Source: Solibacillus sp. FSL H8-0538
Lineage (GTDB): Bacteria > Bacillota > Bacilli > Bacillales_A > Planococcaceae
Assembly: GCF_038003525.1 (NCBI RefSeq)
Contig: NZ_JBBOPI010000001.1
Coordinates: 983,001-1,047,000, forward strand
Reading direction: 5' to 3'
Length of the DNA: 64,000 nt
The position numbers were made by a program, and so were the translations under genes. Positions 1-64,000 of this stretch are shown here, piece after piece. The stretch's first letter is position 1, and every line of letters begins with the position of its first letter. The notes beneath the pieces were generated by a model. It was not told where the DNA came from. It worked only from the letters and a program-made list of their open reading frames with translations, and made no database searches.

Positions 1-1596
1 GTGGCGCTACAGCAAATAACAACTGCTATGGAAGAAAAGCGGGCAGAGACCTTCCTACTGCATGGTGTAACGGGTAGTGGGAAAACAGAAGTGTATTTAC
101 AAGCAATTCAACATACCCTTGCAGAAGGCAAAGAGGCCATTGTGCTCGTGCCGGAAATTTCTTTAACACCACAAATGACGGAGCGATTCCGTTCACGCTT
201 TGGCGAGCAAGTTGCGGTTATGCATAGTGGATTATCCGTTGGCGAGAAGTATGACGAGTGGCGTAAAATCCAACAAGGCAAAGTCAAGGTAGTTGTTGGT
301 GCGCGTTCGGCCGCTTTTGCACCCTTTACAAATGTCGGACTCATTATTTTAGATGAAGAGCATGAATCCACATATAAGCAAGAAGATTCACCCCGTTATC
401 ATGCGCGAGATGTTGCGATTTGGCGTGGCGAATTTTATAGTTGTCCAGTCATTTTAGGAAGTGCAACGCCAGCGCTTGAATCATTTGCCCGGGCTAAAAA
501 AGGTGTTTATACGTTATTAACACTCCAACAGCGTGCGATGAGGCAGGCGTTGCCGACAGTTGAAATTGTCGATATGCGTGAGCAATTAAAAAAGGGTAAT
601 CGTTCAATGTTTTCAGAACCGCTTGTGGATGCAATTCGTGTCCGACTAGAGAAAAAAGAGCAAATCGTATTGTTTTTAAATCGTCGTGGCTATTCGTCGT
701 TCGTCATGTGCCGGGATTGTGGTACGGTTGTTCAATGTCCAAACTGCGATATTTCGCTCACATATCACCGTTCGAATGAAAAGCTAAAGTGCCATTACTG
801 CGGCTATGATGAATATGTTCCGCATGAATGTCCACAATGTCAGAGTGAGCATATCCGCTTTTTCGGAACCGGTACCCAAAAGGTAGAGGAAGAGTTATAT
901 AAAATTTTCCCAGAAGCACGCGTATTACGAATGGATGTCGATACGACAAAGCATAAGGGTGCACACGAAGAAATTTTGGAGGCATTTGGTGAGGGGAAGG
1001 CAGATGTTTTACTCGGCACGCAAATGATTGCAAAGGGGCTTGATTTCCCGAATATTACATTAGTCGGTGTCCTCAGTGCAGATACATCGCTCCATTTACC
1101 AGACTACCGGGCGGCGGAAAAAACGTTCCAACTGATGACGCAAGTAAGTGGGCGTGCTGGTCGTCATGATAAACCGGGTGAAGTGTTTATTCAAACGTAC
1201 ACGCCTGAGCATTATGCGATTGAATTGTCGAAAGAGCAGTTATATACCCCTTTTTATGAACGAGAAATGCATACGCGTCGTCAAGCAGGCTATCCTCCGT
1301 ACTATTATTTAGCACTCATCCAAGTTTCGCATGAAGATGTCATGATAGCTGCCGAATACGCAGGTCGAGCTGCAGAATGGCTACGTGCCAATTTATCATT
1401 TAAAGTGTCGATTATCGGCCCGACAACTGCAAGCATTAGCCGTCTCCAAAATAGATATCGTTATCAATGTTTGATAAAATATAAAATAGAACCAAATTTA
1501 ATTCCGGTCCTGCTACAACTCATTAAGCTGTATCGCTCTGATTGGATTAAAAAAGGAATTATTTTAACAATTGATTTAGATCCGTCGATGATCTAA
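1..1596 (+). CDS. priA: PriA, primosomal replication-restart helicase (5'-truncated by window edge)
   Basis: This is a superfamily 2 DNA helicase that reloads the replisome at stalled forks. The visible 531 residues contain Walker A GSGKT (25-29), the DEEH box (118-121), and eight cysteines (237, 240, 246, 249, 264, 267, 277, 280) that form the two zinc sites inserted between the helicase lobes. Full-length family members have about 800 residues, so the N-terminal DNA-binding part lies left of the window. The GTG at position 1 is therefore not the true start. It sits 25 nt before def, as in B. subtilis, where priA heads the def-fmt-rsmB group. No internal damage was seen. Confidence 0.95.
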   Translation: MALQQITTAMEEKRAETFLLHGVTGSGKTEVYLQAIQHTLAEGKEAIVLVPEISLTPQMTERFRSRFGEQVAVMHSGLSVGEKYDEWRKIQQGKVKVVVGARSAAFAPFTNVGLIILDEEHESTYKQEDSPRYHARDVAIWRGEFYSCPVILGSATPALESFARAKKGVYTLLTLQQRAMRQALPTVEIVDMREQLKKGNRSMFSEPLVDAIRVRLEKKEQIVLFLNRRGYSSFVMCRDCGTVVQCPNCDISLTYHRSNEKLKCHYCGYDEYVPHECPQCQSEHIRFFGTGTQKVEEELYKIFPEARVLRMDVDTTKHKGAHEEILEAFGEGKADVLLGTQMIAKGLDFPNITLVGVLSADTSLHLPDYRAAEKTFQLMTQVSGRAGRHDKPGEVFIQTYTPEHYAIELSKEQLYTPFYEREMHTRRQAGYPPYYYLALIQVSHEDVMIAAEYAGRAAEWLRANLSFKVSIIGPTTASISRLQNRYRYQCLIKYKIEPNLIPVLLQLIKLYRSDWIKKGIILTIDLDPSMI

Positions 1597-1621
1597 AGGT
1601 TTAGAAAGAGGTAAACAAAAA

Positions 1622-2107
1622 ATGGCAATTAAACAAGTGGTATTTAACCCCGCAAAAATTTTAACGCAAAAAACAAAGGAAGTTGAAGTAATCAACGAAG
1701 AGATTATTCAATTACTTGATGATTTATATGACACAATGGTTGAACATGATGGTGTCGGTATCGCAGCACCACAAATTAATGTTGGCTTACGTGTAGCTAT
1801 TGTAGAGCTCGGTGAAGATATATTAGAAATGATTAATCCTACTGTTATTGAAACACGCGGTGAGGAAGAAGATGTAGAAGGTTGCTTAAGTTTCCCGGAT
1901 CTATTTGGCATGGTGAAGCGCCCAACGTACGTGAAAATTGAGGCAGCTGACCGTGAAGGCCGTGTTTATGAGCTAGAAGCAGAAGACTTCGAAGCACGTG
2001 CGATTTTACATGAAATCGATCACTTAGACGGTGTATTATTTGATTCAAAAATTACACGAATCTTAACAGAGGCTGAACTTGAAGAAATGTACGCTGAGGA
2101 GGAATAG
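1622..2107 (+). CDS. def: Peptide deformylase
   Basis: This Fe/Zn hydrolase removes the N-formyl group from nascent polypeptides at the ribosome. All three family motifs are present: GVGIAAPQ (44-51), EGCLS with metal ligand Cys88, and HEIDH with His130, catalytic Glu131 and His134. The length of 161 residues fits the short type-1 deformylase (the B. subtilis Def class, not the longer DefB/YkrB). An AGAAAGAGGT-like SD lies upstream. It is followed after 3 nt by fmt, which adds the formyl group that Def removes, so the two opposing activities are coupled in one transcript. Confidence 0.96.
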   Translation: MAIKQVVFNPAKILTQKTKEVEVINEEIIQLLDDLYDTMVEHDGVGIAAPQINVGLRVAIVELGEDILEMINPTVIETRGEEEDVEGCLSFPDLFGMVKRPTYVKIEAADREGRVYELEAEDFEARAILHEIDHLDGVLFDSKITRILTEAELEEMYAEEE

Positions 2108-2110
2108 TCT

Positions 2111-3052
2111 GTGACATCGATCGTATTTATGGGAACACCTGCTTTTTCGGCACCAATTTTACGTATGCTTCATGAGGAAGGCTACAATGTCTTAGCTGTT
2201 GTAACACAGCCTGACCGTCCAGTTGGGCGTAAAAAAGTGTTAACGCCTCCTCCTGTGAAGGAAGAAGCAGTACGTTTAGGCTTACAGGTTATTCAGCCTG
2301 AAAAGCTTCGTGGATCTAAAGAGCTTGAAGAAATTCTAGCATTGAACCCAGACTTAGTTGTGACAGCGGCATTCGGTCAAATATTACCGAAAGAGCTCCT
2401 AGAAGCACCACGTCTAGGTTGCATTAACGTGCATGCGTCCTTACTTCCGCTTTACCGCGGGGGAGCGCCAATCCACCAGGCAATTATGGACGGGCAAGCA
2501 AAAACGGGCGTGACGATCATGTACATGGCTGAAAAATTAGATGCGGGCGATATTATCTCGCAGCGTGAAATTCTCATTGAAGATACAGACCATACAGGTG
2601 GCATGTTCGATAAATTAAGTGAAGTGGGTCGTAGTTTATTAATAGAGACCCTACCTTCAATTATTGAGGGGACAAATGACCGTATTGTTCAAGACGAATC
2701 ACAAGTAACGTATGCGCGCAATATTTCCCGTGAGCAGGAGCGTATTGACTGGTCAAAAGAGGCACGTACAATTTATAATCAAGTGCGCGGCTTGCATCCT
2801 TGGCCAGTAGCGTATACAACGTTTGAAGAAGGGAACTTCAAAATTTGGTGGGCAGAAGTTGGCGCAACCGCAAACGATGCTATACCAGGAGAAGTTGTAA
2901 CTATTGAAAAAGATTATTTTGAAATTGCAACGGGTGAAGGCGCTAGTCTTGCTGTTTATGATCTGCAACCAGCAGGGAAAAAACGCATGTCAGCGGAAGA
3001 ATATTTGCGCGGTACAGGGTCGAAATTACAGATTGGGGACCGTTTTATATGA
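2111..3052 (+). CDS. fmt: Methionyl-tRNA formyltransferase
   Basis: This enzyme transfers a formyl group from 10-formyl-THF to the methionine on initiator tRNA. The N-terminal Rossmann transferase domain carries the formyltransferase signature, with catalytic Asn107, His109 (in HASLLP) and Asp144 (in LDAGD). The C-terminal tRNA-binding OB-like domain spans roughly residues 210-313. The length of 313 matches the family. It starts with GTG, and its SD (AGGAGG) lies inside the last codons of def, suggesting translational coupling. Its stop overlaps the rsmB start in an ATGA arrangement. Confidence 0.96.
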   Translation: MTSIVFMGTPAFSAPILRMLHEEGYNVLAVVTQPDRPVGRKKVLTPPPVKEEAVRLGLQVIQPEKLRGSKELEEILALNPDLVVTAAFGQILPKELLEAPRLGCINVHASLLPLYRGGAPIHQAIMDGQAKTGVTIMYMAEKLDAGDIISQREILIEDTDHTGGMFDKLSEVGRSLLIETLPSIIEGTNDRIVQDESQVTYARNISREQERIDWSKEARTIYNQVRGLHPWPVAYTTFEEGNFKIWWAEVGATANDAIPGEVVTIEKDYFEIATGEGASLAVYDLQPAGKKRMSAEEYLRGTGSKLQIGDRFI

Positions 3053-4413
3053 GTAAAAAGAAAGAACAAATTTGGGATGGAAATGTACGCGATGCGGCAC
3101 TAACAATCCTTTTAACAGTTGATAAAAGTCAGGCATATAGCAATCTTTTATTACACCAAACAATTGAAAAATATAAAATTGTGGATGCAAAAGACCGTGG
3201 CCTTTTAACGGAATTAACATATGGAACATTGCAGCATAAAATGACGCTTGATTATTATTTAGATCCATTTATCCGTGGGAAAGTAGATATTTGGGTACGC
3301 TGGTTACTACGTTTATCGTTATACCAAATGCATTATTTAACACGTATTCCTGCGCATGCAGCAGTAAACGAAGCAGTAGAAATTGCCAAACGCCGCGGAC
3401 ACCAAGGCATTGCGTCAATGGTGAATGGGATATTACGTTCGATCTTACGCCAAGGGGTACGTTCGACGGATTTAATTGAAGATGCGAACGAGCGTCTAGC
3501 AATTGAAACAAGTCATCCGAATTGGTTAGTGGATCGCTGGGTGGAAAGCTACGGCTATGAAAAGACAAGCGAAATGCTACACGAAAACAACATACCACCT
3601 GTTCAAACAGTACGCGTTAATACAACAAAGGCGACAGTTGAAAAAGTATTGGCAACGCTTGAGCGAGAAGGTGTGAAAGCACAGCGCAGTGAGTTTGTTC
3701 CTGAATGTATCTATTTAACGAGTGGTCAAGCTGCTCGTACAGCTGCGTTTAAACATGGTTTAATTACGATTCAAGATGAGAGCTCAATGCTTCCAGCGAA
3801 TGTATTAAATCCACAACCAGGTATGAAAGTTCTTGATATGTGTGCAGCACCGGGCGGTAAAACAACACATTTAGCTGAAAAAATGCAAAATGAAGGCTCT
3901 ATTTTAGCGACAGATCTTCATGTGAAGAAACTAGATTTAATCGATGAAAATACAGCGCGTCTTGGCATTGAAATCGTCCAAACAGCACCACTTGATGGCC
4001 GTAAAGCCGGTAGCTTCTTACAAGCAGAAGACTATGATGCGGTGCTTGTTGATGCACCGTGTTCTGGACTTGGTGTAATGCGCCGTAAGCCAGATATTAA
4101 ATATACGAAGCGCGAGGAAGATTTAGAAAGTCTTCAAACGATTCAATTAGCGCTTTTAGATAATGCTGTTAAAGTATTAAAACAAGGTGGTCGTCTTGTG
4201 TATAGTACATGTACAGTAGACAAACGTGAAAATGAAGGTACGGTAAAAGCCTTCTTAGCCGCACATCCTGAAATGGAATCACAACATCTTGAAAATTTAC
4301 CACAACAACTAGATGCGAAACAACAAGACGGAATGCTTCAAGTATTCCCTCAAGATATTGGTAGCGACGGGTTCTTCGTTGCTGCATTCGTAAAAAAAGG
4401 AGCGTCCCATTAA
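3049..4413 (+). CDS. rsmB: 16S rRNA m5C967 methyltransferase RsmB (Sun)
   Basis: This SAM-dependent enzyme methylates a cytosine (C967, E. coli numbering) of 16S rRNA. An N-terminal NusB-like RNA-binding domain (about 10-140) precedes a Rossmann methyltransferase domain. The SAM loop reads DMCAAPGGKT (263-272). The two catalytic cysteines are visible: Cys338 in DAPCSG and Cys388 in YSTCT. Length 454 is normal. It overlaps fmt by 4 nt and lies 3 nt before rlmN, placing two rRNA-modification enzymes together. Confidence 0.95.
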   Translation: MSKKKEQIWDGNVRDAALTILLTVDKSQAYSNLLLHQTIEKYKIVDAKDRGLLTELTYGTLQHKMTLDYYLDPFIRGKVDIWVRWLLRLSLYQMHYLTRIPAHAAVNEAVEIAKRRGHQGIASMVNGILRSILRQGVRSTDLIEDANERLAIETSHPNWLVDRWVESYGYEKTSEMLHENNIPPVQTVRVNTTKATVEKVLATLEREGVKAQRSEFVPECIYLTSGQAARTAAFKHGLITIQDESSMLPANVLNPQPGMKVLDMCAAPGGKTTHLAEKMQNEGSILATDLHVKKLDLIDENTARLGIEIVQTAPLDGRKAGSFLQAEDYDAVLVDAPCSGLGVMRRKPDIKYTKREEDLESLQTIQLALLDNAVKVLKQGGRLVYSTCTVDKRENEGTVKAFLAAHPEMESQHLENLPQQLDAKQQDGMLQVFPQDIGSDGFFVAAFVKKGASH

Positions 4414-4416
4414 CTA

Positions 4417-5556
4417 ATGGATGAAAATAAATTTGATGAACGTATTTTAGATTTAGTCGAAGAGGCAGAGGAAACACCTGCCCGCCGTGTGAAAAAAGAA
4501 AAGCCGCTATTAAAAGAGTCAATTTACTCACTGCGACCAGATGAGCTACAACAGTGGTTAAAGGATAATGGAGAGAAAGCCTTCCGTGCTGGGCAAATTT
4601 ATGAGTGGTTATATGAAAAACGCGTAAAAACGTTTGAAGAAATGTCAAACCTTTCAAAGCCATTACGCGATAAACTAGAAGAAAACTTCGCATTAACAAC
4701 GCTATCTACAATTATTAAACAAGAGTCAAAGGATGGAACAATCAAGTTCTTATTCCAATTACAAGACGGCTATTCTATTGAAACGGTGTTAATGCGTCAT
4801 GAATACGGAAATTCAGTATGTGTAACGACACAAGTAGGCTGCCGTATTGGTTGTACATTCTGTGCATCAACTTTAGGTGGATTAAAACGACACTTAATGG
4901 CGGGTGAAATTACAGAGCAAGTGGTGAAAGTACAACAAGAACTTGATGAACTAGGCGAACGTGTAAGTCATATCGTGATTATGGGGATCGGTGAACCTTT
5001 CGATAACTATGATGCGATGATGAACTTCCTAAAAGTAATCAATAATGAAAAAGGTTTAAATATCGGTGCGCGTCATATTACCGTTTCCACTTCGGGGATT
5101 GTACCGAAAATTTATGAGTTTGCGGATGAGCAATTACAAATTAACTTTGCCGTTTCATTACATGCTCCAAACCAAGAAGCGCGTCAAAAATTAATGCCGA
5201 TTGCACGTGCTTATAAACTGGATGAATTATTAGAAGCGGTTCGTTATTACACGAACAAGACAGGTCGTCGCGTGAGTTTTGAGTACGGCTTAATGTCGGG
5301 TGAAAACGATTCGGTAGAAATTGCGGAAGAATTAGCGAAATTAATTAAAGGAATTAAATGCCATGTTAACTTAATTCCAATCAACTATGTGCCAGAGCGT
5401 GATTATGTACGTACGTCACGTAACAGTATTTTTGCGTTTGAAAAAGCATTGAAAAATCGCGGCATTAACGTAACCATTCGCCGTGAACAAGGTGCAGATA
5501 TTGCTGCTGCATGCGGGCAATTACGTGCACAAGAAAGAGAAGAAGAGATAAAATAG
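4417..5556 (+). CDS. rlmN: Dual-specificity rRNA/tRNA m2A methyltransferase RlmN
   Basis: This radical-SAM enzyme methylates C2 of A2503 in 23S rRNA and A37 in some tRNAs. The [4Fe-4S] cluster motif CxxxCxxC is at Cys142, Cys146 and Cys149. Cys366 near the C terminus fits the methyl-carrying cysteine of the family. A charged N-terminal extension of about 30 residues precedes the first helical domain. It follows rsmB after 3 nt, with its SD inside the end of rsmB (AAAAAAGGAG). Length 379 is typical for Bacillales (about 360-380). Confidence 0.95.
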
Positions 5557-5569
5557 GTAGGTGACGTTT

Positions 5570-6316
5570 GTGAACTTTACAGTCGAAAGTGATATTGGTT
5601 TAAAACGTACAGTAAATGAAGATCGGGCCGCTTTTTTTGAGCGCCCGGATCGTTTTAAGCTTGCGATTTTAGCGGATGGCATGGGTGGTCATAATGCGGG
5701 CGATGTCGCAAGTGAAATGGCAGTAAATGAGATGGAAGCGTTATTTTTAAGTGCCGATGTGCAAGATTTCGAAAATAAAGCGAGTCAGCAACAATGGCTT
5801 CGCGATGCTATATCACATATTAACTATGAAATTTACCACTATTCTTTATCACATGAAGGCTGTCAAGGAATGGGGACGACGCTAATTGCTGTGCTACTAG
5901 ATGAGCAGCACGGACTTATTAGCCATGTCGGCGATAGTCGCGTCTACCAGTTCACCGATGATACAGTGCAACTTATTACGCGAGATCATTCTTACGTAAA
6001 TATTTTATTGGAAAATGGAGAGATTAGTGAAGAAGAGGCACAAAACCATCCGAAGAAAAATTTTATTTTAAAAGCGCTCGGAACGGAATCATCCATTGAG
6101 CCTGATTTTTATGGTGTATCAATGGAAGAAACCTCGTATTTGCTTATATGCTCGGACGGCTTAAGTAATAAACTATCGATAAATGAGATGGCCGCGATTA
6201 TTACGCTTCCCTTGCCACTGCAGGAAAAAGGAAAAAAGCTTGTACAACTTGCCAATGACTGCGGTGGGGAAGATAATATTTCCCTTATTTTAGTAACAAA
6301 CAATGAGGAGGTGTAG
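5570..6316 (+). CDS. prpC: PP2C-type Ser/Thr phosphatase PrpC (Stp)
   Basis: This Mn-dependent PPM phosphatase reverses PrkC phosphorylation. PP2C motifs are visible: DGMGGHNAG near residues 36-44, GTT in the middle, GDSR with VGDSRVYQF, SDGL, and a C-terminal DNIS metal-binding motif. GTG at 5570 was chosen because GGTAGGTGA sits 6 nt upstream; an in-frame GTG at 5561 lies inside that SD. The protein is 248 residues, close to the 254 of B. subtilis PrpC. It is 2 nt upstream of prkC, the usual phosphatase/kinase couple. Confidence 0.94.
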   Translation: MNFTVESDIGLKRTVNEDRAAFFERPDRFKLAILADGMGGHNAGDVASEMAVNEMEALFLSADVQDFENKASQQQWLRDAISHINYEIYHYSLSHEGCQGMGTTLIAVLLDEQHGLISHVGDSRVYQFTDDTVQLITRDHSYVNILLENGEISEEEAQNHPKKNFILKALGTESSIEPDFYGVSMEETSYLLICSDGLSNKLSINEMAAIITLPLPLQEKGKKLVQLANDCGGEDNISLILVTNNEEV

Positions 6317-6318
6317 GG

Positions 6319-8271
6319 ATGATTGTTGGTAAACGAATAAATGGTCGTTATAAAATACTGAAGCTAATTGGCGGTGGCGGCATGTCTAATGTGTATTTAG
6401 CACAAGACATGATTTTAAATCGTGAGGTTGCCATTAAAATTTTGCGTTACGATTTTACAAACGAGGAAGAATTTCATCGTCGTTTCCAGCGGGAAGCTCT
6501 GTCTGCAACTAGCCTTACACATCCTAATATTGTCAGTGTATATGATGTGGGCGAAGATGGGGATATGCACTACATCGTAATGGAGTACATTAAAGGAAAA
6601 ACATTAAAACAATACATACAAGAGTTTTCTCCTTTATCGCCGGCGCGCAGTGTGCATATTATGAAACAGCTTACATCTGCAATTGCGCATGCCCATGATA
6701 ATGGGATTATTCATCGCGATATTAAACCTCAAAATATATTAGTGGATAGTGAAGGTAATGTAAAAATTACTGATTTCGGTATTTCGACAACATTAAGTGC
6801 TACGTCGTATACACAAACGAACTCTGTCATTGGGACAGTTCATTATATATCGCCTGAGCAAGCGCGGGGTGGCACCGCAACAAAAAAATCGGATATTTAT
6901 GCACTCGGCATCGTACTGTATGAACTACTCACTGGGGAGCTGCCGTTTTCGGGAGAATCCGCAGTATCGATTGCATTGAAGCACCTGCAATCAAAAACGC
7001 CATCTGTTCGTGCGTTTGATGCGTCTATTCCGCAAAGTGTCGAGAACATCGTATTAAAGGCGACAGCAAAGGATCCGTCTCACCGATATGATTGTGCCGA
7101 GGCGATGGAGGAAGATTTAGATACTGCTTTATCGCTTAACCGTGTAAATGAACCGAAGTTCCAACCGCCAGTAGATAATGACGCGACAAAACTTATCCCT
7201 GTTATAAAGGATCCAAAACCGCTTAGAGAAATATCTGTACAACAACATGAAGGGCATCCGTCAAACCCACCGCAATCAACTAAAACATCACCAACAAAAA
7301 AACGCAGGAAAAAAGGTCCGATAATTATCGGACTGGTCGCTGTTCTTTTACTGGTGATTATTGTTGCTGTGAACATGTTGACACCAAACAAAATTAAAGT
7401 ACCGGATGTTGTAAATTTGCCAGTTGAGGAAGCCGTGGCAGCCATCGAAGAGGCAGGATTTGTTGTTGGTGAGACGGAGGAACGAAACTCACCAGACATT
7501 GCGGAAAATCAAGTGATTGAAACAAATCCTTCTGCAGGGCTAGACCGCGTAAAAGGTTCGACAATTGATTTAATTGTTAGCATCGGGGCAGAAACTTCTG
7601 AAATGGTCGGTTATGTCGGAGGTCAAATTGATCAAGTATTACCAATGCTAGAAAATCGAGGTTTCAAAGATATTACACAAGAGGAAGCATTCTCACCTGA
7701 AGACCCAGGTACCATTATCGGGCAATCGCCAGTAGAGGGTACAGAAATTGTGATTCAAGATACGACGATAACATTTACAGTGAGTAAAGGTAAAAATTTA
7801 ATTCGAGTTGCGAATTTAACGGGCTATACTGAATCCGCACTGAAAGAATATGAACGTAGCTCTGGCTTTACAATTAAAGAGAAGGGCAAAAAGTATTCGG
7901 AAACAATACCGGCAGGCAGTGTAGTATCACAAAAGCCAAGTAGTGATAAGTCTTTAGAAGCGGGCGGAACAATTGAAGTTGTGCTGTCAAAAGGCCCGCC
8001 AGAAAAAAGAAAGAAATTTTATTCGAATACGGTAGAAATTCCATACGAGCCGCTTGAAGAAGGAATGAAAGAAACAGTCCGTGTGTATATACAAGATAAA
8101 ACGAATCCGTCGATGGCAGAACCGTTTGATGAATTCACAATTACAGAAACGACATCATATCGCATTGAACTGGAAATTGAAGAAGGAAATAAGGGAGCTT
8201 ATCGTATTATCCTTGGATCGACTACAATTGAAGAAAAAACGATTCCGTACGATGATCCAAGCCTAAACTAA
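6319..8271 (+). CDS. prkC: PASTA-domain membrane Ser/Thr kinase PrkC
   Basis: This transmembrane Hanks-type kinase senses muropeptides and promotes spore germination and growth control in Bacillus. The cytosolic kinase domain (1-275) has a Gly-rich loop, ATP lysine Lys40, the HRD catalytic loop (132-134) and DFG (152-154). A proline/lysine-rich juxtamembrane stretch leads to one membrane helix (about 335-356). Three extracellular PASTA repeats (about 360-565) follow, then a C-terminal domain of about 85 residues. Total length 650 matches B. subtilis PrkC (648). The two SDs of prpC/prkC and the 2-nt gap indicate co-expression with its phosphatase. Confidence 0.96.
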   Translation: MIVGKRINGRYKILKLIGGGGMSNVYLAQDMILNREVAIKILRYDFTNEEEFHRRFQREALSATSLTHPNIVSVYDVGEDGDMHYIVMEYIKGKTLKQYIQEFSPLSPARSVHIMKQLTSAIAHAHDNGIIHRDIKPQNILVDSEGNVKITDFGISTTLSATSYTQTNSVIGTVHYISPEQARGGTATKKSDIYALGIVLYELLTGELPFSGESAVSIALKHLQSKTPSVRAFDASIPQSVENIVLKATAKDPSHRYDCAEAMEEDLDTALSLNRVNEPKFQPPVDNDATKLIPVIKDPKPLREISVQQHEGHPSNPPQSTKTSPTKKRRKKGPIIIGLVAVLLLVIIVAVNMLTPNKIKVPDVVNLPVEEAVAAIEEAGFVVGETEERNSPDIAENQVIETNPSAGLDRVKGSTIDLIVSIGAETSEMVGYVGGQIDQVLPMLENRGFKDITQEEAFSPEDPGTIIGQSPVEGTEIVIQDTTITFTVSKGKNLIRVANLTGYTESALKEYERSSGFTIKEKGKKYSETIPAGSVVSQKPSSDKSLEAGGTIEVVLSKGPPEKRKKFYSNTVEIPYEPLEEGMKETVRVYIQDKTNPSMAEPFDEFTITETTSYRIELEIEEGNKGAYRIILGSTTIEEKTIPYDDPSLN

Positions 8272-8282
8272 GGGGGAATTTG

Positions 8283-9164
8283 ATGGCGCAAGGCCAAATT
8301 CGAAAAGCATTGAGTGGTTTTTATTACGTAGAGCGAGATGGTGAATTAGTTCAATGCCGAGGACGTGGAATTTTCCGTAATCGCGGAGAATCACCGCTTG
8401 TTGGAGATATTGTGGACTTTACGAAGGATAGCGATTCTGACGGCTCAGTCGATAAAATTCATCCACGTAAAAATGAGTTGGTACGTCCACCGATTGCCAA
8501 TGTAGACCAAGCAATTTTAGTGTTTTCTGTAAAGGAGCCTAATTTTAATACAATTTTACTCGATCGCTTTTTAGTCGTGTTAGAATCATTTTTTGTTCAG
8601 CCGATCATTTGCTTAACGAAAATGGATTTATTAACGGACAAAGAGTTAGTTGAACTACAGCCATTTATTGACGATTATAAGGCAATTGGTTACGACGTAT
8701 TAACGACGTATAAAGATGATGAATCTTTAGTAGAGCGCCTACAGCCTGTATTAGAGGGCAAGACATCAGTTCTTGCTGGTCAATCAGGCGTTGGTAAATC
8801 AACGTTATTAAATACTTTAATTCCAACGCTTGACTTAAAAACAGGTATTATATCGAAAAGCTTAGGCCGCGGGAAGCACACAACGCGTCATGTAGAGTTG
8901 ATTGAAGTATGTGGTGGGTTGCTTGCTGATACACCTGGATTTAGCTCATTTGACTTTGATACAATTGAAAAAGAAGAATTAACTGGATGCTTACCTGAAT
9001 TCCAACGTATTAGCGAAGACTGTAAATTCCGCGGTTGCTTGCATACGAAGGAGCCGAAATGTGCAGTAAAGGCAGCGGTTGAAACAGGTGAAATTCGTCC
9101 ATATCGTTACGCGCATTACGAACAGTTTTTACAAGAAATTCTAGATCGAAAGCCGAGGTACTAA
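8283..9164 (+). CDS. rsgA: Ribosome small subunit-dependent GTPase RsgA (CpgA)
   Basis: This circularly permuted GTPase checks late 30S assembly. The order is permuted as expected: an N-terminal OB fold, then a G4 motif (TKMD), then G1 (GQSGVGKST) and G3 (DTPG), and a C-terminal zinc knuckle with Cys-rich C-x-H-x-C ligands in the last 50 residues. ATG 8283 is chosen because AAGGGGGA lies 5 nt upstream; a TTG one codon earlier is too close. The 293-residue length is normal. Its position between prkC and rpe is the Bacillus arrangement, and CpgA is a known PrkC substrate. Confidence 0.95.
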   Translation: MAQGQIRKALSGFYYVERDGELVQCRGRGIFRNRGESPLVGDIVDFTKDSDSDGSVDKIHPRKNELVRPPIANVDQAILVFSVKEPNFNTILLDRFLVVLESFFVQPIICLTKMDLLTDKELVELQPFIDDYKAIGYDVLTTYKDDESLVERLQPVLEGKTSVLAGQSGVGKSTLLNTLIPTLDLKTGIISKSLGRGKHTTRHVELIEVCGGLLADTPGFSSFDFDTIEKEELTGCLPEFQRISEDCKFRGCLHTKEPKCAVKAAVETGEIRPYRYAHYEQFLQEILDRKPRY

Positions 9165-9166
9165 CA

Positions 9167-9832
9167 ATGATTAAAATTGCACCATCGATTTTAGCTGCAA
9201 ATTTTGCAAAGCTAGGAGAAGAAGTAAAAGAGGTAGAAGCTGCAGGCGCAGAGCTTATTCATATTGATGTTATGGATGGCCATTTTGTGCCAAATATTTC
9301 ATTTGGCGCAATTGCACTAGAAGCGATTCGCCCATTATCGACTTTACCAATGGATGTTCACTTAATGATTGAAAATCCTGATCAGTATATTGAACAATTT
9401 GCAAAAGCAGGCGCAGACTACATTACAGTCCATGTAGAAGCTTGCCGTCATTTACACCGTACTATTCAATTAATTCGTTCATGTGGTGTGAAGCCTGGCG
9501 TTGTATTAAACCCGCATACTCCGATTGACACGATACAGCATGTGTTAGAAGATGTTGATATGGTATTGTTTATGACCGTGAACCCAGGTTTCGGTGGTCA
9601 AAAATTTATTGAATCCGTCGTGCCTAAAATAGCTGCTCTATCGGCAATTATTAAAGAACGTGGGCTAAATATCGAAATCGAAATTGATGGTGGTATCAAT
9701 GCAGAAACGATTGTGCCATGTGCAAAAGCCGGTGCGACAATTTTCGTTGCTGGTTCAGCCATTTATAGTAAAGAAGACCGTACAGCTGCATTACAGGAAA
9801 TTAAAGCGGCAGGTCTAGTAGCCATCCAATGA
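9167..9832 (+). CDS. rpe: Ribulose-phosphate 3-epimerase
   Basis: This TIM-barrel enzyme interconverts ribulose-5-phosphate and xylulose-5-phosphate in the pentose phosphate pathway. Signature segments are HIDVMDGHFVPN, which carries metal-binding His and Asp, MDVHLMI, MTVNPGFGGQ and the phosphate-binding EIDGGI. The length of 221 is typical. It starts 2 nt after rsgA, and its stop overlaps the thiN start (ATGA), so the three are likely on one transcript. Confidence 0.96.
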   Translation: MIKIAPSILAANFAKLGEEVKEVEAAGAELIHIDVMDGHFVPNISFGAIALEAIRPLSTLPMDVHLMIENPDQYIEQFAKAGADYITVHVEACRHLHRTIQLIRSCGVKPGVVLNPHTPIDTIQHVLEDVDMVLFMTVNPGFGGQKFIESVVPKIAALSAIIKERGLNIEIEIDGGINAETIVPCAKAGATIFVAGSAIYSKEDRTAALQEIKAAGLVAIQ

Positions 9833-10479
9833 TCGTCGTTGTATGCTCTGGAGGACCCTCTACGGAAATATGTAATCTAGTTCCTTATCATGAGACCGCA
9901 AATGTTGTTTTTATCGGAGCGGACCGGGGTGCCTATTATTTACTTGAAAAAGGCATTGTCCCGCACGCTATTGTTGGCGATTTCGATTCAGTTACGGAAC
10001 TGGAGTGGCAACAACTAGAGGAAGTGGTAGACAATGTGGAAAAGTTTCAGGCAGAAAAGGACGAAACGGACACGGATTTAGCGCTGTTGAAGGCATTAAC
10101 ATATAACCCAAGCGAAATCGTATTAACGGGTGTAACAGGTGGACGTCTGGATCATTATGAAGCCGCGCTGCGCTCAGTATGTCGTTTGCAACTGGAGTAT
10201 CCTGCCATTCGAATTAAAATCGTCAATACGTACAATGAACTGCGGTTTTTAACGCCTGGTACGCACGATCTTGACAAGCATGAGCTTTTTCAATATATAT
10301 CTTTTTTTGCGCATAATGAGCATGTAGATGAGGTGACATTACGTGGTGTGAAGTATGAGACGACTGCAGAACCAATGGCGCTCTCCTCGTCACGTTTTAC
10401 AAGTAATGAAATCATTGCGGACAACGCGTATATCGAATTTACTTCAGGCATATGCTTAATGATAAGAAGTGTTGATTAA
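9829..10479 (+). CDS. thiN: Thiamine pyrophosphokinase
   Basis: It transfers pyrophosphate from ATP to thiamine to make TPP. The N-terminal catalytic domain shows the family pattern GADRGA, VGDFDS and KDETDTDLAL, followed by TGVTGGRLDH; a small beta-rich C-terminal thiamine-binding domain closes the protein. The 216-residue length matches B. subtilis ThiN (YloS). It overlaps rpe by 4 nt and ends 14 nt before spoVM, the same neighbour as in B. subtilis. Confidence 0.93.
   Translation: MIVVVCSGGPSTEICNLVPYHETANVVFIGADRGAYYLLEKGIVPHAIVGDFDSVTELEWQQLEEVVDNVEKFQAEKDETDTDLALLKALTYNPSEIVLTGVTGGRLDHYEAALRSVCRLQLEYPAIRIKIVNTYNELRFLTPGTHDLDKHELFQYISFFAHNEHVDEVTLRGVKYETTAEPMALSSSRFTSNEIIADNAYIEFTSGICLMIRSVD
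10428..10456 (+). promoter_or_regulatory. Candidate sigma-E promoter for spoVM, inside the 3' end of thiN
   Basis: GTATATC at 10428-10434 and CATATGCT at 10449-10456, separated by exactly 14 nt, resemble the sporulation sigma-E consensus (ATATT-like -35, CATA-type -10). In B. subtilis spoVM is transcribed in the mother cell by sigma-E. The -10 match is partial, so this is tentative. Confidence 0.35.
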
Positions 10480-10493
10480 AGGGGGAGCTTTCT

Positions 10494-10583
10494 TTGAAAG
10501 TTTACACATTTCAACTACCAAAATTCATTAGCAGTATGACACGTGCCTGTATTAACCTATTTAGAAGAGAACCGAAGAAGTAA
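10494..10583 (+). CDS. spoVM: SpoVM, spore morphogenesis amphipathic micro-protein (29 aa)
   Basis: This tiny mother-cell peptide binds the convex forespore membrane and anchors the SpoIVA coat basement layer. The 29-codon frame begins with TTG, preceded 6-7 nt upstream by a strong SD (AAGGGGGAG). From memory of the 26-residue B. subtilis protein, identities include Met1, Lys2, Tyr4, Thr5, Leu8, Pro9, Lys10, Phe11, Arg17, Ala18, Phe23 and Arg24. Pro9 is the residue that breaks the helix and is needed for localisation. The Gly13-Gly14 pair is replaced by Ser-Ser, residue 19 is Cys, and a three-residue tail (PKK) is added. It lies between thiN and a terminator facing rpmB, exactly as in B. subtilis. 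Confidence 0.9.
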   Translation: MKVYTFQLPKFISSMTRACINLFRREPKK

Positions 10584-10587
10584 AAAG

Positions 10588-10620
10588 AAACTGCTAACGC
10601 CCTGCGTTGGCAGTTTTTTT
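10588..10620 (+). terminator. Rho-independent terminator after spoVM
   Basis: A 13-bp stem (AAACTGCTAACGC with GCGTTGGCAGTTT, one G-U pair) with a CCT loop is followed by a run of T. It ends the priA-to-spoVM transcript, 4 nt after the spoVM stop. Confidence 0.9.
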
Positions 10621-10683
10621 GGTAGATAAGAATTCTAACCTTGAAGTTGTAGTCATACCCCAACATTTCGTATAAAACCAAAT

Positions 10684-10714
10684 AAAAAAACATCGACCCA
10701 TAATATGGTCGATG
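10684..10714 (-). terminator. Terminator of rpmB (minus strand)
   Basis: The inverted repeat CATCGACC (10691-10698) and GGTCGATG (10707-10714) is followed on the minus strand by seven T (10684-10690). It lies 17 nt past the rpmB stop. Confidence 0.85.
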
Positions 10715-10730
10715 CCTTTTATTCACGCGA

Positions 10731-10919
10731 TTAAACGCGTTCGATTTTACCTGATTTTAATGCACGAGCAGAAACCCATACGCGCTTAGGCTTACCGTCA
10801 ACTAAGATACGAACCTTTTGAAGGTTAGCACCCCAAGTACGTTTAGAAGCGTTCATTGCGTGTGAACGGTTGTTGCCTGTACGAGCTTTACGGCCAGTAA
10901 TTACACATTGTTTTGGCAT
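10731..10919 (-). CDS. rpmB: Ribosomal protein L28
   Basis: This is a 62-residue basic large-subunit protein with the typical beginning [12 protein letters not shown] and the [12 protein letters not shown]-like core. It has no zinc-binding CxxC pair, so it is the C-minus paralogue type. It is the only clear gene on the minus strand here, convergent with spoVM, as in B. subtilis. A good SD (AAGGAGG on the minus strand) precedes the ATG by 9 nt. It has its own promoter and terminator. Confidence 0.96.
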
Positions 10920-10988
10920 TGTAAATTTCCTCCTTACAGATGAATCTGAAAGCTATATATTTCAGTTCGATATTTCACATACCATAAT

Positions 10989-11017
10989 AATTTAACATAC
11001 CTGCCTAATGAGTGCAA
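10989..11017 (-). promoter_or_regulatory. Candidate sigma-A promoter of rpmB
   Basis: On the minus strand, TTGCAC (11012-11017) and TAAATT (10989-10994) are separated by 17 nt, about 70 nt upstream of the rpmB start. Confidence 0.5.
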
Positions 11018-11166
11018 GATATTTTGAACAACCTTTCAAGAAAAAAACCTTTACACCTAATTTTCGTTCTCAATAGATATTACGATATACGGAAATTGAG
11101 GAAAGTATATAAATAAATAGAAAGGAGATGTGTCTTTCTAATATTAATATTTCATTTCACATAATT

Positions 11167-11430
11167 GGCTCTACACCAAAATCTGAACTTGACAGCACAT
11201 TCCACTCCAGGCGGTCGCTTTCCGCGGGCGTGGCTTGAGCCTCCTCGGGCCAACACGATGTTGGTCACGAAGGCGTTGCCACAGGACGTGGCGTTCTTAG
11301 CCTTGGATCCTAAAAGCTTCGTGCGGGGTCTCAAGGCTCACGCTTTTCCCGCAGGAGTCGCCGCCTTCCGTTCCATGTGCCTATAAAGTAGTTCACTTTC
11401 TTTTAAAGTAAAGGACATGTTTTGGTAAAG
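11167..11430. repeat. Full-length 264-bp GC-rich interspersed repeat element
   Basis: This block is much richer in GC than its surroundings. It begins GGCTCTACACC and ends TTTTGGTAAAG. A shorter, inverted relative is present at 33741-33858. Inner parts form inverted repeats: CTTGAG/CTCAAG arms, a CCAACA-CGA-TGTTGG hairpin and a GCCAC-GTGGC hairpin. From memory, elements with the segment CCACTCCAGGCGG are common between genes in Bacillales, often miscalled as small proteins. A 73-codon open frame crosses it but has no SD or family resemblance. A non-autonomous mobile element or a structured RNA are both possible; its function is not known to me. Confidence 0.75.
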
Positions 11431-11860
11431 GCCCACATAATTCCCTATATATTTTTAAATTGTATAAAGTGCGTATTTCAAAGTAAAAGAAAGGGCTAAT
11501 ACTATTGGATATATAAGCCGCGATTCTATGATGCCGCAAACCATTTGAAAATTATCTTAAAGCAACACCAATTACGATGCATTTCTGCAAATATACGATT
11601 AAGAGAATATGAATGGCTATGGGGAAGTACATGTAGCCTAGATTTTCTTTTCAGATGAACTTAATTATAGTATTCAACCAAAATAATAAAAACCTTCATT
11701 TATTACTATTTTTCTACTAAGGAATAATTGTTTTGAGGTTGCTTCAAATAGGAAAGGAAATTCATTGTTTTTTGTCGAATGTTGTCTCCCTTTTTTTCGG
11801 TAGTACTAGACGAACGCTAACGATTTCTTTTATAATCGGCTTTTGTGTAGTACAATAATG
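11431..11860. other. Gene-poor AT-rich gap between the repeat and yloU
   Basis: No supported gene was found. A stretch of about 51 codons without a stop (11500-11658, plus strand) has no start or SD and could be a gene remnant. Near the right end TACAAT (11851-11856) could be a -10 for yloU, but no good -35 is 17 nt upstream. An 8-nt-loop inverted repeat CGATT/AATCG lies just before it. Confidence 0.4.
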
Positions 11861-11891
11861 ATTAGTCAAAAAGAGCCAAGGGGGCATACTT

Positions 11892-12254
11892 ATGTCAGTA
11901 GAATTAAATAACGAATTCGGCCAAATTGATATTTCAAATGATGTGATTGCACAAATTGCTGGCGGAGCAGCGATCGAATGCTACGGCATCGTCGGTATGG
12001 CATCTAAACACCAAATTCGCGATGGATTAACAGATATTTTACGTAAAGAAAATTTCGCTAAAGGTGTTCTTATTCGCCAAGAAGATGAAAACCTACATAT
12101 TGATATGTACATTATTGTAAGTTATGGCACGAAAATTTCCGAAATAGCTTATCAAGTCCAATCAAAAGTACAATATACAGTAAATAAAACATTAGGTATG
12201 AGCGTTAAATCAGTTAATATTTTTGTTCAAGGCGTTCGTGTAACGAATGTGTAA
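11892..12254 (+). CDS. yloU: Asp23/Gls24-family envelope-stress protein YloU
   Basis: This 120-residue protein belongs to the Asp23 (DUF322) family, small membrane-associated proteins linked to cell-envelope homeostasis. Visible features are an N-terminal beta strand region, then GGAAIECYGIVGMASK, the conserved family segment, and a C-terminal KSVNIFVQGVRV strand. A strong SD (CAAGGGGG) precedes the ATG. It is 9 nt upstream of fakA, and this pairing is conserved in Firmicutes. The precise molecular role is not established from sequence. Confidence 0.88.
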   Translation: MSVELNNEFGQIDISNDVIAQIAGGAAIECYGIVGMASKHQIRDGLTDILRKENFAKGVLIRQEDENLHIDMYIIVSYGTKISEIAYQVQSKVQYTVNKTLGMSVKSVNIFVQGVRVTNV

Positions 12255-12263
12255 GAGGAGGAA

Positions 12264-13925
12264 ATGAATCGGATGAAGTCACTAGACGGAATTAAATTTG
12301 CAGAAATGGTGCAAATGGGTGCACACCACCTGTACCAAAATGCAGGTTATGTTGATTCGCTAAACGTATTCCCGGTACCGGACGGGGATACAGGGACAAA
12401 CATGAACTTGTCCATGACATCGGGTGCAAAAGAAACAGAAGTGCAAGCAAGTGCGCACATCGGTAAAACAGCACAGGCATTATCAAAAGGTTTACTAATG
12501 GGTGCTCGTGGGAACTCTGGGGTAATTTTATCGCAATTATTCCGCGGCTTTGGTAAATCAATCGAAAAACAAGAAATAATCGATGGACGCATGTTAGCTA
12601 ATGCATTCCAAGCGGGTGTAGATACTGCCTATAAAGCAGTGATGAAACCAGTAGAAGGAACAATCCTTACTGTTGCTCGTGAAGCAGCGGCTAAAGGCGT
12701 GGAAGTTGCAGAAACTGAGGACGACCTTATTGCGGTAATGGAAGCATTCGTAACAGAAGCGAAGGCATCGCTTGATCGTACACCAGAGTTACTACCTGTT
12801 CTTAAAGAAGTAGGGGTAGTCGATAGTGGTGGTCAAGGGCTTTTATTCGTTTACGAAGGATTCCTTGCGTCTATGAAGGGCGAAGAATTACCTGTACGTA
12901 ACGAATCTTCTTTAGATGATTTAATTAATGCAGAGCACCACCGTGTTCAAGATTTCATGGACACAGCGGATATTGAGTTTGGCTATTGTACAGAAATTAT
13001 GGTGCGCTTAGAAGCAGATAAAGTACCATTTGATGAAGAACAATTCCGCCAAGAGTTAAATCCAATGGGTGACTCTTTACTTGTTATTTCAGACGATGAG
13101 GTTGCGAAAGTACATATTCACTCGGAAACTCCGGGTGCTGTACTAGCTGCAGGTCAAAAATACGGTAGCTTAATTAAAATTAAAGTAGACAATATGCGTG
13201 AACAACATTCAGCAATCGTTGGAGAAGCACCTCAAGCTCCTTCTACTCCTGTGAAGAAGCAGCAAAAGCATCCATATGCAGTTGTAACAATTGCGATGGG
13301 TGAAGGTGTTGCGGGACTACTTCGTTCAATCGGTGCATCTTATGTTATTGAGGGTGGCCAAACAATGAACCCTTCAACAGAAGACATCGTAAAAGCGGTT
13401 CGGGAAATTGGTGCAGAACGCGTACTGATTTTACCAAACAATAAAAACATCATTATGGCGGCAGAACAAGCGGTGGAGTTACTTGATATCGAAGCAGCTG
13501 TTGTACCGACAAAAACAATACCTCAAGGGATGGCGGCCGTATTAGCGTTTAACCCTGAAGTATCAGTGGAAGAAAATAAAGCAAATATGACTGACGGTTT
13601 TGCACATGTGAAAACGGGACAAGTGACGTTTGCTGTACGCGATACTTCAATTGATGGCGTAGAAATCCGCAAAGACGATTTTATGGCCCTTGCAGAAGGT
13701 AAAATCATTTTATCGACACGAAAAATGATGGACGCAGCGAAGCAAGTACTTGAAAACTTAGCAGATGAGGACTCTGAAATTATTACAATTATTTATGGTG
13801 AGGATGCAACTGCAGAGCAAGCAGCTGAACTTTCAGATTTCATCGAAGCAAATTATCCGGATGTAGAAGTAGAAATTATTGAAGGAAAACAAGCTTTATA
13901 TCCATTTATTCTTTCAGTTGAATAA
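12264..13925 (+). CDS. fakA: Fatty acid kinase subunit FakA (YloV, DAK2/DhaL domain)
   Basis: It phosphorylates fatty acids held by a FakB partner, feeding exogenous fatty acids into phospholipid synthesis. The N-terminal DhaL-type ATP-binding domain carries NVFPVPDGDTGTNMNLSMTSG-type metal/ATP ligands near residues 31-51, followed by a GARGNSGVILSQ glycine loop. A middle and a C-terminal DegV-like domain complete the 553 residues. AGAGGAGG lies 2 nt before ATG 12264 and 11 nt before ATG 12273, so the start could be either, three codons apart. FakB is not in this window; the lipid regulator fapR follows 4 kb downstream. Confidence 0.9.
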   Translation: MNRMKSLDGIKFAEMVQMGAHHLYQNAGYVDSLNVFPVPDGDTGTNMNLSMTSGAKETEVQASAHIGKTAQALSKGLLMGARGNSGVILSQLFRGFGKSIEKQEIIDGRMLANAFQAGVDTAYKAVMKPVEGTILTVAREAAAKGVEVAETEDDLIAVMEAFVTEAKASLDRTPELLPVLKEVGVVDSGGQGLLFVYEGFLASMKGEELPVRNESSLDDLINAEHHRVQDFMDTADIEFGYCTEIMVRLEADKVPFDEEQFRQELNPMGDSLLVISDDEVAKVHIHSETPGAVLAAGQKYGSLIKIKVDNMREQHSAIVGEAPQAPSTPVKKQQKHPYAVVTIAMGEGVAGLLRSIGASYVIEGGQTMNPSTEDIVKAVREIGAERVLILPNNKNIIMAAEQAVELLDIEAAVVPTKTIPQGMAAVLAFNPEVSVEENKANMTDGFAHVKTGQVTFAVRDTSIDGVEIRKDDFMALAEGKIILSTRKMMDAAKQVLENLADEDSEIITIIYGEDATAEQAAELSDFIEANYPDVEVEIIEGKQALYPFILSVE

Positions 13926-14024
13926 TATAGCGAAACTTTATAAAGTGTAAGGCATAGGGGATGTATCTCACGATGGTTTTGCTATTCATTGCGGGAAAAT
14001 TAAGTATTGTTCATGAATGAATTG

Positions 14025-14060
14025 GAGGTGTCTCATAAGGAAATTGAGACACCTCTTTTC
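14025..14060 (+). terminator. Terminator after the yloU-fakA operon
   Basis: A perfect 11-bp stem, GAGGTGTCTCA (14025-14035) and TGAGACACCTC (14045-14055), is followed by TTTTC. It lies 100 nt past the fakA stop. A 66-codon open frame spanning it is not a credible gene. Confidence 0.85.
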
Positions 14061-14120
14061 TGCAACGTTAGGCATTGTCAACAGCGGCAAAAATATTAAT
14101 CGCAATACTTTATTAAATAG

Positions 14121-14170
14121 CCAGGGCTGTGTCAAAAATGAGGACTTACACTTTTGCCATAGCCTCTTGG
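14121..14170. repeat. Long imperfect hairpin in the fakA-sdaAB gap
   Basis: GGCTGTGTCAAAA (14125-14137) pairs with TTTTGCCATAGCC (14152-14164), and outer CCA/TTGG extends the stem. The arms resemble the GGCTGTGTCAAAA hairpins seen at ends of some Firmicute insertion sequences and as bidirectional terminators. No transposase is nearby. Confidence 0.55.
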
Positions 14171-14272
14171 CGTATTTAATAGAATATGGGATAAATTTGT
14201 TGTTTTGTGTAATATAAAGGGAATGGTAAACTGATATTATTAAATATCACAAAAAATAAGGGGGTAATTGGT

Positions 14273-14935
14273 ATGAAATTTACATCTGTCTTTGATATTA
14301 TTGGTCCTGTTATGATTGGCCCTTCTTCATCTCATACAGCGGGAGCGGCGCGAATTGGTCGTGTTGCTCGTGACTTATTTGGACGTCAACCGAAATACGT
14401 GAAAATCTATTTATACGGTTCATTTGCTGAAACGTATCGCGGGCATGGAACGGATATTGCCATTGTCGGTGGTTTACTAGATTATGATACGGATGATGAA
14501 CGGATAAAAATAGCATTTGAGAATGCGAAGCAAGCAGGTTTGTCGTTTGAATTTATTCCGGAGACAGCCAACCGCGAGCATCCAAATACGGCTCGGTTAG
14601 TTATGGGGGATGACGAAAGCGAAATGAGTGTTGAGGGGATATCGATTGGCGGCGGAAAAATAGAAATTAGTGAAGTGAACGGTTTTAAGTTGCGTTTAAC
14701 AGGTGGTATGCCAGCAATTCTTGTCGTTCATGATGACCGTGCAGGCTGTATTGCTAATGTAGCAAACTGCCTTGCAATGCATGACGTCAATATTGGACAT
14801 ATGGAAGTATCGCGTATTGAACGTGGTCTAACAGCGTTAATGGTCATTGAAGTGGATCAAAATATTGATGAGCGCATAATAGAGCAAATCTCATATATTC
14901 CACATATAACGAAAGTGTCAAAAATTAATAATTAA
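14273..14935 (+). CDS. sdaAB: L-serine dehydratase, iron-sulfur-dependent, beta subunit
   Basis: This is the regulatory/beta part of the oxygen-sensitive [4Fe-4S] L-serine deaminase that makes pyruvate and ammonia. The N-terminal domain shows GPVMIGPSSSHTAGA, the hallmark of the beta domain. A C-terminal ACT domain (about 145-220) is expected to bind serine. The 220 residues match B. subtilis SdaAB. The SD AAGGGGG lies 9 nt upstream. The catalytic alpha subunit follows after 13 nt. Confidence 0.95.
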   Translation: MKFTSVFDIIGPVMIGPSSSHTAGAARIGRVARDLFGRQPKYVKIYLYGSFAETYRGHGTDIAIVGGLLDYDTDDERIKIAFENAKQAGLSFEFIPETANREHPNTARLVMGDDESEMSVEGISIGGGKIEISEVNGFKLRLTGGMPAILVVHDDRAGCIANVANCLAMHDVNIGHMEVSRIERGLTALMVIEVDQNIDERIIEQISYIPHITKVSKINN

Positions 14936-14948
14936 GGGGTGAGTGTAA

Positions 14949-15845
14949 ATGGATGTATTATTTCAAAATGTTCGAGAGCTTGTTGAACGTGCAGACAAAG
15001 AGGGAAAATTCATTTCAGAATTAATGATTGAGCAGGAAATGGCGATGAGTGGCCGTACGCGCGAAGTAATTATGGCGCAAATGGACCGCAACTTAACGGT
15101 GATGGAAGAAGCGGTAGAGCGTGGATTAAAAGGCGTGCAATCCGTGACAGGTTTAACAGGCGGAGATGCGGTACTTATTCAAAACTATATTGCAACAGGG
15201 AAATCTTTATCAGGAGATTTATTATTAGATGCAGTAAGTAAAGCGGTAGCAACAAATGAGGTAAATGCCGCAATGGGTACTATTTGTGCGACACCAACTG
15301 CAGGTTCTGCGGGTGTTGTACCTGGTACACTGTTTGCTGTGCAAAATAAATTGAACCCAACACGTGAGCAAATGATTCGCTTCCTGTTCACATCAGGTGC
15401 GTTTGGCTTTGTTGTAGCGAATAATGCATCGATTTCTGGTGCAGCTGGTGGTTGTCAGGCAGAAGTTGGTTCTGCGGCAGGAATGGCAGCAGCGGCAATT
15501 GTTGAAATGGCAGGTGGCACACCGCAGCAATGTGCGGAAGGCTTTGCGATTACTCTGAAAAACATGCTTGGTCTTGTATGTGATCCCGTTGCTGGTTTAG
15601 TTGAAGTACCTTGTGTCAAACGTAACGCAATGGGAGCGGCGAACGCGCTAGTAGCTGCTGATATGGCGCTAGCAGGAGTAACGAGTCGCATTCCGTGCGA
15701 TGAGGTCATTGGCGCAATGTATCGTATTGGCCAGGCAATGAGTCCTAACTTAAAAGAAACAGCCCGCGGAGGTTTAGCAGCAACACCAACTGGTAGAGCA
15801 TTAGCTGCGAAGATTTTCGGAGGAGCTGTTATGCAAGGTGAATGA
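14949..15845 (+). CDS. sdaAA: L-serine dehydratase, iron-sulfur-dependent, alpha subunit
   Basis: This is the catalytic subunit, holding the [4Fe-4S] cluster that activates the serine hydroxyl. Cysteine-containing conserved segments are visible (AMGTICATPTAGSAGVVPG, GGCQAEVGSA, LVCDPVAGLVEVPCVKRN), giving the expected cluster ligands. The 298-residue length is standard. Its last 8 nt overlap recG, an arrangement shared with B. subtilis; metabolism and DNA repair are linked here only by operon structure. Confidence 0.95.
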   Translation: MDVLFQNVRELVERADKEGKFISELMIEQEMAMSGRTREVIMAQMDRNLTVMEEAVERGLKGVQSVTGLTGGDAVLIQNYIATGKSLSGDLLLDAVSKAVATNEVNAAMGTICATPTAGSAGVVPGTLFAVQNKLNPTREQMIRFLFTSGAFGFVVANNASISGAAGGCQAEVGSAAGMAAAAIVEMAGGTPQQCAEGFAITLKNMLGLVCDPVAGLVEVPCVKRNAMGAANALVAADMALAGVTSRIPCDEVIGAMYRIGQAMSPNLKETARGGLAATPTGRALAAKIFGGAVMQGE

Positions 15846-17886
15846 GTTTTTATCTCAGCCTGTTACACAGCTAAAAGGAATCGGCAAAGAGACAACGGAA
15901 CATTTAATTGCAATCGGTATTCATACGATTGGCGATTTGATTTGGACGTTTCCGTATCGTCATGAGGATTTTCGTTTAAAAGATTTAACTGAAACACCAC
16001 ATAATGAGCGTGTCACGATCGAGGCGCGGGTTGAAAGTGCACCAACTGCTCTTTTTTTAGGGAAAAATAAATCACGCCTGCAATTTTCTGTACTTGCAGG
16101 TCGTCATTTAGTAAAGGTTGTTTTTTTCAATCAAAATTATTTGCGTCAAAAGCTCACGCCGGGCATGGTTATTACGGTTACAGGGAAATGGGATCGTGGC
16201 CGCCAAGTAATCGTCGGTTCAACCGTTAATTTTGGTCCAAAAACAGAGCAAGTTGATTTTGAACCAGTGTATAGTTTAAAAGGAAATTTACAGCAAAAGC
16301 GTTTCCGCAAATATATGCGCCAAGCTTTGGATAGCCTAGGTGCAGAAATAGCGGAAACATTACCTGCTAAAATACGCGAAGATTACAAATTACTTAGCAT
16401 TGTTGATGCGTTAGAGGGAGTTCATTTTCCGATAAATGCAGCACATGCGAAACAAGCAAGAAGACGTTTTGTATATGAGGAGCTGCTACAGTTCCAATTA
16501 CGTATCCAAGCACTTCGTAAAGCGAATAAGGAAAATGAAAAAGGGCTATCCATTGCCTATGATGTCAATAAGTTGCGTGAATTTATTACGACATTACCTT
16601 ATGATCTGACCGGCGCACAAAAACGAGTTGTCAATGAAATATGTAAAGATTTAAAAGAACCTCAGCGCATGAATCGCTTGTTACAAGGGGATGTAGGATC
16701 TGGAAAAACAGTCGTGGCAGCACTCGGTTTATATGGAGCTGTTACAGCGGGGTATCAGGGCGCATTAATGGCGCCTACTGAAATTTTAGCGGAACAGCAT
16801 GCTGAAAATTTACATGCTTGGTTTGATGATATTGGTGTGCGTGTTGCGCTATTATCTGGTTCGACGAAAGCGAAGGCGCGGCGTGAATTGTTAGCTGAAC
16901 TTGCTACCGGTAATATTGATATTTTAATAGGGACGCATGCGCTGATTCAGCCGGATGTTGTGTTTGAAAAACTTGGCTTTGTTATTACTGATGAGCAGCA
17001 CCGCTTTGGGGTAGAGCAACGTCGGATTTTACGCGATAAAGGGGAAAATCCAGATGTGCTGTTTATGACGGCAACACCGATTCCGCGAACCCTTGCGATT
17101 ACGGTATTCGGTGAAATGGATGTATCAATTATTGATGAGCTGCCTGCAGGGCGTAAAGAAATTGAAACACATTGGATGAAAAAAGAACAACTTAGTAGCG
17201 TGCTGGCAAAAATGTCGATGGAACTTGAAGCTGGGCGCCAGGCATATGTAATTTGTCCGCTTATTGAAGAATCGGACAAGCTTGATGTCCATAATGCAGT
17301 AGAAGCATATGAACATCTTGCTACATATTTTGGTAGCCGATTTAAGGTCGGTTTAATGCACGGGCGTTTGCATGCGGATGAAAAGGATTCGGTTATGCGT
17401 GCGTTTAGTGATGGGGAAATTCATGTACTCGTTTCAACGACAGTTGTGGAGGTTGGTGTAAACGTTCCCAATGCGACATTTATGACGATTTATGATGCGG
17501 AGCGTTTTGGTTTAGCGCAGCTTCACCAATTGCGTGGCCGTGTTGGTCGTGGAGAGCATCAATCTTACTGTGTGTTAATTGCAGATCCGAAATCGGATGA
17601 AGGAAAAGAACGCATGACATCAATGACGGAAACGAATGACGGATTCCGCTTAGCAGAAAAAGATTTAGAGCTGCGCGGAGCAGGCGATTTTTTCGGTAAA
17701 CGACAAAGTGGCTTACCTGAATTTAAAATGGCGGATCTTGTACATGATTATCGAGCACTTGAAACGGCAAGGCAAGATGCGGCGCGATTACTTTACGACA
17801 ATACTTTCTGGTCGGATGTGGAATATGCACCGCTACGTAATATGCTGGAAGTTTCTGGTGCATTACATGGTGAACGAATTGATTAA
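15838..17886 (+). CDS. recG: ATP-dependent DNA helicase RecG
   Basis: This branch-migration helicase remodels stalled forks and Holliday-like junctions. An N-terminal wedge OB domain (about 1-180) is followed by SF2 helicase lobes: Walker A GDVGSGKT, the DEQH box in ITDEQHRFG, TATPIPRT, and a C-terminal TRG-like region with GRVGRGEHQSYC. The 682 residues match the family. The start is GTG at 15838, inside the end of sdaAA; GGAGGAG lies about 12 nt upstream. It is terminated just downstream by the hairpin at 17892. Confidence 0.96.
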   Translation: MNEFLSQPVTQLKGIGKETTEHLIAIGIHTIGDLIWTFPYRHEDFRLKDLTETPHNERVTIEARVESAPTALFLGKNKSRLQFSVLAGRHLVKVVFFNQNYLRQKLTPGMVITVTGKWDRGRQVIVGSTVNFGPKTEQVDFEPVYSLKGNLQQKRFRKYMRQALDSLGAEIAETLPAKIREDYKLLSIVDALEGVHFPINAAHAKQARRRFVYEELLQFQLRIQALRKANKENEKGLSIAYDVNKLREFITTLPYDLTGAQKRVVNEICKDLKEPQRMNRLLQGDVGSGKTVVAALGLYGAVTAGYQGALMAPTEILAEQHAENLHAWFDDIGVRVALLSGSTKAKARRELLAELATGNIDILIGTHALIQPDVVFEKLGFVITDEQHRFGVEQRRILRDKGENPDVLFMTATPIPRTLAITVFGEMDVSIIDELPAGRKEIETHWMKKEQLSSVLAKMSMELEAGRQAYVICPLIEESDKLDVHNAVEAYEHLATYFGSRFKVGLMHGRLHADEKDSVMRAFSDGEIHVLVSTTVVEVGVNVPNATFMTIYDAERFGLAQLHQLRGRVGRGEHQSYCVLIADPKSDEGKERMTSMTETNDGFRLAEKDLELRGAGDFFGKRQSGLPEFKMADLVHDYRALETARQDAARLLYDNTFWSDVEYAPLRNMLEVSGALHGERID

Positions 17887-17891
17887 TGACT

Positions 17892-17934
17892 AGAACGTAA
17901 AGAATTTGAAAACAATTCTTGCGTTCTTTTTTTT
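17892..17934 (+). terminator. Terminator after recG
   Basis: Two stacked stems, AGAACG/CGTTCT and AAGAATT/AATTCTT with a small bulge, are followed by eight T. The 3' arm overlaps the -35 box of the fapR promoter. Confidence 0.88.
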
Positions 17935-17947
17935 ATGAATGTATACT
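17919..17947 (+). promoter_or_regulatory. Sigma-A promoter of the fapR-plsX-fabD-fabG operon
   Basis: TTGCGT (17919-17924) and TATACT (17942-17947) have 17-nt spacing. The predicted start at about 17954 falls inside the FapR operator, which would let FapR block its own operon. Confidence 0.7.
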
Positions 17948-17949
17948 GG

Positions 17950-17970
17950 TATTAGTACCAAGTGCTAATA
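17950..17970 (+). promoter_or_regulatory. FapR operator (autoregulatory site)
   Basis: A 21-nt inverted repeat, TATTAGTAC-CAA-GTGCTAATA with one G-U type mismatch, matches the FapR box pattern TTAGTACC...ACTAAT known from Bacillus lipid genes. It is directly downstream of the -10 and 44 nt upstream of fapR. Confidence 0.8.
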
Positions 17971-18013
17971 CTGATGTTAAACTTACATATAGAGACTTTA
18001 AGGTAGGTGGCGA

Positions 18014-18595
18014 ATGAGGATGAAGCGTTCCAAAAAAGAGCGTCAACGATTATTAACTGAAAAAATTATTGAGAATCCATTCGTCACTGATGAACAACTA
18101 GCTACAGAATTTGTTGTGAGTGTACAGACGATACGATTAGATCGTATGGAACTGGCGATACCAGAGCTACGTGAACGTATTAAAGATGTGGCAGCAAAAA
18201 ACTACGAAAACGAAGTAAAATCACTTCCGCTTGATGAAGTGATTGGTGAAATTATAGATATTGAATTAGATAAACGTGCATTATCAATTTTTGACGTAAA
18301 GGAAGAGCATGTATTCCAGCGTAATGGGATTGCGCGAGGGCATCATTTGTTTGCGCAATCGAATTCTTTAGCGGTTGCAGTAATTAATGACGAACTTGCG
18401 TTAACGGCTAAATCGAGCGTCATTTTTTTGAAGCCGGTAAAGGCGGGTGACCGCGTAGTGACGAAAGCAATCGTACGTGGGCAACATAGTGAAAAAAATC
18501 GTACATATGTTGATGTTACGTCAACGGTTGACAATGAGCTCGTCTTTAAAGGCGAATTTGAAATGTATCGCACGAAAGGTGTAGAGGAATCATGA
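18014..18595 (+). CDS. fapR: Malonyl-CoA-responsive lipid biosynthesis repressor FapR
   Basis: FapR represses fatty acid and phospholipid genes until malonyl-CoA binds it. An N-terminal DeoR-like helix-turn-helix (about 15-60; [23 protein letters not shown]) is joined to a hot-dog fold effector domain (about 85-190) resembling thioesterases but without catalytic residues. The 193 residues match the family. ATG 18014 follows AGGTAGGTGG; a second ATG two codons later is possible. An operator in its promoter supports autoregulation. It overlaps plsX by 4 nt. Confidence 0.95.
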
Positions 18596-19590
18596 TGAAA
18601 CTAGCGGTAGATGGAATGGGTGGAGACAATGCACCACAAGCAATTGTGGAAGGTGTATTACAAGCGCTAACGGATTTCCCGGACGTGGAAATTGAATTAT
18701 ACGGGATACAGGATGCGATGGCTCCTTACTTAAAACCACACGAACGCTTACAAGTGATTCACTGTGAGGAAACAGTAGAAAGTATAGATGATCCGGCACG
18801 TGCGGTTCGCCGAAAAAAAGATTCGTCGATGGCTCGCATGCTTGAAGCAGTAGCTGAAAATCGCGCTGAAGCATGTTTATCTGCAGGTAATACGGGTGCA
18901 TTAATGGCTGGGGGTTTATTTAAAGTTGGCCGTATTGACGGGATTGCGCGTCCAGCACTAGCGTCGACATTACCGACAATTGATGGCAACGGTTTTTTAA
19001 TGCTTGATTTAGGTGCGAATGCAGACGCCAAACCAGAACATATGCTACAATACGCAATTATGGGTGATATTTACGTGAAAAAGGTACGAGGTTTTGAAGC
19101 ACCTCGTGTTGGATTACTTAATATCGGAACAGAAGATAAAAAAGGGAATGAGCTAACAAAAGCGGCATTCGGCCTTTTAAAAGATGCAGACTTCAACTTT
19201 GCAGGTAATGTAGAAGCCCGCGAACTGCTAAATGGAGTAGCGGATGTAGTTGTAACAGATGGCTTTACAGGAAATATGGTGCTAAAAACAATTGAAGGAA
19301 CGGCGGGGACGCTTTTCTCGATGATTAAAGAAGCATTAATGTCGACAACAAGATCAAAAATTGGTGCAGCACTCGCAAAAGACCAGTTTAAAGTGATTAA
19401 AAATAAGATGGACTACACAGAGTATGGTGGCGCAGCGTTATTCGGCTTAAAAGCGCCCGTTATTAAAGCGCACGGTTCTTCAAATGCAAAGGCAATTTAC
19501 AGTGCAATTCGCCAAGCGCGCATTATGGTAGGGCATAATGTATGTGACACAATTGCTGAAAAGATTGCGCAAATGCCAAAAGCAGAATAA
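18592..19590 (+). CDS. plsX: Phosphate acyltransferase PlsX
   Basis: It makes acyl-phosphate from acyl-ACP for PlsY, the first step of phospholipid synthesis in Firmicutes. The hallmark start [13 protein letters not shown] is present, with [12 protein letters not shown] and DLGANAD motifs and the C-terminal [19 protein letters not shown] segment. Length 332 is normal. Two tandem ATG codons (18592 and 18595) are possible starts, with a weak GAGG SD in fapR. It acts at the membrane with the downstream fatty acid synthesis enzymes. Confidence 0.95.
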
Positions 19591-19617
19591 GTAATGAATT
19601 ACAAAGGGGTACTGAAT

Positions 19618-20562
19618 ATGACAAAGATAGCTTTTATTTTTCCGGGACAAGGCTCACAACAAGTTGGGATGGGAGCGGAGTTTGTTTCGCAAGAAGTAGA
19701 TAGTAAAGCATTCTATGAGCGCGCGGATGAAGTGTTAGGCTTTTCACTGTCGGACTTGATGTTGCAGGGTCCGCAAGAAAGCTTAACGTTGACATATAAT
19801 GCACAGCCAGCGCTGTTAACAACGGGAACTATGATTGCAAAGAAATTACAACTTTCAGGAATTAATCCACATTTCACAGCTGGTCATTCTTTAGGGGAAT
19901 ATAGTGCATTCGTTGTCTCCGGAGTGATGACATTTGAAGATGCGGTTGCAACGGTGCACAAACGTGGGTTATTTATGGACGAGGCAGTGCCAGCGGGTAA
20001 AGGTGCAATGGCAGCTATTTTAGCGATGGAGGTAGATGCGTTGCAAGCTGTTTGCGATGAAGTAACCGAAAGTGGGGAAGTCGTACAAATTGCAAACTTT
20101 AACTGCCCAGGTCAAATCGTTATTTCAGGTACGAAACAAGGGGTAGATGCGGCATGTGTTGCTGCAAAAGCGGCTGGTGCCAAGCGCGCGTTACCACTAG
20201 TCGTGAGTGGACCTTTTCATTCACAACTAATGAAACCGGCAGCAGATGAATTAGCAAAAACTGTAACAGGACTTTCACTGCAAGCACCACAAATTCCAGT
20301 TGTCAGTAATGTAACAGCCGAGCTACTAACCGATGTCGCAAGTATTCAGCAGGAAATGGTCAATCAAGTAACGAGTTCAGTATTATGGCAGCAAAATGTT
20401 GAAAAGCTAATTGCTGAAGGGGTTTCGATTTTCATTGAATGCGGGCCTGGGAAAGTATTATCAGGACTTGTGAAAAAAATCGATCGTAACGTACAAACTT
20501 ACTGTGTATATGATGACGCATCATTTGCACAAGTTGTAGAAGCATCGAAGGAGTGGGCGTAA
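19618..20562 (+). CDS. fabD: Malonyl-CoA:ACP transacylase FabD
   Basis: It loads malonyl groups onto ACP for fatty acid elongation. It begins with [14 protein letters not shown]. The GHSLGEY motif carries the nucleophilic serine, and [10 protein letters not shown] carries the catalytic histidine. ATG 19618 is preferred over an in-frame ATG at 19594 because AAGGGG lies 8 nt before it; the protein then has 314 residues, close to the B. subtilis enzyme (317). Its stop overlaps the fabG start (TAATG). Confidence 0.95.
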
Positions 20563-21308
20563 TGTGTTTAACGAATAAAACAGCTGTTGTGACAGGAGCT
20601 TCACGCGGCATTGGCCGAGCGATTGCACTGGAGCTAGCAAGTCAAGGTGCCAACATTATTGTGAATTATAGTGGTAGCGAACAAAAGGCGCTTGAAGTAG
20701 TCGCTGAAATCGAAGCAAATGGCGGTAAAGCAGTAGCAGTACAAGCGAATATTGCTGATGCGGATGCTGTGCAGGCACTGATGAAGCAAGCAGTCGACAC
20801 TTTTGGTTCAATTGATATTTTAGTAAATAATGCAGGCATCACACGCGATAATTTACTAATGCGTATGAAGGAAGATGAGTGGGATGATGTCATTAACACG
20901 AATCTTAAAGGGGTATTCCTTTGTACGAAAGCTGTTACGCGTCAAATGATGAAGCAACGTGCAGGTCGCATCATTAATATTTCGTCGATTGTGGGAGTTG
21001 CAGGGAACCCAGGACAGGCGAATTATGTAGCGGCGAAGGCTGGTGTCATTGGTTTGACGAAAACAACCGCACAGGAATTAGCGAGCCGAAATATTTTAGT
21101 GAATGCACTTGCACCGGGCTTTATTACTACGGAAATGACAGACGGTTTACCAGAGGAATTGAAAGAGGCGATGCTTAAACAGATCCCACTTGCTAAGCTT
21201 GGTCAGCCAGAGGATATTGCGAAAGCGGTTGTATTTTTAGCTTCGGATAGTGCCAACTATATTACAGGGCAAACATTACATATAGATGGCGGTATGGTAA
21301 TGGCATAG
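20562..21308 (+). CDS. fabG: 3-oxoacyl-ACP reductase FabG
   Basis: This NADPH-dependent short-chain dehydrogenase performs the first reduction in each fatty acid cycle. The cofactor motif TGASRGIG is near residue 13, NNAG is present, and the catalytic Ser-Tyr-x3-Lys appears as ISSIVG and NYVAAK. ATG 20562 is chosen because AAGGAG lies 6-8 nt before it and inside the end of fabD; the longer frame from 20553 begins within that SD. The 248 residues are standard. Confidence 0.95.
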
Positions 21309-21365
21309 TTTTCGCTAGGAACGAAAGGCTAAATTTTGTATACTATTTGAGGGGAGGTGACCGAT

Positions 21366-21602
21366 TTGACTACAGTATTAGAACGTGTTTCAAAAGTAAT
21401 CGTTGACCGTTTAGGCGTTGACGAAAGCGAAATTAAATTAGAAGCTTCTTTCCGTGAAGATTTAGGCGCTGATTCATTAGACGTTGTAGAATTAGTAATG
21501 GAATTTGAAGATGAGTTCGATATGGAAATTTCTGACGAAGACGCTGAGAAAATTGCTACAGTAGGTGACGCAATCACTTACATCGAAAGCAAAGTTAGCT
21601 AA
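21366..21602 (+). CDS. acpP: Acyl carrier protein
   Basis: This small acidic carrier holds growing acyl chains on phosphopantetheine. The attachment site is the serine in GADSLDVVE. The helix III region [15 protein letters not shown] is nearly identical to B. subtilis AcpP. TTG 21366 is the likely start, because GGGGAGGTGA ends 5 nt upstream; the in-frame GTG at 21357 lies inside that SD. This gives 78 residues. A TATACT element at 21339-21344 could be part of a separate acpP promoter, although no strong -35 is seen. Confidence 0.96.
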
Positions 21603-21610
21603 TTCGCTTT

Positions 21611-21660
21611 AGAGGCACGTTTCATGAAGAAATTCTTCGTGAAGCGGGGCCTCTTTTCAT
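21611..21660 (+). terminator. Terminator after acpP
   Basis: AGAGGC and GCCTCT close a long stem with inner TTCATGAA/TTCGTGAA pairing, followed by TTTTC and more T. It separates the lipid operon from rnc-smc-ftsY. Confidence 0.82.
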
Positions 21661-21726
21661 TTTTTGGGGAAATTAGGTTTTACTTAGCAAGGCTTTACAA
21701 TTGACGGCTAGTACCTTTCGCTGCAG

Positions 21727-21762
21727 AAGGTATACGAGCAAAAATATTTGCTCGTATACCTT
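21727..21762. promoter_or_regulatory. Perfect 16-bp palindrome upstream of rnc
   Basis: AAGGTATACGAGCAAA and TTTGCTCGTATACCTT are exact inverted repeats around an AATA tetraloop. There is no T tract on the plus strand, so it is not an ordinary terminator. Its right arm includes the candidate rnc -35. It may be a DNA operator, or an RNA duplex on read-through transcripts. Confidence 0.75.
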
Positions 21763-21775
21763 TGCACATTACTAT
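21747..21775 (+). promoter_or_regulatory. Candidate sigma-A promoter of rnc-smc-ftsY
   Basis: TTTGCT (21747-21752) and TACTAT (21770-21775) are separated by 17 nt, with a predicted start near 21782. Both boxes are imperfect. Confidence 0.4.
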
Positions 21776-21824
21776 AGAACGATGTAAACTAGACGATAGA
21801 AACTAGAAGGAAGGCAGATTGTCC

Positions 21825-22586
21825 ATGACTTTAAGAAAAAAAGGTAATAATCAGAAATCTGGTGTACTCCCTGAAAAAGTACGTAACCAATTTCAAGCTT
21901 TACAAGATGAATTGAATCTTCAATTCATAAACAAAACATTACTATATCAAGCCTTTATACATTCATCTTATGTGAATGAGCATCGCCGCAAGTTATTTAC
22001 GGACAATGAGCGCTTAGAGTTTTTAGGAGATGCTGTACTAGAACTTTCTGTATCGAAGTATTTATTCGAAAAATATCCGCATATGAGTGAGGGTGAGTTA
22101 ACGAAGTTACGAGCTTCAATCGTTTGCGAGCCATCACTTGTCGTTTTTGCGAATGAATTACAGTTCGGTCAGTTTGTCCTACTTGGCAAAGGTGAAGAAT
22201 TAACAGGTGGTCGTGAGCGTCCTGCATTACTTGCGGATGTGTTTGAATCATTTGTTGGTGCACTTTATTTAGACCAAGGACTAGACGTAGTCGTAACATT
22301 CTTAGAGCGAATTATTTTCCCGAAAGTAGAAGTCGGTGCTTTTTCTCATGTGATGGATTTCAAAAGTCAATTGCAAGAAATGGTACAGCAATCGAACAAC
22401 GGCTTATTACATTACGAAATTGTTGATGAAAAAGGGCCAGCCCATAATCGTACATTCGTATCTCGTGTCTTGTTAAATGACAAAGATTTAGGTGTGGGCC
22501 GTGGTAAATCGAAGAAAGAGGCTGAGCAGCAAGCAGCGCAAAGTGCAATGATCATGCTGAAACAGTCGTTGCAAGGGGAGGAATAA
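21825..22586 (+). CDS. rnc: Ribonuclease III
   Basis: This double-strand-specific endoribonuclease matures rRNA and processes structured RNAs. The catalytic domain contains the signature [14 protein letters not shown], with acidic metal ligands, and [15 protein letters not shown]-terminal double-stranded RNA-binding domain (about 180-252) ends in [16 protein letters not shown] 21825 is taken as start; a TTG two codons earlier is closer to the SD AGAAGGAAGG and cannot be excluded. It is followed by smc after 1 nt, and rnc-smc-ftsY is the classic Bacillus order. Confidence 0.95.
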
Positions 22587-22587
22587 A

Positions 22588-25500
22588 ATGTTCCTTAAAC
22601 GACTTGAAGTAGTTGGCTTCAAATCATTTGCCGAGCGTATTGGAATTGATTTTGTACCTGGGGTTACAGCGGTAGTTGGTCCTAATGGTAGTGGAAAAAG
22701 TAATGTAACGGACGCAATTCGTTGGGTGTTAGGAGAACAGTCTGCAAAGTCGTTGCGTGGTGCAAAAATGGAAGATGTCATTTTTGCGGGAAGTGAATCA
22801 CGTAAACCACTAAACTTTGCGGAAGTAACATTAGTATTAGATAACGAAGATGAGCGAATTGCAGTCCCTTACACTGAAATAAGTGTGACGAGACGTGTGT
22901 ATCGTTCAGGTGATAGCGAATATTTGCTGAACAACCAGCAATGTCGCCTGAAGGATATTACGGACTTGTTTATGGATTCCGGACTGGGTAAAGAGGCGTT
23001 TTCGATTATTTCTCAAGGGCGTGTCGATGAAATTTTAAATAGCCGCCCGGATGACCGTCGTAGTATTTTTGAAGAGGCGGCAGGTGTTTTGAAATACAAG
23101 CTTCGTAAGAAAAAAGCGGAGCATAAGCTTGTTGAGACTGATGGTAACTTAGATCGCGTGCTTGATATTTTACATGAAATTGAAAGTCGCCTGGAACCGT
23201 TAAAAATGCAGGCATCAAGCGCAAGCGATTATGTGCGTATGTCTACCGAGTTAAAGGATTTCGATATTGCGTTAATCGTGCACGATTTAATTGCCAATGA
23301 GAAAACGCTTCGTGCCTTTAAACAGGAACATGAAGAACTGTCAATAACTGAACAAAAGTACGCGGCAGAAATTACGCAGTTTGAAAAAACAATGCGTGAT
23401 ATTCGTGTGCAGTTAAAGTCGATTGATGATGTACTCGATACATCGCAGGAACAATTAGTAGAAGCGAGCTCAGAAGTAGAACGCTGGGAAGGCCGAAAAG
23501 CGCTCATGAATGAAAAGCGCTCAAATGCCGAAAAACACCTGCAACAATCACGTGTGCAGTTGCAGGATGCCAAGTTAGTTGTACAAGAGCTTGAGTTAAA
23601 TGAAGCTGAGAAAAAAGCTCAGTTTGACGTCAAGCAAAAAGAAGTACAACAAATTCGCCAAGTTATTAAGCAACTAGAGCAATCGTTAATGCGTTCTGTT
23701 TCAGAAATCGAAGCAGAAATCGAACATTCGAAAAATAAATACATTGATTTACTAAACGAAGAAGCAACTGTAAAAAATGAGCTGAAACACATTGAGCAGC
23801 AGCTCGTGCAGCAACAAGAAACGGCTACGCGCATGACAGGCCGTTCAACAGAAATGCAAAAAGAGCTCGACCAATCTTTAGCCTTAAAAGAAGTAACAAC
23901 GCAACTTTTACAGAAGGTAGAGTCAGCTGTAAAAGATCAATTAGCGCAATATGAATTACTTCAAATGCAGTTGAAATCAGCGACAACGGATTTAGATGAC
24001 AAGCAGTCATTGCTTTTTAAAGCTTATCAGCATCAGCAACAATTAAAGGCTCGTAAAGAAACATTGGCGGAGCTTGAATTGGATTTCTCGGGCTTCTTTC
24101 ACGGTGTAAAAGAAGTCTTACTTGCGCGTGATCGAGGCGAGCTTGCGGGAATTGAAGGCGCAGTTGCTGAATTAGTTCAAGTAGATGCGTATTATTCACA
24201 GGCAATTGAAACGGCATTAGGTGCGGCATCACAGCATATCGTGACAGCGAGCGAACAGCATGCACAACAGGCGATTAGCTGGTTGAAGCAAAAACGTGCA
24301 GGACGTGCGACTTTTTTACCGAAAACCGTTATGAAATCGCGTAAGTTGTTCCCAGCGCAATTAGCGACAGTTATGGAGCATCCTGCGTTTGTAAAAGTCG
24401 CCTATGAGCTCGTATCATTTGATGAGGAAAATCGTTCTATTGTAGAAAACTTACTTGGTAATGTGCTCGTTGCAGCCAACTTAGAAGGAGCTAGTCAAAT
24501 TGCACGTCTAATCGGCTTTAAATACCGTGTTGTAACGCTTGAAGGTGATATTGTCAATGCAGGTGGTTCCTTAACAGGTGGTGCGCTGAAGCAACAGTCT
24601 TCACTATTTTCACGCAAAGCGGAGCTAGAAAAGCTTACAACTACGTTAGCTGAAATGGATGCGACGATTCAACATGCGGAACAAATGGTAGCCGCACAAA
24701 AGGAACAAATAATTACGCTACGCCATTCATTAGAGGAAATGAAACTACAAGGTGAAGCAATGCGTGAAGAGGAGCAAATCCATCGTTCGAAATTGCTTGA
24801 ACTTGAGATGACGGTGAAAAGCCTACAATCTACGGTTTCCCTAACTACATCGGAGCAATCTACTTTAACAACACGTAAAGAGTCATCAGCAGAGCAAAAG
24901 GTACAGGCACAAAATCGACTTGAGCAATTGCAGGTGGAGCTCCAAGAAGTAAATGAACTCGTTGATCAGCTGACGTTAGCGAAGGCGCAAGGTGAAACAC
25001 AAAAAGACGCGCTACGTGAGCAATCTGCACAAAAACGTTCTGAATTAGCTGTTGCCCAGGAGCAGTTAGGACAAGTTCAAATTGCGACTGCTGAAATTGC
25101 AGTTAACTTATCCAAAGCGAAGCAATTAGTCGAGAAGATTTCCCAGGAAATTCAATGGATTGAATCGGAAGACGGGGTAAATGGACCGTCTGTTGAAGAA
25201 ATCGAAGCAACTGTTGGAGAATGGACGAAGAAAAAAATCGCTCTTACAGAAGCAATTAAAAAAAATCGCGAGGCACGTACAACACTTCAAGAGCAAATGA
25301 TAGCGATTGAACTAAAGTTACAAGAAGTACTACGTGTGCATAAGGGATTTGTTGAAGCACTGCGTACACTTGAACTAAAGTGTAGCCGTATTGAATTCGA
25401 AATGGCGAGCTTACATGAGCAACTTGAAGAGCAATATGAACTTGATTTTGAAGATGCACAGGACGAAGCTATTGCTATTGAAGATGAAGAGCAAGTACGC

Positions 25501-26163
25501 CGTAAAGTAAAATTATTAAAACAGTCGATTGAGGAGCTAGGTCCAGTGAACTTAGCTGCAATTGAAGAATATGATCGTGTGCTAGAGCGTCATGTTTTCT
25601 TAACAGAGCAACGATCAGATTTACTTTCTGCGCAAGAAACGCTTCACGAGGCAATTAAGGAAATGGACGAGGAAATGACGCTTCGCTTTAGTGAAACATT
25701 CACCATGATTCGTGCCCAATTTAAAATTTCCTTCCGAGAGCTATTTGGTGGTGGTCAAGCAGATTTAGTATTGCTTGATCCAGAAAATATGTTAGAAACA
25801 GGAATTGAAATTGTCGCACAGCCTCCCGGTAAAAAGTTGCAAAATTTAAGCCTATTATCTGGTGGTGAGCGTGCCTTAACGGCAATTGCTTTATTATTTG
25901 CCATTCTAAATACGCGTCCAGTACCATTCTGTATTCTGGATGAAGTGGAAGCGGCTTTAGATGAATCAAATGTAGTGCGCTATAGTGATTATTTAAGGAA
26001 ATTTAGTGAAAAAACCCAGTTCATCGTTATTACCCATCGTAAAGGAACGATGGAAGGTGCGGACGTTCTATACGGAATTACGATGCAGGAATCGGGCGTT
26101 TCGAAACTTGTGTCCGTAAAGCTTGAAGAAGAGGTTGCATTAGTAGGACAAGGGAGTGTATAA
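22588..26163 (+). CDS. smc: Chromosome condensation ATPase SMC
   Basis: This is the ATPase core of the SMC-ScpAB condensin that organises and segregates the chromosome. The N-terminal head has Walker A GPNGSGKS (31-38). Two long coiled-coil arms surround a central hinge (about 500-660, with GGSLTGG). The C-terminal head has the ABC signature LSGGE at 1090-1094 and Walker B CILDE at 1115-1119, followed by a D-loop. The 1191 residues match B. subtilis Smc (1186). It is 2 nt from ftsY, and its SD GGGGAGG lies in the end of rnc. Confidence 0.96.
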   Translation: MFLKRLEVVGFKSFAERIGIDFVPGVTAVVGPNGSGKSNVTDAIRWVLGEQSAKSLRGAKMEDVIFAGSESRKPLNFAEVTLVLDNEDERIAVPYTEISVTRRVYRSGDSEYLLNNQQCRLKDITDLFMDSGLGKEAFSIISQGRVDEILNSRPDDRRSIFEEAAGVLKYKLRKKKAEHKLVETDGNLDRVLDILHEIESRLEPLKMQASSASDYVRMSTELKDFDIALIVHDLIANEKTLRAFKQEHEELSITEQKYAAEITQFEKTMRDIRVQLKSIDDVLDTSQEQLVEASSEVERWEGRKALMNEKRSNAEKHLQQSRVQLQDAKLVVQELELNEAEKKAQFDVKQKEVQQIRQVIKQLEQSLMRSVSEIEAEIEHSKNKYIDLLNEEATVKNELKHIEQQLVQQQETATRMTGRSTEMQKELDQSLALKEVTTQLLQKVESAVKDQLAQYELLQMQLKSATTDLDDKQSLLFKAYQHQQQLKARKETLAELELDFSGFFHGVKEVLLARDRGELAGIEGAVAELVQVDAYYSQAIETALGAASQHIVTASEQHAQQAISWLKQKRAGRATFLPKTVMKSRKLFPAQLATVMEHPAFVKVAYELVSFDEENRSIVENLLGNVLVAANLEGASQIARLIGFKYRVVTLEGDIVNAGGSLTGGALKQQSSLFSRKAELEKLTTTLAEMDATIQHAEQMVAAQKEQIITLRHSLEEMKLQGEAMREEEQIHRSKLLELEMTVKSLQSTVSLTTSEQSTLTTRKESSAEQKVQAQNRLEQLQVELQEVNELVDQLTLAKAQGETQKDALREQSAQKRSELAVAQEQLGQVQIATAEIAVNLSKAKQLVEKISQEIQWIESEDGVNGPSVEEIEATVGEWTKKKIALTEAIKKNREARTTLQEQMIAIELKLQEVLRVHKGFVEALRTLELKCSRIEFEMASLHEQLEEQYELDFEDAQDEAIAIEDEEQVRRKVKLLKQSIEELGPVNLAAIEEYDRVLERHVFLTEQRSDLLSAQETLHEAIKEMDEEMTLRFSETFTMIRAQFKISFRELFGGGQADLVLLDPENMLETGIEIVAQPPGKKLQNLSLLSGGERALTAIALLFAILNTRPVPFCILDEVEAALDESNVVRYSDYLRKFSEKTQFIVITHRKGTMEGADVLYGITMQESGVSKLVSVKLEEEVALVGQGSV

Positions 26164-26165
26164 AC

Positions 26166-27416
26166 ATGAGCTTTTTTAAACGATTAAAGGAAAAATTAAT
26201 AGGCCATTCAGAAGAACAAACGTTGATTGAACCGCAAGCGGAACAACGGGATTCGGATGCCCAAACTACTGAGCAGGATGTATTAGAAACTGTAACAGAA
26301 GAAGTTATTATTGAAACAATACCTGTTGAAGAAGTAGAAGAAGAACAGCGACAACAAGAGGAAATCCAAACAGAACAACCAACTGCTGAGAAACAAGCGG
26401 AAGGTTTAGTAGAAGAGGTTATTGAAGAAGTTGTCGAAGAGAAAAAACCTTCTGCTTGGTCAATTACACAAAAATTCAAAGCGGGTTTAGAAAAAACACG
26501 TAATTCATTTACATCAAAAGTAAATGATCTTGTAGCGCGTTACCGTAAAGTGGATGAAGATTTCTTTGAAGAGCTTGAAGATGTGCTATTACAAGCGGAT
26601 GTAGGCTTTGAAACGGTTATGGAACTAATGGATAAACTTCGCTATGAAGTACAGCGCCAAAACATTAAAGATACAAGCGGCATCCAAACAATTATTTCAG
26701 AGAAACTTGTTGAAATTTATGAATCTGGTGAGGAAAACTTAACTGAGCTAAATATTCAAAAACAAGGTGAGTTAACTGTTATTCTATTCGTTGGAGTAAA
26801 TGGTGTTGGTAAAACTACGACGATTGGTAAATTAGCTCACCGCCTTAAATCAGAAGGTAGAACAGTGATGCTTGCAGCAGGGGATACATTCCGTGCAGGG
26901 GCCATTGAACAATTACAAGTTTGGGGCGACCGTGTTGGTTGTGAAGTCATTAAGCAATCAGAAGGCTCAGATCCAGCAGCTGTTATGTATGACGCGATTC
27001 GAGCAGCAAAAAATCGTGGTGCTGATGTGTTGATTTGTGATACTGCAGGCCGTCTACAAAATAAAGTAAACTTAATGAATGAGCTTGAAAAGGTGCACCG
27101 TGTTATTTCTCGTGAAATTCCGGACGCACCGCATGAAGTATTACTTGCACTTGACGCAACAACTGGTCAAAATGCATTGGTTCAGGCGCAAATGTTCAAA
27201 GAAGTAACGAATGTGACCGGAATTGTGTTAACGAAGCTTGACGGTACGGCTAAAGGTGGTATCGTGCTAGCGATTCGTAACAAACTGCACATACCGGTAA
27301 AGCTTATTGGTTTAGGTGAAAAAATGGACGACTTACAACCGTTCGATGCAGAACGCTATGTATACGGTTTATTTGCTGAAGGTATTGAAAAAGAACTGAA
27401 AGAAATAGAAGACTAA
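26166..27416 (+). CDS. ftsY: Signal recognition particle receptor FtsY
   Basis: This membrane-associated GTPase docks SRP-ribosome complexes at the translocon. The C-terminal NG domain starts near residue 100 and carries G1 GVNGVGKTT (about 210-218), DTAGR, and TKLDGTAKGG. The first 95 residues are highly acidic, rich in Glu and Gln with repeated EEV units, making the protein 416 residues against 329 in B. subtilis. It lies between smc and ylxM-ffh, so receptor and SRP protein genes are adjacent, separated by a terminator and a promoter. Confidence 0.95.
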   Translation: MSFFKRLKEKLIGHSEEQTLIEPQAEQRDSDAQTTEQDVLETVTEEVIIETIPVEEVEEEQRQQEEIQTEQPTAEKQAEGLVEEVIEEVVEEKKPSAWSITQKFKAGLEKTRNSFTSKVNDLVARYRKVDEDFFEELEDVLLQADVGFETVMELMDKLRYEVQRQNIKDTSGIQTIISEKLVEIYESGEENLTELNIQKQGELTVILFVGVNGVGKTTTIGKLAHRLKSEGRTVMLAAGDTFRAGAIEQLQVWGDRVGCEVIKQSEGSDPAAVMYDAIRAAKNRGADVLICDTAGRLQNKVNLMNELEKVHRVISREIPDAPHEVLLALDATTGQNALVQAQMFKEVTNVTGIVLTKLDGTAKGGIVLAIRNKLHIPVKLIGLGEKMDDLQPFDAERYVYGLFAEGIEKELKEIED

Positions 27417-27423
27417 GTTTCAG

Positions 27424-27451
27424 CCCGCTACGAATTTGTAGCGGGTTTTTT
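27424..27451 (+). terminator. Terminator after ftsY
   Basis: A perfect 8-bp GC-rich stem, CCCGCTAC/GTAGCGGG, with a GAATTT loop, is followed by six T. It starts 7 nt after the ftsY stop. Confidence 0.95.
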
Positions 27452-27507
27452 AGTGGCGTTGGGGATGTTCAAAAAAAACAACCATATTTTTAGACAAGTA
27501 ATTAACC

Positions 27508-27536
27508 TTGACAGTATGGTTAAAAACCATTATGAT
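27508..27536 (+). promoter_or_regulatory. Strong sigma-A promoter of ylxM-ffh with a palindromic spacer
   Basis: TTGACA (27508-27513) and TATGAT (27531-27536) are exactly 17 nt apart. The spacer contains ATGGTT-AAA-AACCAT (27516-27530), a perfect inverted repeat that almost fills it. Confidence 0.85.
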
Positions 27537-27568
27537 ACAGTAGACAAATTATGATTGGAGAGATTAAG

Positions 27569-27901
27569 ATGCTACTTGAAAAAACAACACGCATGAACTT
27601 TCTCTTCGACTTTTATCAAGCTTTATTAACTGATAAACAACGAAGTTATATGGAACTTTACTATTTAGATGATCACTCATTAGGAGAGATTGCTGAATCG
27701 TACGGAATTTCACGTCAAGCGGTATACGATAACATTCGTCGTACAGAGGCAATGCTTGAAGAATATGAAAATAAACTACAACTATTTGGGAAATTCCAGC
27801 AGCGTCAGCAAGTGTTAGAACTGCTGACAAACGCGTTAAAAGACGACACTTCACTTGAGGCGCGTCTTGCGTTAATTGAACAATTGAAGGAATCGGATTA
27901 G
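27569..27901 (+). CDS. ylxM: YlxM, putative SRP-associated helix-turn-helix protein
   Basis: This 110-residue sigma-70 region-4-like protein resembles a DNA-binding helix-turn-helix ([23 protein letters not shown] at about 37-59). From Streptococcus work the family is known to bind SRP RNA/Ffh and modulate FtsY GTPase activity, and the position directly before ffh fits that. ATG 27569 is preferred over ATG 27551 because TTGGAGAGA lies between them, 6 nt before the downstream ATG. Length equals the B. subtilis protein. Confidence 0.92.
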
Positions 27902-27914
27902 GGGGCGAACTCGA

Positions 27915-29273
27915 ATGGCATTTGAAGGATTGGCAGACCGACTCCAAGGAACCATCCAAAAGATTAAGGGTAAAGGTAAAGTTTCTGAGCAAGACGTTAA
28001 AGAAATGATGCGCGAAGTCCGTTTTGCATTAATTGAAGCGGACGTTAACTTAAAAGTCGTAAAAGAATTCGTTAAAAAAGTTAGTGAGCGTGCTGTGGGC
28101 TCTGACGTCATGAAAAGCTTAACACCTGGCCAACAAGTCATTAAAATCGTACAAGAAGAGCTAACAAATTTAATGGGTGGCGAACAAAGCCCGATTAAAT
28201 TTAACACGAAGCCACCAACTGTTATTATGATGGTCGGTCTTCAAGGTGCCGGTAAAACGACAACTACAGGTAAATTAGCAAACGTTTTACGTAAAAAGTA
28301 TAATCGTAAGCCGTTACTTGTAGCAGCTGACGTTTACCGTCCAGCCGCTGTTCAACAGCTCGAGACATTAGGTAAGCAGCTATCTCTTCCAGTATTTGCA
28401 CTAGGCACAGATATTTCACCAGTGGAAATTGCGCGCCAAGCATTAGAGCATGCGAAAGAAGAACACTATGATGTAGTTATTATCGATACAGCAGGACGTT
28501 TGCATATTGACGAAACATTAATGCAGGAATTAAAAGATATTCGGGCATTAAAAGAGCCGGATGAAGTGTTCCTAGTTGTCGATGCAATGACAGGTCAAGA
28601 TGCAGTAAACGTTGCGCAAAGCTTTAATGAAGCAGTCGGCATTACTGGTGTCGTATTAACGAAGTTAGACGGTGATACGCGTGGTGGTGCAGCACTTTCA
28701 ATCCGTGCTGTAACGGAAAAACCAATTAAATTTGTCGGTATGGGTGAAAAAATGGATGCGCTTGAGCCATTCCATCCAGAACGTATGGCATCTCGTATTT
28801 TAGGAATGGGCGACGTGTTATCGCTAATTGAAAAAGCGCAAGCAAACGTCGATATGGAAAAAGCGAAAGAGCTTGAAGAAAAGTTCATGACGCAAACATT
28901 CACATTGGACGATTTTGTCGAGCAATTACAAGCGGTGAAAAAAATGGGACCACTGGAAGATTTATTAAAAATGATTCCAGGTGCCGGCAAAATGAAAGGC
29001 CTAGACAACGTAAAAGTTGACGAAAAGCAAATGGGTCACATTGAAGCAATCATCTATTCGATGACACCTGCAGAAAAGACGAATCCAGAAATCATTCAAG
29101 CAAGCCGTAAAAAGCGTATTGCGACAGGTTCAGGTAGATCGATTCAAGAAGTCAATCGTCTGTTAAAACAGTTCGAGGAAATGAAAAAAATGATGAAGCA
29201 AATGACGGGAATGACATCAGGAAAAGGCAAGAAGAAGATGAAATTACCTGGATTTGACTCGTTATTTAAATAA
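27915..29273 (+). CDS. ffh: Signal recognition particle protein Ffh
   Basis: This is the SRP54 homologue that binds signal peptides and SRP RNA. The N domain (1-90) leads to the G domain with GLQGAGKTT, DTAGR and TKLDGDTRGG. The methionine-rich M domain (about 300-452) ends in a Met/Lys-rich stretch (KKMMKQMTGM, GKKKMKLPG). The 452 residues are normal. GGGGGCGA-type SD precedes the ATG. It is co-transcribed with ylxM. Confidence 0.96.
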   Translation: MAFEGLADRLQGTIQKIKGKGKVSEQDVKEMMREVRFALIEADVNLKVVKEFVKKVSERAVGSDVMKSLTPGQQVIKIVQEELTNLMGGEQSPIKFNTKPPTVIMMVGLQGAGKTTTTGKLANVLRKKYNRKPLLVAADVYRPAAVQQLETLGKQLSLPVFALGTDISPVEIARQALEHAKEEHYDVVIIDTAGRLHIDETLMQELKDIRALKEPDEVFLVVDAMTGQDAVNVAQSFNEAVGITGVVLTKLDGDTRGGAALSIRAVTEKPIKFVGMGEKMDALEPFHPERMASRILGMGDVLSLIEKAQANVDMEKAKELEEKFMTQTFTLDDFVEQLQAVKKMGPLEDLLKMIPGAGKMKGLDNVKVDEKQMGHIEAIIYSMTPAEKTNPEIIQASRKKRIATGSGRSIQEVNRLLKQFEEMKKMMKQMTGMTSGKGKKKMKLPGFDSLFK

Positions 29274-29310
29274 AAAATTACGTATTTTTTAAGGTGTTAA
29301 GAAAAAACAC

Positions 29311-29339
29311 TTTACAAACATCACAAACATTGATAATAT
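29311..29339 (+). promoter_or_regulatory. Candidate sigma-A promoter of the rpsP operon
   Basis: TTTACA (29311-29316) and TAATAT (29334-29339) have 17-nt spacing, 39 nt before the rpsP start. Confidence 0.6.
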
Positions 29340-29377
29340 ACTATCTTGTGTGAAACTTATTCGGAGGTGCTATTAAA

Positions 29378-29650
29378 ATGGCAGTTAAAATTCGCTTAAA
29401 ACGTATGGGAGCTAAAAAATCTCCTTTCTATCGTATCGTAGTTGCAGACGCTCGTTCACCACGTGACGGTCGTCAAATCGAAACAGTGGGTACTTATAAT
29501 CCACTTACTACTCCAGCAACAGTTGCTATCGATGAAGAGAAAGCTCTTAAATGGTTAGCTGATGGCGCAAAACCATCTGATACTGTACGTAACCTGTTCT
29601 CAGAACAAGGTATCATGGAGAAATTCCATAACCAAAAATTCAGTAAATAA
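29378..29650 (+). CDS. rpsP: Ribosomal protein S16
   Basis: This small-subunit protein is needed for 30S assembly. It begins [26 protein letters not shown], split here only for quotation length: VKIRLKRMG then [12 protein letters not shown] are the family signature. The 90 residues are exactly the Bacillus length. It has a strong SD (CGGAGGTG) and its own promoter, and heads rpsP-khpA-rimM-trmD-rplS. Confidence 0.97.
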
Positions 29651-29665
29651 TCGGAGGTGCCGCAC

Positions 29666-29899
29666 TTGAAGCAGCTGATTGAGGCAATTGTGAAACCATT
29701 AGTCGATTATCCAGAAACAGTTCGTATTGAGACGGACGAGAATGCTAATCGAGTTGTTTATAAGCTTTTTGTTCATCCAGAGGATCGAGGGAAAGTCATA
29801 GGCAAGCAAGGGCGCGTTGCGAAAGCAGTTCGTACTATTGTTTATTCAGCGGCGAGCGGTTACCATAAGAAAAAGACTTACGTCGATATATTGGATTAA
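29666..29899 (+). CDS. khpA: KH-domain RNA-binding protein KhpA (YlqC)
   Basis: This small KH protein of 77 residues typically forms a heterodimer with KhpB/Jag and binds many RNAs. The KH signature GKVIGKQGRVAKAVR (GxxG loop) is near residues 43-57. TTG 29666 is the likely start because CGGAGGTG ends 6 nt before it; the in-frame GTG at 29657 is inside that SD. It lies between rpsP and rimM as in other Bacillales, with a terminator-like hairpin at its end that may attenuate the downstream genes. Confidence 0.92.
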   Translation: MKQLIEAIVKPLVDYPETVRIETDENANRVVYKLFVHPEDRGKVIGKQGRVAKAVRTIVYSAASGYHKKKTYVDILD

Positions 29900-29935
29900 A
29901 AAGAGGTGGGAGCAGCGGCTTCCCCTTCTTTTTTT
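29899..29935 (+). terminator. Terminator or attenuator after khpA
   Basis: AAGAGGTGGGAG pairs imperfectly with TTCCCCTTCTT and is followed by seven T. It stands within the rpsP-rplS group, so partial read-through is probable. Confidence 0.65.
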
Positions 29936-29981
29936 ATATAAACACATATAAATAGGAAATACTAAGCTAGAGGTGAACAGT

Positions 29982-30500
29982 ATGGAATGGTTTAACGTAG
30001 GACGGATTGTGAATACACACGGGATTCGTGGAGAATTACGCATAATTTCAACATCAGATTTTGAAGAAGATCGCTTTGCGGTTGGCAGTAAGTTAGCAGC
30101 ATTTAAAAAGGATGATAAAAAACCGACATGGATTACAATCGGTTCAGCACGTCGTCATAAAAACTTTATATTAGTTACATTTGAAGGCATGGAAAATATT
30201 AATTTAGTTGAGCCTTTTAAAGAGGGTTTGCTAAAAATTACGATGGACCAATTAGCGGATGATGAGCTAGAAGAAAATGAATACTACCACTTTGAAATCA
30301 AAGACTGTGAAGTGTATTCAGAAGAAGGCGAATTAATCGGTGTTGTCACGGACATTTTAGAAACGGGTGCCAATGATGTATGGGAAATTAAAGCGAGTGG
30401 CGGCAAAAAATACTATATTCCGTATATTGAAGATGTCGTGAAGGAAATTAATGTAGAAGAAAAGAAAATTACGATTCATGTGATGGAAGGCTTATTATAA
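29982..30500 (+). CDS. rimM: 16S rRNA processing protein RimM
   Basis: This 30S maturation factor binds S19. The N-terminal RimM barrel begins [20 protein letters not shown], and a C-terminal PRC-barrel covers about 95-172, containing [25 protein letters not shown] 29982 is chosen because AGAGGTG lies 6 nt upstream; an in-frame GTG at 29973 falls within it. The 172-residue protein overlaps trmD at TAATG. Confidence 0.94.
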
Positions 30501-31234
30501 TGAAGATTCATGTACTTAGCTTGTTTCCTGATATGTTCGAAGGTGTTTTTGGCGCTTCGATTTTAAAGAAGGCGCAGGAGAAAGGCGCTGTTAGTCTAGC
30601 GGTATCTGATATCCGCAACTTCACAGATAATAAGCATAAGCAAGTAGATGATTATCCGTACGGGGGCGGCGCGGGCATGGTGTTAAAGCCGGAGCCGATG
30701 TTTAACGCTGTAGAAGCGATTACAGAGGGTCGTACGCCGCGTGTCATCTTAATGTGTCCACAAGGCGAACGCTTCAATCAGAAGAAGGCTGAAGAGCTTG
30801 CTCAAGAAGAAGAGCTGGTTTTCCTTTGTGGTCATTACGAAGGCTATGATGAGCGCATCCGTGAGCATCTTGTAACGGATGAAATTTCGATTGGTGACTT
30901 TGTATTAACGGGTGGCGAATTACCTGCAATGACGGTTATTGATGCGGTTGTGCGATTACTACCTGGCGTTCTAGGTCAAGCCGATTCTCATATCCAAGAT
31001 TCGTTCTCTACAGGACTACTTGAGCATCCTCATTACACACGTCCAGCTGATTTTAGAGGGATGAAGGTGCCTGATGTACTGACGAGCGGTAACCACGCAA
31101 AAATTGAAGCGTGGCGTGAGGAGCAGTCATTTAAGCGTACACTAGAGCGTCGTCCAGATCTTTTTGAAGCACTTGAGTTATCGCCAAAGCAATTAGCGAT
31201 TCTAGAAAAATTAAAAGCAGAAAACGAAAAATAA
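30500..31234 (+). CDS. trmD: tRNA (guanine-N1-)-methyltransferase TrmD
   Basis: It methylates G37 of tRNAs, preventing frameshifting. The SPOUT trefoil-knot fold is supported by [25 protein letters not shown] and [15 protein letters not shown], where the SAM-binding knot lies, and a catalytic Asp in the C-terminal part. The 244 residues match the family. It overlaps rimM by one nucleotide and precedes the L19 leader structure. Confidence 0.96.
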
Positions 31235-31238
31235 GGTG

Positions 31239-31336
31239 CTTGCACGCAATGAATATTTGTGGTAACATTCATTCTGTACTTCTATGTGGAGTACTGAATT
31301 ACGGTGTTCCGCTGTGGCCCAAATAGGTGCGTGCAT
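31239..31336 (+). ncRNA. L19 leader-like structured 5' UTR of rplS
   Basis: A closing stem, TGCACGC (31241-31247) with GCGTGCA (31329-31335), encloses three hairpins. They are AATGAAT/ATTCATT, GTACTTC/GGAGTAC, and ACGGTG/CGCTGT with two wobbles. The multibranch fold just before rplS fits the L19 ribosomal protein leader known from Bacillales, thought to allow autoregulation by L19. No transcript termination hairpin follows it. Confidence 0.72.
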
Positions 31337-31363
31337 GAGCATCTGTCTAAGGAGAGAAAAACA

Positions 31364-31708
31364 ATGTCAAACATTATTACAGAAATCACTAAAGATCAAC
31401 TTCGTTCTGACCTACCTTCATTCCGTCCTGGTGACACTGTTAAGGTACACGTTAAAGTTGTTGAGGGTACTCGTGAGCGTATCCAATTATTCGAAGGTGT
31501 AGTTATTAAACGTCGTGGTGGCGGAATTAGCGAAACTTTCACAGTGCGTAAAATTTCTTACGGCGTTGGTGTAGAACGTACTTTCCCAGTACACACACCT
31601 AAAATGGCTAAATTAGAAATCGTTCGTAAAGGTAAAGTTCGTCGTGCTAAACTTTACTACCTACGTAACCTACGTGGTAAAGCTGCGCGTATTAAAGAAA
31701 TTCGATAA
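31364..31708 (+). CDS. rplS: Ribosomal protein L19
   Basis: This 114-residue large-subunit protein sits at the 30S-50S interface. The family block [16 protein letters not shown], followed by [10 protein letters not shown] and the basic tail [22 protein letters not shown], is clear. ATG 31364 lies 7 nt after AAGGAGAG; longer in-frame translation would run into the structured leader and lacks an SD. A terminator follows at 31721. Confidence 0.97.
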
Positions 31709-31720
31709 TCACTTTTTAAG

Positions 31721-31754
31721 AAAGGGGCTTGTTAATACAAGCTCCTTTTCTTTT
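31721..31754 (+). terminator. Terminator after rplS
   Basis: AAAGGGGCTTG pairs with CAAGCTCCTTT (one G-U), loop TTAATA, then a pyrimidine/T-rich tail. Confidence 0.88.
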
Positions 31755-31757
31755 GGT

Positions 31758-31837
31758 AGTGAAGAAAATTTCACTTTTTTTACCTCATAAAAAGGACAAC
31801 ATCTCGCCCTATTTTGGGGCGGGATGTGTCTTTCTAA
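31758..31837 (+). repeat. Two-hairpin intergenic repeat, copy A
   Basis: Hairpin 1 is AGTGAA/TTCACT followed by seven T. Hairpin 2 is built from GACAACATCTCGCCC and GGGCGGGATGTGTC around TATTTTG. The second hairpin and the ATAA linker recur in copies B (32551) and C (48104). Confidence 0.75.
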
Positions 31838-31879
31838 AATAAAAAAGCGGTAATCTATTGTGATAATCGGATTATTTTT

Positions 31880-31908
31880 TTGCTTGTAATACATATTTCG
31901 TTTACAAT
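31880..31908 (+). promoter_or_regulatory. Candidate sigma-A promoter of lepB
   Basis: TTGCTT (31880-31885) and TACAAT (31903-31908) are 17 nt apart and 31 nt upstream of the lepB start. Confidence 0.6.
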
Positions 31909-31938
31909 AAAATGGTGATATATGAGGGGGACATCTGC

Positions 31939-32502
31939 GTGGAAAAAACTCAAAAAGAAAAAAATGAGCTTTGGGAATGGACGAAAGCTCTACTAATAGC
32001 ATTCGCAATTGCAGCATTCATTCGTTACTTTTTATTTACACCAATTGTAGTTGATGGGGAATCAATGATGCCAACCCTTGAAAATGGCGATCGTATGATT
32101 GTGAATAAAATTGGCTATAAAATTGGTAGTCCGGACCGATTCGACATTGTCGTCTTCCATGCACCAGAGCAAAAGGATTATATTAAACGTGTAATTGGTT
32201 TACCGGGTGACTATGTGGAATATAAAGATGATCAACTATATATTAATGGTGAACCGATCGATGAGCCATATTTAGAACCGTATAAAGCCGAAATTACAGA
32301 AGGTAATTTAACTGGTGATTTTACATTACGTGATATTAATCCGTCTCTAGATGTAATTCCCGAAGGCTCTATTTTTGTAATGGGTGACAACCGTCGTTTT
32401 AGTAAGGATAGCCGCCATATCGGTCTTGTAGACCAAAAAGAAATCATCGGTAATACTAGCATTATTTTCTGGCCTTTAAATGAAATTGAAATCGTTAAGT
32501 AA
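31939..32502 (+). CDS. lepB: Type I signal peptidase LepB
   Basis: This membrane-bound Ser/Lys protease cleaves secretory signal peptides. A short cytosolic N terminus (about 15 residues) precedes one membrane helix (TKALLIAFAIAAFIRYFLF). The nucleophile is in GESMMPTL and the general base Lys is in KDYIKRVIGLPGD; the C-terminal GDNR box is present. GTG 31939 follows GAGGGGGA by 7 nt, giving 187 residues, the Bacillus single-helix type; the longer frame lacks an SD. Its place between rplS and rbgA is seen in several Bacillales, though not B. subtilis 168. Confidence 0.93.
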   Translation: MEKTQKEKNELWEWTKALLIAFAIAAFIRYFLFTPIVVDGESMMPTLENGDRMIVNKIGYKIGSPDRFDIVVFHAPEQKDYIKRVIGLPGDYVEYKDDQLYINGEPIDEPYLEPYKAEITEGNLTGDFTLRDINPSLDVIPEGSIFVMGDNRRFSKDSRHIGLVDQKEIIGNTSIIFWPLNEIEIVK

Positions 32503-32517
32503 TTAAATAAACGATGG

Positions 32518-32550
32518 ATGAGGAGGTTCCTGCAATCTCCTCATTTTTTA
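32518..32550 (+). terminator. Terminator after lepB
   Basis: ATGAGGAG (32518-32525) and CTCCTCAT (32537-32544) form a perfect 8-bp stem followed by six T. Confidence 0.9.
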
Positions 32551-32622
32551 GTGGATAAGAAGAGAATATCCACATAAATAAGACAACATCTTGCACTATT
32601 TTGGAGGAAGATGTTTCTTTCT
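32551..32622 (+). repeat. Two-hairpin intergenic repeat, copy B
   Basis: Hairpin 1 is GTGGATA/TATCCAC, followed by the ATAA linker. Hairpin 2 runs from AGACAACATCTTGC to GGAAGATGTTTCTTTCTAA around CTATTTTG. Immediately downstream, 32628-32646 repeats the 19-nt hairpin-1 core of copy C exactly. Confidence 0.75.
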
Positions 32623-32660
32623 AAAAAGATAAGAAAGTATAACTTTTTGATAATGTCTAG

Positions 32661-32772
32661 GCATTCGCGCCGCACGCTCGAAGTCGCTTCGATCCCTCGG
32701 GCGAAAGTGGGGGAGCATTTACTTTCGCTTCGTGCTCGCAAGCAGCTGTCGCGTGCAAACGGGCGCGAATGC
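32661..32772 (+). repeat. GC-rich multi-hairpin block upstream of rbgA
   Basis: A perfect 11-bp closing stem, GCATTCGCGCC/GGCGCGAATGC, encloses CGAAG-TCG-CTTCG and GCGAAAGT/ACTTTCGC hairpins. It ends 39 nt before the rbgA start. A degenerate relative may occur at 39273-39430. It may be a leader RNA or a dispersed repeat. Confidence 0.65.
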
Positions 32773-32811
32773 GCTTTTCTTATATTGAATACAACAAAGG
32801 AGGAATTCACC

Positions 32812-33687
32812 ATGACAATTCAATGGTTCCCAGGACATATGGCGAAAGCTCGCCGACAAGTATCGGAAAATCTGAAGCTAGTCGACATTATTTTTGAGTT
32901 AGTCGACGCACGCCTGCCGTTATCCTCACGTAACCCGATGATTGACGAAGTAATTAACCAAAAGCCACGCCTGCTTATTTTAAATAAACAGGATATGGCG
33001 GATGAGCATGAAACGCGTAAATGGATTGCGTATTTTGAGGAGCGCGGGCATAAGGCGGTAGTGATTAACTCGTTAGAGGGTAAGGGGCTACAGGCAGTAA
33101 CAAAAGCTGCGCAAGAAGTGTTAGCAGAAAAATGGGCGCGTATGAAATCAAAAGGGATGAAGCCACGTGCTATTCGTGCGATGATCGTTGGTATTCCAAA
33201 CGTAGGGAAATCGACACTTATTAACCGATTAGCCAAGAAAAACCTTGCGAAAACAGGGAATATGCCAGGTGTGACGAAAGCGCAACAATGGATTAAAGTA
33301 GGCAAAGAAATCGAGCTACTGGATACACCAGGGATTTTATGGCCGAAGTTTGAGGATCAAGAAATTGGCTATAAACTAGCATTAACAGGTGCGATTAAGG
33401 ATACGATTACAAATATGGAAGACCTAGCTGTATACGGGCTAAATTTCCTATCTGTTCATTATCCAAAACGTATGGAAGAACGCTACGGCATTACAGCGGT
33501 TGACGAAGAATTAGTCGTAACATTTGACCATATCGGTAAGCTACGTCGCGTATTTGGACAAGGCGGGGAAGTTGACTATGACCAAGTATCACAACTAATC
33601 GTTCGTGATATTCGTAATCAACATCTGGGTAAATTGACATTTGACTTCGTTTCTGAGCAACTTGAAAAAGAGCGAGAACAACAATAA
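32812..33687 (+). CDS. rbgA: Ribosome biogenesis GTPase RbgA (YlqF)
   Basis: This circularly permuted GTPase acts late in 50S assembly, helping incorporate L16 and others. It begins with [14 protein letters not shown]4 (LNKQDM) precedes G1 (GIPNVGKST) and G3 (DTPGILWP), confirming the permutation. The C-terminal ANTAR-like RNA-binding region follows. ATG 32812 has AAAGGAGGA upstream at good distance, giving 291 residues (282 in B. subtilis). The longer open frame from 32611 runs through the hairpin repeats and is rejected. Confidence 0.95.
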
Positions 33688-33696
33688 TTTGATGAG

Positions 33697-33735
33697 ACCT
33701 TTTTCACTACGGTGAAAAAGGTTTTCTTATTTTTT
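33697..33735 (+). terminator. Terminator after rbgA
   Basis: A perfect 11-bp stem, ACCTTTTTCAC/GTGAAAAAGGT, with a TACG loop, is followed by a T-rich tail. Confidence 0.92.
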
Positions 33736-33740
33736 TGGTT

Positions 33741-33858
33741 CTTTACCGAAACATGTGCTTTACTTAAAAAGAAAGTGTACTACTTTATAAGCACATGGAA
33801 CGGAAAGCGTCCGCCTGGAGTGGAATGTGCTATTAAGTACAGATTCTGGTGTAGAGCC
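33741..33858. repeat. Internally deleted 118-bp copy of the GC-rich element (inverted)
   Basis: This is the reverse-orientation relative of 11167-11430. It keeps both ends (CTTTACC...GCACATGGAACGGAA, then GCCTGGAGTGGAATGTGC...GTAGAGCC). It lacks the middle 146 nt, exactly the distance between two 9-nt near-identical direct repeats in the full copy. Confidence 0.8.
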
Positions 33859-33920
33859 CTTATTTTATAATAAAAGAAATAATCCGATAAAACATATAGA
33901 CAGGTACAAGGAGTAATAAC

Positions 33921-34694
33921 ATGACAACAATTAAAGAAATTACAGAAGCATTGAAACAAGCACAGCAGCAAGAACCTTGGATGGACGCTATTGTGCAAGA
34001 TGAACGCAGTGGTGTACAAAAGGCGTGGGCGCAGTTCCAAAAACGTCTGCAGAAGCAACAGCAACTACAAGACGCTCATACGGAAAAGCTAGCCTTTGAT
34101 GCGTCGTATTTACCACATCCTGATGCATTCATTGCAGGCACGGATGAGGCCGGGCGTGGGCCGCTAGCAGGGCCAGTAGTGACAGCCGCTGTTATTTTAC
34201 CGAATTACTGTGGAGAACTACTTGGTATTAATGATTCCAAACAGCTATCAAAAGAAACGCGTGAAAAATTTGTTGCGATGATTAAGACGCATGCGATTGC
34301 TTATGCTGTTCATTTCCAACCGGCGGAAGTAATAGATGCGATTAATATTTACGAGGCCACGAAGCAGTCGATGAAGGCAAGTATTGAAGCGCTTGAAATA
34401 AAACCAGATTTTGTGTTAGCGGATGCGATGACGCTACCAATCGATATCCCGCAAGCGTCGGTTATTAAAGGCGATGCGAAAAGCTTGGCTATTGCTGCGG
34501 CATCAATTTTAGCAAAAACCGCGCGTGACGACTATATGGAACAACTTCATGAACTGTTTCCGCAATACGGTTTTGCCCAACATGCTGGTTATGGAACGAA
34601 GCAACATTTAGAAGCGCTAGAAAACTACGGACCAACTGAGCATCATCGCAAAAGCTTTGAGCCAATCAAATCCATGATTGTACAAAAGGAGTGA
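33921..34694 (+). CDS. rnhB: Ribonuclease HII
   Basis: It removes ribonucleotides and RNA from DNA-RNA hybrids. The catalytic core is TDEAGRGPLAGPVV near residues 74-87, with the further acidic residue in VLADAMTLP and DAKSLAIAAASILAK. A 70-residue N-terminal extension, rich in Gln and Lys, is typical of Bacillus RNase HII (257 aa here, 255 in B. subtilis). An AAGGAG SD precedes ATG 33921. It precedes ylqG after 6 nt. Confidence 0.95.
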   Translation: MTTIKEITEALKQAQQQEPWMDAIVQDERSGVQKAWAQFQKRLQKQQQLQDAHTEKLAFDASYLPHPDAFIAGTDEAGRGPLAGPVVTAAVILPNYCGELLGINDSKQLSKETREKFVAMIKTHAIAYAVHFQPAEVIDAINIYEATKQSMKASIEALEIKPDFVLADAMTLPIDIPQASVIKGDAKSLAIAAASILAKTARDDYMEQLHELFPQYGFAQHAGYGTKQHLEALENYGPTEHHRKSFEPIKSMIVQKE

Positions 34695-34700
34695 CGAGAC

Positions 34701-36605
34701 ATGACCTCAACATCATTTAATCCGATCCAAATGCAAACGAAAAATGTGCAGCTTAATCAGCCGCTTACATTAAAACAAGGACAAGTGTTTCACGGGACGA
34801 TTAAGCAATTGTATCCCGATCAAATGGCAGAAGTGCAAGTTGGTAGTCATAAGCTGATAGCAAAGCTTGAAGTGCCGTTAAAAGTCGGTGACGCACATTT
34901 CTTTCAAGTGACGAATACAAATGCCCAAACGGAGCTAAAAGTTGTTACAGGGCCTATGACGCAAACGATGACACCAACACAACAGCTAAATCAGCTATTG
35001 GACTCCATGAATTTACCAAAAACGTCAGAAATGCAACAGGTTATGTCGCATTTTATGAAGGAACAAGTACCGATTTCAAAAGGCCAGCTCGTGCAGGCAG
35101 AGGCTTGGATGAAAAATTTAGCTGAAGGCAATATAAAACAAGATGCGCTTGTTGCATTGCAGCGCATGATTGAATTGAAAATGCCGTTTACAAAGGATGT
35201 ATTTCAGGCACTCATACAAGGGGCAAAAACAGATGGTATATCAGCTACATTAGCGAATTTGGCGCAGCTGTTAGCAAACCAAGCAGGAGGCAATGAAGCA
35301 TTAAAGTCCAATGTATTGCAGCAAATTCAGGCGCTTGCAAAACCGTTTGATGCAGAAATAGGTGGTGTAATTTTAGCGCGTGCGATGCAAACATTAACAG
35401 ATTTAACAGCACCACTTGCTGTTAAAACTCAGGCACTCACGATGCTGAAAGAGATGGGTGTGCTACCGCAATCAGCCAATTTACAAAACTGGTCTGTACA
35501 AAGCATGCAGCAAATTTCTCAAGCTAGTCCGGTAACATCCATTACCCAGGCAGGTCAAGTAGTCCAACAAATTATGAACGCCAAGCCTGAAAATAGTATG
35601 CTGTTGGTTGAACAAGTGAAGTCTTGGATCTCCAATGAAAGCTTGTTGACATCTAATCAAAAGGAACAACTGCAGCAACTTGTTCAACGATTTACCCAGC
35701 TACCACAAAATAAACAAACACTCGAAGTTTTCGCTAAACAAATGCAAGAGCAATTTGCAAAGGCTTTTTCGGAAAATACTGCAAGTCGTCTATTTACACA
35801 AAACGACAATGGTTTATCGACGAAGGACCAATTACTATCTTTAATGAAGCCAGACGCACACATGCAAACTAACGACGTACTATTCCGCAATTTAGTGAGA
35901 GTGGCGACAGACTCCCCACATCCAGCAGTTCAAACACTCCTTACACAGTCGGAATCGCAAGTACAGGTGGCTATTGATAGCAAAGCGATGGAGCAAGCGA
36001 TGAAAACGGTGCTAAAGGGGCTAGGGATTAGTTATGAGGCAGCATTATCAAATAAGTCAGCAACCGACGTTCAAGTAATTGCCCAACAGCTAAAACCTCA
36101 ACTGCTAGCACTTATTCAAGATGTCCAAACACCGTCAACACTAAAGGATTCAGCCGAGACGGTAATAGCCCGTATGAACGGGATGCAATTATTATCAAGT
36201 GAAAACGGTCATCAGCATCAGCTGGTTATGCAAGTACCACTTGAATTTTTCGGTAAAAAGATGGACGCTACGTTGCAATGGAATGGACGCATGAAGGACG
36301 ATGGGAAAATTGATGCCAATTATGCCAGGGTTCTGTTTTATTTACAAATGGCATCGCTACAAGAAACAGTCGTGGATATGCAAGTACAAAACCGTGTTAT
36401 TACGATTAATGTCTTTAATGACAATCCGAATATTGATGTACTAGCGGAACCTCTTAAACAAACGTTAAAACAAGGTTTAGGAGAGAAAGAATATCATTTA
36501 TCTGGCGTCTTTATTAAACCGTTTGAAAAATCAATATCAGAAAAAGGTAGACAAAATTCAAAAGATGATATGGAACAGCAGAGCGAGGTGGATATTCGCG
36601 TATGA
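34701..36605 (+). CDS. ylqG: YlqG-like protein with FliK-like C-terminal domain
   Basis: This 634-residue protein occupies the position of B. subtilis ylqG, a gene without a known function. The N-terminal 80 residues form a beta-rich region (LTLKQGQVFHGTIKQLYPDQ, VGDAHFFQV). A long Gln/Leu/Met-rich helical middle follows (about 90-480). The last about 130 residues (LVMQVPLEFFGKKMDATLQW, VLFYLQMASLQETVVDMQVQ, INVFNDNP) resemble the hook-length-control domain of FliK. It overlaps by 4 nt a gene encoding a FlhB C-terminal fragment, its expected partner. The FliK resemblance is an inference from pattern; no secretion signal or membrane segment is seen. Confidence 0.75.
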   Translation: MTSTSFNPIQMQTKNVQLNQPLTLKQGQVFHGTIKQLYPDQMAEVQVGSHKLIAKLEVPLKVGDAHFFQVTNTNAQTELKVVTGPMTQTMTPTQQLNQLLDSMNLPKTSEMQQVMSHFMKEQVPISKGQLVQAEAWMKNLAEGNIKQDALVALQRMIELKMPFTKDVFQALIQGAKTDGISATLANLAQLLANQAGGNEALKSNVLQQIQALAKPFDAEIGGVILARAMQTLTDLTAPLAVKTQALTMLKEMGVLPQSANLQNWSVQSMQQISQASPVTSITQAGQVVQQIMNAKPENSMLLVEQVKSWISNESLLTSNQKEQLQQLVQRFTQLPQNKQTLEVFAKQMQEQFAKAFSENTASRLFTQNDNGLSTKDQLLSLMKPDAHMQTNDVLFRNLVRVATDSPHPAVQTLLTQSESQVQVAIDSKAMEQAMKTVLKGLGISYEAALSNKSATDVQVIAQQLKPQLLALIQDVQTPSTLKDSAETVIARMNGMQLLSSENGHQHQLVMQVPLEFFGKKMDATLQWNGRMKDDGKIDANYARVLFYLQMASLQETVVDMQVQNRVITINVFNDNPNIDVLAEPLKQTLKQGLGEKEYHLSGVFIKPFEKSISEKGRQNSKDDMEQQSEVDIRV

Positions 36606-36895
36606 GCGAAAAGAAATATGTACGAAAAGAGGCAATTGCACTTTCCTATAATCCTACCAAAAGCAATGGTCCAACAGTTGTCGCGAAGGGGAAGGGGAAA
36701 ATTGCAGATACGATATTAGAGCAGGCGGCACTACATGATGTGCCTGTTTATGAGGATCCAAACCTCATGCAACTGTTGGGGCAATTGGATTTGAACGCAT
36801 CTATTCCAGAAGAATTATATCAGGCGGTAGCGGAAGTTTTTGCCTTTATTTATCGTTTAGACGAGCAACATCATGCATTAAAAAGTAAGTTATAG
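36602..36895 (+). CDS. ylqH: YlqH, stand-alone FlhB C-terminal (FlhB-CC-like) protein
   Basis: This 97-residue soluble protein matches the part of the flagellar export switch FlhB that lies after its autocleavage site. FlhB-like blocks are AIALSYNP (FlhB: AVALKYDP), PTVVAKGKGKIAD, DVPVYEDPNLMQLL, and IPEELYQAVAEVFAFIYRL. The NPTH cleavage tetrapeptide itself is absent because the protein starts just after it. There is no membrane part. It is translationally coupled to ylqG (ATGA overlap). It is followed by a strong terminator. Confidence 0.88.
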   Translation: MSEKKYVRKEAIALSYNPTKSNGPTVVAKGKGKIADTILEQAALHDVPVYEDPNLMQLLGQLDLNASIPEELYQAVAEVFAFIYRLDEQHHALKSKL

Positions 36896-36952
36896 AGAAG
36901 GAAGTTAAGCGGCAGGTACGAGGTTATTATTCGCAGTCCTTTAGTTAGTAGT

Positions 36953-36988
36953 AGAGAACGTGTCAAAATTGACATTTTCTCTTTTTTT
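36953..36988 (+). terminator. Terminator after ylqH
   Basis: AGAGAA/TTCTCT and TGTCAA/TTGACA form a nested stem, followed by seven T. It ends the rbgA/rnhB-ylqG-ylqH group. Confidence 0.88.
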
Positions 36989-37147
36989 GCACCCATTTTT
37001 TAGTGTTTTTTAACATAAAATAGAATAAACTGTAATTTTTAAAAGATAATCATACACGAAAGACAAATATGGACATTGTCTGAATGTTTGTATAAAATAG
37101 ATTATGTTAGTAAAATAATTTCCAAATGTCCGATGGGAGGATGTATT

Positions 37148-38329
37148 ATGAATATCCATGAATATCAAGGTAAAGAGATCTTGAGAAAATACGGAGTAGC
37201 AGTTCCGAACGGGAAAGTTGCTTTTTCTCCAGATGAAGCAGTTAAGGTCGCAAAAGAGCTTGGATCCAATGTAACAGTTGTAAAAGCTCAAATTCACGCA
37301 GGTGGCCGCGGTAAAGCGGGCGGCGTAAAAATTGCTAAAAACCTTGATGAAGTTCGTTCATATGCAAAAGAAATGTTAGGAAAGATTTTAGTCACACATC
37401 AAACTGGTCCAGAAGGTAAGGAAATTAAACGCCTTTATATAGAAGAAGGATCTGATATTCGCAAAGAGTACTATTTAAGCTTAGTACTAGACCGTGCAAC
37501 TTCACGTGTTACAGTGATGGGCTCTGAAGAAGGCGGTATGGATATCGAAGAAGTAGCCGAAACAAATCCTGAAAAAATCTTTAAAGAAGTCATTGATCCT
37601 GTAACAGGTTTACAACCGTTCCAGGCACGTCGTATGGCTTTCAATATGAATATACCACCGAAGTTAGTAAACAAAGCAGTAAAGCTAATGCTTGGTCTGT
37701 ACCAGGCATTTGTAGACAAAGATGCATCGATTGTAGAAATTAATCCATTAGTGGTAACAGGCGATGACCAAGTTGTTGCGCTTGATGCAAAATTTAACTT
37801 TGATTCTAACGCACTATATCGTCATAAAGACATTGTAGAATTACGTGATTTTGATGAGGAAGATCCAAAAGAAATTGAAGCATCTAAATATGACTTAAGC
37901 TATATTTCATTAAACGGCAATATTGGCTGTATGGTTAATGGGGCAGGTCTTGCGATGGCTACGATGGATACAATTAGCTATTACGGCGGCTCACCCGCTA
38001 ACTTCCTTGACGTTGGGGGCGGCGCGACAGCTGAAAAAGTTACGGAAGCATTTAAAATCATTTTATCTGATCCACAAGTAAAAGGGATTTTTGTTAATAT
38101 TTTTGGTGGAATTATGAAATGCGATATTATTGCTGAAGGTGTTATTATAGCAGCAAAACAAATCGGTTTAGCTGTACCACTAGTGGTGCGTTTAGAAGGA
38201 ACAAATGTCGAACTTGGTAAAAAATTATTAAATGAGTCGGGCTTAAACATTGTTGCTGCAGATTCTATGGCTGACGGTGCGCAAAAAATCGTTAATTTAG
38301 TAGCTGACGAAGGCGAGGTTACATCATGA
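37148..38329 (+). CDS. sucC: Succinyl-CoA synthetase beta subunit (ADP/GDP-forming)
   Basis: It forms succinate and ATP/GTP in the TCA cycle together with SucD. An N-terminal ATP-grasp domain begins [17 protein letters not shown], with [16 protein letters not shown]; the C-terminal CoA-ligase domain has GLAMATMD and [13 protein letters not shown] 37148 is chosen since GGGAGG ends 8 nt upstream; the longer open frame lacks an SD. The 393 residues compare with 385 in B. subtilis. It overlaps sucD by 4 nt. Confidence 0.96.
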
Positions 38330-39228
38330 GTGTGTTCATTAATAAAGAGACAAAAGTAATTGTACAAGGGATTACAGGCGAAACAGCACTTTTCCATACA
38401 AAACAAATGTTAGAATACGGTACGAAAATCGTTGCCGGAGTAACACCTGGTAAAGGCGGTCTTGAAATTGAAGGCGTTCCAGTATTTAATACGGTACAGG
38501 AGGCAGTTGCAGAAACGGGTGCCAATGTATCTGTTATTTACGTACCAGCCCCATTTGCAGCAGATGCGATTTTAGAAGCGGTAGATGCTGAATTAGATTT
38601 AACAATTTGTATTACTGAGCATATCCCAGTACTGGATATGGTAAAAGTAAAACGTTACATGGAAGGTAAGAAAACACGTTTAGTTGGTCCAAACTGTCCA
38701 GGTGTTATTTCGGCGGATGAATGTAAAATCGGTATTATGCCAGGCTATATTCATAAAAAAGGACATGTTGGAGTTGTATCACGTTCAGGTACTCTAACGT
38801 ATGAAGCTGTACTGCAATTAACACAAGCGGGCATTGGACAAACTTCGGCAGTAGGGATTGGTGGAGACCCGGTAAACGGGACAAACTTTATCGATGCACT
38901 CGAAGCATTCAATGAAGATCCAGAAACATATGCAGTAGTTATGATTGGTGAAATAGGTGGTACAGCGGAGGAAGAAGCTGCTGAATGGGTGAAAGCAAAT
39001 ATGACAAAACCGGTAGTTGGTTTCATCGGTGGCCAAACAGCACCTCCTGGCAAGCGTATGGGACATGCTGGAGCGATTATTTCAGGTGGTAAAGGTACAG
39101 CGGCTGAAAAAATTAAAGCAATGAATGCAGCTGGAATTGAAGTCGCTCCAACGCCTTCAGTTATTGGAGAAACATTGATTAAAGTAATTAAAGAAAAAGG
39201 TCTATACGAAGTTTGTAAGACACATTAA
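38326..39228 (+). CDS. sucD: Succinyl-CoA synthetase alpha subunit
   Basis: This is the CoA-binding, phosphohistidine-carrying subunit. The CoA-binding Rossmann domain begins with [20 protein letters not shown], and the ligase domain carries the active-site histidine in [16 protein letters not shown] and [10 protein letters not shown] are family motifs. The 300 residues are standard. The ATGA overlap with sucC indicates coupled synthesis of a 1:1 complex. It is followed by a terminator. Confidence 0.97.
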
Positions 39229-39233
39229 AATGA

Positions 39234-39265
39234 AGGTGTAGCGTTCCATGCGCTACATCTTTTCT
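39234..39265 (+). terminator. Terminator after sucCD
   Basis: AGGTGTAGCG (39234-39243) pairs with CGCTACATCT (39251-39260, one G-U), followed by TTTTC and further T. Confidence 0.9.
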
Positions 39266-39272
39266 TCGTTCT

Positions 39273-39430
39273 GATGTCCATGCATTCACGCCAAATGCAA
39301 TTTGTGACGAATAACCGATGGAACACCATCCTCGAGGTCGCTTTGGTTCGGCCTGATGTAGAGCAGACCGTTATTGCCGCATGGATGTGATTTAAAGCAT
39401 CAGGGATGTAAATGGGAATGAATGTGCTTT
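39273..39430 (+). repeat. Degenerate hairpin-rich block upstream of dprA
   Basis: GCATTCACGCC begins it and GAATGAATGTGC ends it, with the inner TCGAGGTCGCTTTGGTTC resembling the block before rbgA. CCTGATG/CATCAGG and GATGG/CCATC are internal hairpins. The similarity to 32661-32772 is partial. Confidence 0.4.
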
Positions 39431-39485
39431 CTACTTGTGCGGTCATTTTAAATAAATTTCTTCTATTTAAATGAGGAGTGATAAA

Positions 39486-40382
39486 ATGACAAACCAAATT
39501 GATTTACACAAATTGCTTACACTACACTACGTATACCCTCTACCATTTCATAAATTTCAACGTCTACAACAGTATATAAGCACGCTTGATCAACTTGCGG
39601 AATTCCCATCCCCACAGCTTGCGACAATTTTAAACTTAACAGTAGCGAATGCGCGTGCATTAAAAGAACATTACTTGCGTATGCTCGAAGTACCATTAGC
39701 AGAGCATTATGCACTAGAAGGAATTTCGCCAGTTCCTTTTACAAGTGAGTTTTACCCAAAAAAGTTATTGCAGTTAATTGACCCCCCTACTGTGCTGTAT
39801 GCTAAGGGCGATATTTCATTACTGCAAAAACCCAAAAAAATTGCCGTCATTGGCTCGAGGCAGGCAACAAATTATACTGCGGAGGCATTACAATTATTAT
39901 TACCGCCACTTATTGAACATGATTATGTTATCGTCAGTGGTCTTGCCAAAGGGGCAGATAGTCTCGCACATAAGGCTGCGATTTTTTACGGCGGAAAAAC
40001 GATAGGTATTTTAGGGCATGGCTTCTTTCATTTGTATCCAAAAGAAAATAAGCAACTTGCGGAAGAAATGGCACAACATCATTTGTTATTGACGGAATAT
40101 CCACCATATGTAAGTGTGAAAAAATGGCATTTCCCGATGAGGAATCGTATTATTAGTGGTATAAGTGACGCGCTTGTTGTAACAGAAGCAGCACTAAAAA
40201 GTGGTACACTCATTACAACGGAGCATGCACTCGATCATGGGAAAGATGTATTTGTCGTACCTGGACCGATTACTTCAGAGCAGTCAAAAGGGACTAATAA
40301 AATCCTAAAAGAAGGAGCAATTCCGGTTTGGAATGGATATCAAATAATAGATGAAATGCAAATGTTTTCAAGTTTTAGTTGA
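39486..40382 (+). CDS. dprA: DNA processing protein DprA (Smf)
   Basis: This RecA loader for incoming single-stranded DNA in natural transformation also occurs in non-competent bacteria. The Rossmann-like DNA-binding fold shows IAVIGSRQATNYT, VSGLAKGADSLAHKAAI and RNRIISGISDALVVTEA. A short N-terminal SAM-like helical domain precedes it. ATG 39486 is preferred since GAGGAGTGA ends 5 nt upstream (an ATG at 39471 lies before it). Length 298 is typical. The topA gene follows after about 220 nt. Confidence 0.94.
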   Translation: MTNQIDLHKLLTLHYVYPLPFHKFQRLQQYISTLDQLAEFPSPQLATILNLTVANARALKEHYLRMLEVPLAEHYALEGISPVPFTSEFYPKKLLQLIDPPTVLYAKGDISLLQKPKKIAVIGSRQATNYTAEALQLLLPPLIEHDYVIVSGLAKGADSLAHKAAIFYGGKTIGILGHGFFHLYPKENKQLAEEMAQHHLLLTEYPPYVSVKKWHFPMRNRIISGISDALVVTEAALKSGTLITTEHALDHGKDVFVVPGPITSEQSKGTNKILKEGAIPVWNGYQIIDEMQMFSSFS

Positions 40383-40437
40383 AAAAAAGTTGCAATATCC
40401 GTAAATCTGTTATACATTTTGCAACAGGTATTGCTTT

Positions 40438-40482
40438 GAATTTAGTTCAGCGATGTGAAATACACATTGCTGAATTAAATTT
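40438..40482 (+). other. About 20-bp hairpin between dprA and topA
   Basis: AATTTAGTTCAGCGATGTG pairs with CACATTGCTGAATTAAATT (wobbles only, no mismatch) around an AAATA loop. No T tract follows. A 7-bp GTTGCAA/TTGCAAC inverted repeat lies just upstream (40389-40425). It could be the dprA terminator, an RNase III site or a topA leader. Confidence 0.7.
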
Positions 40483-40606
40483 GTCTTCGGCGGATGTCTC
40501 GGATTTTCAAATTAGTGCATGGTGCTCTCACAATGCACAATCTGGACAGCAAATGCGTCAAGGCGTATTTGATTAAAAAGTAACCTCTCTAAGGGGGAAA
40601 GAATAG

Positions 40607-42691
40607 ATGGCAGATTATTTAGTAATAGTAGAATCACCTGCGAAGGCGAAAACAATTGAACGTTATTTAGGAAAAAAGTATAAAGTAAAAGCTTCTATTG
40701 GACACGTGCGCGACTTGCCACGTAGCCAAATGGGAATTGATACAGAAAATAATTATGCACCTAAATATATTACAATACGCGGAAAAGGACCTGTACTGCA
40801 AGATTTAAAATCCGCAGCAAAAAAAGTTAAGAAAATCTATCTCGCGGCCGATCCAGACCGTGAAGGGGAAGCAATCGCATGGCATTTAGCGACAGCATTA
40901 AACATCGATATTGAATCGGATTGCCGCGTTGTGTTCAATGAAATTACAAAAGACGCAATTTTAGAATCGTTTAAACACCCACGTCCAATTAATATGGATT
41001 TAGTTGATGCACAACAAGCCCGTCGAATTTTAGACCGCCTTGTTGGCTATAATATAAGTCCTATTTTATGGAAAAAGGTTAAAAAAGGGCTATCAGCAGG
41101 GCGTGTTCAATCGGTTGCGCTACGTCTTATAATTGACCGTGAAAATGAAATTAAAAGTTTCGAGCCAGAGGAATACTGGACAGTCGATGCAAGTTTTGAA
41201 AAAGGTAAAAACCAATTTGACGCTCTTTATTATGGCAATGGTACTGAAAAAGTGAAGCTAACAAATGAAGCACAAGTGAAAGACGTGCTGAAAAATATCA
41301 AAGGTGATCATTTTGAAGTAATGAATGTCGTGAAAAAGGAACGTAAACGAAATGCAGCACCAGCCTTTACAACATCTTCGTTACAACAAGAGGCTGCACG
41401 AAAATTGAACTTCCGTGCAAAGAAAACGATGATGCTGGCTCAACAACTCTATGAAGGAATTGAGCTAAGCAAAAAAGAAGGCGCAGTTGGATTAATTACG
41501 TATATGCGTACAGACTCAACGCGTATTTCTGATACAGCAAAAGCAGAAGCCGTAAGCTATATCGAAGGGAAATATGGCAAAGAGTATGTTGCTACAGAAG
41601 TAAAGCAAACAAAAAATAAAGCGAATGCACAAGATGCCCACGAAGCTATTCGTCCAACATCTGCTATGCTTACACCAGAAGAGTTGAAAGCAGTGCTTAG
41701 CCGTGATCAATTACGTCTGTACCGCTTAATTTGGGATCGTTTTATTGCTAGTCAAATGTCATCCGCTATACTAGATACAGTGACAGTAGATTTACAAAAC
41801 GAAGATGTATTATTCCGTGCGAACGGTTCTCAAGTGAAGTTCGCGGGTTTCATGAAGCTTTATATTGAAGGCACAGACGATCAAACAGAAGAAACGAACA
41901 AGCTATTACCAGAAATGGCGATTGGCGATAAAGTGAAAACGTTAGAAATCGAACCGAAACAGCACTTCACACAGCCACCACCACGCTATTCTGAGGCGCG
42001 ATTAGTAAAAACGCTAGAAGAACTAGGTATAGGTCGTCCGTCAACGTATGCACCGACACTTGATACAATTCAAAAGCGCGGCTATGTTCAACTGGATGCG
42101 AAGCGTTTTGTACCAACAGAGCTTGGCGAAATCGTACACCAGCTCGTACTTGAGTTTTTCCCGGAAATCATCAATATTGAGTTCACAGCAACAATGGAAC
42201 GTGATTTAGATGATGTCGAGGAAGGTATGACAGAATGGGTTAAAGTAATTGATGCATTTTACCGTGATTTTGAGCCACATGTGAAGCATGCGGATGAAGT
42301 GATGGAAAAAATCGAGATTAAAGACGAGCCAGCTGGAGAAGACTGTGAAAAATGCGGTAATGCAATGGTGTATAAGCTAGGACGTTATGGCAAATTTATG
42401 GCTTGTTCTAACTTCCCAGACTGTCGTAATACAAAAGCGATTATGAAATTAATTGATGTGAAATGCCCAACATGTAAGGAAGGCGAAATCGTTGAGCGTA
42501 AAAGTAAAACGAAGCGTCTATTCTACGGCTGTAATCAATACCCAGAATGTGACTTCGTATCATGGGATAAGCCGATTAGTAGACCTTGTCCGAAATGTAG
42601 TGCATTATTAGTTGAAAAGAAACTTAAAAAAGGTGTTCAAATCCAATGTACAAACACAGAATGTGATTATGAGGAGACACCTTCACAATAA
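40607..42691 (+). CDS. topA: DNA topoisomerase I
   Basis: This type IA enzyme relaxes negatively supercoiled DNA. The N-terminal Toprim domain begins with [17 protein letters not shown] and carries [12 protein letters not shown]. The active-site tyrosine is in [12 protein letters not shown] near residue 300. Three C-terminal four-cysteine zinc ribbons follow, starting [15 protein letters not shown] and CPKCSALL. Length 694 matches B. subtilis TopA (691). AAGGGGGAAAG is the SD. It lies between dprA and trmFO, the usual order. Confidence 0.96.
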
Positions 42692-42708
42692 TTTAAAGAG
42701 GTAGTAAC

Positions 42709-44022
42709 ATGACACAACAAATAGTTAACGTAATTGGTGCCGGCTTAGCTGGTAGTGAAGCAGCATGGCAAATCGCAAAACGTGGAGTAAAAGTTCGTCT
42801 ATACGAAATGCGCCCTGTGAAGCAAACGCCTGCTCACCATACTGATAAATTTGCTGAGCTTGTATGCTCAAATTCATTACGCGCAAACACATTAACAAAT
42901 GCAGTTGGCGTAATTAAGGAAGAAATGCGTATGCTGGATTCTGTTATTATGACAGCGGCAGATAAATGCTCGGTTCCTGCAGGTGGTGCACTTGCAGTAG
43001 ACCGTCATGAATTTGCTGGCTATGTAACAGAAACGGTAAAAAATCACCCGTTAGTTGAAGTAATTCATGAGGAAGTGACGGAAATTCCTGAAGGGATTAC
43101 AATCATCGCTACAGGTCCGTTAACTTCTAAAGCGCTAGCTGAGAAGATTCAAGCCTTAACAGGGCAAGATTACTTGTACTTCTACGATGCAGCAGCACCC
43201 ATTATCGAAAAAGATAGCATCGATATGGATAAAGTATACTTAAAATCTCGTTATGATAAAGGAGAGGCAGCTTATTTAAACTGCCCAATGAATAAAGAAG
43301 AATTCGACCGCTTCCGTCAAGCGTTACTTGAGGCAGAAGTTGTGCCACTGAAAGAATTTGAAAAAGAAATTTATTTCGAAGGTTGTATGCCAATCGAAGT
43401 AATGGCAGCGCGCGGCGAGAAAACAATGCTATTTGGTCCGATGAAGCCAGTAGGACTAGAAGATCCGAAAACAAATAAACGCCCATATGCAGTTGTTCAA
43501 TTACGTCAAGATGATGCTGCAGGAACACTCTATAATATTGTTGGCTTCCAGACACATTTAAAATGGGGACCTCAAAAAGAAGTGCTTCAGTTAATTCCAG
43601 GACTTGAAAATGTAGAAATCGTTCGCTACGGTGTTATGCATCGCAATACGTTTATTAGCTCACCTAAAGTGTTAAATAAAACGTATCAGCTACGTTCAAA
43701 CCCAAATATTTTCTTTGCGGGTCAAATGACAGGTGTGGAAGGCTATGTAGAGTCTGCTGGTAGTGGTTTAATCGCAGGTATTAATGCAGCACGTCTTGCA
43801 TTAGGACAAGAAATGCTATATTTCCCAGTAGAAACGGCACTAGGCTCAATGGCGCGCTACATTACAGAAGCAGAATCGAAAAACTTCCAACCAATGAATG
43901 TGAACTTCGGTTTATTCCCTGATTTTGGTGAGCGGATTAGGTCAAAAGCAGAGCGTGCTGAACGCCATGCAAACCGAGCGATAGAAACAATTCGGAATTT
44001 TATAAATTCTCAAACAATTTAA
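42709..44022 (+). CDS. trmFO: tRNA m5U54 methyltransferase TrmFO (folate/FAD-dependent)
   Basis: It makes m5U54 in the tRNA T-loop using methylenetetrahydrofolate and FADH2. The FAD-binding motif [11 protein letters not shown] is at residues 10-20. The catalytic cysteine lies in CSNSLRA, and another in [26 protein letters not shown] is a GidA-family segment. The 437 residues are normal. It follows topA by 17 nt, and an excellent terminator lies 8 nt past the stop. Confidence 0.95.
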
Positions 44023-44030
44023 TTGCTTTA

Positions 44031-44067
44031 AGCCTCTAAAGATTGTTATAATTTTAGAGGCTTTTTC
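44031..44067 (+). terminator. Terminator after trmFO
   Basis: AGCCTCTAAA (44031-44040) pairs with TTTAGAGGCT (44053-44062), followed by five T and TCTTTT. Confidence 0.95.
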
Positions 44068-44332
44068 TTTTAGGGGAAATCATCTCGTATTGAAGTGAAA
44101 TGGTGGAAGTTAGATGTAAATGTCGAATTATAGCGAAAAATTCGGTGCATTTTTAAAATTTGTTCATTTTTCACTTGATATATTTTATATATAGGTATAA
44201 TGTCGATATGTGTGTTTTTTAATATACGGTTGAGCGAGTTGCTTTAAGTGCTACGATTCATCGTTTAATTATAGTTTCATCTATGCACGTCCTGTTTAAT
44301 TGCTTGAAATTTATCGTGGAGGTAGAGTGGCA
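44068..44332 (+). promoter_or_regulatory. Upstream region of xerC with candidate promoter
   Basis: TATAAT (44196-44201) is a perfect -10. TTGATA (44175-44180) stands only 15 nt before it, or CTTGAT with 16 nt, so the -35 is weak. About 125 nt of leader separates the predicted start from xerC. No gene or known riboswitch was recognised in the gap. Confidence 0.5.
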
Positions 44333-45232
44333 ATGAATGGTCATCCCAATGAGGCTTTAGATCAATTTATTCGTTACGTTCAGCTCGAAAAAAACTTTTC
44401 ATTACATACTGTGCGTGAGTATGATTCGGATCTTAGAGAGTTTCTTTCTTTTCTGGAAACAGAAGGGGTCATTTCTCTAGTTGACGTGGAGTATATTCAT
44501 GCGCGATTGTACGTCACAAAGTTGTACGATGAACAAAAAGCAAGAAATTCTATTTCGAGAAAAATTTCATCCATACGATCATTCTTTCGTTTTTTAAATC
44601 GAGAGTATGGTTTAGATGATGCTCCCTTCCGATCTCTTTACCATCCCAAAAAAGAAGAACGTTTACCGAACTTTTTTTATGAAGAAGAGCTCGTTCAACT
44701 TTTTGAGAAAAATAAAGGGAATGAACCGAAAGTTATTCGTAATATGGCGATACTAGAATTACTTTATGCTACTGGAATGCGTGTCAGTGAATGTACATCC
44801 GTTGAAATACAAGATATTGATTTTCATTATTCAATTATTCGTGTGATGGGTAAAGGTCGTAAAGAGCGAATCATTCCGTTTGGACAATATGCCCATGAAG
44901 CATTAACAATCTACTTACAAGAAGTGCGCCCTATTTTGATGAAAAAAAAGGAGCATAATAAAGTATTCGTTAATATGCGTGGAGGCGAACTTACAGCACG
45001 TGGAGTGCGATATATACTGAGTGAAATGATTGACAATGCAAGTTTGCATTCGAAAATCTATCCGCATATGTTACGACATACATTTGCAACACACTTATTA
45101 AATAATGGCGCAGACTTACGTACTGTACAAGAGCTTCTTGGACACGCGCATTTATCTTCTACACAAATTTATACACATGTAACGAAGGAAGCTCTTCGGA
45201 AAACGTATATGAATGCTCATCCGAGAGCTTAA
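44333..45232 (+). CDS. xerC: Tyrosine recombinase XerC (CodV)
   Basis: With XerD it resolves chromosome dimers at dif. An N-terminal SAM-like core-binding domain (about 8-95) is followed by the catalytic domain with ATGMRVSE (Arg), [12 protein letters not shown] (His-x-x-Arg), [15 protein letters not shown] (His and the Tyr nucleophile). ATG 44333 has GGAGGT 9 nt upstream; longer forms lack a good SD. The 299 residues compare with 304 in B. subtilis. It starts xerC-hslV-hslU-codY. Confidence 0.95.
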
Positions 45233-45252
45233 ATTGTAAGGGGGAACTTTTA

Positions 45253-45798
45253 ATGGGACAAATCCATGCAACGACGATCTTTGCGATTCATCACAATGGT
45301 GAATGTGCAATGGCAGGTGACGGTCAAGTAACGCTTGGCAATGCAGTTGTAATGAAGCATACTGCTAGAAAGGTCAGACGTCTGTTTAATGGCAATGTAT
45401 TAGCTGGTTTTGCTGGTTCTGTTGCGGACGCTTTCACACTTTTTGAAATGTTCGAGTCCAAGTTAAATGAATATAACGGTAATTTACAACGAGCAGCTGT
45501 GGAGGTTGCCAAGCAGTGGCGCGGCGATAAAATGCTACGCCAATTAGAAGCGATGTTACTAGTAATGGATAAATCAACATTATTACTCGTATCCGGCACA
45601 GGCGAAGTCATTGAGCCAGATGACGGTATTTTAGCGATTGGTTCAGGCGGTAATTATGCACTATCGGCTGGGCGTGCGCTTAAAATGCACGCTGGAGAGC
45701 ATTTATCAGCGAAGGACATTGCTAAAGCCGCATTAACAACAGCTGCAGATATTTGTGTTTTTACAAACCATAATATTATCGTGGAGGCGCTATCATGA
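45253..45798 (+). CDS. hslV: HslV (ClpQ) peptidase subunit
   Basis: This is the proteasome-like chamber of the HslUV protease. Conserved segments are [31 protein letters not shown] and [15 protein letters not shown]. The start codon at 45253 follows AAGGGGGAA. The first residues are MGQIHATT, so residue 2 is Gly rather than the Ser reported as nucleophile for B. subtilis CodW. A Thr after a short propeptide would be the conventional nucleophile. It overlaps hslU by 4 nt. Confidence 0.95.
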
Positions 45799-47192
45799 TT
45801 GAAAATAACTTAACGCCAAGACAAATTACAGAACATTTGAATCGTCACATCGTCGGGCAAGCGGCAGCAAAGCGAGCAGTAGCTGTAGCGCTACGTAATC
45901 GTTATCGTCGTTCACTCCTAAGTGACGAAATGAAAACTGAAATTATCCCGAAAAATATTTTAATGATTGGTCCAACCGGTGTTGGAAAAACAGAAATAGC
46001 AAGGCGTATTGCAAAACTAACGAATGCCCCGTTTATTAAAGTGGAAGCAACGAAGTTTACGGAAGTAGGCTATGTAGGTCGGGATGTAGAATCTATGGTA
46101 CGCGATTTGGTGGAAGCATCTCGTCGACTCGTAAAAGAGGAAATGACAGAAGCCGTACAAGAACAAGCAGAGCGCAATGCAAATGAGGGACTCGTTCAAT
46201 TACTCGTTCCTTCGAAATTAAAAGGAAAGATGCCCCAAAATCCATTTGAAATGTTTTTTGGGCAAAAAAATGAACAGCCAGCAGATCAGCCAGCATCTGA
46301 GGATGTCGAAGTACGCTCCCGTCGTGCTCAAATCGCGCAAGACTTAAAAGCCGGTAAACTAGAAGAACAATGGGTTACAATCGAAGTCACTGAACAAACC
46401 CCTTCTATACTTGATGCGATGCCTGGAATGGGAATGGATATGGGTGCTAGCGGAATGCAAGATATGTTGTCTAATTTAATGCCTAAAAAAACAAAAAAGC
46501 GTAAAGTTCAGGTGAAAGACGCACGTCGTATTTTGACGCAAGAGGAAGCGAACAAGCTGATCGATTCAGAAGAATTAGCAAACGAAGCGGTACTACGAGC
46601 TGAGCAGGCTGGAATCATTTTTATTGATGAAATCGATAAAATTGCTAGCAAAGGTAGTACTTCTTCTGCTGAAGTTTCGCGAGAAGGCGTACAGCGTGAT
46701 ATTTTACCAATTGTTGAAGGCTCAACAGTAACAACGAAGTATGGTCCGGTGAAAACAGATTACATGTTATTTATTGCTGCTGGTGCTTTTCATATGTCAA
46801 AGCCAAGTGATCTAATTCCAGAATTACAAGGTCGTTTCCCGATTCGTGTCGAGCTGGAGAAGTTAACAAAAGAAGATTTCGTACGGATTTTACAGGAGCC
46901 AGATCAATCATTAATTTTGCAATATAAAGCATTACTTGAAACAGAAGGCGTTACGATGGAATTTACAGAGGATGCAATTGTACGTATTGCAGAAATAGCA
47001 ACAGAAGTAAATCAAGAAACTGATAATATTGGTGCCCGTCGTTTACACACTATTTTGGAGCGCTTGTTAGAAGAATTGTCGTTTGAAGCTTCAGAAATTG
47101 CACCAGCGCATATAGAAATCACGCCGAATTATGTCGATAAAAAGCTCGGTGATATCGTAAAAAACAAAGATTTGTCACAATTTATCTTGTAG
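45795..47192 (+). CDS. hslU: HslU (ClpY) unfoldase ATPase
   Basis: This AAA+ ring partner feeds substrates into HslV. Walker A is GPTGVGKTE, Walker B is [11 protein letters not shown], and the intermediate I-domain spans about 110-240 (Met/Pro-rich, with the [15 protein letters not shown] segment). The sensor region and C-terminal tail ending in LSQFIL are present. The C-terminal tail inserts into HslV in the family. Length 465 is normal. ATGA coupling to hslV supports complex assembly. Confidence 0.96.
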
Positions 47193-47277
47193 GTAAGTTG
47201 AATTAGTATCTTTAAATTGTAAAAACCTTTAGAATATTGAATGAATTAAGAATGCCTGTCTAGGAGGAATATTTAGA

Positions 47278-48057
47278 ATGAATTTATTAACAAAAACTCG
47301 TAAAATTAATGCGATGCTTCAAGCATCTGCTGGAAAGCCAGTTAACTTTAAGGAAATGGCTGATACATTAGGTGATATTATCGAAAGTAATGTTTTTATC
47401 GTTAGTCGTAAAGGTAAGCTTTTAGGCTTATCAATTCACCAACAAATCGAAAACGATCGTATAAAAAAAATGTTTGAAGAGCGTCGATTCCCTGAAGAAT
47501 ACACACACAATTTATTCAACATCTTTGAAACATCTCAAAACCTTGGGATTGATAGTGATTACACAGCATTCCCGATTGAAAATAAAGACCTTTTCAAAAA
47601 TGGATTAACTACTATCGTACCAATTATTGGTGGCGGCGAGCGTTTAGGTACATTAATTCTTGCACGTATTAACGATCAATTTGAAGATGATGATTTAATC
47701 CTAGCTGAATACGGTGCAACGGTTGTCGGTATGGAAATTTTACGTGAAAAATCAGAAGAAATCGAAGAAGAAGCTCGTTCAAAAGCTGTTGTACAAATGG
47801 CGATTAACTCGTTATCTTATTCAGAGCTTGAAGCAATCGAGCACATCTTCGAAGAATTAGATGGTAACGAAGGGTTATTAGTTGCTTCTAAAATTGCTGA
47901 CCGCGTAGGAATTACTCGTTCTGTAATCGTAAATGCATTACGTAAATTAGAATCTGCGGGCGTTATCGAGTCCCGCTCATTAGGTATGAAAGGTACTTAT
48001 ATTAAAGTACTTAATGATAAGTTTTTAAACGCTTTAGCTGAGATTAAAATGAAATAA
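47278..48057 (+). CDS. codY: GTP/branched-chain-amino-acid sensing repressor CodY
   Basis: This global nutritional regulator binds isoleucine/valine/leucine and GTP. The N-terminal GAF domain (about 1-155) begins [13 protein letters not shown]. The C-terminal winged helix-turn-helix ([21 protein letters not shown], about 204-224) is nearly identical to other Firmicutes. The 259 residues equal the B. subtilis length. TAGGAGGAA is the SD. An 85-nt gap after hslU may hold its own promoter, but I saw no convincing boxes. A strong terminator follows. Confidence 0.97.
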
Positions 48058-48070
48058 TCTTTGTTTTTTC

Positions 48071-48101
48071 AAAGGGTCCATCGAAATGATGGACCCTTTT
48101 T
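48071..48101 (+). terminator. Terminator after codY
   Basis: A perfect 12-bp stem, AAAGGGTCCATC/GATGGACCCTTT, with a GAAAT loop, is followed by T. It ends the xerC-hslVU-codY operon. Confidence 0.96.
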
Positions 48102-48103
48102 GG

Positions 48104-48184
48104 TGGATAAGAAAGTATAACTTTCCCATCCACATAAGGAAGGACATCAACTCGCCCTATTTTGGACGAGTTGTGTCTTTTTTG
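48104..48184 (+). repeat. Two-hairpin intergenic repeat, copy C
   Basis: Hairpin 1 is GTGGAT/ATCCAC with inner GAAAGT/ACTTTC. The ATAA linker follows. Hairpin 2 is CAACTCG/CGAGTTG flanked by GACA/TGTC and contains the shared CCTATTTTGG. The arm bases differ from copy A in a compensatory way. It lies directly after the codY terminator. Confidence 0.78.
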
Positions 48185-48476
48185 TAATAAAATGTTAAAT
48201 ATTAACAAGGGAGAAATTTGTATTTTAATAATACTTTTATAGTAATCATTCTATTTTAGCTAGGAAGATTGCTGATTTTTTCGGTCGTATTATGTCGAAT
48301 GAGGGTGCAAAATATACAAATGTGAAAAATCCCAAAAAAATCCTTGGAAAAATAGTGCGTATAGACTATTAAAAAGCGACAAAAGACGATAGACACTAGG
48401 AATTAACTTATTTACAATTAAATTATTGAATATGAAATTATGTTTATACAATTGTTAATTAAATGGGGTGAAAGGT
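48185..48476 (+). promoter_or_regulatory. Upstream region of the fla/che operon
   Basis: TTGGAA (48344-48349) and TATTAA (48367-48372) have 17-nt spacing and could be the sigma-A promoter of the operon. GACGATAG (48385-48392) resembles a sigma-D -10, but no TAAA stands at the required 15-nt distance. The rest is AT-rich with no gene seen. Confidence 0.42.
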
Positions 48477-48869
48477 TTGGATTTTTTTGGTGGAACGATT
48501 AGTAGCCTGGAAAATGGACTTTCCTATGCAACGTTAAAAAATAAAACTATTGCACAAAATATCGCAAATGTTGATACACCTAATTATAAAGCGAAAGATG
48601 TAAGTTTTAAGGCAATGTTAAATGATGCACAGCAAGCAACAATTGCGGCCAATCGAAATGATCAAAGACATTATGATTTTACGTTCAGTGAATCAACACC
48701 AGGTGTATATAGTTACGACAATTTTAGAACGCGTCATAATGGTAATGGAGTTAATATGGACACAGAGCAAGCGAGCTTAGCTGAAAACACGATTTACTAT
48801 AATGCATTAATTGAACGTGTCAGTGGAAAATTAAATTCATTAAATACTGTAATTAAAGGAGGGAGATAA
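48477..48869 (+). CDS. flgB: Flagellar basal-body rod protein FlgB
   Basis: This is a proximal rod subunit. The N-terminal flagellar rod signature reads QNIANVDTPNYKAKDVSF. The C-terminal amphipathic helix is ALIERVSGKLNSLNTVIKG. TTG 48477 is taken as start because GGGGTGA ends about 5 nt upstream; an in-frame GTG at 48468 lies inside that SD. This gives 130 residues. It is the first gene of the long fla/che operon. Confidence 0.94.
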   Translation: MDFFGGTISSLENGLSYATLKNKTIAQNIANVDTPNYKAKDVSFKAMLNDAQQATIAANRNDQRHYDFTFSESTPGVYSYDNFRTRHNGNGVNMDTEQASLAENTIYYNALIERVSGKLNSLNTVIKGGR

Positions 48870-48871
48870 CG

Positions 48872-49336
48872 TTGTCAATTTTTCATAGTATGAATACGAC
48901 TGCGTCTGCTTTAACTGCCCAGCGTTTAAGAATGGATGTTATTTCTTCAAATATGGCCAATGTTGATACGACACGTGCCAAACAAGTAAATGGTGAATGG
49001 GAACCGTATCGTAAAAAATCAGTAACGCTAACTTCTCAAGAAGGTCAGTTTTCAAACTTTTTAAATGTTGCGATGGGCAAAACAACTAAACAAGGGGCGG
49101 GGAATGGTGTGAAGGTTACTGAAATTAAAGAAGATACCGAAACACCATTTAAGCTTGTTTATGACCCTACGCACCCTGATGCAAATGAAGAAGGCTATGT
49201 GCAAACATCCAATGTGGATTTATTAAAAGAAATGGTCGACTTAATTTCTGCTACGCGTTCATATGAAGCAAATGTAACCGTTTTTAATGCAAATAAATCG
49301 ATGCTAACAAAAGCATTAGAGATTGGGAAAGGATGA
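48872..49336 (+). CDS. flgC: Flagellar basal-body rod protein FlgC
   Basis: This is a rod subunit next to FlgB. It has the N-terminal motif ISSNMANVDTTRAKQVNGEWEPY, the middle segment GVKVTEIKED, and the C-terminal rod/hook signature NVDLLKEMVDLISATRSYEAN. The start codon is TTG with GGAGGGAG upstream. The 154 residues are near the 150 of B. subtilis FlgC. It is 2 nt after flgB and 6 nt before fliE. Confidence 0.95.
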   Translation: MSIFHSMNTTASALTAQRLRMDVISSNMANVDTTRAKQVNGEWEPYRKKSVTLTSQEGQFSNFLNVAMGKTTKQGAGNGVKVTEIKEDTETPFKLVYDPTHPDANEEGYVQTSNVDLLKEMVDLISATRSYEANVTVFNANKSMLTKALEIGKG

Positions 49337-49342
49337 TAATTA

Positions 49343-49654
49343 ATGGCAATTAATTCAGTATCGTTTATGGCACCTACACAAATAGTGAATGAAACGAATA
49401 AAGTACATACTTCTGTTACGTCTGCTGAGGCACAACAAACATTTGCAAATACGCTAAAAGATGCGATTGCTGGTGTTAACAGTCAACAAATTCAATCAGA
49501 CACAATGACAGAAAAATTGATTAATGGTGGAGATGTTGATTTACACGAAGTAATGATTGCTTCTCAAAAAGCAAGCATTACATTGAACGCAACAATGGAA
49601 GTTCGTAATAAGGCAGTAGAGGCCTACCAAGAAATTATGCGCATGTCTGTATAA
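49343..49654 (+). CDS. fliE: Flagellar hook-basal body protein FliE
   Basis: It joins the MS ring to the rod. The C-terminal helical part shows the FliE signature DLHEVMIASQKASITLNATMEVRNKAVEAYQEIM-type block (split: VMIASQKASITLN and KAVEAYQEIMRM). The N-terminal 40 residues are low in conservation. The 103 residues match the family. It is followed by fliF after 58 nt. Confidence 0.93.
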   Translation: MAINSVSFMAPTQIVNETNKVHTSVTSAEAQQTFANTLKDAIAGVNSQQIQSDTMTEKLINGGDVDLHEVMIASQKASITLNATMEVRNKAVEAYQEIMRMSV

Positions 49655-49712
49655 TTATTGTAAAAGCGGATCGTAAATTGTTGGGGCATTCACTATAACC
49701 GGAGGATTCATA

Positions 49713-51314
49713 ATGAATGAACGACTGACAAAAGTAAAAACTGACTCCACGAGATTTTGGACGAGTCGTACGAAAAATCAAAAAGGTGCGCTAATTGGAA
49801 CGTTAGTAGCTATTATAGCCCTTGCTGGAGCACTCACATATTTTTCAACGCGTACAACGATGGTCCCTCTGTTCACAGAATTATCATCTAGTGAGGTTGG
49901 AAAAATAGCGGAAGTATTAACTGCACAAGGCGTAACCTATGAAATTGCGCCAGGCGGTACAAATATTCTAGTTCCAGAAGAGCAAGTGGATGCATTAACA
50001 GTATCGCTCGCATCACAAGGATATCCTGAGACGGGCGGAATTAATAACTCATTCTTTACAACGAATGCAGGCTTTGGGATGACTGATAATGAGTTTAACG
50101 TCATCAAGAAAGCGGCGACAGAAACAGAAATATCCAATTTAATTAAAATGGTTGACGGTGTTAAAGATGCGAAAGTTTTAATTTCTATGCCTGAAGAAGG
50201 GCTATTTGTAGCAAGTGCAAATGAAGAATCATCTGTTGCAGTTATGTTAACGACTGAGGCGGGTTACAAATTTTCAGATGAACAAATTAAAACACTTTAT
50301 AGCTTGATATCTAAAAGTATTCCAAATTTAAGTACTGAGAATATTGAAATTTCAAATCAATTTGCTGAGTATTTTGATTTAAATTCAGCGGAATCAAACG
50401 GCAATTCAATCGGTACAGTGGAAGGACAAATGCAAGTAAAGAAAACAATTGAACGTGATCTTCAACGTCAAGTACAGGAAATGCTTGCAACATTAATGGG
50501 TGACGATAAAGTCGTAGTATCAGTTACAACCGATATTGACTTTAAACAAGAAAATCGTGAAGAAAATCTCGTAACAGCGGTAGATGAAGAGAATATGTCA
50601 GGGATAGAAATTAGCGCACAGCGTATTACTGAAACATATTCAGGCAATGCCGGAGCAGTAGCAGAGGGCACACCAGAAGCCGGAAATGTCACAGATAATT
50701 TTACTGATTATGCAGAAGGTACAACAGGTAATGGCGATTACGAGCGTGTAGAAGAAACAATTAACAATGATGTGAACCGCATTCGTCGTGAAATTCAAGA
50801 AAGCCCATATAAAATTCGTAACCTTGGCATTCAAGTAATGGTTGAGCCACCAAAACCAGATGATGCAACATCGTTATCCGAAAATGTGCGCGGTGACATC
50901 GAACAAATTCTAGCGACGATTGTTCGTACGACAATTGACCAAGAGGCCGCGGGTTCTTTAACAGAAGAAGATATTAACAATAAAATCGTAGTTTCGGTAC
51001 AACCTTTTTATGGTAAAGATGTTGTTGATGATAACACTAAGCCAGTCATTCCTTGGTGGGTTTGGGTAGTGGGGGGTATTTTAGTTGCTGCAATCGCGCT
51101 ATTAGTATTCTTCATACTGCGTTCACGTAAACGTAAGCAACAAGAAGAAGAATTAGAAATACTAGAAAGACAACAAGAGTTAATTGATGTAGAAGATATA
51201 TCAGAAGAAAAAGAAACTGAAGCGACAGTACGCCGTAAGCAATTAGAGAAGATGGCGAAAGAAAAGCCAGAAGATTTTGCGAAACTATTGCGTAGTTGGA
51301 TTGCTGAAGACTAA
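49713..51314 (+). CDS. fliF: Flagellar MS-ring protein FliF
   Basis: It forms the membrane ring on which the motor is built. One membrane helix near residues 24-44 and a second near 445-470 flank a large external part with YscJ/FliF ring-building motifs (LSSSEVGKIAEVL, VKDAKVLISMPEE). The cytosolic tail, which binds FliG, ends in MAKEKPEDFAKLLRSWIAED, split here as KEKPEDFAKLL. The 533 residues match B. subtilis (536). SD is CCGGAGG. Confidence 0.96.
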   Translation: MNERLTKVKTDSTRFWTSRTKNQKGALIGTLVAIIALAGALTYFSTRTTMVPLFTELSSSEVGKIAEVLTAQGVTYEIAPGGTNILVPEEQVDALTVSLASQGYPETGGINNSFFTTNAGFGMTDNEFNVIKKAATETEISNLIKMVDGVKDAKVLISMPEEGLFVASANEESSVAVMLTTEAGYKFSDEQIKTLYSLISKSIPNLSTENIEISNQFAEYFDLNSAESNGNSIGTVEGQMQVKKTIERDLQRQVQEMLATLMGDDKVVVSVTTDIDFKQENREENLVTAVDEENMSGIEISAQRITETYSGNAGAVAEGTPEAGNVTDNFTDYAEGTTGNGDYERVEETINNDVNRIRREIQESPYKIRNLGIQVMVEPPKPDDATSLSENVRGDIEQILATIVRTTIDQEAAGSLTEEDINNKIVVSVQPFYGKDVVDDNTKPVIPWWVWVVGGILVAAIALLVFFILRSRKRKQQEEELEILERQQELIDVEDISEEKETEATVRRKQLEKMAKEKPEDFAKLLRSWIAED

Positions 51315-51328
51315 TAGGAGGTTCAGCT

Positions 51329-52342
51329 GTGTCCAAGAAAGACAAAGAACTATCAGGAAAGCAAAAGGCTGCTTTGCTGTTAATTTCTCTAGGACCAGAA
51401 GTTTCGGCTTCTGTTTATAAGCACTTAAGTGAAGAAGAAATTGAACGTCTAACGTTAGAAATTTCTAGTGTTAAAAAAGTTGAGTCGAATGTAAAGGAAG
51501 ACATAATTGAAGAATTCCATCAAATCGCACTTGCGCAAGATTATATAACACAGGGCGGTATCGGCTACGCGAAAACCGTATTGGAAAAAGCGCTTGGACT
51601 AGATCAAGCACAAGCGATATTAAATCGTCTAACATCTTCTTTGCAAGTTCGTCCATTCGATTTTGCGCGTAAAGCAGATCCATCACAAATTTTCAACTTT
51701 ATTCAAAATGAACATCCGCAAACGATTGCATTAATTCTGTCATATTTAGAGCCAGGACAGGCGGGTGTCATTCTATCTTCATTACCACAAGAGGTACAAG
51801 CTGATATCGCAAAGCGTATTGCGGTTATGGATTCTACATCACCGGAAGTTATTAGCGAAATCGAATCAGTATTAGAACGTAAACTATCTTCTACAGTAAC
51901 GCAAGATTACACTGAAACAGGTGGCGTAGATGCAGTCGTTGAAGTACTGAATGGCGTTGACCGTCAAACGGAAAAAACGATTCTCGATGCACTCGAAATT
52001 CAAGATCCCGAGCTTGCAGAAGAAATTAAAAAACGCATGTTCGTATTCGAGGATATTGTTACACTCGACAATCGTTCAATTCAGCGTGTTATTCGTGACT
52101 GTGAAAACGAAGACTTATTGCTTTCAATGAAAGTATCTTCGGATGAAGTAAAAGATATCATTTTCCGTAATATGTCGCAGCGTATGGCGGATACATTCCG
52201 TGAAGAAATGGAAATTATGGGACCTGTTCGACTGCGTGACGTGGAAGAAGCACAATCACGTATAGTAGCTGTAATTCGCCGTCTTGAAGATGCAGGTGAG
52301 ATTATTATTGCACGTGGTGGAGGAGATGACGTAATTGTCTAG
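51329..52342 (+). CDS. fliG: Flagellar motor switch protein FliG
   Basis: This is the rotor protein interacting with MotA. It starts with GTG. The N-terminal domain (KQKAALLLISLGPEVSASVYKHL), the middle domain with the EHPQTIALIL motif, and the C-terminal torque domain carrying charged residues (NMSQRMADTFREEMEIMGPVR) are complete. The length of 337 is normal. AGGAGGTT is the SD. Its end overlaps the fliH TTG start by 8 nt. Confidence 0.96.
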   Translation: MSKKDKELSGKQKAALLLISLGPEVSASVYKHLSEEEIERLTLEISSVKKVESNVKEDIIEEFHQIALAQDYITQGGIGYAKTVLEKALGLDQAQAILNRLTSSLQVRPFDFARKADPSQIFNFIQNEHPQTIALILSYLEPGQAGVILSSLPQEVQADIAKRIAVMDSTSPEVISEIESVLERKLSSTVTQDYTETGGVDAVVEVLNGVDRQTEKTILDALEIQDPELAEEIKKRMFVFEDIVTLDNRSIQRVIRDCENEDLLLSMKVSSDEVKDIIFRNMSQRMADTFREEMEIMGPVRLRDVEEAQSRIVAVIRRLEDAGEIIIARGGGDDVIV

Positions 52343-53126
52343 AATCATCCGTTCAACAAATGCAAAACCTACTGAGGCGAATTCAATCGAAATTAAAATT
52401 CGTAATATGTTTGAGCCGGAAAGTTTTGTGGAGGAGCTAGTAGATACTCCTGCTCACCCACAGCTGACGATGGAGGACATATTCGAGGAGCGCACACAGT
52501 TACTTGCACATGCGCAGCAAGAAATTGATGAAGAGCGCCATAAGTTTGATCAATTTCGAAATGAGCAATTGCTAGCCATTGAAGCACTAAAGCAAACATG
52601 GGAAGAAGAAAGATTAGTTCTTCAGCAGCAAGCTTACGAAGAGGGCTTTGGACAAGGCTACGAAGAGGGGATTCAAAAGGCCAATGCGGATATGGCTGAA
52701 TCATTAAGAGTGGCAAATGAAACAATAAACCAAGCAAATGTAAATGCGGAAAAATATATCGAAGCACAAGAACAAGTGATACTGGAACTTGGACTAAAAA
52801 CAGCGGAGCGCATTTTAGGTGCAACGCTAGAACGTGATGATGAGTTATATGCTTCGATTATAAAGCGCGGATTAAAAGAAGCGCGAGAAATGAAAGAAGT
52901 TAAAGTATATGTGTCTCCCAAATACTACGGTGTGTTAACGAAAAATCATGATGAACTAGCGGAAATGTTCCCGCCAGATGTTCCATTTATGATTTTTGTA
53001 AATGAAGATTTAGAGGATACAGAAAGCTATATTGAAACAAATCATGGACGTATTGTTGTGTCAATTGATGAGCAACTTCATGAATTACGATTAAAATTAC
53101 ATGAAATTTTAGATAGCAAGGAATGA
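52335..53126 (+). CDS. fliH: Flagellar export apparatus stator FliH
   Basis: It regulates and anchors the FliI ATPase. A long helical N-terminal half rich in Gln/Glu contains the GxxxG-like repeat YEEGFGQGYEEGIQKA. The C-terminal domain (LGLKTAERILGATLE, RIVVSIDEQLHELRLKL) is the FliH/HrpE signature. TTG 52335 follows GGAGGAGATGA within fliG. The 263 residues are normal. It lies 5 nt before fliI. Confidence 0.9.
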   Translation: MSRIIRSTNAKPTEANSIEIKIRNMFEPESFVEELVDTPAHPQLTMEDIFEERTQLLAHAQQEIDEERHKFDQFRNEQLLAIEALKQTWEEERLVLQQQAYEEGFGQGYEEGIQKANADMAESLRVANETINQANVNAEKYIEAQEQVILELGLKTAERILGATLERDDELYASIIKRGLKEAREMKEVKVYVSPKYYGVLTKNHDELAEMFPPDVPFMIFVNEDLEDTESYIETNHGRIVVSIDEQLHELRLKLHEILDSKE

Positions 53127-53131
53127 TACGG

Positions 53132-54460
53132 ATGAAAACGGCTCAATTAATTGAACAGATTCCAACTATTAATACATTTAAAAAGTTTGGTAAAGTGACA
53201 AGAGTAGTCGGTTTAATGATTGAGTCTCAAGGTCCGGATAGTTCGATTGGCGATGTATGTAAAATACATGTCCATTCCCCTAAAAATGGTCATCAAATTA
53301 TTTTGGCAGAGGTTGTAGGATTTAAAGATGAAATCGTTGTACTCATGCCATTTTCTTCATTACGAGAGATTTCAATTGGCTGCTTAGTCGAGGGAACGGG
53401 TATGCCACTAGAGGTAAAGGTTGGCCCGGAACTAATCGGGAAGGTACTAGATTCTATGGGGAACCCGTACGATGGCTACTCACTACCACGGGGATTAACT
53501 ACCGTTCAAACCGAACAGGATCCACCAAATCCACTAACTCGTCCACCTATTAATGAAACACTAGAGGTTGGTGTAAAAGCAATTGACGGTATGCTGACAG
53601 TAGGAACTGGACAGCGTGTCGGCATTTTTGCAGGTTCAGGGGTTGGGAAGAGTACGTTACTTGGGATGATTGCCCGCAATACAAAGGCAGATCTAAATGT
53701 CATTGCACTTGTAGGAGAGCGTGGTCGTGAAGTTCGTGAGTTTATAGAACGCGATTTAGGGCCTGAAGGATTAAGTCGTTCGATTGTTGTTGCAGCAACG
53801 AGCGATCAACCCGCATTAATGCGTATTAAAGCCGCATTCACAGCGACTGCCATCGCAGAATATTTTAGGGACCGTGGATTAAATGTTATGCTAATGATGG
53901 ATTCTGTGACACGTGTCGCAATGGCTCAGCGTGAGATTGGGTTAGCTGTTGGTGAGCCACCAGCGACAAGAGGTTATACGCCTTCTGTTTTTGCAATTTT
54001 GCCTAAATTATTGGAGCGTTCAGGTACGAACTTAAAGGGAACAATTACTGCTTTTTATACCGTACTTGTAGATGGAGACGACATGAATGAGCCAATTGCA
54101 GATGCAGTACGAGGAATACTAGATGGTCATATCGTACTCGATCGAAATTTAGCGAATAAAGGACAATATCCAGCAATCAATGTTTTAAAGAGTGTCAGTC
54201 GTTTAATGAATCATATTTCTGAACCAGAGCATGTGAATGCAGCATCACGATTACGCGAACTTTACTATACATACTCAAAATCTGAGGATTTAATCAATAT
54301 CGGTGCCTATAAACGTGGGACATCGAGAGAAATAGACGAAGCTATACATTATGAGCCATTAATTACAGCGTTTTTAAAGCAAGGCTATAAAGATAAAGTT
54401 TCCCTACAGCAAACGGTAAATGAGTTAGTTGCATTATCGAATGGTGGTGCGAAATCATGA
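53132..54460 (+). CDS. fliI: Flagellar export ATPase FliI
   Basis: This F1-beta-like ATPase energises substrate delivery to the export gate. Walker A GSGVGKST is at 168-175, Walker B is in LMMDSVTR, and the family block PPATRGYTPSVFAILP follows. ATG 53132 is preferred because AAGGAA lies 8 nt upstream; the in-frame ATG at 53123 overlaps that SD. This gives 442 residues. It overlaps fliJ by 4 nt. Confidence 0.96.
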   Translation: MKTAQLIEQIPTINTFKKFGKVTRVVGLMIESQGPDSSIGDVCKIHVHSPKNGHQIILAEVVGFKDEIVVLMPFSSLREISIGCLVEGTGMPLEVKVGPELIGKVLDSMGNPYDGYSLPRGLTTVQTEQDPPNPLTRPPINETLEVGVKAIDGMLTVGTGQRVGIFAGSGVGKSTLLGMIARNTKADLNVIALVGERGREVREFIERDLGPEGLSRSIVVAATSDQPALMRIKAAFTATAIAEYFRDRGLNVMLMMDSVTRVAMAQREIGLAVGEPPATRGYTPSVFAILPKLLERSGTNLKGTITAFYTVLVDGDDMNEPIADAVRGILDGHIVLDRNLANKGQYPAINVLKSVSRLMNHISEPEHVNAASRLRELYYTYSKSEDLINIGAYKRGTSREIDEAIHYEPLITAFLKQGYKDKVSLQQTVNELVALSNGGAKS

Positions 54461-54906
54461 TTACGTACACATATCGTTTTGAAAAAATATTAGTCATACG
54501 CGAGCAAGAGAAATCCGAATCGGAAATTGCTTATAAAGAATCAGTACGTGTGTTTGAAGAAATTGCGACAAAGCTCTATGAATTATTAAAGAAAAAAGAA
54601 GATTTAATAGAGTACCAACAAGAGAGGCTAAAGATTGGTTCGTCTATAGATGAAATTAATCATTATGCACGATTTATCGATAGTATGGAGAAAACGATTG
54701 TGGATGTTCAGCAAAAAGTTGTGCAGGCACGAGCAAAAATGACTTGGCAAGAGCAAAAATTATTAGAAAAAAACTTGGAAGTGCGTAAATTTGAAAAAAT
54801 GCGGGAAAAAGACTTCGAGGTATACAAGGAAGAACAAGAACGCATAGAAGCGATCCGACTTGATGAGCTTTCTTCACTTGCGTACAACAAGAGGGAAATC
54901 AGGTGA
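54457..54906 (+). CDS. fliJ: Flagellar export coiled-coil protein FliJ
   Basis: This 149-residue, almost entirely helical protein sits in the FliI ring centre. The N-terminal segment TYRFEKILVIREQEKSESE and heptad-rich body (EQKLLEKNLEVRKFEKMREKD) are typical. It overlaps fliI by 4 nt and ends 4 nt before the MotE-like gene. Sequence conservation is low in this family, so position supports the call. Confidence 0.88.
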   Translation: MITYTYRFEKILVIREQEKSESEIAYKESVRVFEEIATKLYELLKKKEDLIEYQQERLKIGSSIDEINHYARFIDSMEKTIVDVQQKVVQARAKMTWQEQKLLEKNLEVRKFEKMREKDFEVYKEEQERIEAIRLDELSSLAYNKREIR

Positions 54907-54910
54907 TTTC

Positions 54911-55510
54911 ATGGCAAAAAAAGATGTAGAAAATATTGAAATAGAAGTGGAAGAAAAGTCTCCAGGCTTTTTCAAAAAAATATTGTATTTGTTTTTAATT
55001 CCACTCATGTTTACAATTGCGATTTTGCTAATTGTGGCGACTTTCACAAATACGAATGTGTTCCAAATGGCTAAAAATGCGACCGATTCCATACCATTCC
55101 TTTCCTCAAAAGAAGAAGAGATTGAGGAAAATAGTTCATTGAGCGATGAGAAGGTCGTGCAGCTACAAGCGGAGATTCAAGAAAAAGAAGCGGAGATTAC
55201 ACAACTTCAAACAAAAATTGATGCGGCTGCGACGGAGAAAGATGAATTATTAGTTGAACAAGAACGTTTATTATTTGAAATTGAAAAGTTGAAACGTGAT
55301 CAGCAAGCAACCCAAAAGGAATTTGGTGAAATCTTATCCACATTTGAAAAGATGTCTGCAAAAACAGCAGCACCGATATTAGTACAAATGAGCGACACAG
55401 AAGCGCTTCGTATTTTATCTAATATGAAGCCGGATACGCTATCAGCAATCTTTACAAAAATGTCTCCGGCCGATGCAGCACGTTATACAGAGTTATTAGC
55501 TCAGCAATAG
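54911..55510 (+). CDS. ylxF: YlxF/MotE-type membrane coiled-coil flagellar protein
   Basis: This 199-residue protein holds the ylxF position between fliJ and fliK. A cytosolic acidic start leads to one membrane helix (ILYLFLIPLMFTIAILLIVA). A long external coiled coil (about 75-145, EIQEKEAEITQLQTKID) follows, then a MotE/MgtE-N-like C-terminal domain (LRILSNMKPDTLSAIFTKM). MotE proteins chaperone stator assembly in other bacteria; the exact role here is inferred. ATG 54911 has CAGGTGA upstream; the longer frame starts within fliJ without an SD. Confidence 0.85.
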   Translation: MAKKDVENIEIEVEEKSPGFFKKILYLFLIPLMFTIAILLIVATFTNTNVFQMAKNATDSIPFLSSKEEEIEENSSLSDEKVVQLQAEIQEKEAEITQLQTKIDAAATEKDELLVEQERLLFEIEKLKRDQQATQKEFGEILSTFEKMSAKTAAPILVQMSDTEALRILSNMKPDTLSAIFTKMSPADAARYTELLAQQ

Positions 55511-55532
55511 CGTAGTAAAAGGAGGTGAAATA

Positions 55533-56759
55533 ATGAATATCGCAATGTTACAAACAACGTCAAAAGCATTGTCAGCACAAACAAACACACAACAAACTAC
55601 TGCTACTGGCAAAAGCAATGAATTCGGTTCAGTCTTTAGTCAGATTATGTCTACTACAAACAAGCCAACTACAACAGAGTCTACAACAGCACCAGTAACA
55701 CTGGAGGGCGTAGAAGTCGTTCTAGCTACGGATTCACTGGAAGAGCTACTGGATACGTTAGGTATTCCAACGGATGAAAATATGTTATTTGCTTTTGTCG
55801 GCGAGGGCGAGCAGCCTGTTGCCATCGATCAAATGTTAACACTTGAAGATTTAACAGCAGCACTTGGCATGACCGAAGAAGAACTAACGGCAATCGTGCA
55901 AAAGCTTATAGGTGAAGAGACTCCAATTACAGACGTATGGTCAATCATTGAGCAAGCGCCAGCAATTCTTACGGAAATTGTTGCAGTATTACAAGGGAAT
56001 CAACAAAATGTGACACCTAAGGAAGCGCAGCAAATTGTTCAGTTTTTAAAACTCGCTGAATTACTAGGCTCCAAAACCGACACCATGTATCAGCAAGAAG
56101 TTCAATTGTCTCAGTTGAAAGAGACGCTTCAAAATGCGCTCACACAAGTTCAGCAATCGACAGCTCAGCAGGAAGCGCCAAAACCGGTATTCCAACAAGT
56201 AATTCAGCAAGTTGTACCGCAAACGGCACAACAAACAGTTAAGCAAGAAACGGATTTAACACAAACAACTGCAGTACAGCAGCAAACAATGACGCAAACT
56301 AAAACAGTTACAATTACGCTGCCTGCTGAAAAGCCAGCACAATCTGAGGCGCTACTGAAGGAAATTCAAGCAATCATTAATCGGAGCCAATTGTCCGGGC
56401 AACAAGGGAATATGAAGCTTTTGCTAAAGTTATATCCAGAAAATCTGGGACAAATTCGTATTGAGTTAATTCAAAAAGATGGCATTTTAACGGCGCGTTT
56501 ACTAGCATCTACAGCCTTAGGTAAGGACTTACTAGATAGCAATTTAAATCAATTAAAATCGGCCTTTGTCGCACAAAACATCCAAATGGAGCGCATTGAC
56601 ATTTCACAGTCCCTACAAGATACAGAACGCAATACGCGCGATCAAAGCTTATTTAGTAACTTCTTTAAGCAGCAAGCAAAAGAAGAAGAAAAAGATCATG
56701 AGGATGACGAAGAGGGTGAATCATTGTCGTTTAGTGAACTATTAAATGAGGAGGTGTAA
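55533..56759 (+). CDS. fliK: Flagellar hook-length control protein FliK
   Basis: This secreted ruler switches export from hook to filament substrates. The N-terminal half is Thr/Gln-rich and low in complexity. The C-terminal Flg_hook domain (about 275-370) contains LLLKLYPENLGQIRIELIQK and LKSAFVAQNIQMERIDIS. An acidic tail ends the 408 residues. GGAGGTGAAA is the SD. It is followed after 3 nt by flgD. A second FliK-like protein is encoded at 34701. Confidence 0.92.
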   Translation: MNIAMLQTTSKALSAQTNTQQTTATGKSNEFGSVFSQIMSTTNKPTTTESTTAPVTLEGVEVVLATDSLEELLDTLGIPTDENMLFAFVGEGEQPVAIDQMLTLEDLTAALGMTEEELTAIVQKLIGEETPITDVWSIIEQAPAILTEIVAVLQGNQQNVTPKEAQQIVQFLKLAELLGSKTDTMYQQEVQLSQLKETLQNALTQVQQSTAQQEAPKPVFQQVIQQVVPQTAQQTVKQETDLTQTTAVQQQTMTQTKTVTITLPAEKPAQSEALLKEIQAIINRSQLSGQQGNMKLLLKLYPENLGQIRIELIQKDGILTARLLASTALGKDLLDSNLNQLKSAFVAQNIQMERIDISQSLQDTERNTRDQSLFSNFFKQQAKEEEKDHEDDEEGESLSFSELLNEEV

Positions 56760-56762
56760 CGA

Positions 56763-57464
56763 ATGACAAATTCAATAAATGATGGTTATTATTTACCTGC
56801 AGCTAGTAATGTGAAATACACAACAGAAAAAGATAATGGTGCTTTAGGGAAGGATGCCTTCCTAAAGCTATTAGTTACGCAACTTCAAAATCAGGATCCA
56901 ACTAGTCCAATGGATGACAAAGAGTTTATCGCTCAAATGGCGCAGTTCTCTTCTCTAGAACAAATGCAAAATATGACATTAGCGATGGAAGCGTTATTAG
57001 GTTCACAACAACAAACTCAAATGATGTCTTATACAAATTTCATCGGTAAAGAAGTAAAATGGGATGAAATAACAGAAGAAAAAGATAGTGAAGGCAATTA
57101 CATTACTAACAGTGGTACAGGTGTTATTACTGAACTGAAATTCGTTAAAGGCGAGCCGGTATTCATATTAGAAGGTGGTAAAGAAATTACACCGGGTAAT
57201 ATTTCATCTATCTTAAGTGGCTCATCATCTACAGGGAATACGAACGCGTCAAATCCATTTGCAGAAGCTAGTCAATTAATTGGGAAGAAAGTGCAATATA
57301 AAGACGGTGAGGAATTGGTGCAAGCCATTATTGAAGCAATTACAACGAAGAATGGTGTCATTGAATATGTATTAAATAACGGTACACGTTTAACGAAAGA
57401 CAAATTTGAAGTAATGAGTTCTACAGATGAATCCACTGAAGATCCACCAACGGACTCAGAGTAA
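56763..57464 (+). CDS. flgD: Flagellar hook-capping protein FlgD with duplicated tail module
   Basis: It caps the growing hook. The N-terminal FlgD signature LGKDAFLKLLVTQLQNQDP through FIAQMAQFSSLEQM (residues 28-70) is clear. The tail holds two copies of a short beta module: NFIGKEVKW...GVITELKFVKG (92-150) and QLIGKKVQYK...GVIEYVLNNG (171-219), joined by a Ser/Gly/Asn linker. At 233 residues it is longer than the roughly 140-residue B. subtilis protein. GAGGTGTAACG is the SD. Confidence 0.92.
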   Translation: MTNSINDGYYLPAASNVKYTTEKDNGALGKDAFLKLLVTQLQNQDPTSPMDDKEFIAQMAQFSSLEQMQNMTLAMEALLGSQQQTQMMSYTNFIGKEVKWDEITEEKDSEGNYITNSGTGVITELKFVKGEPVFILEGGKEITPGNISSILSGSSSTGNTNASNPFAEASQLIGKKVQYKDGEELVQAIIEAITTKNGVIEYVLNNGTRLTKDKFEVMSSTDESTEDPPTDSE

Positions 57465-57473
57465 GGTGGTGAT

Positions 57474-57851
57474 ATGATGAACCGAATGAATATTCAGCGC
57501 ATCCCGTATCACCCACCTATCCAATCGACTGTTTCACCGAAGACACAACCGGCGAAGCAATCGTTCGTTGAGCATTTACAGCAAGCGACAACGAGTCAAG
57601 AGCTAAAGATTAGTAAACATGCAAATGAACGCTTAATCGAACGGAATATCGCAATTTCCGATGAAGAATGGCAAACTGTAACGGCTAAAGTATTTGAAGC
57701 GCGAGATAAAGGTGTAAAGCAGCCATTAGTTATTATGGATCAAGCAGCCCTCATCGTCAGTGCAAAAAATTCGACAGTCATTACCGCAATGGATCGTTCT
57801 GAGGCGAAAGAGCAACTTTTCACAAATATAGACGGCACAATTGTGCTATAG
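57474..57851 (+). CDS. TIGR02530-type flagellar operon protein
   Basis: This 125-residue protein sits between flgD and flgE. The conserved part SKHANERLIERNIAISDEEWQ (split SKHANERL and RNIAISDEEW) followed by AALIVSAKNSTVITAMDR matches the small flagellar operon protein family TIGR02530 as I remember it. Its function is unknown. The first 40 residues are Pro/Gln-rich and likely disordered. ATG 57474 or ATG 57477 follows AAGGTGGTGA. It is absent from the B. subtilis 168 operon but common in related genera. Confidence 0.8.
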   Translation: MMNRMNIQRIPYHPPIQSTVSPKTQPAKQSFVEHLQQATTSQELKISKHANERLIERNIAISDEEWQTVTAKVFEARDKGVKQPLVIMDQAALIVSAKNSTVITAMDRSEAKEQLFTNIDGTIVL

Positions 57852-57954
57852 GCCGGACCTTCTGAAGTAAGGAAGCCTAAGCGCTGCTGAATGAATGACG
57901 CAGCCACTCAAAACGCCAAGGCGAATTTGAAAATCGAAGGGAGAACTAAACAAT

Positions 57955-58941
57955 ATGTTACGTTCAATGTACTCAGGTATTTCAGGTCTTAAAAACATGC
58001 AAACAAAATTAGATGTAATTGGTAATAATATTGCCAACGTAAATACTTATGGCTTTAAAAAAGGTCGTGTAGTATTTAAAGATTTAATTTCACAGACACA
58101 AACAGGTGCTTCTGGTCCAACAGGTACTGTAGGTGGCCGAAATGCACAACAAGTGGGGTTAGGCTCTCAGTTAGCGGCTATTGATACAATTCACAGTGGA
58201 GGTGCACTTCAATCTACAGGGAGAGTGTTAGATTTAGCACTAGATGGTGATGGGTTCTTCATCGTCGCAGATGCTCCAGGAACAACTGATGCTGCTGGAG
58301 GTACTTTTGAAAGTCCAGCCTATACTCGTGCAGGGAATTTTTACATGGATAAAGATGGGTACCTTGTAAATGGTGACGGTAAATATCTTGTAGGTGTTGC
58401 TGAAAACTGGGATGGAGATCCTACAACAGTTGGTAGTTCTTATGACTTAAATACTAATGTGACTAACGACCCTGCACATTCAACAAACTTAGATGCAGAT
58501 GATACAGATGGATTTTTACCAGATGATACGGCTTTTATTAATGCAGGTGGAGTAGATTTGGCGTATCGACCAATTCGTATTCCTACTAATGCAGAAAGTA
58601 TGAGTGTTGGACAAGATGGGAAAGTAACATTTGTTGATTCAGAGGGTGTTTTACGTTTTGCAGGTCAAATTGTACTTGCTAAATTCCCAAATGCTGGAGG
58701 TATGGAAAAAGCGGGAAGTAACTACTATAAAGATACTGCTAACTCTGGGGATCCATTTATTCAAGTTGCAACTACAAATGGTATGTCTGCAGTCCAATCC
58801 GGCTTTATGGAAATGTCCAACGTTGACCTTTCAGAAGAATTCACAGAAATGATCGTTGCACAACGTGGTTTCCAAGCTACGTCTCGAATTATTACAACAT
58901 CAGATGAGATTCTTCAAGAGCTTGTAAACTTAAAACGTTAA
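57955..58941 (+). CDS. flgE: Flagellar hook protein FlgE
   Basis: It polymerises into the hook. The N-terminal rod/hook signature (SGLKNMQTKLDVIGNNIANV), the DLALDGDGFFIV strand and the C-terminal MIVAQRGFQATSRIITTSD-type block are close to B. subtilis FlgE (264 aa) from memory. This protein has 328 residues, with an extra roughly 50-residue Asp/Thr/Asn-rich segment around 160-205. A SD of AAGGGAGA lies 11 nt upstream. The preceding 100 nt are noncoding, with GC-rich GGCCGG similar to the swrD leader. Confidence 0.93.
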   Translation: MLRSMYSGISGLKNMQTKLDVIGNNIANVNTYGFKKGRVVFKDLISQTQTGASGPTGTVGGRNAQQVGLGSQLAAIDTIHSGGALQSTGRVLDLALDGDGFFIVADAPGTTDAAGGTFESPAYTRAGNFYMDKDGYLVNGDGKYLVGVAENWDGDPTTVGSSYDLNTNVTNDPAHSTNLDADDTDGFLPDDTAFINAGGVDLAYRPIRIPTNAESMSVGQDGKVTFVDSEGVLRFAGQIVLAKFPNAGGMEKAGSNYYKDTANSGDPFIQVATTNGMSAVQSGFMEMSNVDLSEEFTEMIVAQRGFQATSRIITTSDEILQELVNLKR

Positions 58942-59049
58942 TAAATAAAAGAGCATTCGCTCAAGTTTTTAGATATACTTTTTTATAAGCTGTAATATTT
59001 ACCAAGCGCGAACGTTTTTTCCTAAATAAATTCATTGCAAGGGAGGGTC

Positions 59050-59077
59050 GGGCCGGCTCTCAAAGCGGGACCGGCCC
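59050..59077 (+). promoter_or_regulatory. GC-rich hairpin between SD and start of swrD
   Basis: GGGCCGG (59050-59056) and CCGGCCC (59071-59077) form a seven-pair all-GC stem. The only good SD, AAGGGAGGG, ends at 59047, 37 nt before the ATG. Folding the hairpin would bring the SD to about 10 nt from the start. Confidence 0.6.
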
Positions 59078-59084
59078 CATTACA

Positions 59085-59306
59085 ATGATCGAACTTACTC
59101 GTTTAAATGGCAAAGCGTTTTCGTTAAATGCTTTATACATAGAAACAGTCGAATCTTTTCCGGATACAACGATTACGCTAACGACTGGGCGTAAATTCAT
59201 TGTTTTAGAAAATGAAGATCAGGTGCGACAAAAGGTAACGGCCTTTTATCAACAAATACAAGTTTTATCAAACCCGCATCTACGAGGTGAAGAAGATGAA
59301 GAATAA
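59085..59306 (+). CDS. swrD: SwrD/FlbD-family flagellar power protein
   Basis: This 73-residue protein is needed for high flagellar torque and swarming in B. subtilis. The FlbD signature MIELTRLNGKAFSLNALYIE with LTTGRKFIVLE is present. There is no SD directly before the ATG; a GC hairpin separates it from AAGGGAGGG. No in-frame ATG, GTG or TTG was seen in the 50 nt upstream. Its end overlaps fliL by 11 nt. Confidence 0.92.
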   Translation: MIELTRLNGKAFSLNALYIETVESFPDTTITLTTGRKFIVLENEDQVRQKVTAFYQQIQVLSNPHLRGEEDEE

Positions 59307-59724
59307 TAAACTTTTAACAATTATGCTCATCATTTTAGTGACGATTACATTAATCGGTGTAATTGTGTTTGTGTTATTAACACAATTAAACAAAGAACCT
59401 GTTTCAGCTGAACTAACAATTGATGAGATTGTATTAGCATCAGTGGATGTTCCGGAACTAACAACAAATTTAGCTGACAAGCGTATCGTTCGCTTACAAC
59501 TTAAAATCCAAACTTCAAATGAAGACGCAGCGGCGGAGTTAACAAAACGTGATTTCCAAACGAATAACATTATTATTCAAGAATTATCGGAAATGACACA
59601 AGAAAACTTAGAAGGCAAACAAGGGAAAATTGCTTTCCAAAATGCTATAAAAGCTCAATTAAATGAATTGATGCAAGAAGGTGAAGTACAACAAGTATAC
59701 ATAACCTCCTACATCATTCAATAA
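59296..59724 (+). CDS. fliL: Flagellar basal body-associated protein FliL
   Basis: This single-pass membrane protein surrounds the stator. A membrane helix (LLTIMLIILVTITLIGVIVFVL, about 5-27) is followed by the external domain with LTTNLADKRIVRLQLKIQ and the C-terminal VQQVYITSYIIQ. ATG 59296 is chosen because GAGGTGA ends 5 nt upstream; this gives 142 residues (B. subtilis 140). It overlaps the end of swrD. Confidence 0.93.
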   Translation: MKNNKLLTIMLIILVTITLIGVIVFVLLTQLNKEPVSAELTIDEIVLASVDVPELTTNLADKRIVRLQLKIQTSNEDAAAELTKRDFQTNNIIIQELSEMTQENLEGKQGKIAFQNAIKAQLNELMQEGEVQQVYITSYIIQ

Positions 59725-59742
59725 AGTACAACTTCATAGGGT

Positions 59743-59759
59743 GTGGGCATAAAGCCCAC
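59743..59759 (+). other. Small GC hairpin in the fliL-fliM gap
   Basis: GTGGGC/GCCCAC around ATAAA, without T tract. The 146-nt gap between fliL and fliM is the longest inside this part of the operon. No gene or clear promoter was seen in it. Confidence 0.5.
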
Positions 59760-59870
59760 TAATATGTTTGTTGAACGAATCAGGCCTTTACTTGCAGTGG
59801 ATTTACTAAATCAAGTATTTCTGTAAGTTTCTGCGTGATCAAAGAAACATCATGAAATGGAGGTGGGCAA

Positions 59871-60866
59871 ATGGCAGGAGATGTAATGTCCCAATCCGAA
59901 ATTGATGCGCTGTTATCAGCGATATCAACGGGGGAAATGTCAGCAGCTGACATGAAAAAAGAAGATGAAGGTCGAAAAGTAAAAGTATATGACTTTAAAC
60001 GAGCTCTTCGCTTCTCAAAAGATCAAATCCGAAGTTTGACCCGAATACATGAAAATTTTGCACGGTTATTAACGACATTTTTCTCTGCGCAGTTAAGAAG
60101 CTATGTCCAAATTACCGTTGCATCCGTAGACCAAATACCATTTGAGGAGTTTGTTCGCTCGATTCCTAATATGACTTTAATAAATGTATTTGAAGTGCCG
60201 CCATTAGATGGTAATATTTTAATGGAAATTAATCCAAACATTGCGTACTCCATGCTAGACCGTTTGATGGGTGGAACTGGAGCGAGTCATAGCAATGTTG
60301 ATAATTTGACGGAAATTGAAACGAAAATTATGACGAACTTATTTGAACGTTCATTTGATAATTTACGAGAGGCATGGGAAAATATTGCTGAAATTGACCC
60401 GATGCTAGTTGAACTTGAGGTAAATCCACAGTTCTTACAAATGATTTCACCAAATGAAACCGTGGTTGTTATTTCGTTGAATACAATTATCGGTGAAACA
60501 ACGGGTATGATTAATATTTGTATACCGCATGTAGTATTAGAACCGATTGTGCCAAATCTTTCTGTTCGATACTGGATGCAAACAAATACGAAAGAAATCT
60601 CTCCGGAACAAACGCAAATGCTTGAAATGCGCGTAAAGCAAGCTAGGTTACCAGTTGTAGCAGAGCTCGGTAGTTCTGATATTACAATTGAAGATTTTCT
60701 ATCAATGACGATAGGAGATGTTATACAATTAGATCAGAAAATAAAAGACCCACTTGTTCTAAAAGTCGGGAATTTACCGAAATTTACGGTGCAGCCAGGT
60801 AAATTAAATAAAAAAATGGCTATCCAGATTATCGACCCTTTGGAAGGAGGAGACGAAAATGAGTGA
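59871..60866 (+). CDS. fliM: Flagellar motor switch protein FliM
   Basis: This C-ring protein binds CheY-P. The N-terminal EIDALLSAIS-type helix (MSQSEIDALLSAI) is the CheY-P docking motif. A CheC-like middle domain (about 45-230, YSMLDRLMGGTG, FLQMISPNETVVVISLNT) and a C-terminal SpoA domain (about 255-325) follow. The 331 residues match the family. GGAGGTGGGC is the SD. It overlaps fliY by 8 nt. Confidence 0.96.
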   Translation: MAGDVMSQSEIDALLSAISTGEMSAADMKKEDEGRKVKVYDFKRALRFSKDQIRSLTRIHENFARLLTTFFSAQLRSYVQITVASVDQIPFEEFVRSIPNMTLINVFEVPPLDGNILMEINPNIAYSMLDRLMGGTGASHSNVDNLTEIETKIMTNLFERSFDNLREAWENIAEIDPMLVELEVNPQFLQMISPNETVVVISLNTIIGETTGMINICIPHVVLEPIVPNLSVRYWMQTNTKEISPEQTQMLEMRVKQARLPVVAELGSSDITIEDFLSMTIGDVIQLDQKIKDPLVLKVGNLPKFTVQPGKLNKKMAIQIIDPLEGGDENE

Positions 60867-62076
60867 TCAAATGCTCTCCCAAGAAGAAATAGAGGCTCTA
60901 TTAAGGGGCGAGACGTTGGAGGATAAATCTAACGATACAACGGCGATTGATGATGATTTCATAAATATTGAAGATTATTTAAGTCCACTAGAGCAAGATG
61001 CACTAGGCGAGGTAGGAAATATCTCATTTGGTAGTTCGGCTACTGCACTTTCTGCATTATTAGGGCAAAAAGTCGATATTACAACACCAAGCTTATCGAT
61101 GATTAATCGCAATCGATTAGAACAAGAGTTTCCACATCCTTATGTAGCAATCCAGGTAGAATATACAGTTGGATTAATTGGCATGAACTTGCTAGTGATT
61201 AAACAATCCGATGCTGCAATTATTGCAGATTTAATGTTAGGGGGGGATGGATTAAATCCCAAGCCTGAGTTAAGTGAGATTCAACTAAGTGCTGTACAAG
61301 AAGCAATGAATCAAATGATGGGTTCAGCTGCTACTTCTATGTCAACAGTATTCAATCAAAAAGTAGATATTTCTCCACCGTCTATCGATTTAATGAATAT
61401 TTCGCTAGGTGAAGGTCGCGATAATATTCCAGATGATGACTTATTAGTGAAAGTTTCATTCCGTTTACGCATTGGTGATTTGATAGATTCAAATTTAATG
61501 CAATTATTACCTTTAAACTTTAGTCAAAAGATAGTAAAGTCATTAATGGGGGGAGTAGAAGATGAGGCTGCTGCAACGGCAACAGCACCGATGCCAGCAC
61601 CGCCTGTCCAAGCCCCACCTCAAGCGGCACCAATTCAACAACAAATGCAACCACCGATGCCACAGCAACCAATGTATGAGCAACCGATGTATCAACAGCA
61701 ACCAATGTATCAGCAACAGACTTTTGCAATGCCACAGCAACCACCGCAACAGCCTGTTAATGTACAACAAGCGCAATTTGCTAGCTTTGAATCTCCGAGT
61801 ATTTCGCAGGTGGAAGCCCGCAATTTAAATATGCTTTTAGATATTCCTTTACAAGTAACGGTTGAACTTGGTCGTACTAAGCGCTCTGTAAAAGAAATTC
61901 TAGAGTTATCGAGTGGTTCAATTATCGAGTTAGATAAACTAGCTGGTGAGCCGGTAGATATTTTAGTAAATAGTCGCTTAATCGCAAAAGGTGAAGTAGT
62001 TGTTATTGATGAGAACTTCGGTGTTCGTATCACAGATATTTTAAGCCAGGCAGATCGCTTGAATAATTTACGATAG
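60859..62076 (+). CDS. fliY: Motor switch phosphatase FliY (FliN-type)
   Basis: It combines CheY-P phosphatase and FliN functions in the C-ring. An N-terminal CheY-P binding helix (MLSQEEIEALLRG) leads to a CheC/CheX phosphatase domain (about 35-225, with two conserved E-x-x-N helices, LGEVGNISFGSSAT and VQEAMNQMMGSAAT). A Gln/Pro/Met-rich linker (about 235-300, tandem QPMYQQ units) connects to the C-terminal SpoA domain (about 320-402). At 405 residues it is slightly longer than B. subtilis FliY (378), mainly in the linker. Confidence 0.95.
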   Translation: MSDQMLSQEEIEALLRGETLEDKSNDTTAIDDDFINIEDYLSPLEQDALGEVGNISFGSSATALSALLGQKVDITTPSLSMINRNRLEQEFPHPYVAIQVEYTVGLIGMNLLVIKQSDAAIIADLMLGGDGLNPKPELSEIQLSAVQEAMNQMMGSAATSMSTVFNQKVDISPPSIDLMNISLGEGRDNIPDDDLLVKVSFRLRIGDLIDSNLMQLLPLNFSQKIVKSLMGGVEDEAAATATAPMPAPPVQAPPQAAPIQQQMQPPMPQQPMYEQPMYQQQPMYQQQTFAMPQQPPQQPVNVQQAQFASFESPSISQVEARNLNMLLDIPLQVTVELGRTKRSVKEILELSSGSIIELDKLAGEPVDILVNSRLIAKGEVVVIDENFGVRITDILSQADRLNNLR

Positions 62077-62100
62077 TTTTTTAAATGGAGGAGTTTTATT

Positions 62101-62463
62101 ATGTCTAAAAGGATTTTAATTGTTGACGATGCAGCATTCATGCGCATGATGATTAAGGATATTTTAACGAAAAATGGATTTGAAGTTGTTGGTGAAGCAG
62201 CTGACGGTGTTCAAGCAGTAGAGAAATACAATGAATTACGTCCTGATTTAGTAACGATGGATATTACAATGCCTGAAATGGATGGCATTGCAGCATTAAA
62301 AGCAATTAAAACAAATCACCCGTCTGCTACAGTTATTATGTGTTCAGCAATGGGGCAACAAGCAATGGTAATTGACGCAATTCAAGCTGGAGCAAAAGAT
62401 TTTATCGTGAAGCCTTTCCAAGCAGACCGCGTAATTGAAGCAATCCAAAAAGCTTTAGGTTGA
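62101..62463 (+). CDS. cheY: Chemotaxis response regulator CheY
   Basis: This single-domain receiver (120 residues) controls motor switching. The acidic pair is Asp9-Asp10, the phosphorylation site is Asp54 in VTMDITMP, and the conserved Lys is in KPFQ near the C terminus. It has no output domain. GGAGGAG is the SD. Its place between fliY, its phosphatase and target, and fliZ is the Bacillus order. Confidence 0.96.
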   Translation: MSKRILIVDDAAFMRMMIKDILTKNGFEVVGEAADGVQAVEKYNELRPDLVTMDITMPEMDGIAALKAIKTNHPSATVIMCSAMGQQAMVIDAIQAGAKDFIVKPFQADRVIEAIQKALG

Positions 62464-62467
62464 TAAC

Positions 62468-63133
62468 ATGCATGTAAAAAAATCATTGCGAGTTGGCATG
62501 GTTTTTGCATTACTTGTAGTTATCGCTTTATTCGTGCCATCACAATCATCTGTGTTTGCTTCAGCAAATAACGGAATGATTAGTGATGAATGTTTGAAAA
62601 ACCCGAATCAATGCCAAGAAAGTAATATAACAGATGCCGAAGCAGAACAACCTGAATCGGCATCTGTTAGTATAGGGCCTTGGGAGTACATAAAAATTCT
62701 TTTATCGCTTGTATTCGTCCTTGCGTTACTAATTATGGTTCTGAAGTTTTTGAACAAACGCAACTTAAACTATCAGCAGAACAGTATTGTTCGTAATATT
62801 GGTGGTTTATCAGTCGGCGCACAAAAATCGGTTCAGCTATTACATATCGGTAATAGTTTATATGTCGTTGGTGTAGGCGAAGATGTTCGTCTGCTAAAAG
62901 AAATTGCAAGCCCTGAAGAAGTGGAGCAAATCTTGAATTATTACAATGACAAGCAAGGAAATGCATCAACATCGCCATATATTGTCGAGTTGTTTAGTAA
63001 ATTTAAATCTAATAAAGATGTTTCTGAAAATCCGAAGTTTAACACGATGTTTAATGAGCGTATTAACGAAATTAAACGAGAGCGTAGTGATGAACTGGAA
63101 CGTTGGAAAGAACAGGAGAACGATAAACAATGA
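62468..63133 (+). CDS. fliZ: Flagellar biosynthesis protein FliZ (FliO-type)
   Basis: This FliO-like protein assists export-gate (FliP) assembly. An N-terminal signal peptide (VFALLVVIALFVPSQSSVFA) is followed by a short external part with two Cys (ECLKNPNQC), one membrane helix (about 74-93, IKILLSLVFVLALLIMVLKF), and a cytosolic FliO domain (VRNIGGLSVGAQKSVQLLHI). A charged tail ends the 221 residues. B. subtilis FliZ has 219. It overlaps fliP by 4 nt. Confidence 0.92.
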   Translation: MHVKKSLRVGMVFALLVVIALFVPSQSSVFASANNGMISDECLKNPNQCQESNITDAEAEQPESASVSIGPWEYIKILLSLVFVLALLIMVLKFLNKRNLNYQQNSIVRNIGGLSVGAQKSVQLLHIGNSLYVVGVGEDVRLLKEIASPEEVEQILNYYNDKQGNASTSPYIVELFSKFKSNKDVSENPKFNTMFNERINEIKRERSDELERWKEQENDKQ

Positions 63134-63795
63134 CAGATTTTATCTCAATCTTTTCTGAAAGCGATCCGACGAATGTTGCTACATCTGTGAAGCTATTAAT
63201 ATTGCTAACAGTCCTTTCATTAGCGCCTAGCATTTTAATATTAATGACCTCGTTTGCACGAATCGTCATCGTATTGTCATTTACACGTACAGCGCTGGCG
63301 ACACAACAAATGCCGCCAAACCAAGTGATCATTGGTTTAGCGCTGTTTTTGACATTTTTCATCATGGCGCCTACTTTCCAGGAAGTAAATGAACAAGCGC
63401 TACAGCCGCTATTCGACGAGGAAATTGGGCTAGAGGAAGCATATGAAAAAGCTTCCCTGCCATTCAAGCAGTTCATGTCCAAGCATACAAGGCAAAAGGA
63501 CTTGGAGTTGTTCCTAGAATACAATCAGGCGGAACGACCAGAATCGATTGAAGATATTCCTTTAACGATGCTTGTTCCTGCTTTTGCATTAAGTGAAATT
63601 AAAACAGCATTTCAGATGGGTTTTATGATCTTTATTCCGTTTTTAGTCATTGATATGGTTGTCGCAAGTGTACTAATGTCGATGGGGATGATGATGCTAC
63701 CACCAGTAATGATTTCACTGCCATTTAAAATTTTATTATTTATACTCGTCGACGGCTGGTATTTAGTAATGAAATCGTTACTTCAAAGTTTTTAG
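63130..63795 (+). CDS. fliP: Flagellar export gate protein FliP
   Basis: This is the central pore subunit of the type III export gate. Signature stretches are LLTVLSLAPSILILMTSFARIV, split as VLSLAPSILILMTSF, then QMPPNQVIIGLALFLTFFIMAP and MGFMIFIPFLVIDMVVASVLM. Four membrane helices are visible. The 221 residues equal B. subtilis FliP. It overlaps fliZ by 4 nt and precedes fliQ by 13 nt. Confidence 0.97.
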   Translation: MTDFISIFSESDPTNVATSVKLLILLTVLSLAPSILILMTSFARIVIVLSFTRTALATQQMPPNQVIIGLALFLTFFIMAPTFQEVNEQALQPLFDEEIGLEEAYEKASLPFKQFMSKHTRQKDLELFLEYNQAERPESIEDIPLTMLVPAFALSEIKTAFQMGFMIFIPFLVIDMVVASVLMSMGMMMLPPVMISLPFKILLFILVDGWYLVMKSLLQSF

Positions 63796-63808
63796 GGGAT
63801 GATACAGT

Positions 63809-64000
63809 ATGACACAGGAAATGGTCATTTCAATTGCAGAAACCGCGATTTATAACATTCTTATCGTTTCAGGACCGTTATTATTAATTGCACTGGGAGT
63901 AGGATTAGCCGTAAGTATATTTCAGGCGACAACGTCTATCCAGGAACAAACGCTTGCATTCGTTCCAAAAATCGTTGCAGTCCTTGTCGGATTAGTATTT
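63809..64000 (+). CDS. fliQ: Flagellar export gate protein FliQ (3'-truncated by window edge)
   Basis: This is the gate subunit with two membrane helices. The visible 64 residues start at ATG 63809 (SD AGGGGATGA). They contain AIYNILIVSGPLLLIALGVG and the conserved FQATTSIQEQTLAFVPKI. The family length is about 89 residues, so roughly 25 are missing beyond the window. The operon presumably continues with fliR and flhB. Confidence 0.95.
   Translation, partial: MTQEMVISIAETAIYNILIVSGPLLLIALGVGLAVSIFQATTSIQEQTLAFVPKIVAVLVGLVF

Follow-up and report, generated by a model that had tools for sequence, protein, structure and literature searches.

What might a second, detached pair of proteins resembling the two parts of the flagellar export switch, FliK and the C-terminal domain of FlhB, be doing outside the flagellar operon? 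How the gate changes its cargo in flagellar export has been studied for decades, and the question is raised by a locus in the window, the 64,000-nucleotide stretch of the genome of Solibacillus sp. FSL H8-0538 that was analysed here. Two genes, for which we keep the names used by the earlier reader of this DNA, ylqG (34701..36605, plus strand, 634 aa) and ylqH (36602..36895, plus strand, 97 aa), are both open frames that run in the same direction and overlap by 4 nt at a stop/start ATGA (36602..36605, plus strand); the preliminary description had the coordinates, frames and overlap right. In all 80 named relatives (the best 80 of 260) YlqH directly follows YlqG and the junction is again ATGA, and in 78 of these 80 a sucC-sized open reading frame lies less than 700 nt 3' of the pair; the closest YlqH proteins among these best 80 matches are from Solibacillus and Lysinibacillus. 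No ylqG-ylqH fusion was found among the open frames listed, the single long frame that came up (G114, L254) being unconvincing. The co-directional rnhB gene (33921..34694, plus strand) lies 6 nt 5' of ylqG and is a probable operon partner. The canonical paralogue outside the pair, the operon fliK, is located at 55533..56759 on the plus strand, where it had been placed before; its product is a true PF02120 member (E = 1e-13) that ends in ...LNEEV. The full-length FlhB and FlhA of the same genome are encoded just past the window end.

Signals around the locus were also examined. A terminator-like site is present at 33694-33725, 5' of rnhB, and no Rfam matches were obtained in 29000-41000. No exact SigD-type site was found near ylqG. 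A one-mismatch site lies at 33866-33889, just 5' of rnhB; as the window contains five one-mismatch sites against 5.5 expected, which is chance level, this site speaks neither for nor against SigD acting on rnhB, ylqG and ylqH as a unit.

YlqH is a stand-alone FlhB C-terminal domain. It matches the FlhB family PF01312 above the cut-off (69.8 bits against 24.4; E = 3e-19), exclusively over profile positions 262-335 of 335, and it matches the solved FlhB-C chain 3b1s_B with E = 1.4e-13. Its match to TIGR00789 (flhB_rel; E = 2.3e-29), at 101.4 bits, falls under the model cut-off of 117.35, and in PHROGs it matches an unnamed FlhB-like family only. The 97-aa protein has neither the transmembrane part nor the NPTH autocleavage site of a complete FlhB, and NPTH is absent from the YlqH sequences of the class set (0/102) and the phylum set (0/39), which bears out the initial observation that ylqH aligns with FlhB only after NPTH and has no membrane part. 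YlqH corresponds to the cleaved C-terminal part of FlhB, including P287 and A341, which are invariant in 141 of 141 sequences and which belong, with A286 and L344, to the early-substrate docking pocket described in PMC13344023. Besides lacking NPTH and the transmembrane part, YlqH departs from FlhB in conserved family-specific residues (G295 in 138/141 and D315 in 130/141), and near 323-324 every one of the 141 sequences is missing one residue relative to FlhB. In a FastTree tree of 191 rows and no more than 97 columns, all 52 FlhB rows fall on one side of a branch with a support of 99, which makes YlqH look like a distinct family of some age rather than a recently made copy of FlhB. That a modified pocket defines YlqH was ruled out, since at L344 the class set mostly has F (86 of 102 sequences) and the phylum set mostly L (34 of 39).

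Stand-alone domains of this type are already known, as is their linkage to fliK. FlhX (HP1575, TIGR00789) is, like YlqH, a stand-alone FlhB C-terminal domain, although YlqH scores under the TIGR00789 cut-off; for H. pylori FlhX the likeness is taken from a title. In that title, cited by PMC3040844 among its references, Wand et al. 2006 describe HP1575, an FlhB-C homologue of H. pylori, as a 'spare part' for a deleted FlhB-CC. FlhX is listed among flagellar proteins (PMC10746217, PMC9321776), and flhX-fliK are named together, outside the main flagellar cluster, in Nitratiruptor of the Campylobacterota (PMC9321776); this linkage resembles ylqGH in that a short FlhB-C gene accompanies a fliK gene, in another phylum. 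As the title implies for HP1575, YlqH could be nothing but a backup FlhB-CCD, with YlqG as its chaperone, that serves when FlhB cleavage or folding fails and has no role in normal switching. We consider this unlikely, because YlqH is unlike FlhB-CCD at the conserved positions and the deletion just described, and because the coupling of the two genes is strict and the pair is retained in most of the flagellate genomes sampled, even though some of these manage without YlqH.

YlqG is a FliK paralogue, a link that is visible through intermediates, structure and the C-terminal tail and not from the single sequence. The window protein has no FliK match in Pfam or NCBIfam, and none by phmmer against the PDB. 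A profile of the window family reached 0.1% against FliK-C (hhalign), and gave no match either to an earlier FliK set, which had missed 16 of 30 loci. The C-terminal region of the same family does match YlqG-C of other families of Bacilli (E = 1.8e-48, profile comparison) and a phylum-wide set of 32 upstream open reading frames (99.2%, E = 1.4e-19), and the phylum set in turn matches 51 operon FliKs (97.1%, E = 7.5e-11); the reversed control reached 1.0%. The starting point for these 32 sequences was 39 ylqH loci; an upstream open reading frame of more than 200 aa was present at 36 of them, and four of these frames were dropped as not YlqG-like.

The FliK profile PF02120 was then searched against 41 genomes of the phylum, made up of the 19 whose FlhB is not accompanied by a short FlhB and of 22 from among the 62 that have one. 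Exactly one match was found in each of the 19 genomes. A second match was found in 15 of the 22, in every case (15/15) within about 1 kb of the short FlhB, and downstream of it in G097. This second match is over the cut-off in seven of the 15 (seven of the 22 genomes; best E = 4.6e-13), and six of these seven proteins, when rescanned whole, all pass PF02120 with 30.8-47.1 bits. In the class sample, five PF02120 matches beside a short FlhB were over the cut-off in the genome search, but when the same five proteins were scanned whole only L117 passed, with L128, L118, L132 and L133 at 28.7, 28.4, 29.0 and 24.3 bits against a cut-off of 29.8.

An AlphaFold2 model of full YlqG (63 sequences, mean pLDDT 85.8) predicts a beta barrel at residues 28-81 (34782..34943, plus strand), a helical middle at residues 92-498 (34974..36194, plus strand), a beta-rich domain at residues 500-606 (36198..36518, plus strand) and a disordered end. 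The beta-rich region is assigned as a FliK/PscP-type specificity-switch (T3S4) domain by the profile chain above and by Foldseek. A separate model of this C-terminal domain (pLDDT 80), searched against the PDB, placed the PscP switch domain 5cuk first (prob 1.00, E = 0.076) and FliK-C, 2rrl, second (prob 0.99, E = 0.24), with a prob of 0.38 at rank 3; some unrelated lower rows reach 0.85-0.91, and the E-values of both top matches are weak. The same two domains were also found with the full model, at ranks 7 and 23. Neither PscP nor FliK occurs among the 50 rows of a VIA-align search with the full model, a list that consists mainly of OB folds and helical bundles and barely probes residues 500-606. 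The earlier suggestion that the YlqG C-terminus is FliK-like accordingly holds on the strength of the intermediates, the tail and a structural comparison whose top two entries by E-value are PscP and FliK-C, but it could not be recovered from the window sequence alone.

Following a disordered linker, YlqG ends in a tail, EVDIRV (36585..36602, plus strand; family consensus GVDIRI), that resembles the end of E. coli FliK (GVDIFA, as compared with GVDIR(I/V) in YlqG). A C-terminal pattern, [VILMF][DN]xx[VILA], is present in 81/81 near YlqG proteins, 19/23 class-distant ones and 29/36 phylum upstream open reading frames, and in 0/248 C-termini of background open reading frames. The codons of the tail vary, and the tail is kept without gene overlap in L128 and L131; these observations point to conservation of the protein rather than of a ribosome site. 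In FliK, the core at 301-350 and the last five residues are reported to be important for switching (PMC10965912). The usual [IV]D[YF]xV tail is found in none of the 28 native operon FliKs of the window family. A general hand-over of the tail from FliK to YlqG was rejected, as FliKs of the phylum sample have the tail in 15/19 genomes without YlqH and, likewise, in 17/22 with it. The looser pattern fits some native FliKs, e.g., LNEEV.

YlqG therefore has the C-terminal switch-domain fold and the last-five-residue tail in common with FliK (PF02120) and PscP/YscP, and differs from FliK in its OB-like barrel and helical body and in that the window protein lies below Pfam detection. The barrel, the helical middle and the conserved switch tail had not been foreseen in the preliminary description, nor had the second copies of the pair presented below. 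One explanation for a protein that keeps both switch elements, and whose length among relatives ranges from 271 to 2316 aa, would be that YlqG serves as another secreted ruler or tape protein, has YlqH as a switch of its own and measures a structure other than the standard hook; that second copies of the pair sit with their own flagellin would fit this as well. However, FliK is described as a ruler domain, a flexible linker, a core and a disordered tail (PMC6972891), whereas the middle of YlqG is predicted to be folded and helical, with pLDDT values of 84-96 in 10-residue blocks except for 61-69 at about 441-460. Given also that ylqG begins 6 nt after rnhB with no exact SigD-type site before it, a second ruler appears improbable to us.

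The N-terminal barrel resembles OB-fold chains (Z about 6-7 over roughly residues 16-90), and one distant YlqG, L125, has a weak match to the S1 domain (E = 0.0014, below the cut-off). Together with the position of ylqG after rnhB, this could be taken to indicate a nucleic-acid function tied to rnhB and exerted through an OB/S1-like domain. The likeness may reflect only a common arrangement, and rnhB is kept while ylqGH is lost at 7/7 sites (see below); moreover, no RNase HII turned up among the genes flanking second copies to which a Pfam scan was applied. We regard such a function as very unlikely.

To what, then, is the presence of the pair related? In the class sample of 61 genomes, a short FlhB is found in 48 of 54 genomes with FlhA and in 0/7 without (Fisher p = 3.9e-6). 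In the phylum sample of 95 genomes, YlqH is found in 62 of 81 genomes with FlhB, two of which (G084 and G135) have FlhB fragments, and in 0/14 without (Fisher p = 4.0e-8); both p-values are inflated by shared ancestry. The absence of ylqGH from aflagellate genomes in both samples is what the flagellar connection drawn in the preliminary description would lead one to expect, with two loose ends: G084 contains YlqH and a piece of FlhB running into a contig end, with FlhA not found, and G327 (84% complete) contains a YlqH-like sequence, with no FlhA found. Since YlqH is absent from six of the 54 flagellate genomes of the class (G001, G025, G030, G050, G056 and G060) and from 19 of the 81 of the phylum, it is dispensable for flagella as such, an observation that also counts for the backup reading.

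The same samples bear on a possible role in a sporulation channel, or another non-flagellar process, that reuses type III parts. SpoIIIAE is present in 38 of the 48 YlqH genomes, but the other 10 YlqH genomes are without it, and four aflagellate genomes with SpoIIIAE are without YlqH. The association of YlqH in the class sample has p = 0.08 for SpoIIIAE as compared with 3.9e-6 for FlhA. The pair follows flagella better than sporulation, and we give a sporulation or other non-flagellar role hardly any weight.

Within the family of the window, the pair is missing and rnhB is directly followed by sucC at 7/7 sites of YlqH-less members; in G012, the eighth family genome inspected at rnhB-sucC, the pair is present. 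Four of the seven pair-less members are aflagellate, in three genera. The other three are flagellate, with an FlhA outside the 27-row native clade of a quick tree that leaves out G027; the FlhA of G011 and G029 is also outside this clade, yet both have the pair. This distribution may be read as loss of the pair together with native flagella, followed by the arrival of foreign flagella that do without it. As every one of the 27 family members whose FlhA is of native type in the tree has the pair, the term 'orphan' that had been applied to it is apt for its position and not for its distribution. In a mirror-tree test, the correlation of evolutionary rates between YlqG-C and YlqH disappeared once neighbouring genes were taken into account (partial r = 0.058; 72 of 80 loci).

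We know of no phenotype for ylqGH. The literature on the two genes is sparse, and our search of it, which covered few subscription papers, found no function for either. These points could be counted in favour of a remnant of a lost second export system that is kept without function. Against this stand the age of the family, which is split from FlhB-CCD with a support of 99, the conservation of the tail despite varying codons and the repeated joint loss with flagella, and a functionless remnant seems to us scarcely credible.

Further evidence comes from second copies of the pair, the linkage of which to fliS and flagellin is new here. In nine of nine genomes found with a second-type copy (G046, G047, G051, G053, G102, G109, G148, G172 and G359), fliS comes next after ylqG2-ylqH2 on the same strand, with flagellin behind it. 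Mostly these genes follow immediately; in G109 about 0.45 kb with an extra open reading frame intervenes, and in G148 1.5 kb, also with an extra open reading frame. Pfam confirms FliS, flagellin or both in 7/9 (L129, L131-L133, L366, L367 and L369); L368 and L370, and the partner genes where only one was scanned, were identified by home-made profiles. In G047 the rnhB-linked YlqH is truncated to 60 aa, which leaves the 'second' pair as the one complete pair of that genome. G359 carries two ylqG2-ylqH2 pairs in tandem, with one YlqG of 2316 aa and the other apparently broken. The YlqG of L368 was named by its place, overlap, barrel and tail and not by profile. A barrel-like start is apparent by eye in eight of the 10 YlqG2 open reading frames, and the strict tail pattern is present in six of the 10; of the other four, two begin the pattern with Y, one carries S instead of D, and the broken copy lacks the tail. 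The YlqH2 proteins form one group with a support of 92 (six rows; FastTree).

Outside these cassettes, flagellin is nearby in one of 136 other loci scanned with differing flanks (L263, G097), and neither fliS nor flagellin was found within 1.5 kb of the next 25 loci matched by the YlqH2 profile (L341-L365; 0/25). Short flanks can miss cassettes, as those of L289 and L339 did for G148. Because the YlqH2 profile was built from five cassette members, the nine cassettes are not an unbiased survey, and their count leaves out a third match in G209. The flanking genes of second copies that the Pfam scan covered included fliS, flagellin, fliD, arginine and AIR-synthase genes. The literature search described above, with the same coverage, found no account of a ylqG2-ylqH2-fliS-flagellin cassette. 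Pure backup of FlhB would leave the cassettes unexplained. The link to the filament is provided by the second copies and not by the pair of the window itself.

Together, these observations lead us to propose that ylqGH forms an accessory module for export specificity at the flagellar type III gate, separate from the operon FliK and FlhB, a reading that we hold to be about evenly balanced and under which the module most likely acts when filament protein is exported. According to a proposal of 2026 (PMC13344023), the gate is kept in early mode by FlhB-CCD, and FliK uses its C-terminus to eject this domain; HrcU-C is stated to be capable of acting in trans (PMC3040844). YlqH is in this view a soluble and already 'cleaved' FlhB-CCD, and YlqG, which keeps the switch domain and last-five-residue tail behind a barrel of OB type and a helical body, would bind YlqH as FliK-C binds FlhB-CCD and keep it in stock. 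We infer this holding role from the presence in YlqG of the FliK elements that act on FlhB-CCD and from tandem translation. Around the hook-to-filament switch, when FliK would eject the gate's own FlhB-CCD, YlqG might let YlqH dock at the FlhB stub or gate, and docked YlqH might set or hold the gate for filament-type cargo; the filament stage is indicated by the location of second pairs in fliS-flagellin cassettes. The earlier term for the pair, a 'detached, pre-cut switch module', describes its parts correctly. Besides the flagellate genomes without YlqH, the vanishing rate correlation, the weak Foldseek E-values and the restriction of the filament link to second copies, two further observations weigh against a module at the gate: the genome already has FliK and FlhB from the operon, which leaves no obvious need for a second pair, and the conserved early-substrate pocket could equally mean a role in early export.

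A more tentative extension of the accessory-module proposal, and one that we think somewhat less probable than the module itself, is that such pairs are exchangeable, cargo-linked switch cartridges, in which YlqH with its YlqG holder would occupy the gate after ejection of the built-in FlhB-CCD, and that cassettes bring their own cartridge for a particular filament protein. Were the pair to act at the gate, FlhB would have a replacement for the part that it loses by ejection, and specificity might be modular and cargo-linked. Most flagellate Bacillota sampled encode a free FlhB-CCD, typically coupled to a FliK-like protein with a switch tail, and some of the Bacillota sampled have a further such pair beside flagellin and chaperone genes. 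The standard strain B. subtilis carries the same two genes, ylqG and ylqH, so the idea should be open to work there. In that species ylqH is located before sucC, and a mutation, ylqG(P457Q), is reported among other mutations in four evolved B. subtilis clones (PMC11523185), which we take as a lead and not as proof.

The native operon FliK proteins of the window's family, including that encoded at 55533-56759 of the window, terminate in sequences like LNEEV or MEMEV (28 of 28 read), and thereby differ from other Bacillota FliKs, 32 of 41 of which carry a tail of the [IV]D[YF]xV kind. Five members of this family (genomes G001, G030, G025, G011 and G029; loci L138, L137 and L139 represent the first three, respectively) possess an FlhA that falls outside the 27-row native clade and was placed near that of genome G054. 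The flagella of these five were probably replaced through transfer.

A PF01312 search revealed that the FlhB of G027 (C1:486933-487957) is interrupted by stops, yet FlhA and the ylqGH pair are both present; the break is a frameshift or an assembly error. The ylqH located beside rnhB in G047 (contig C6, locus L134, 7771-7953 within the locus) is truncated to 60 aa, and an intact ylqH2 resides elsewhere in this genome, inside a fliS-flagellin cassette.

Locus L263 of G097 (C2:99700-104700) has another gene order, with its ylqH preceded by flagellin and followed by a FliK-like match, and is close to the flagellar region, approximately 16 kb separating it from full-length flhB. Finally, locus L366 of G359 (C1:1329000-1346000; 1104-16389 within the locus) includes two tandem ylqGH pairs followed by fliS and two flagellin-like ORFs, one of 1202 aa. 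The YlqG of one pair comprises 2316 aa, and the ylqG of the second pair appears to be frame-broken.
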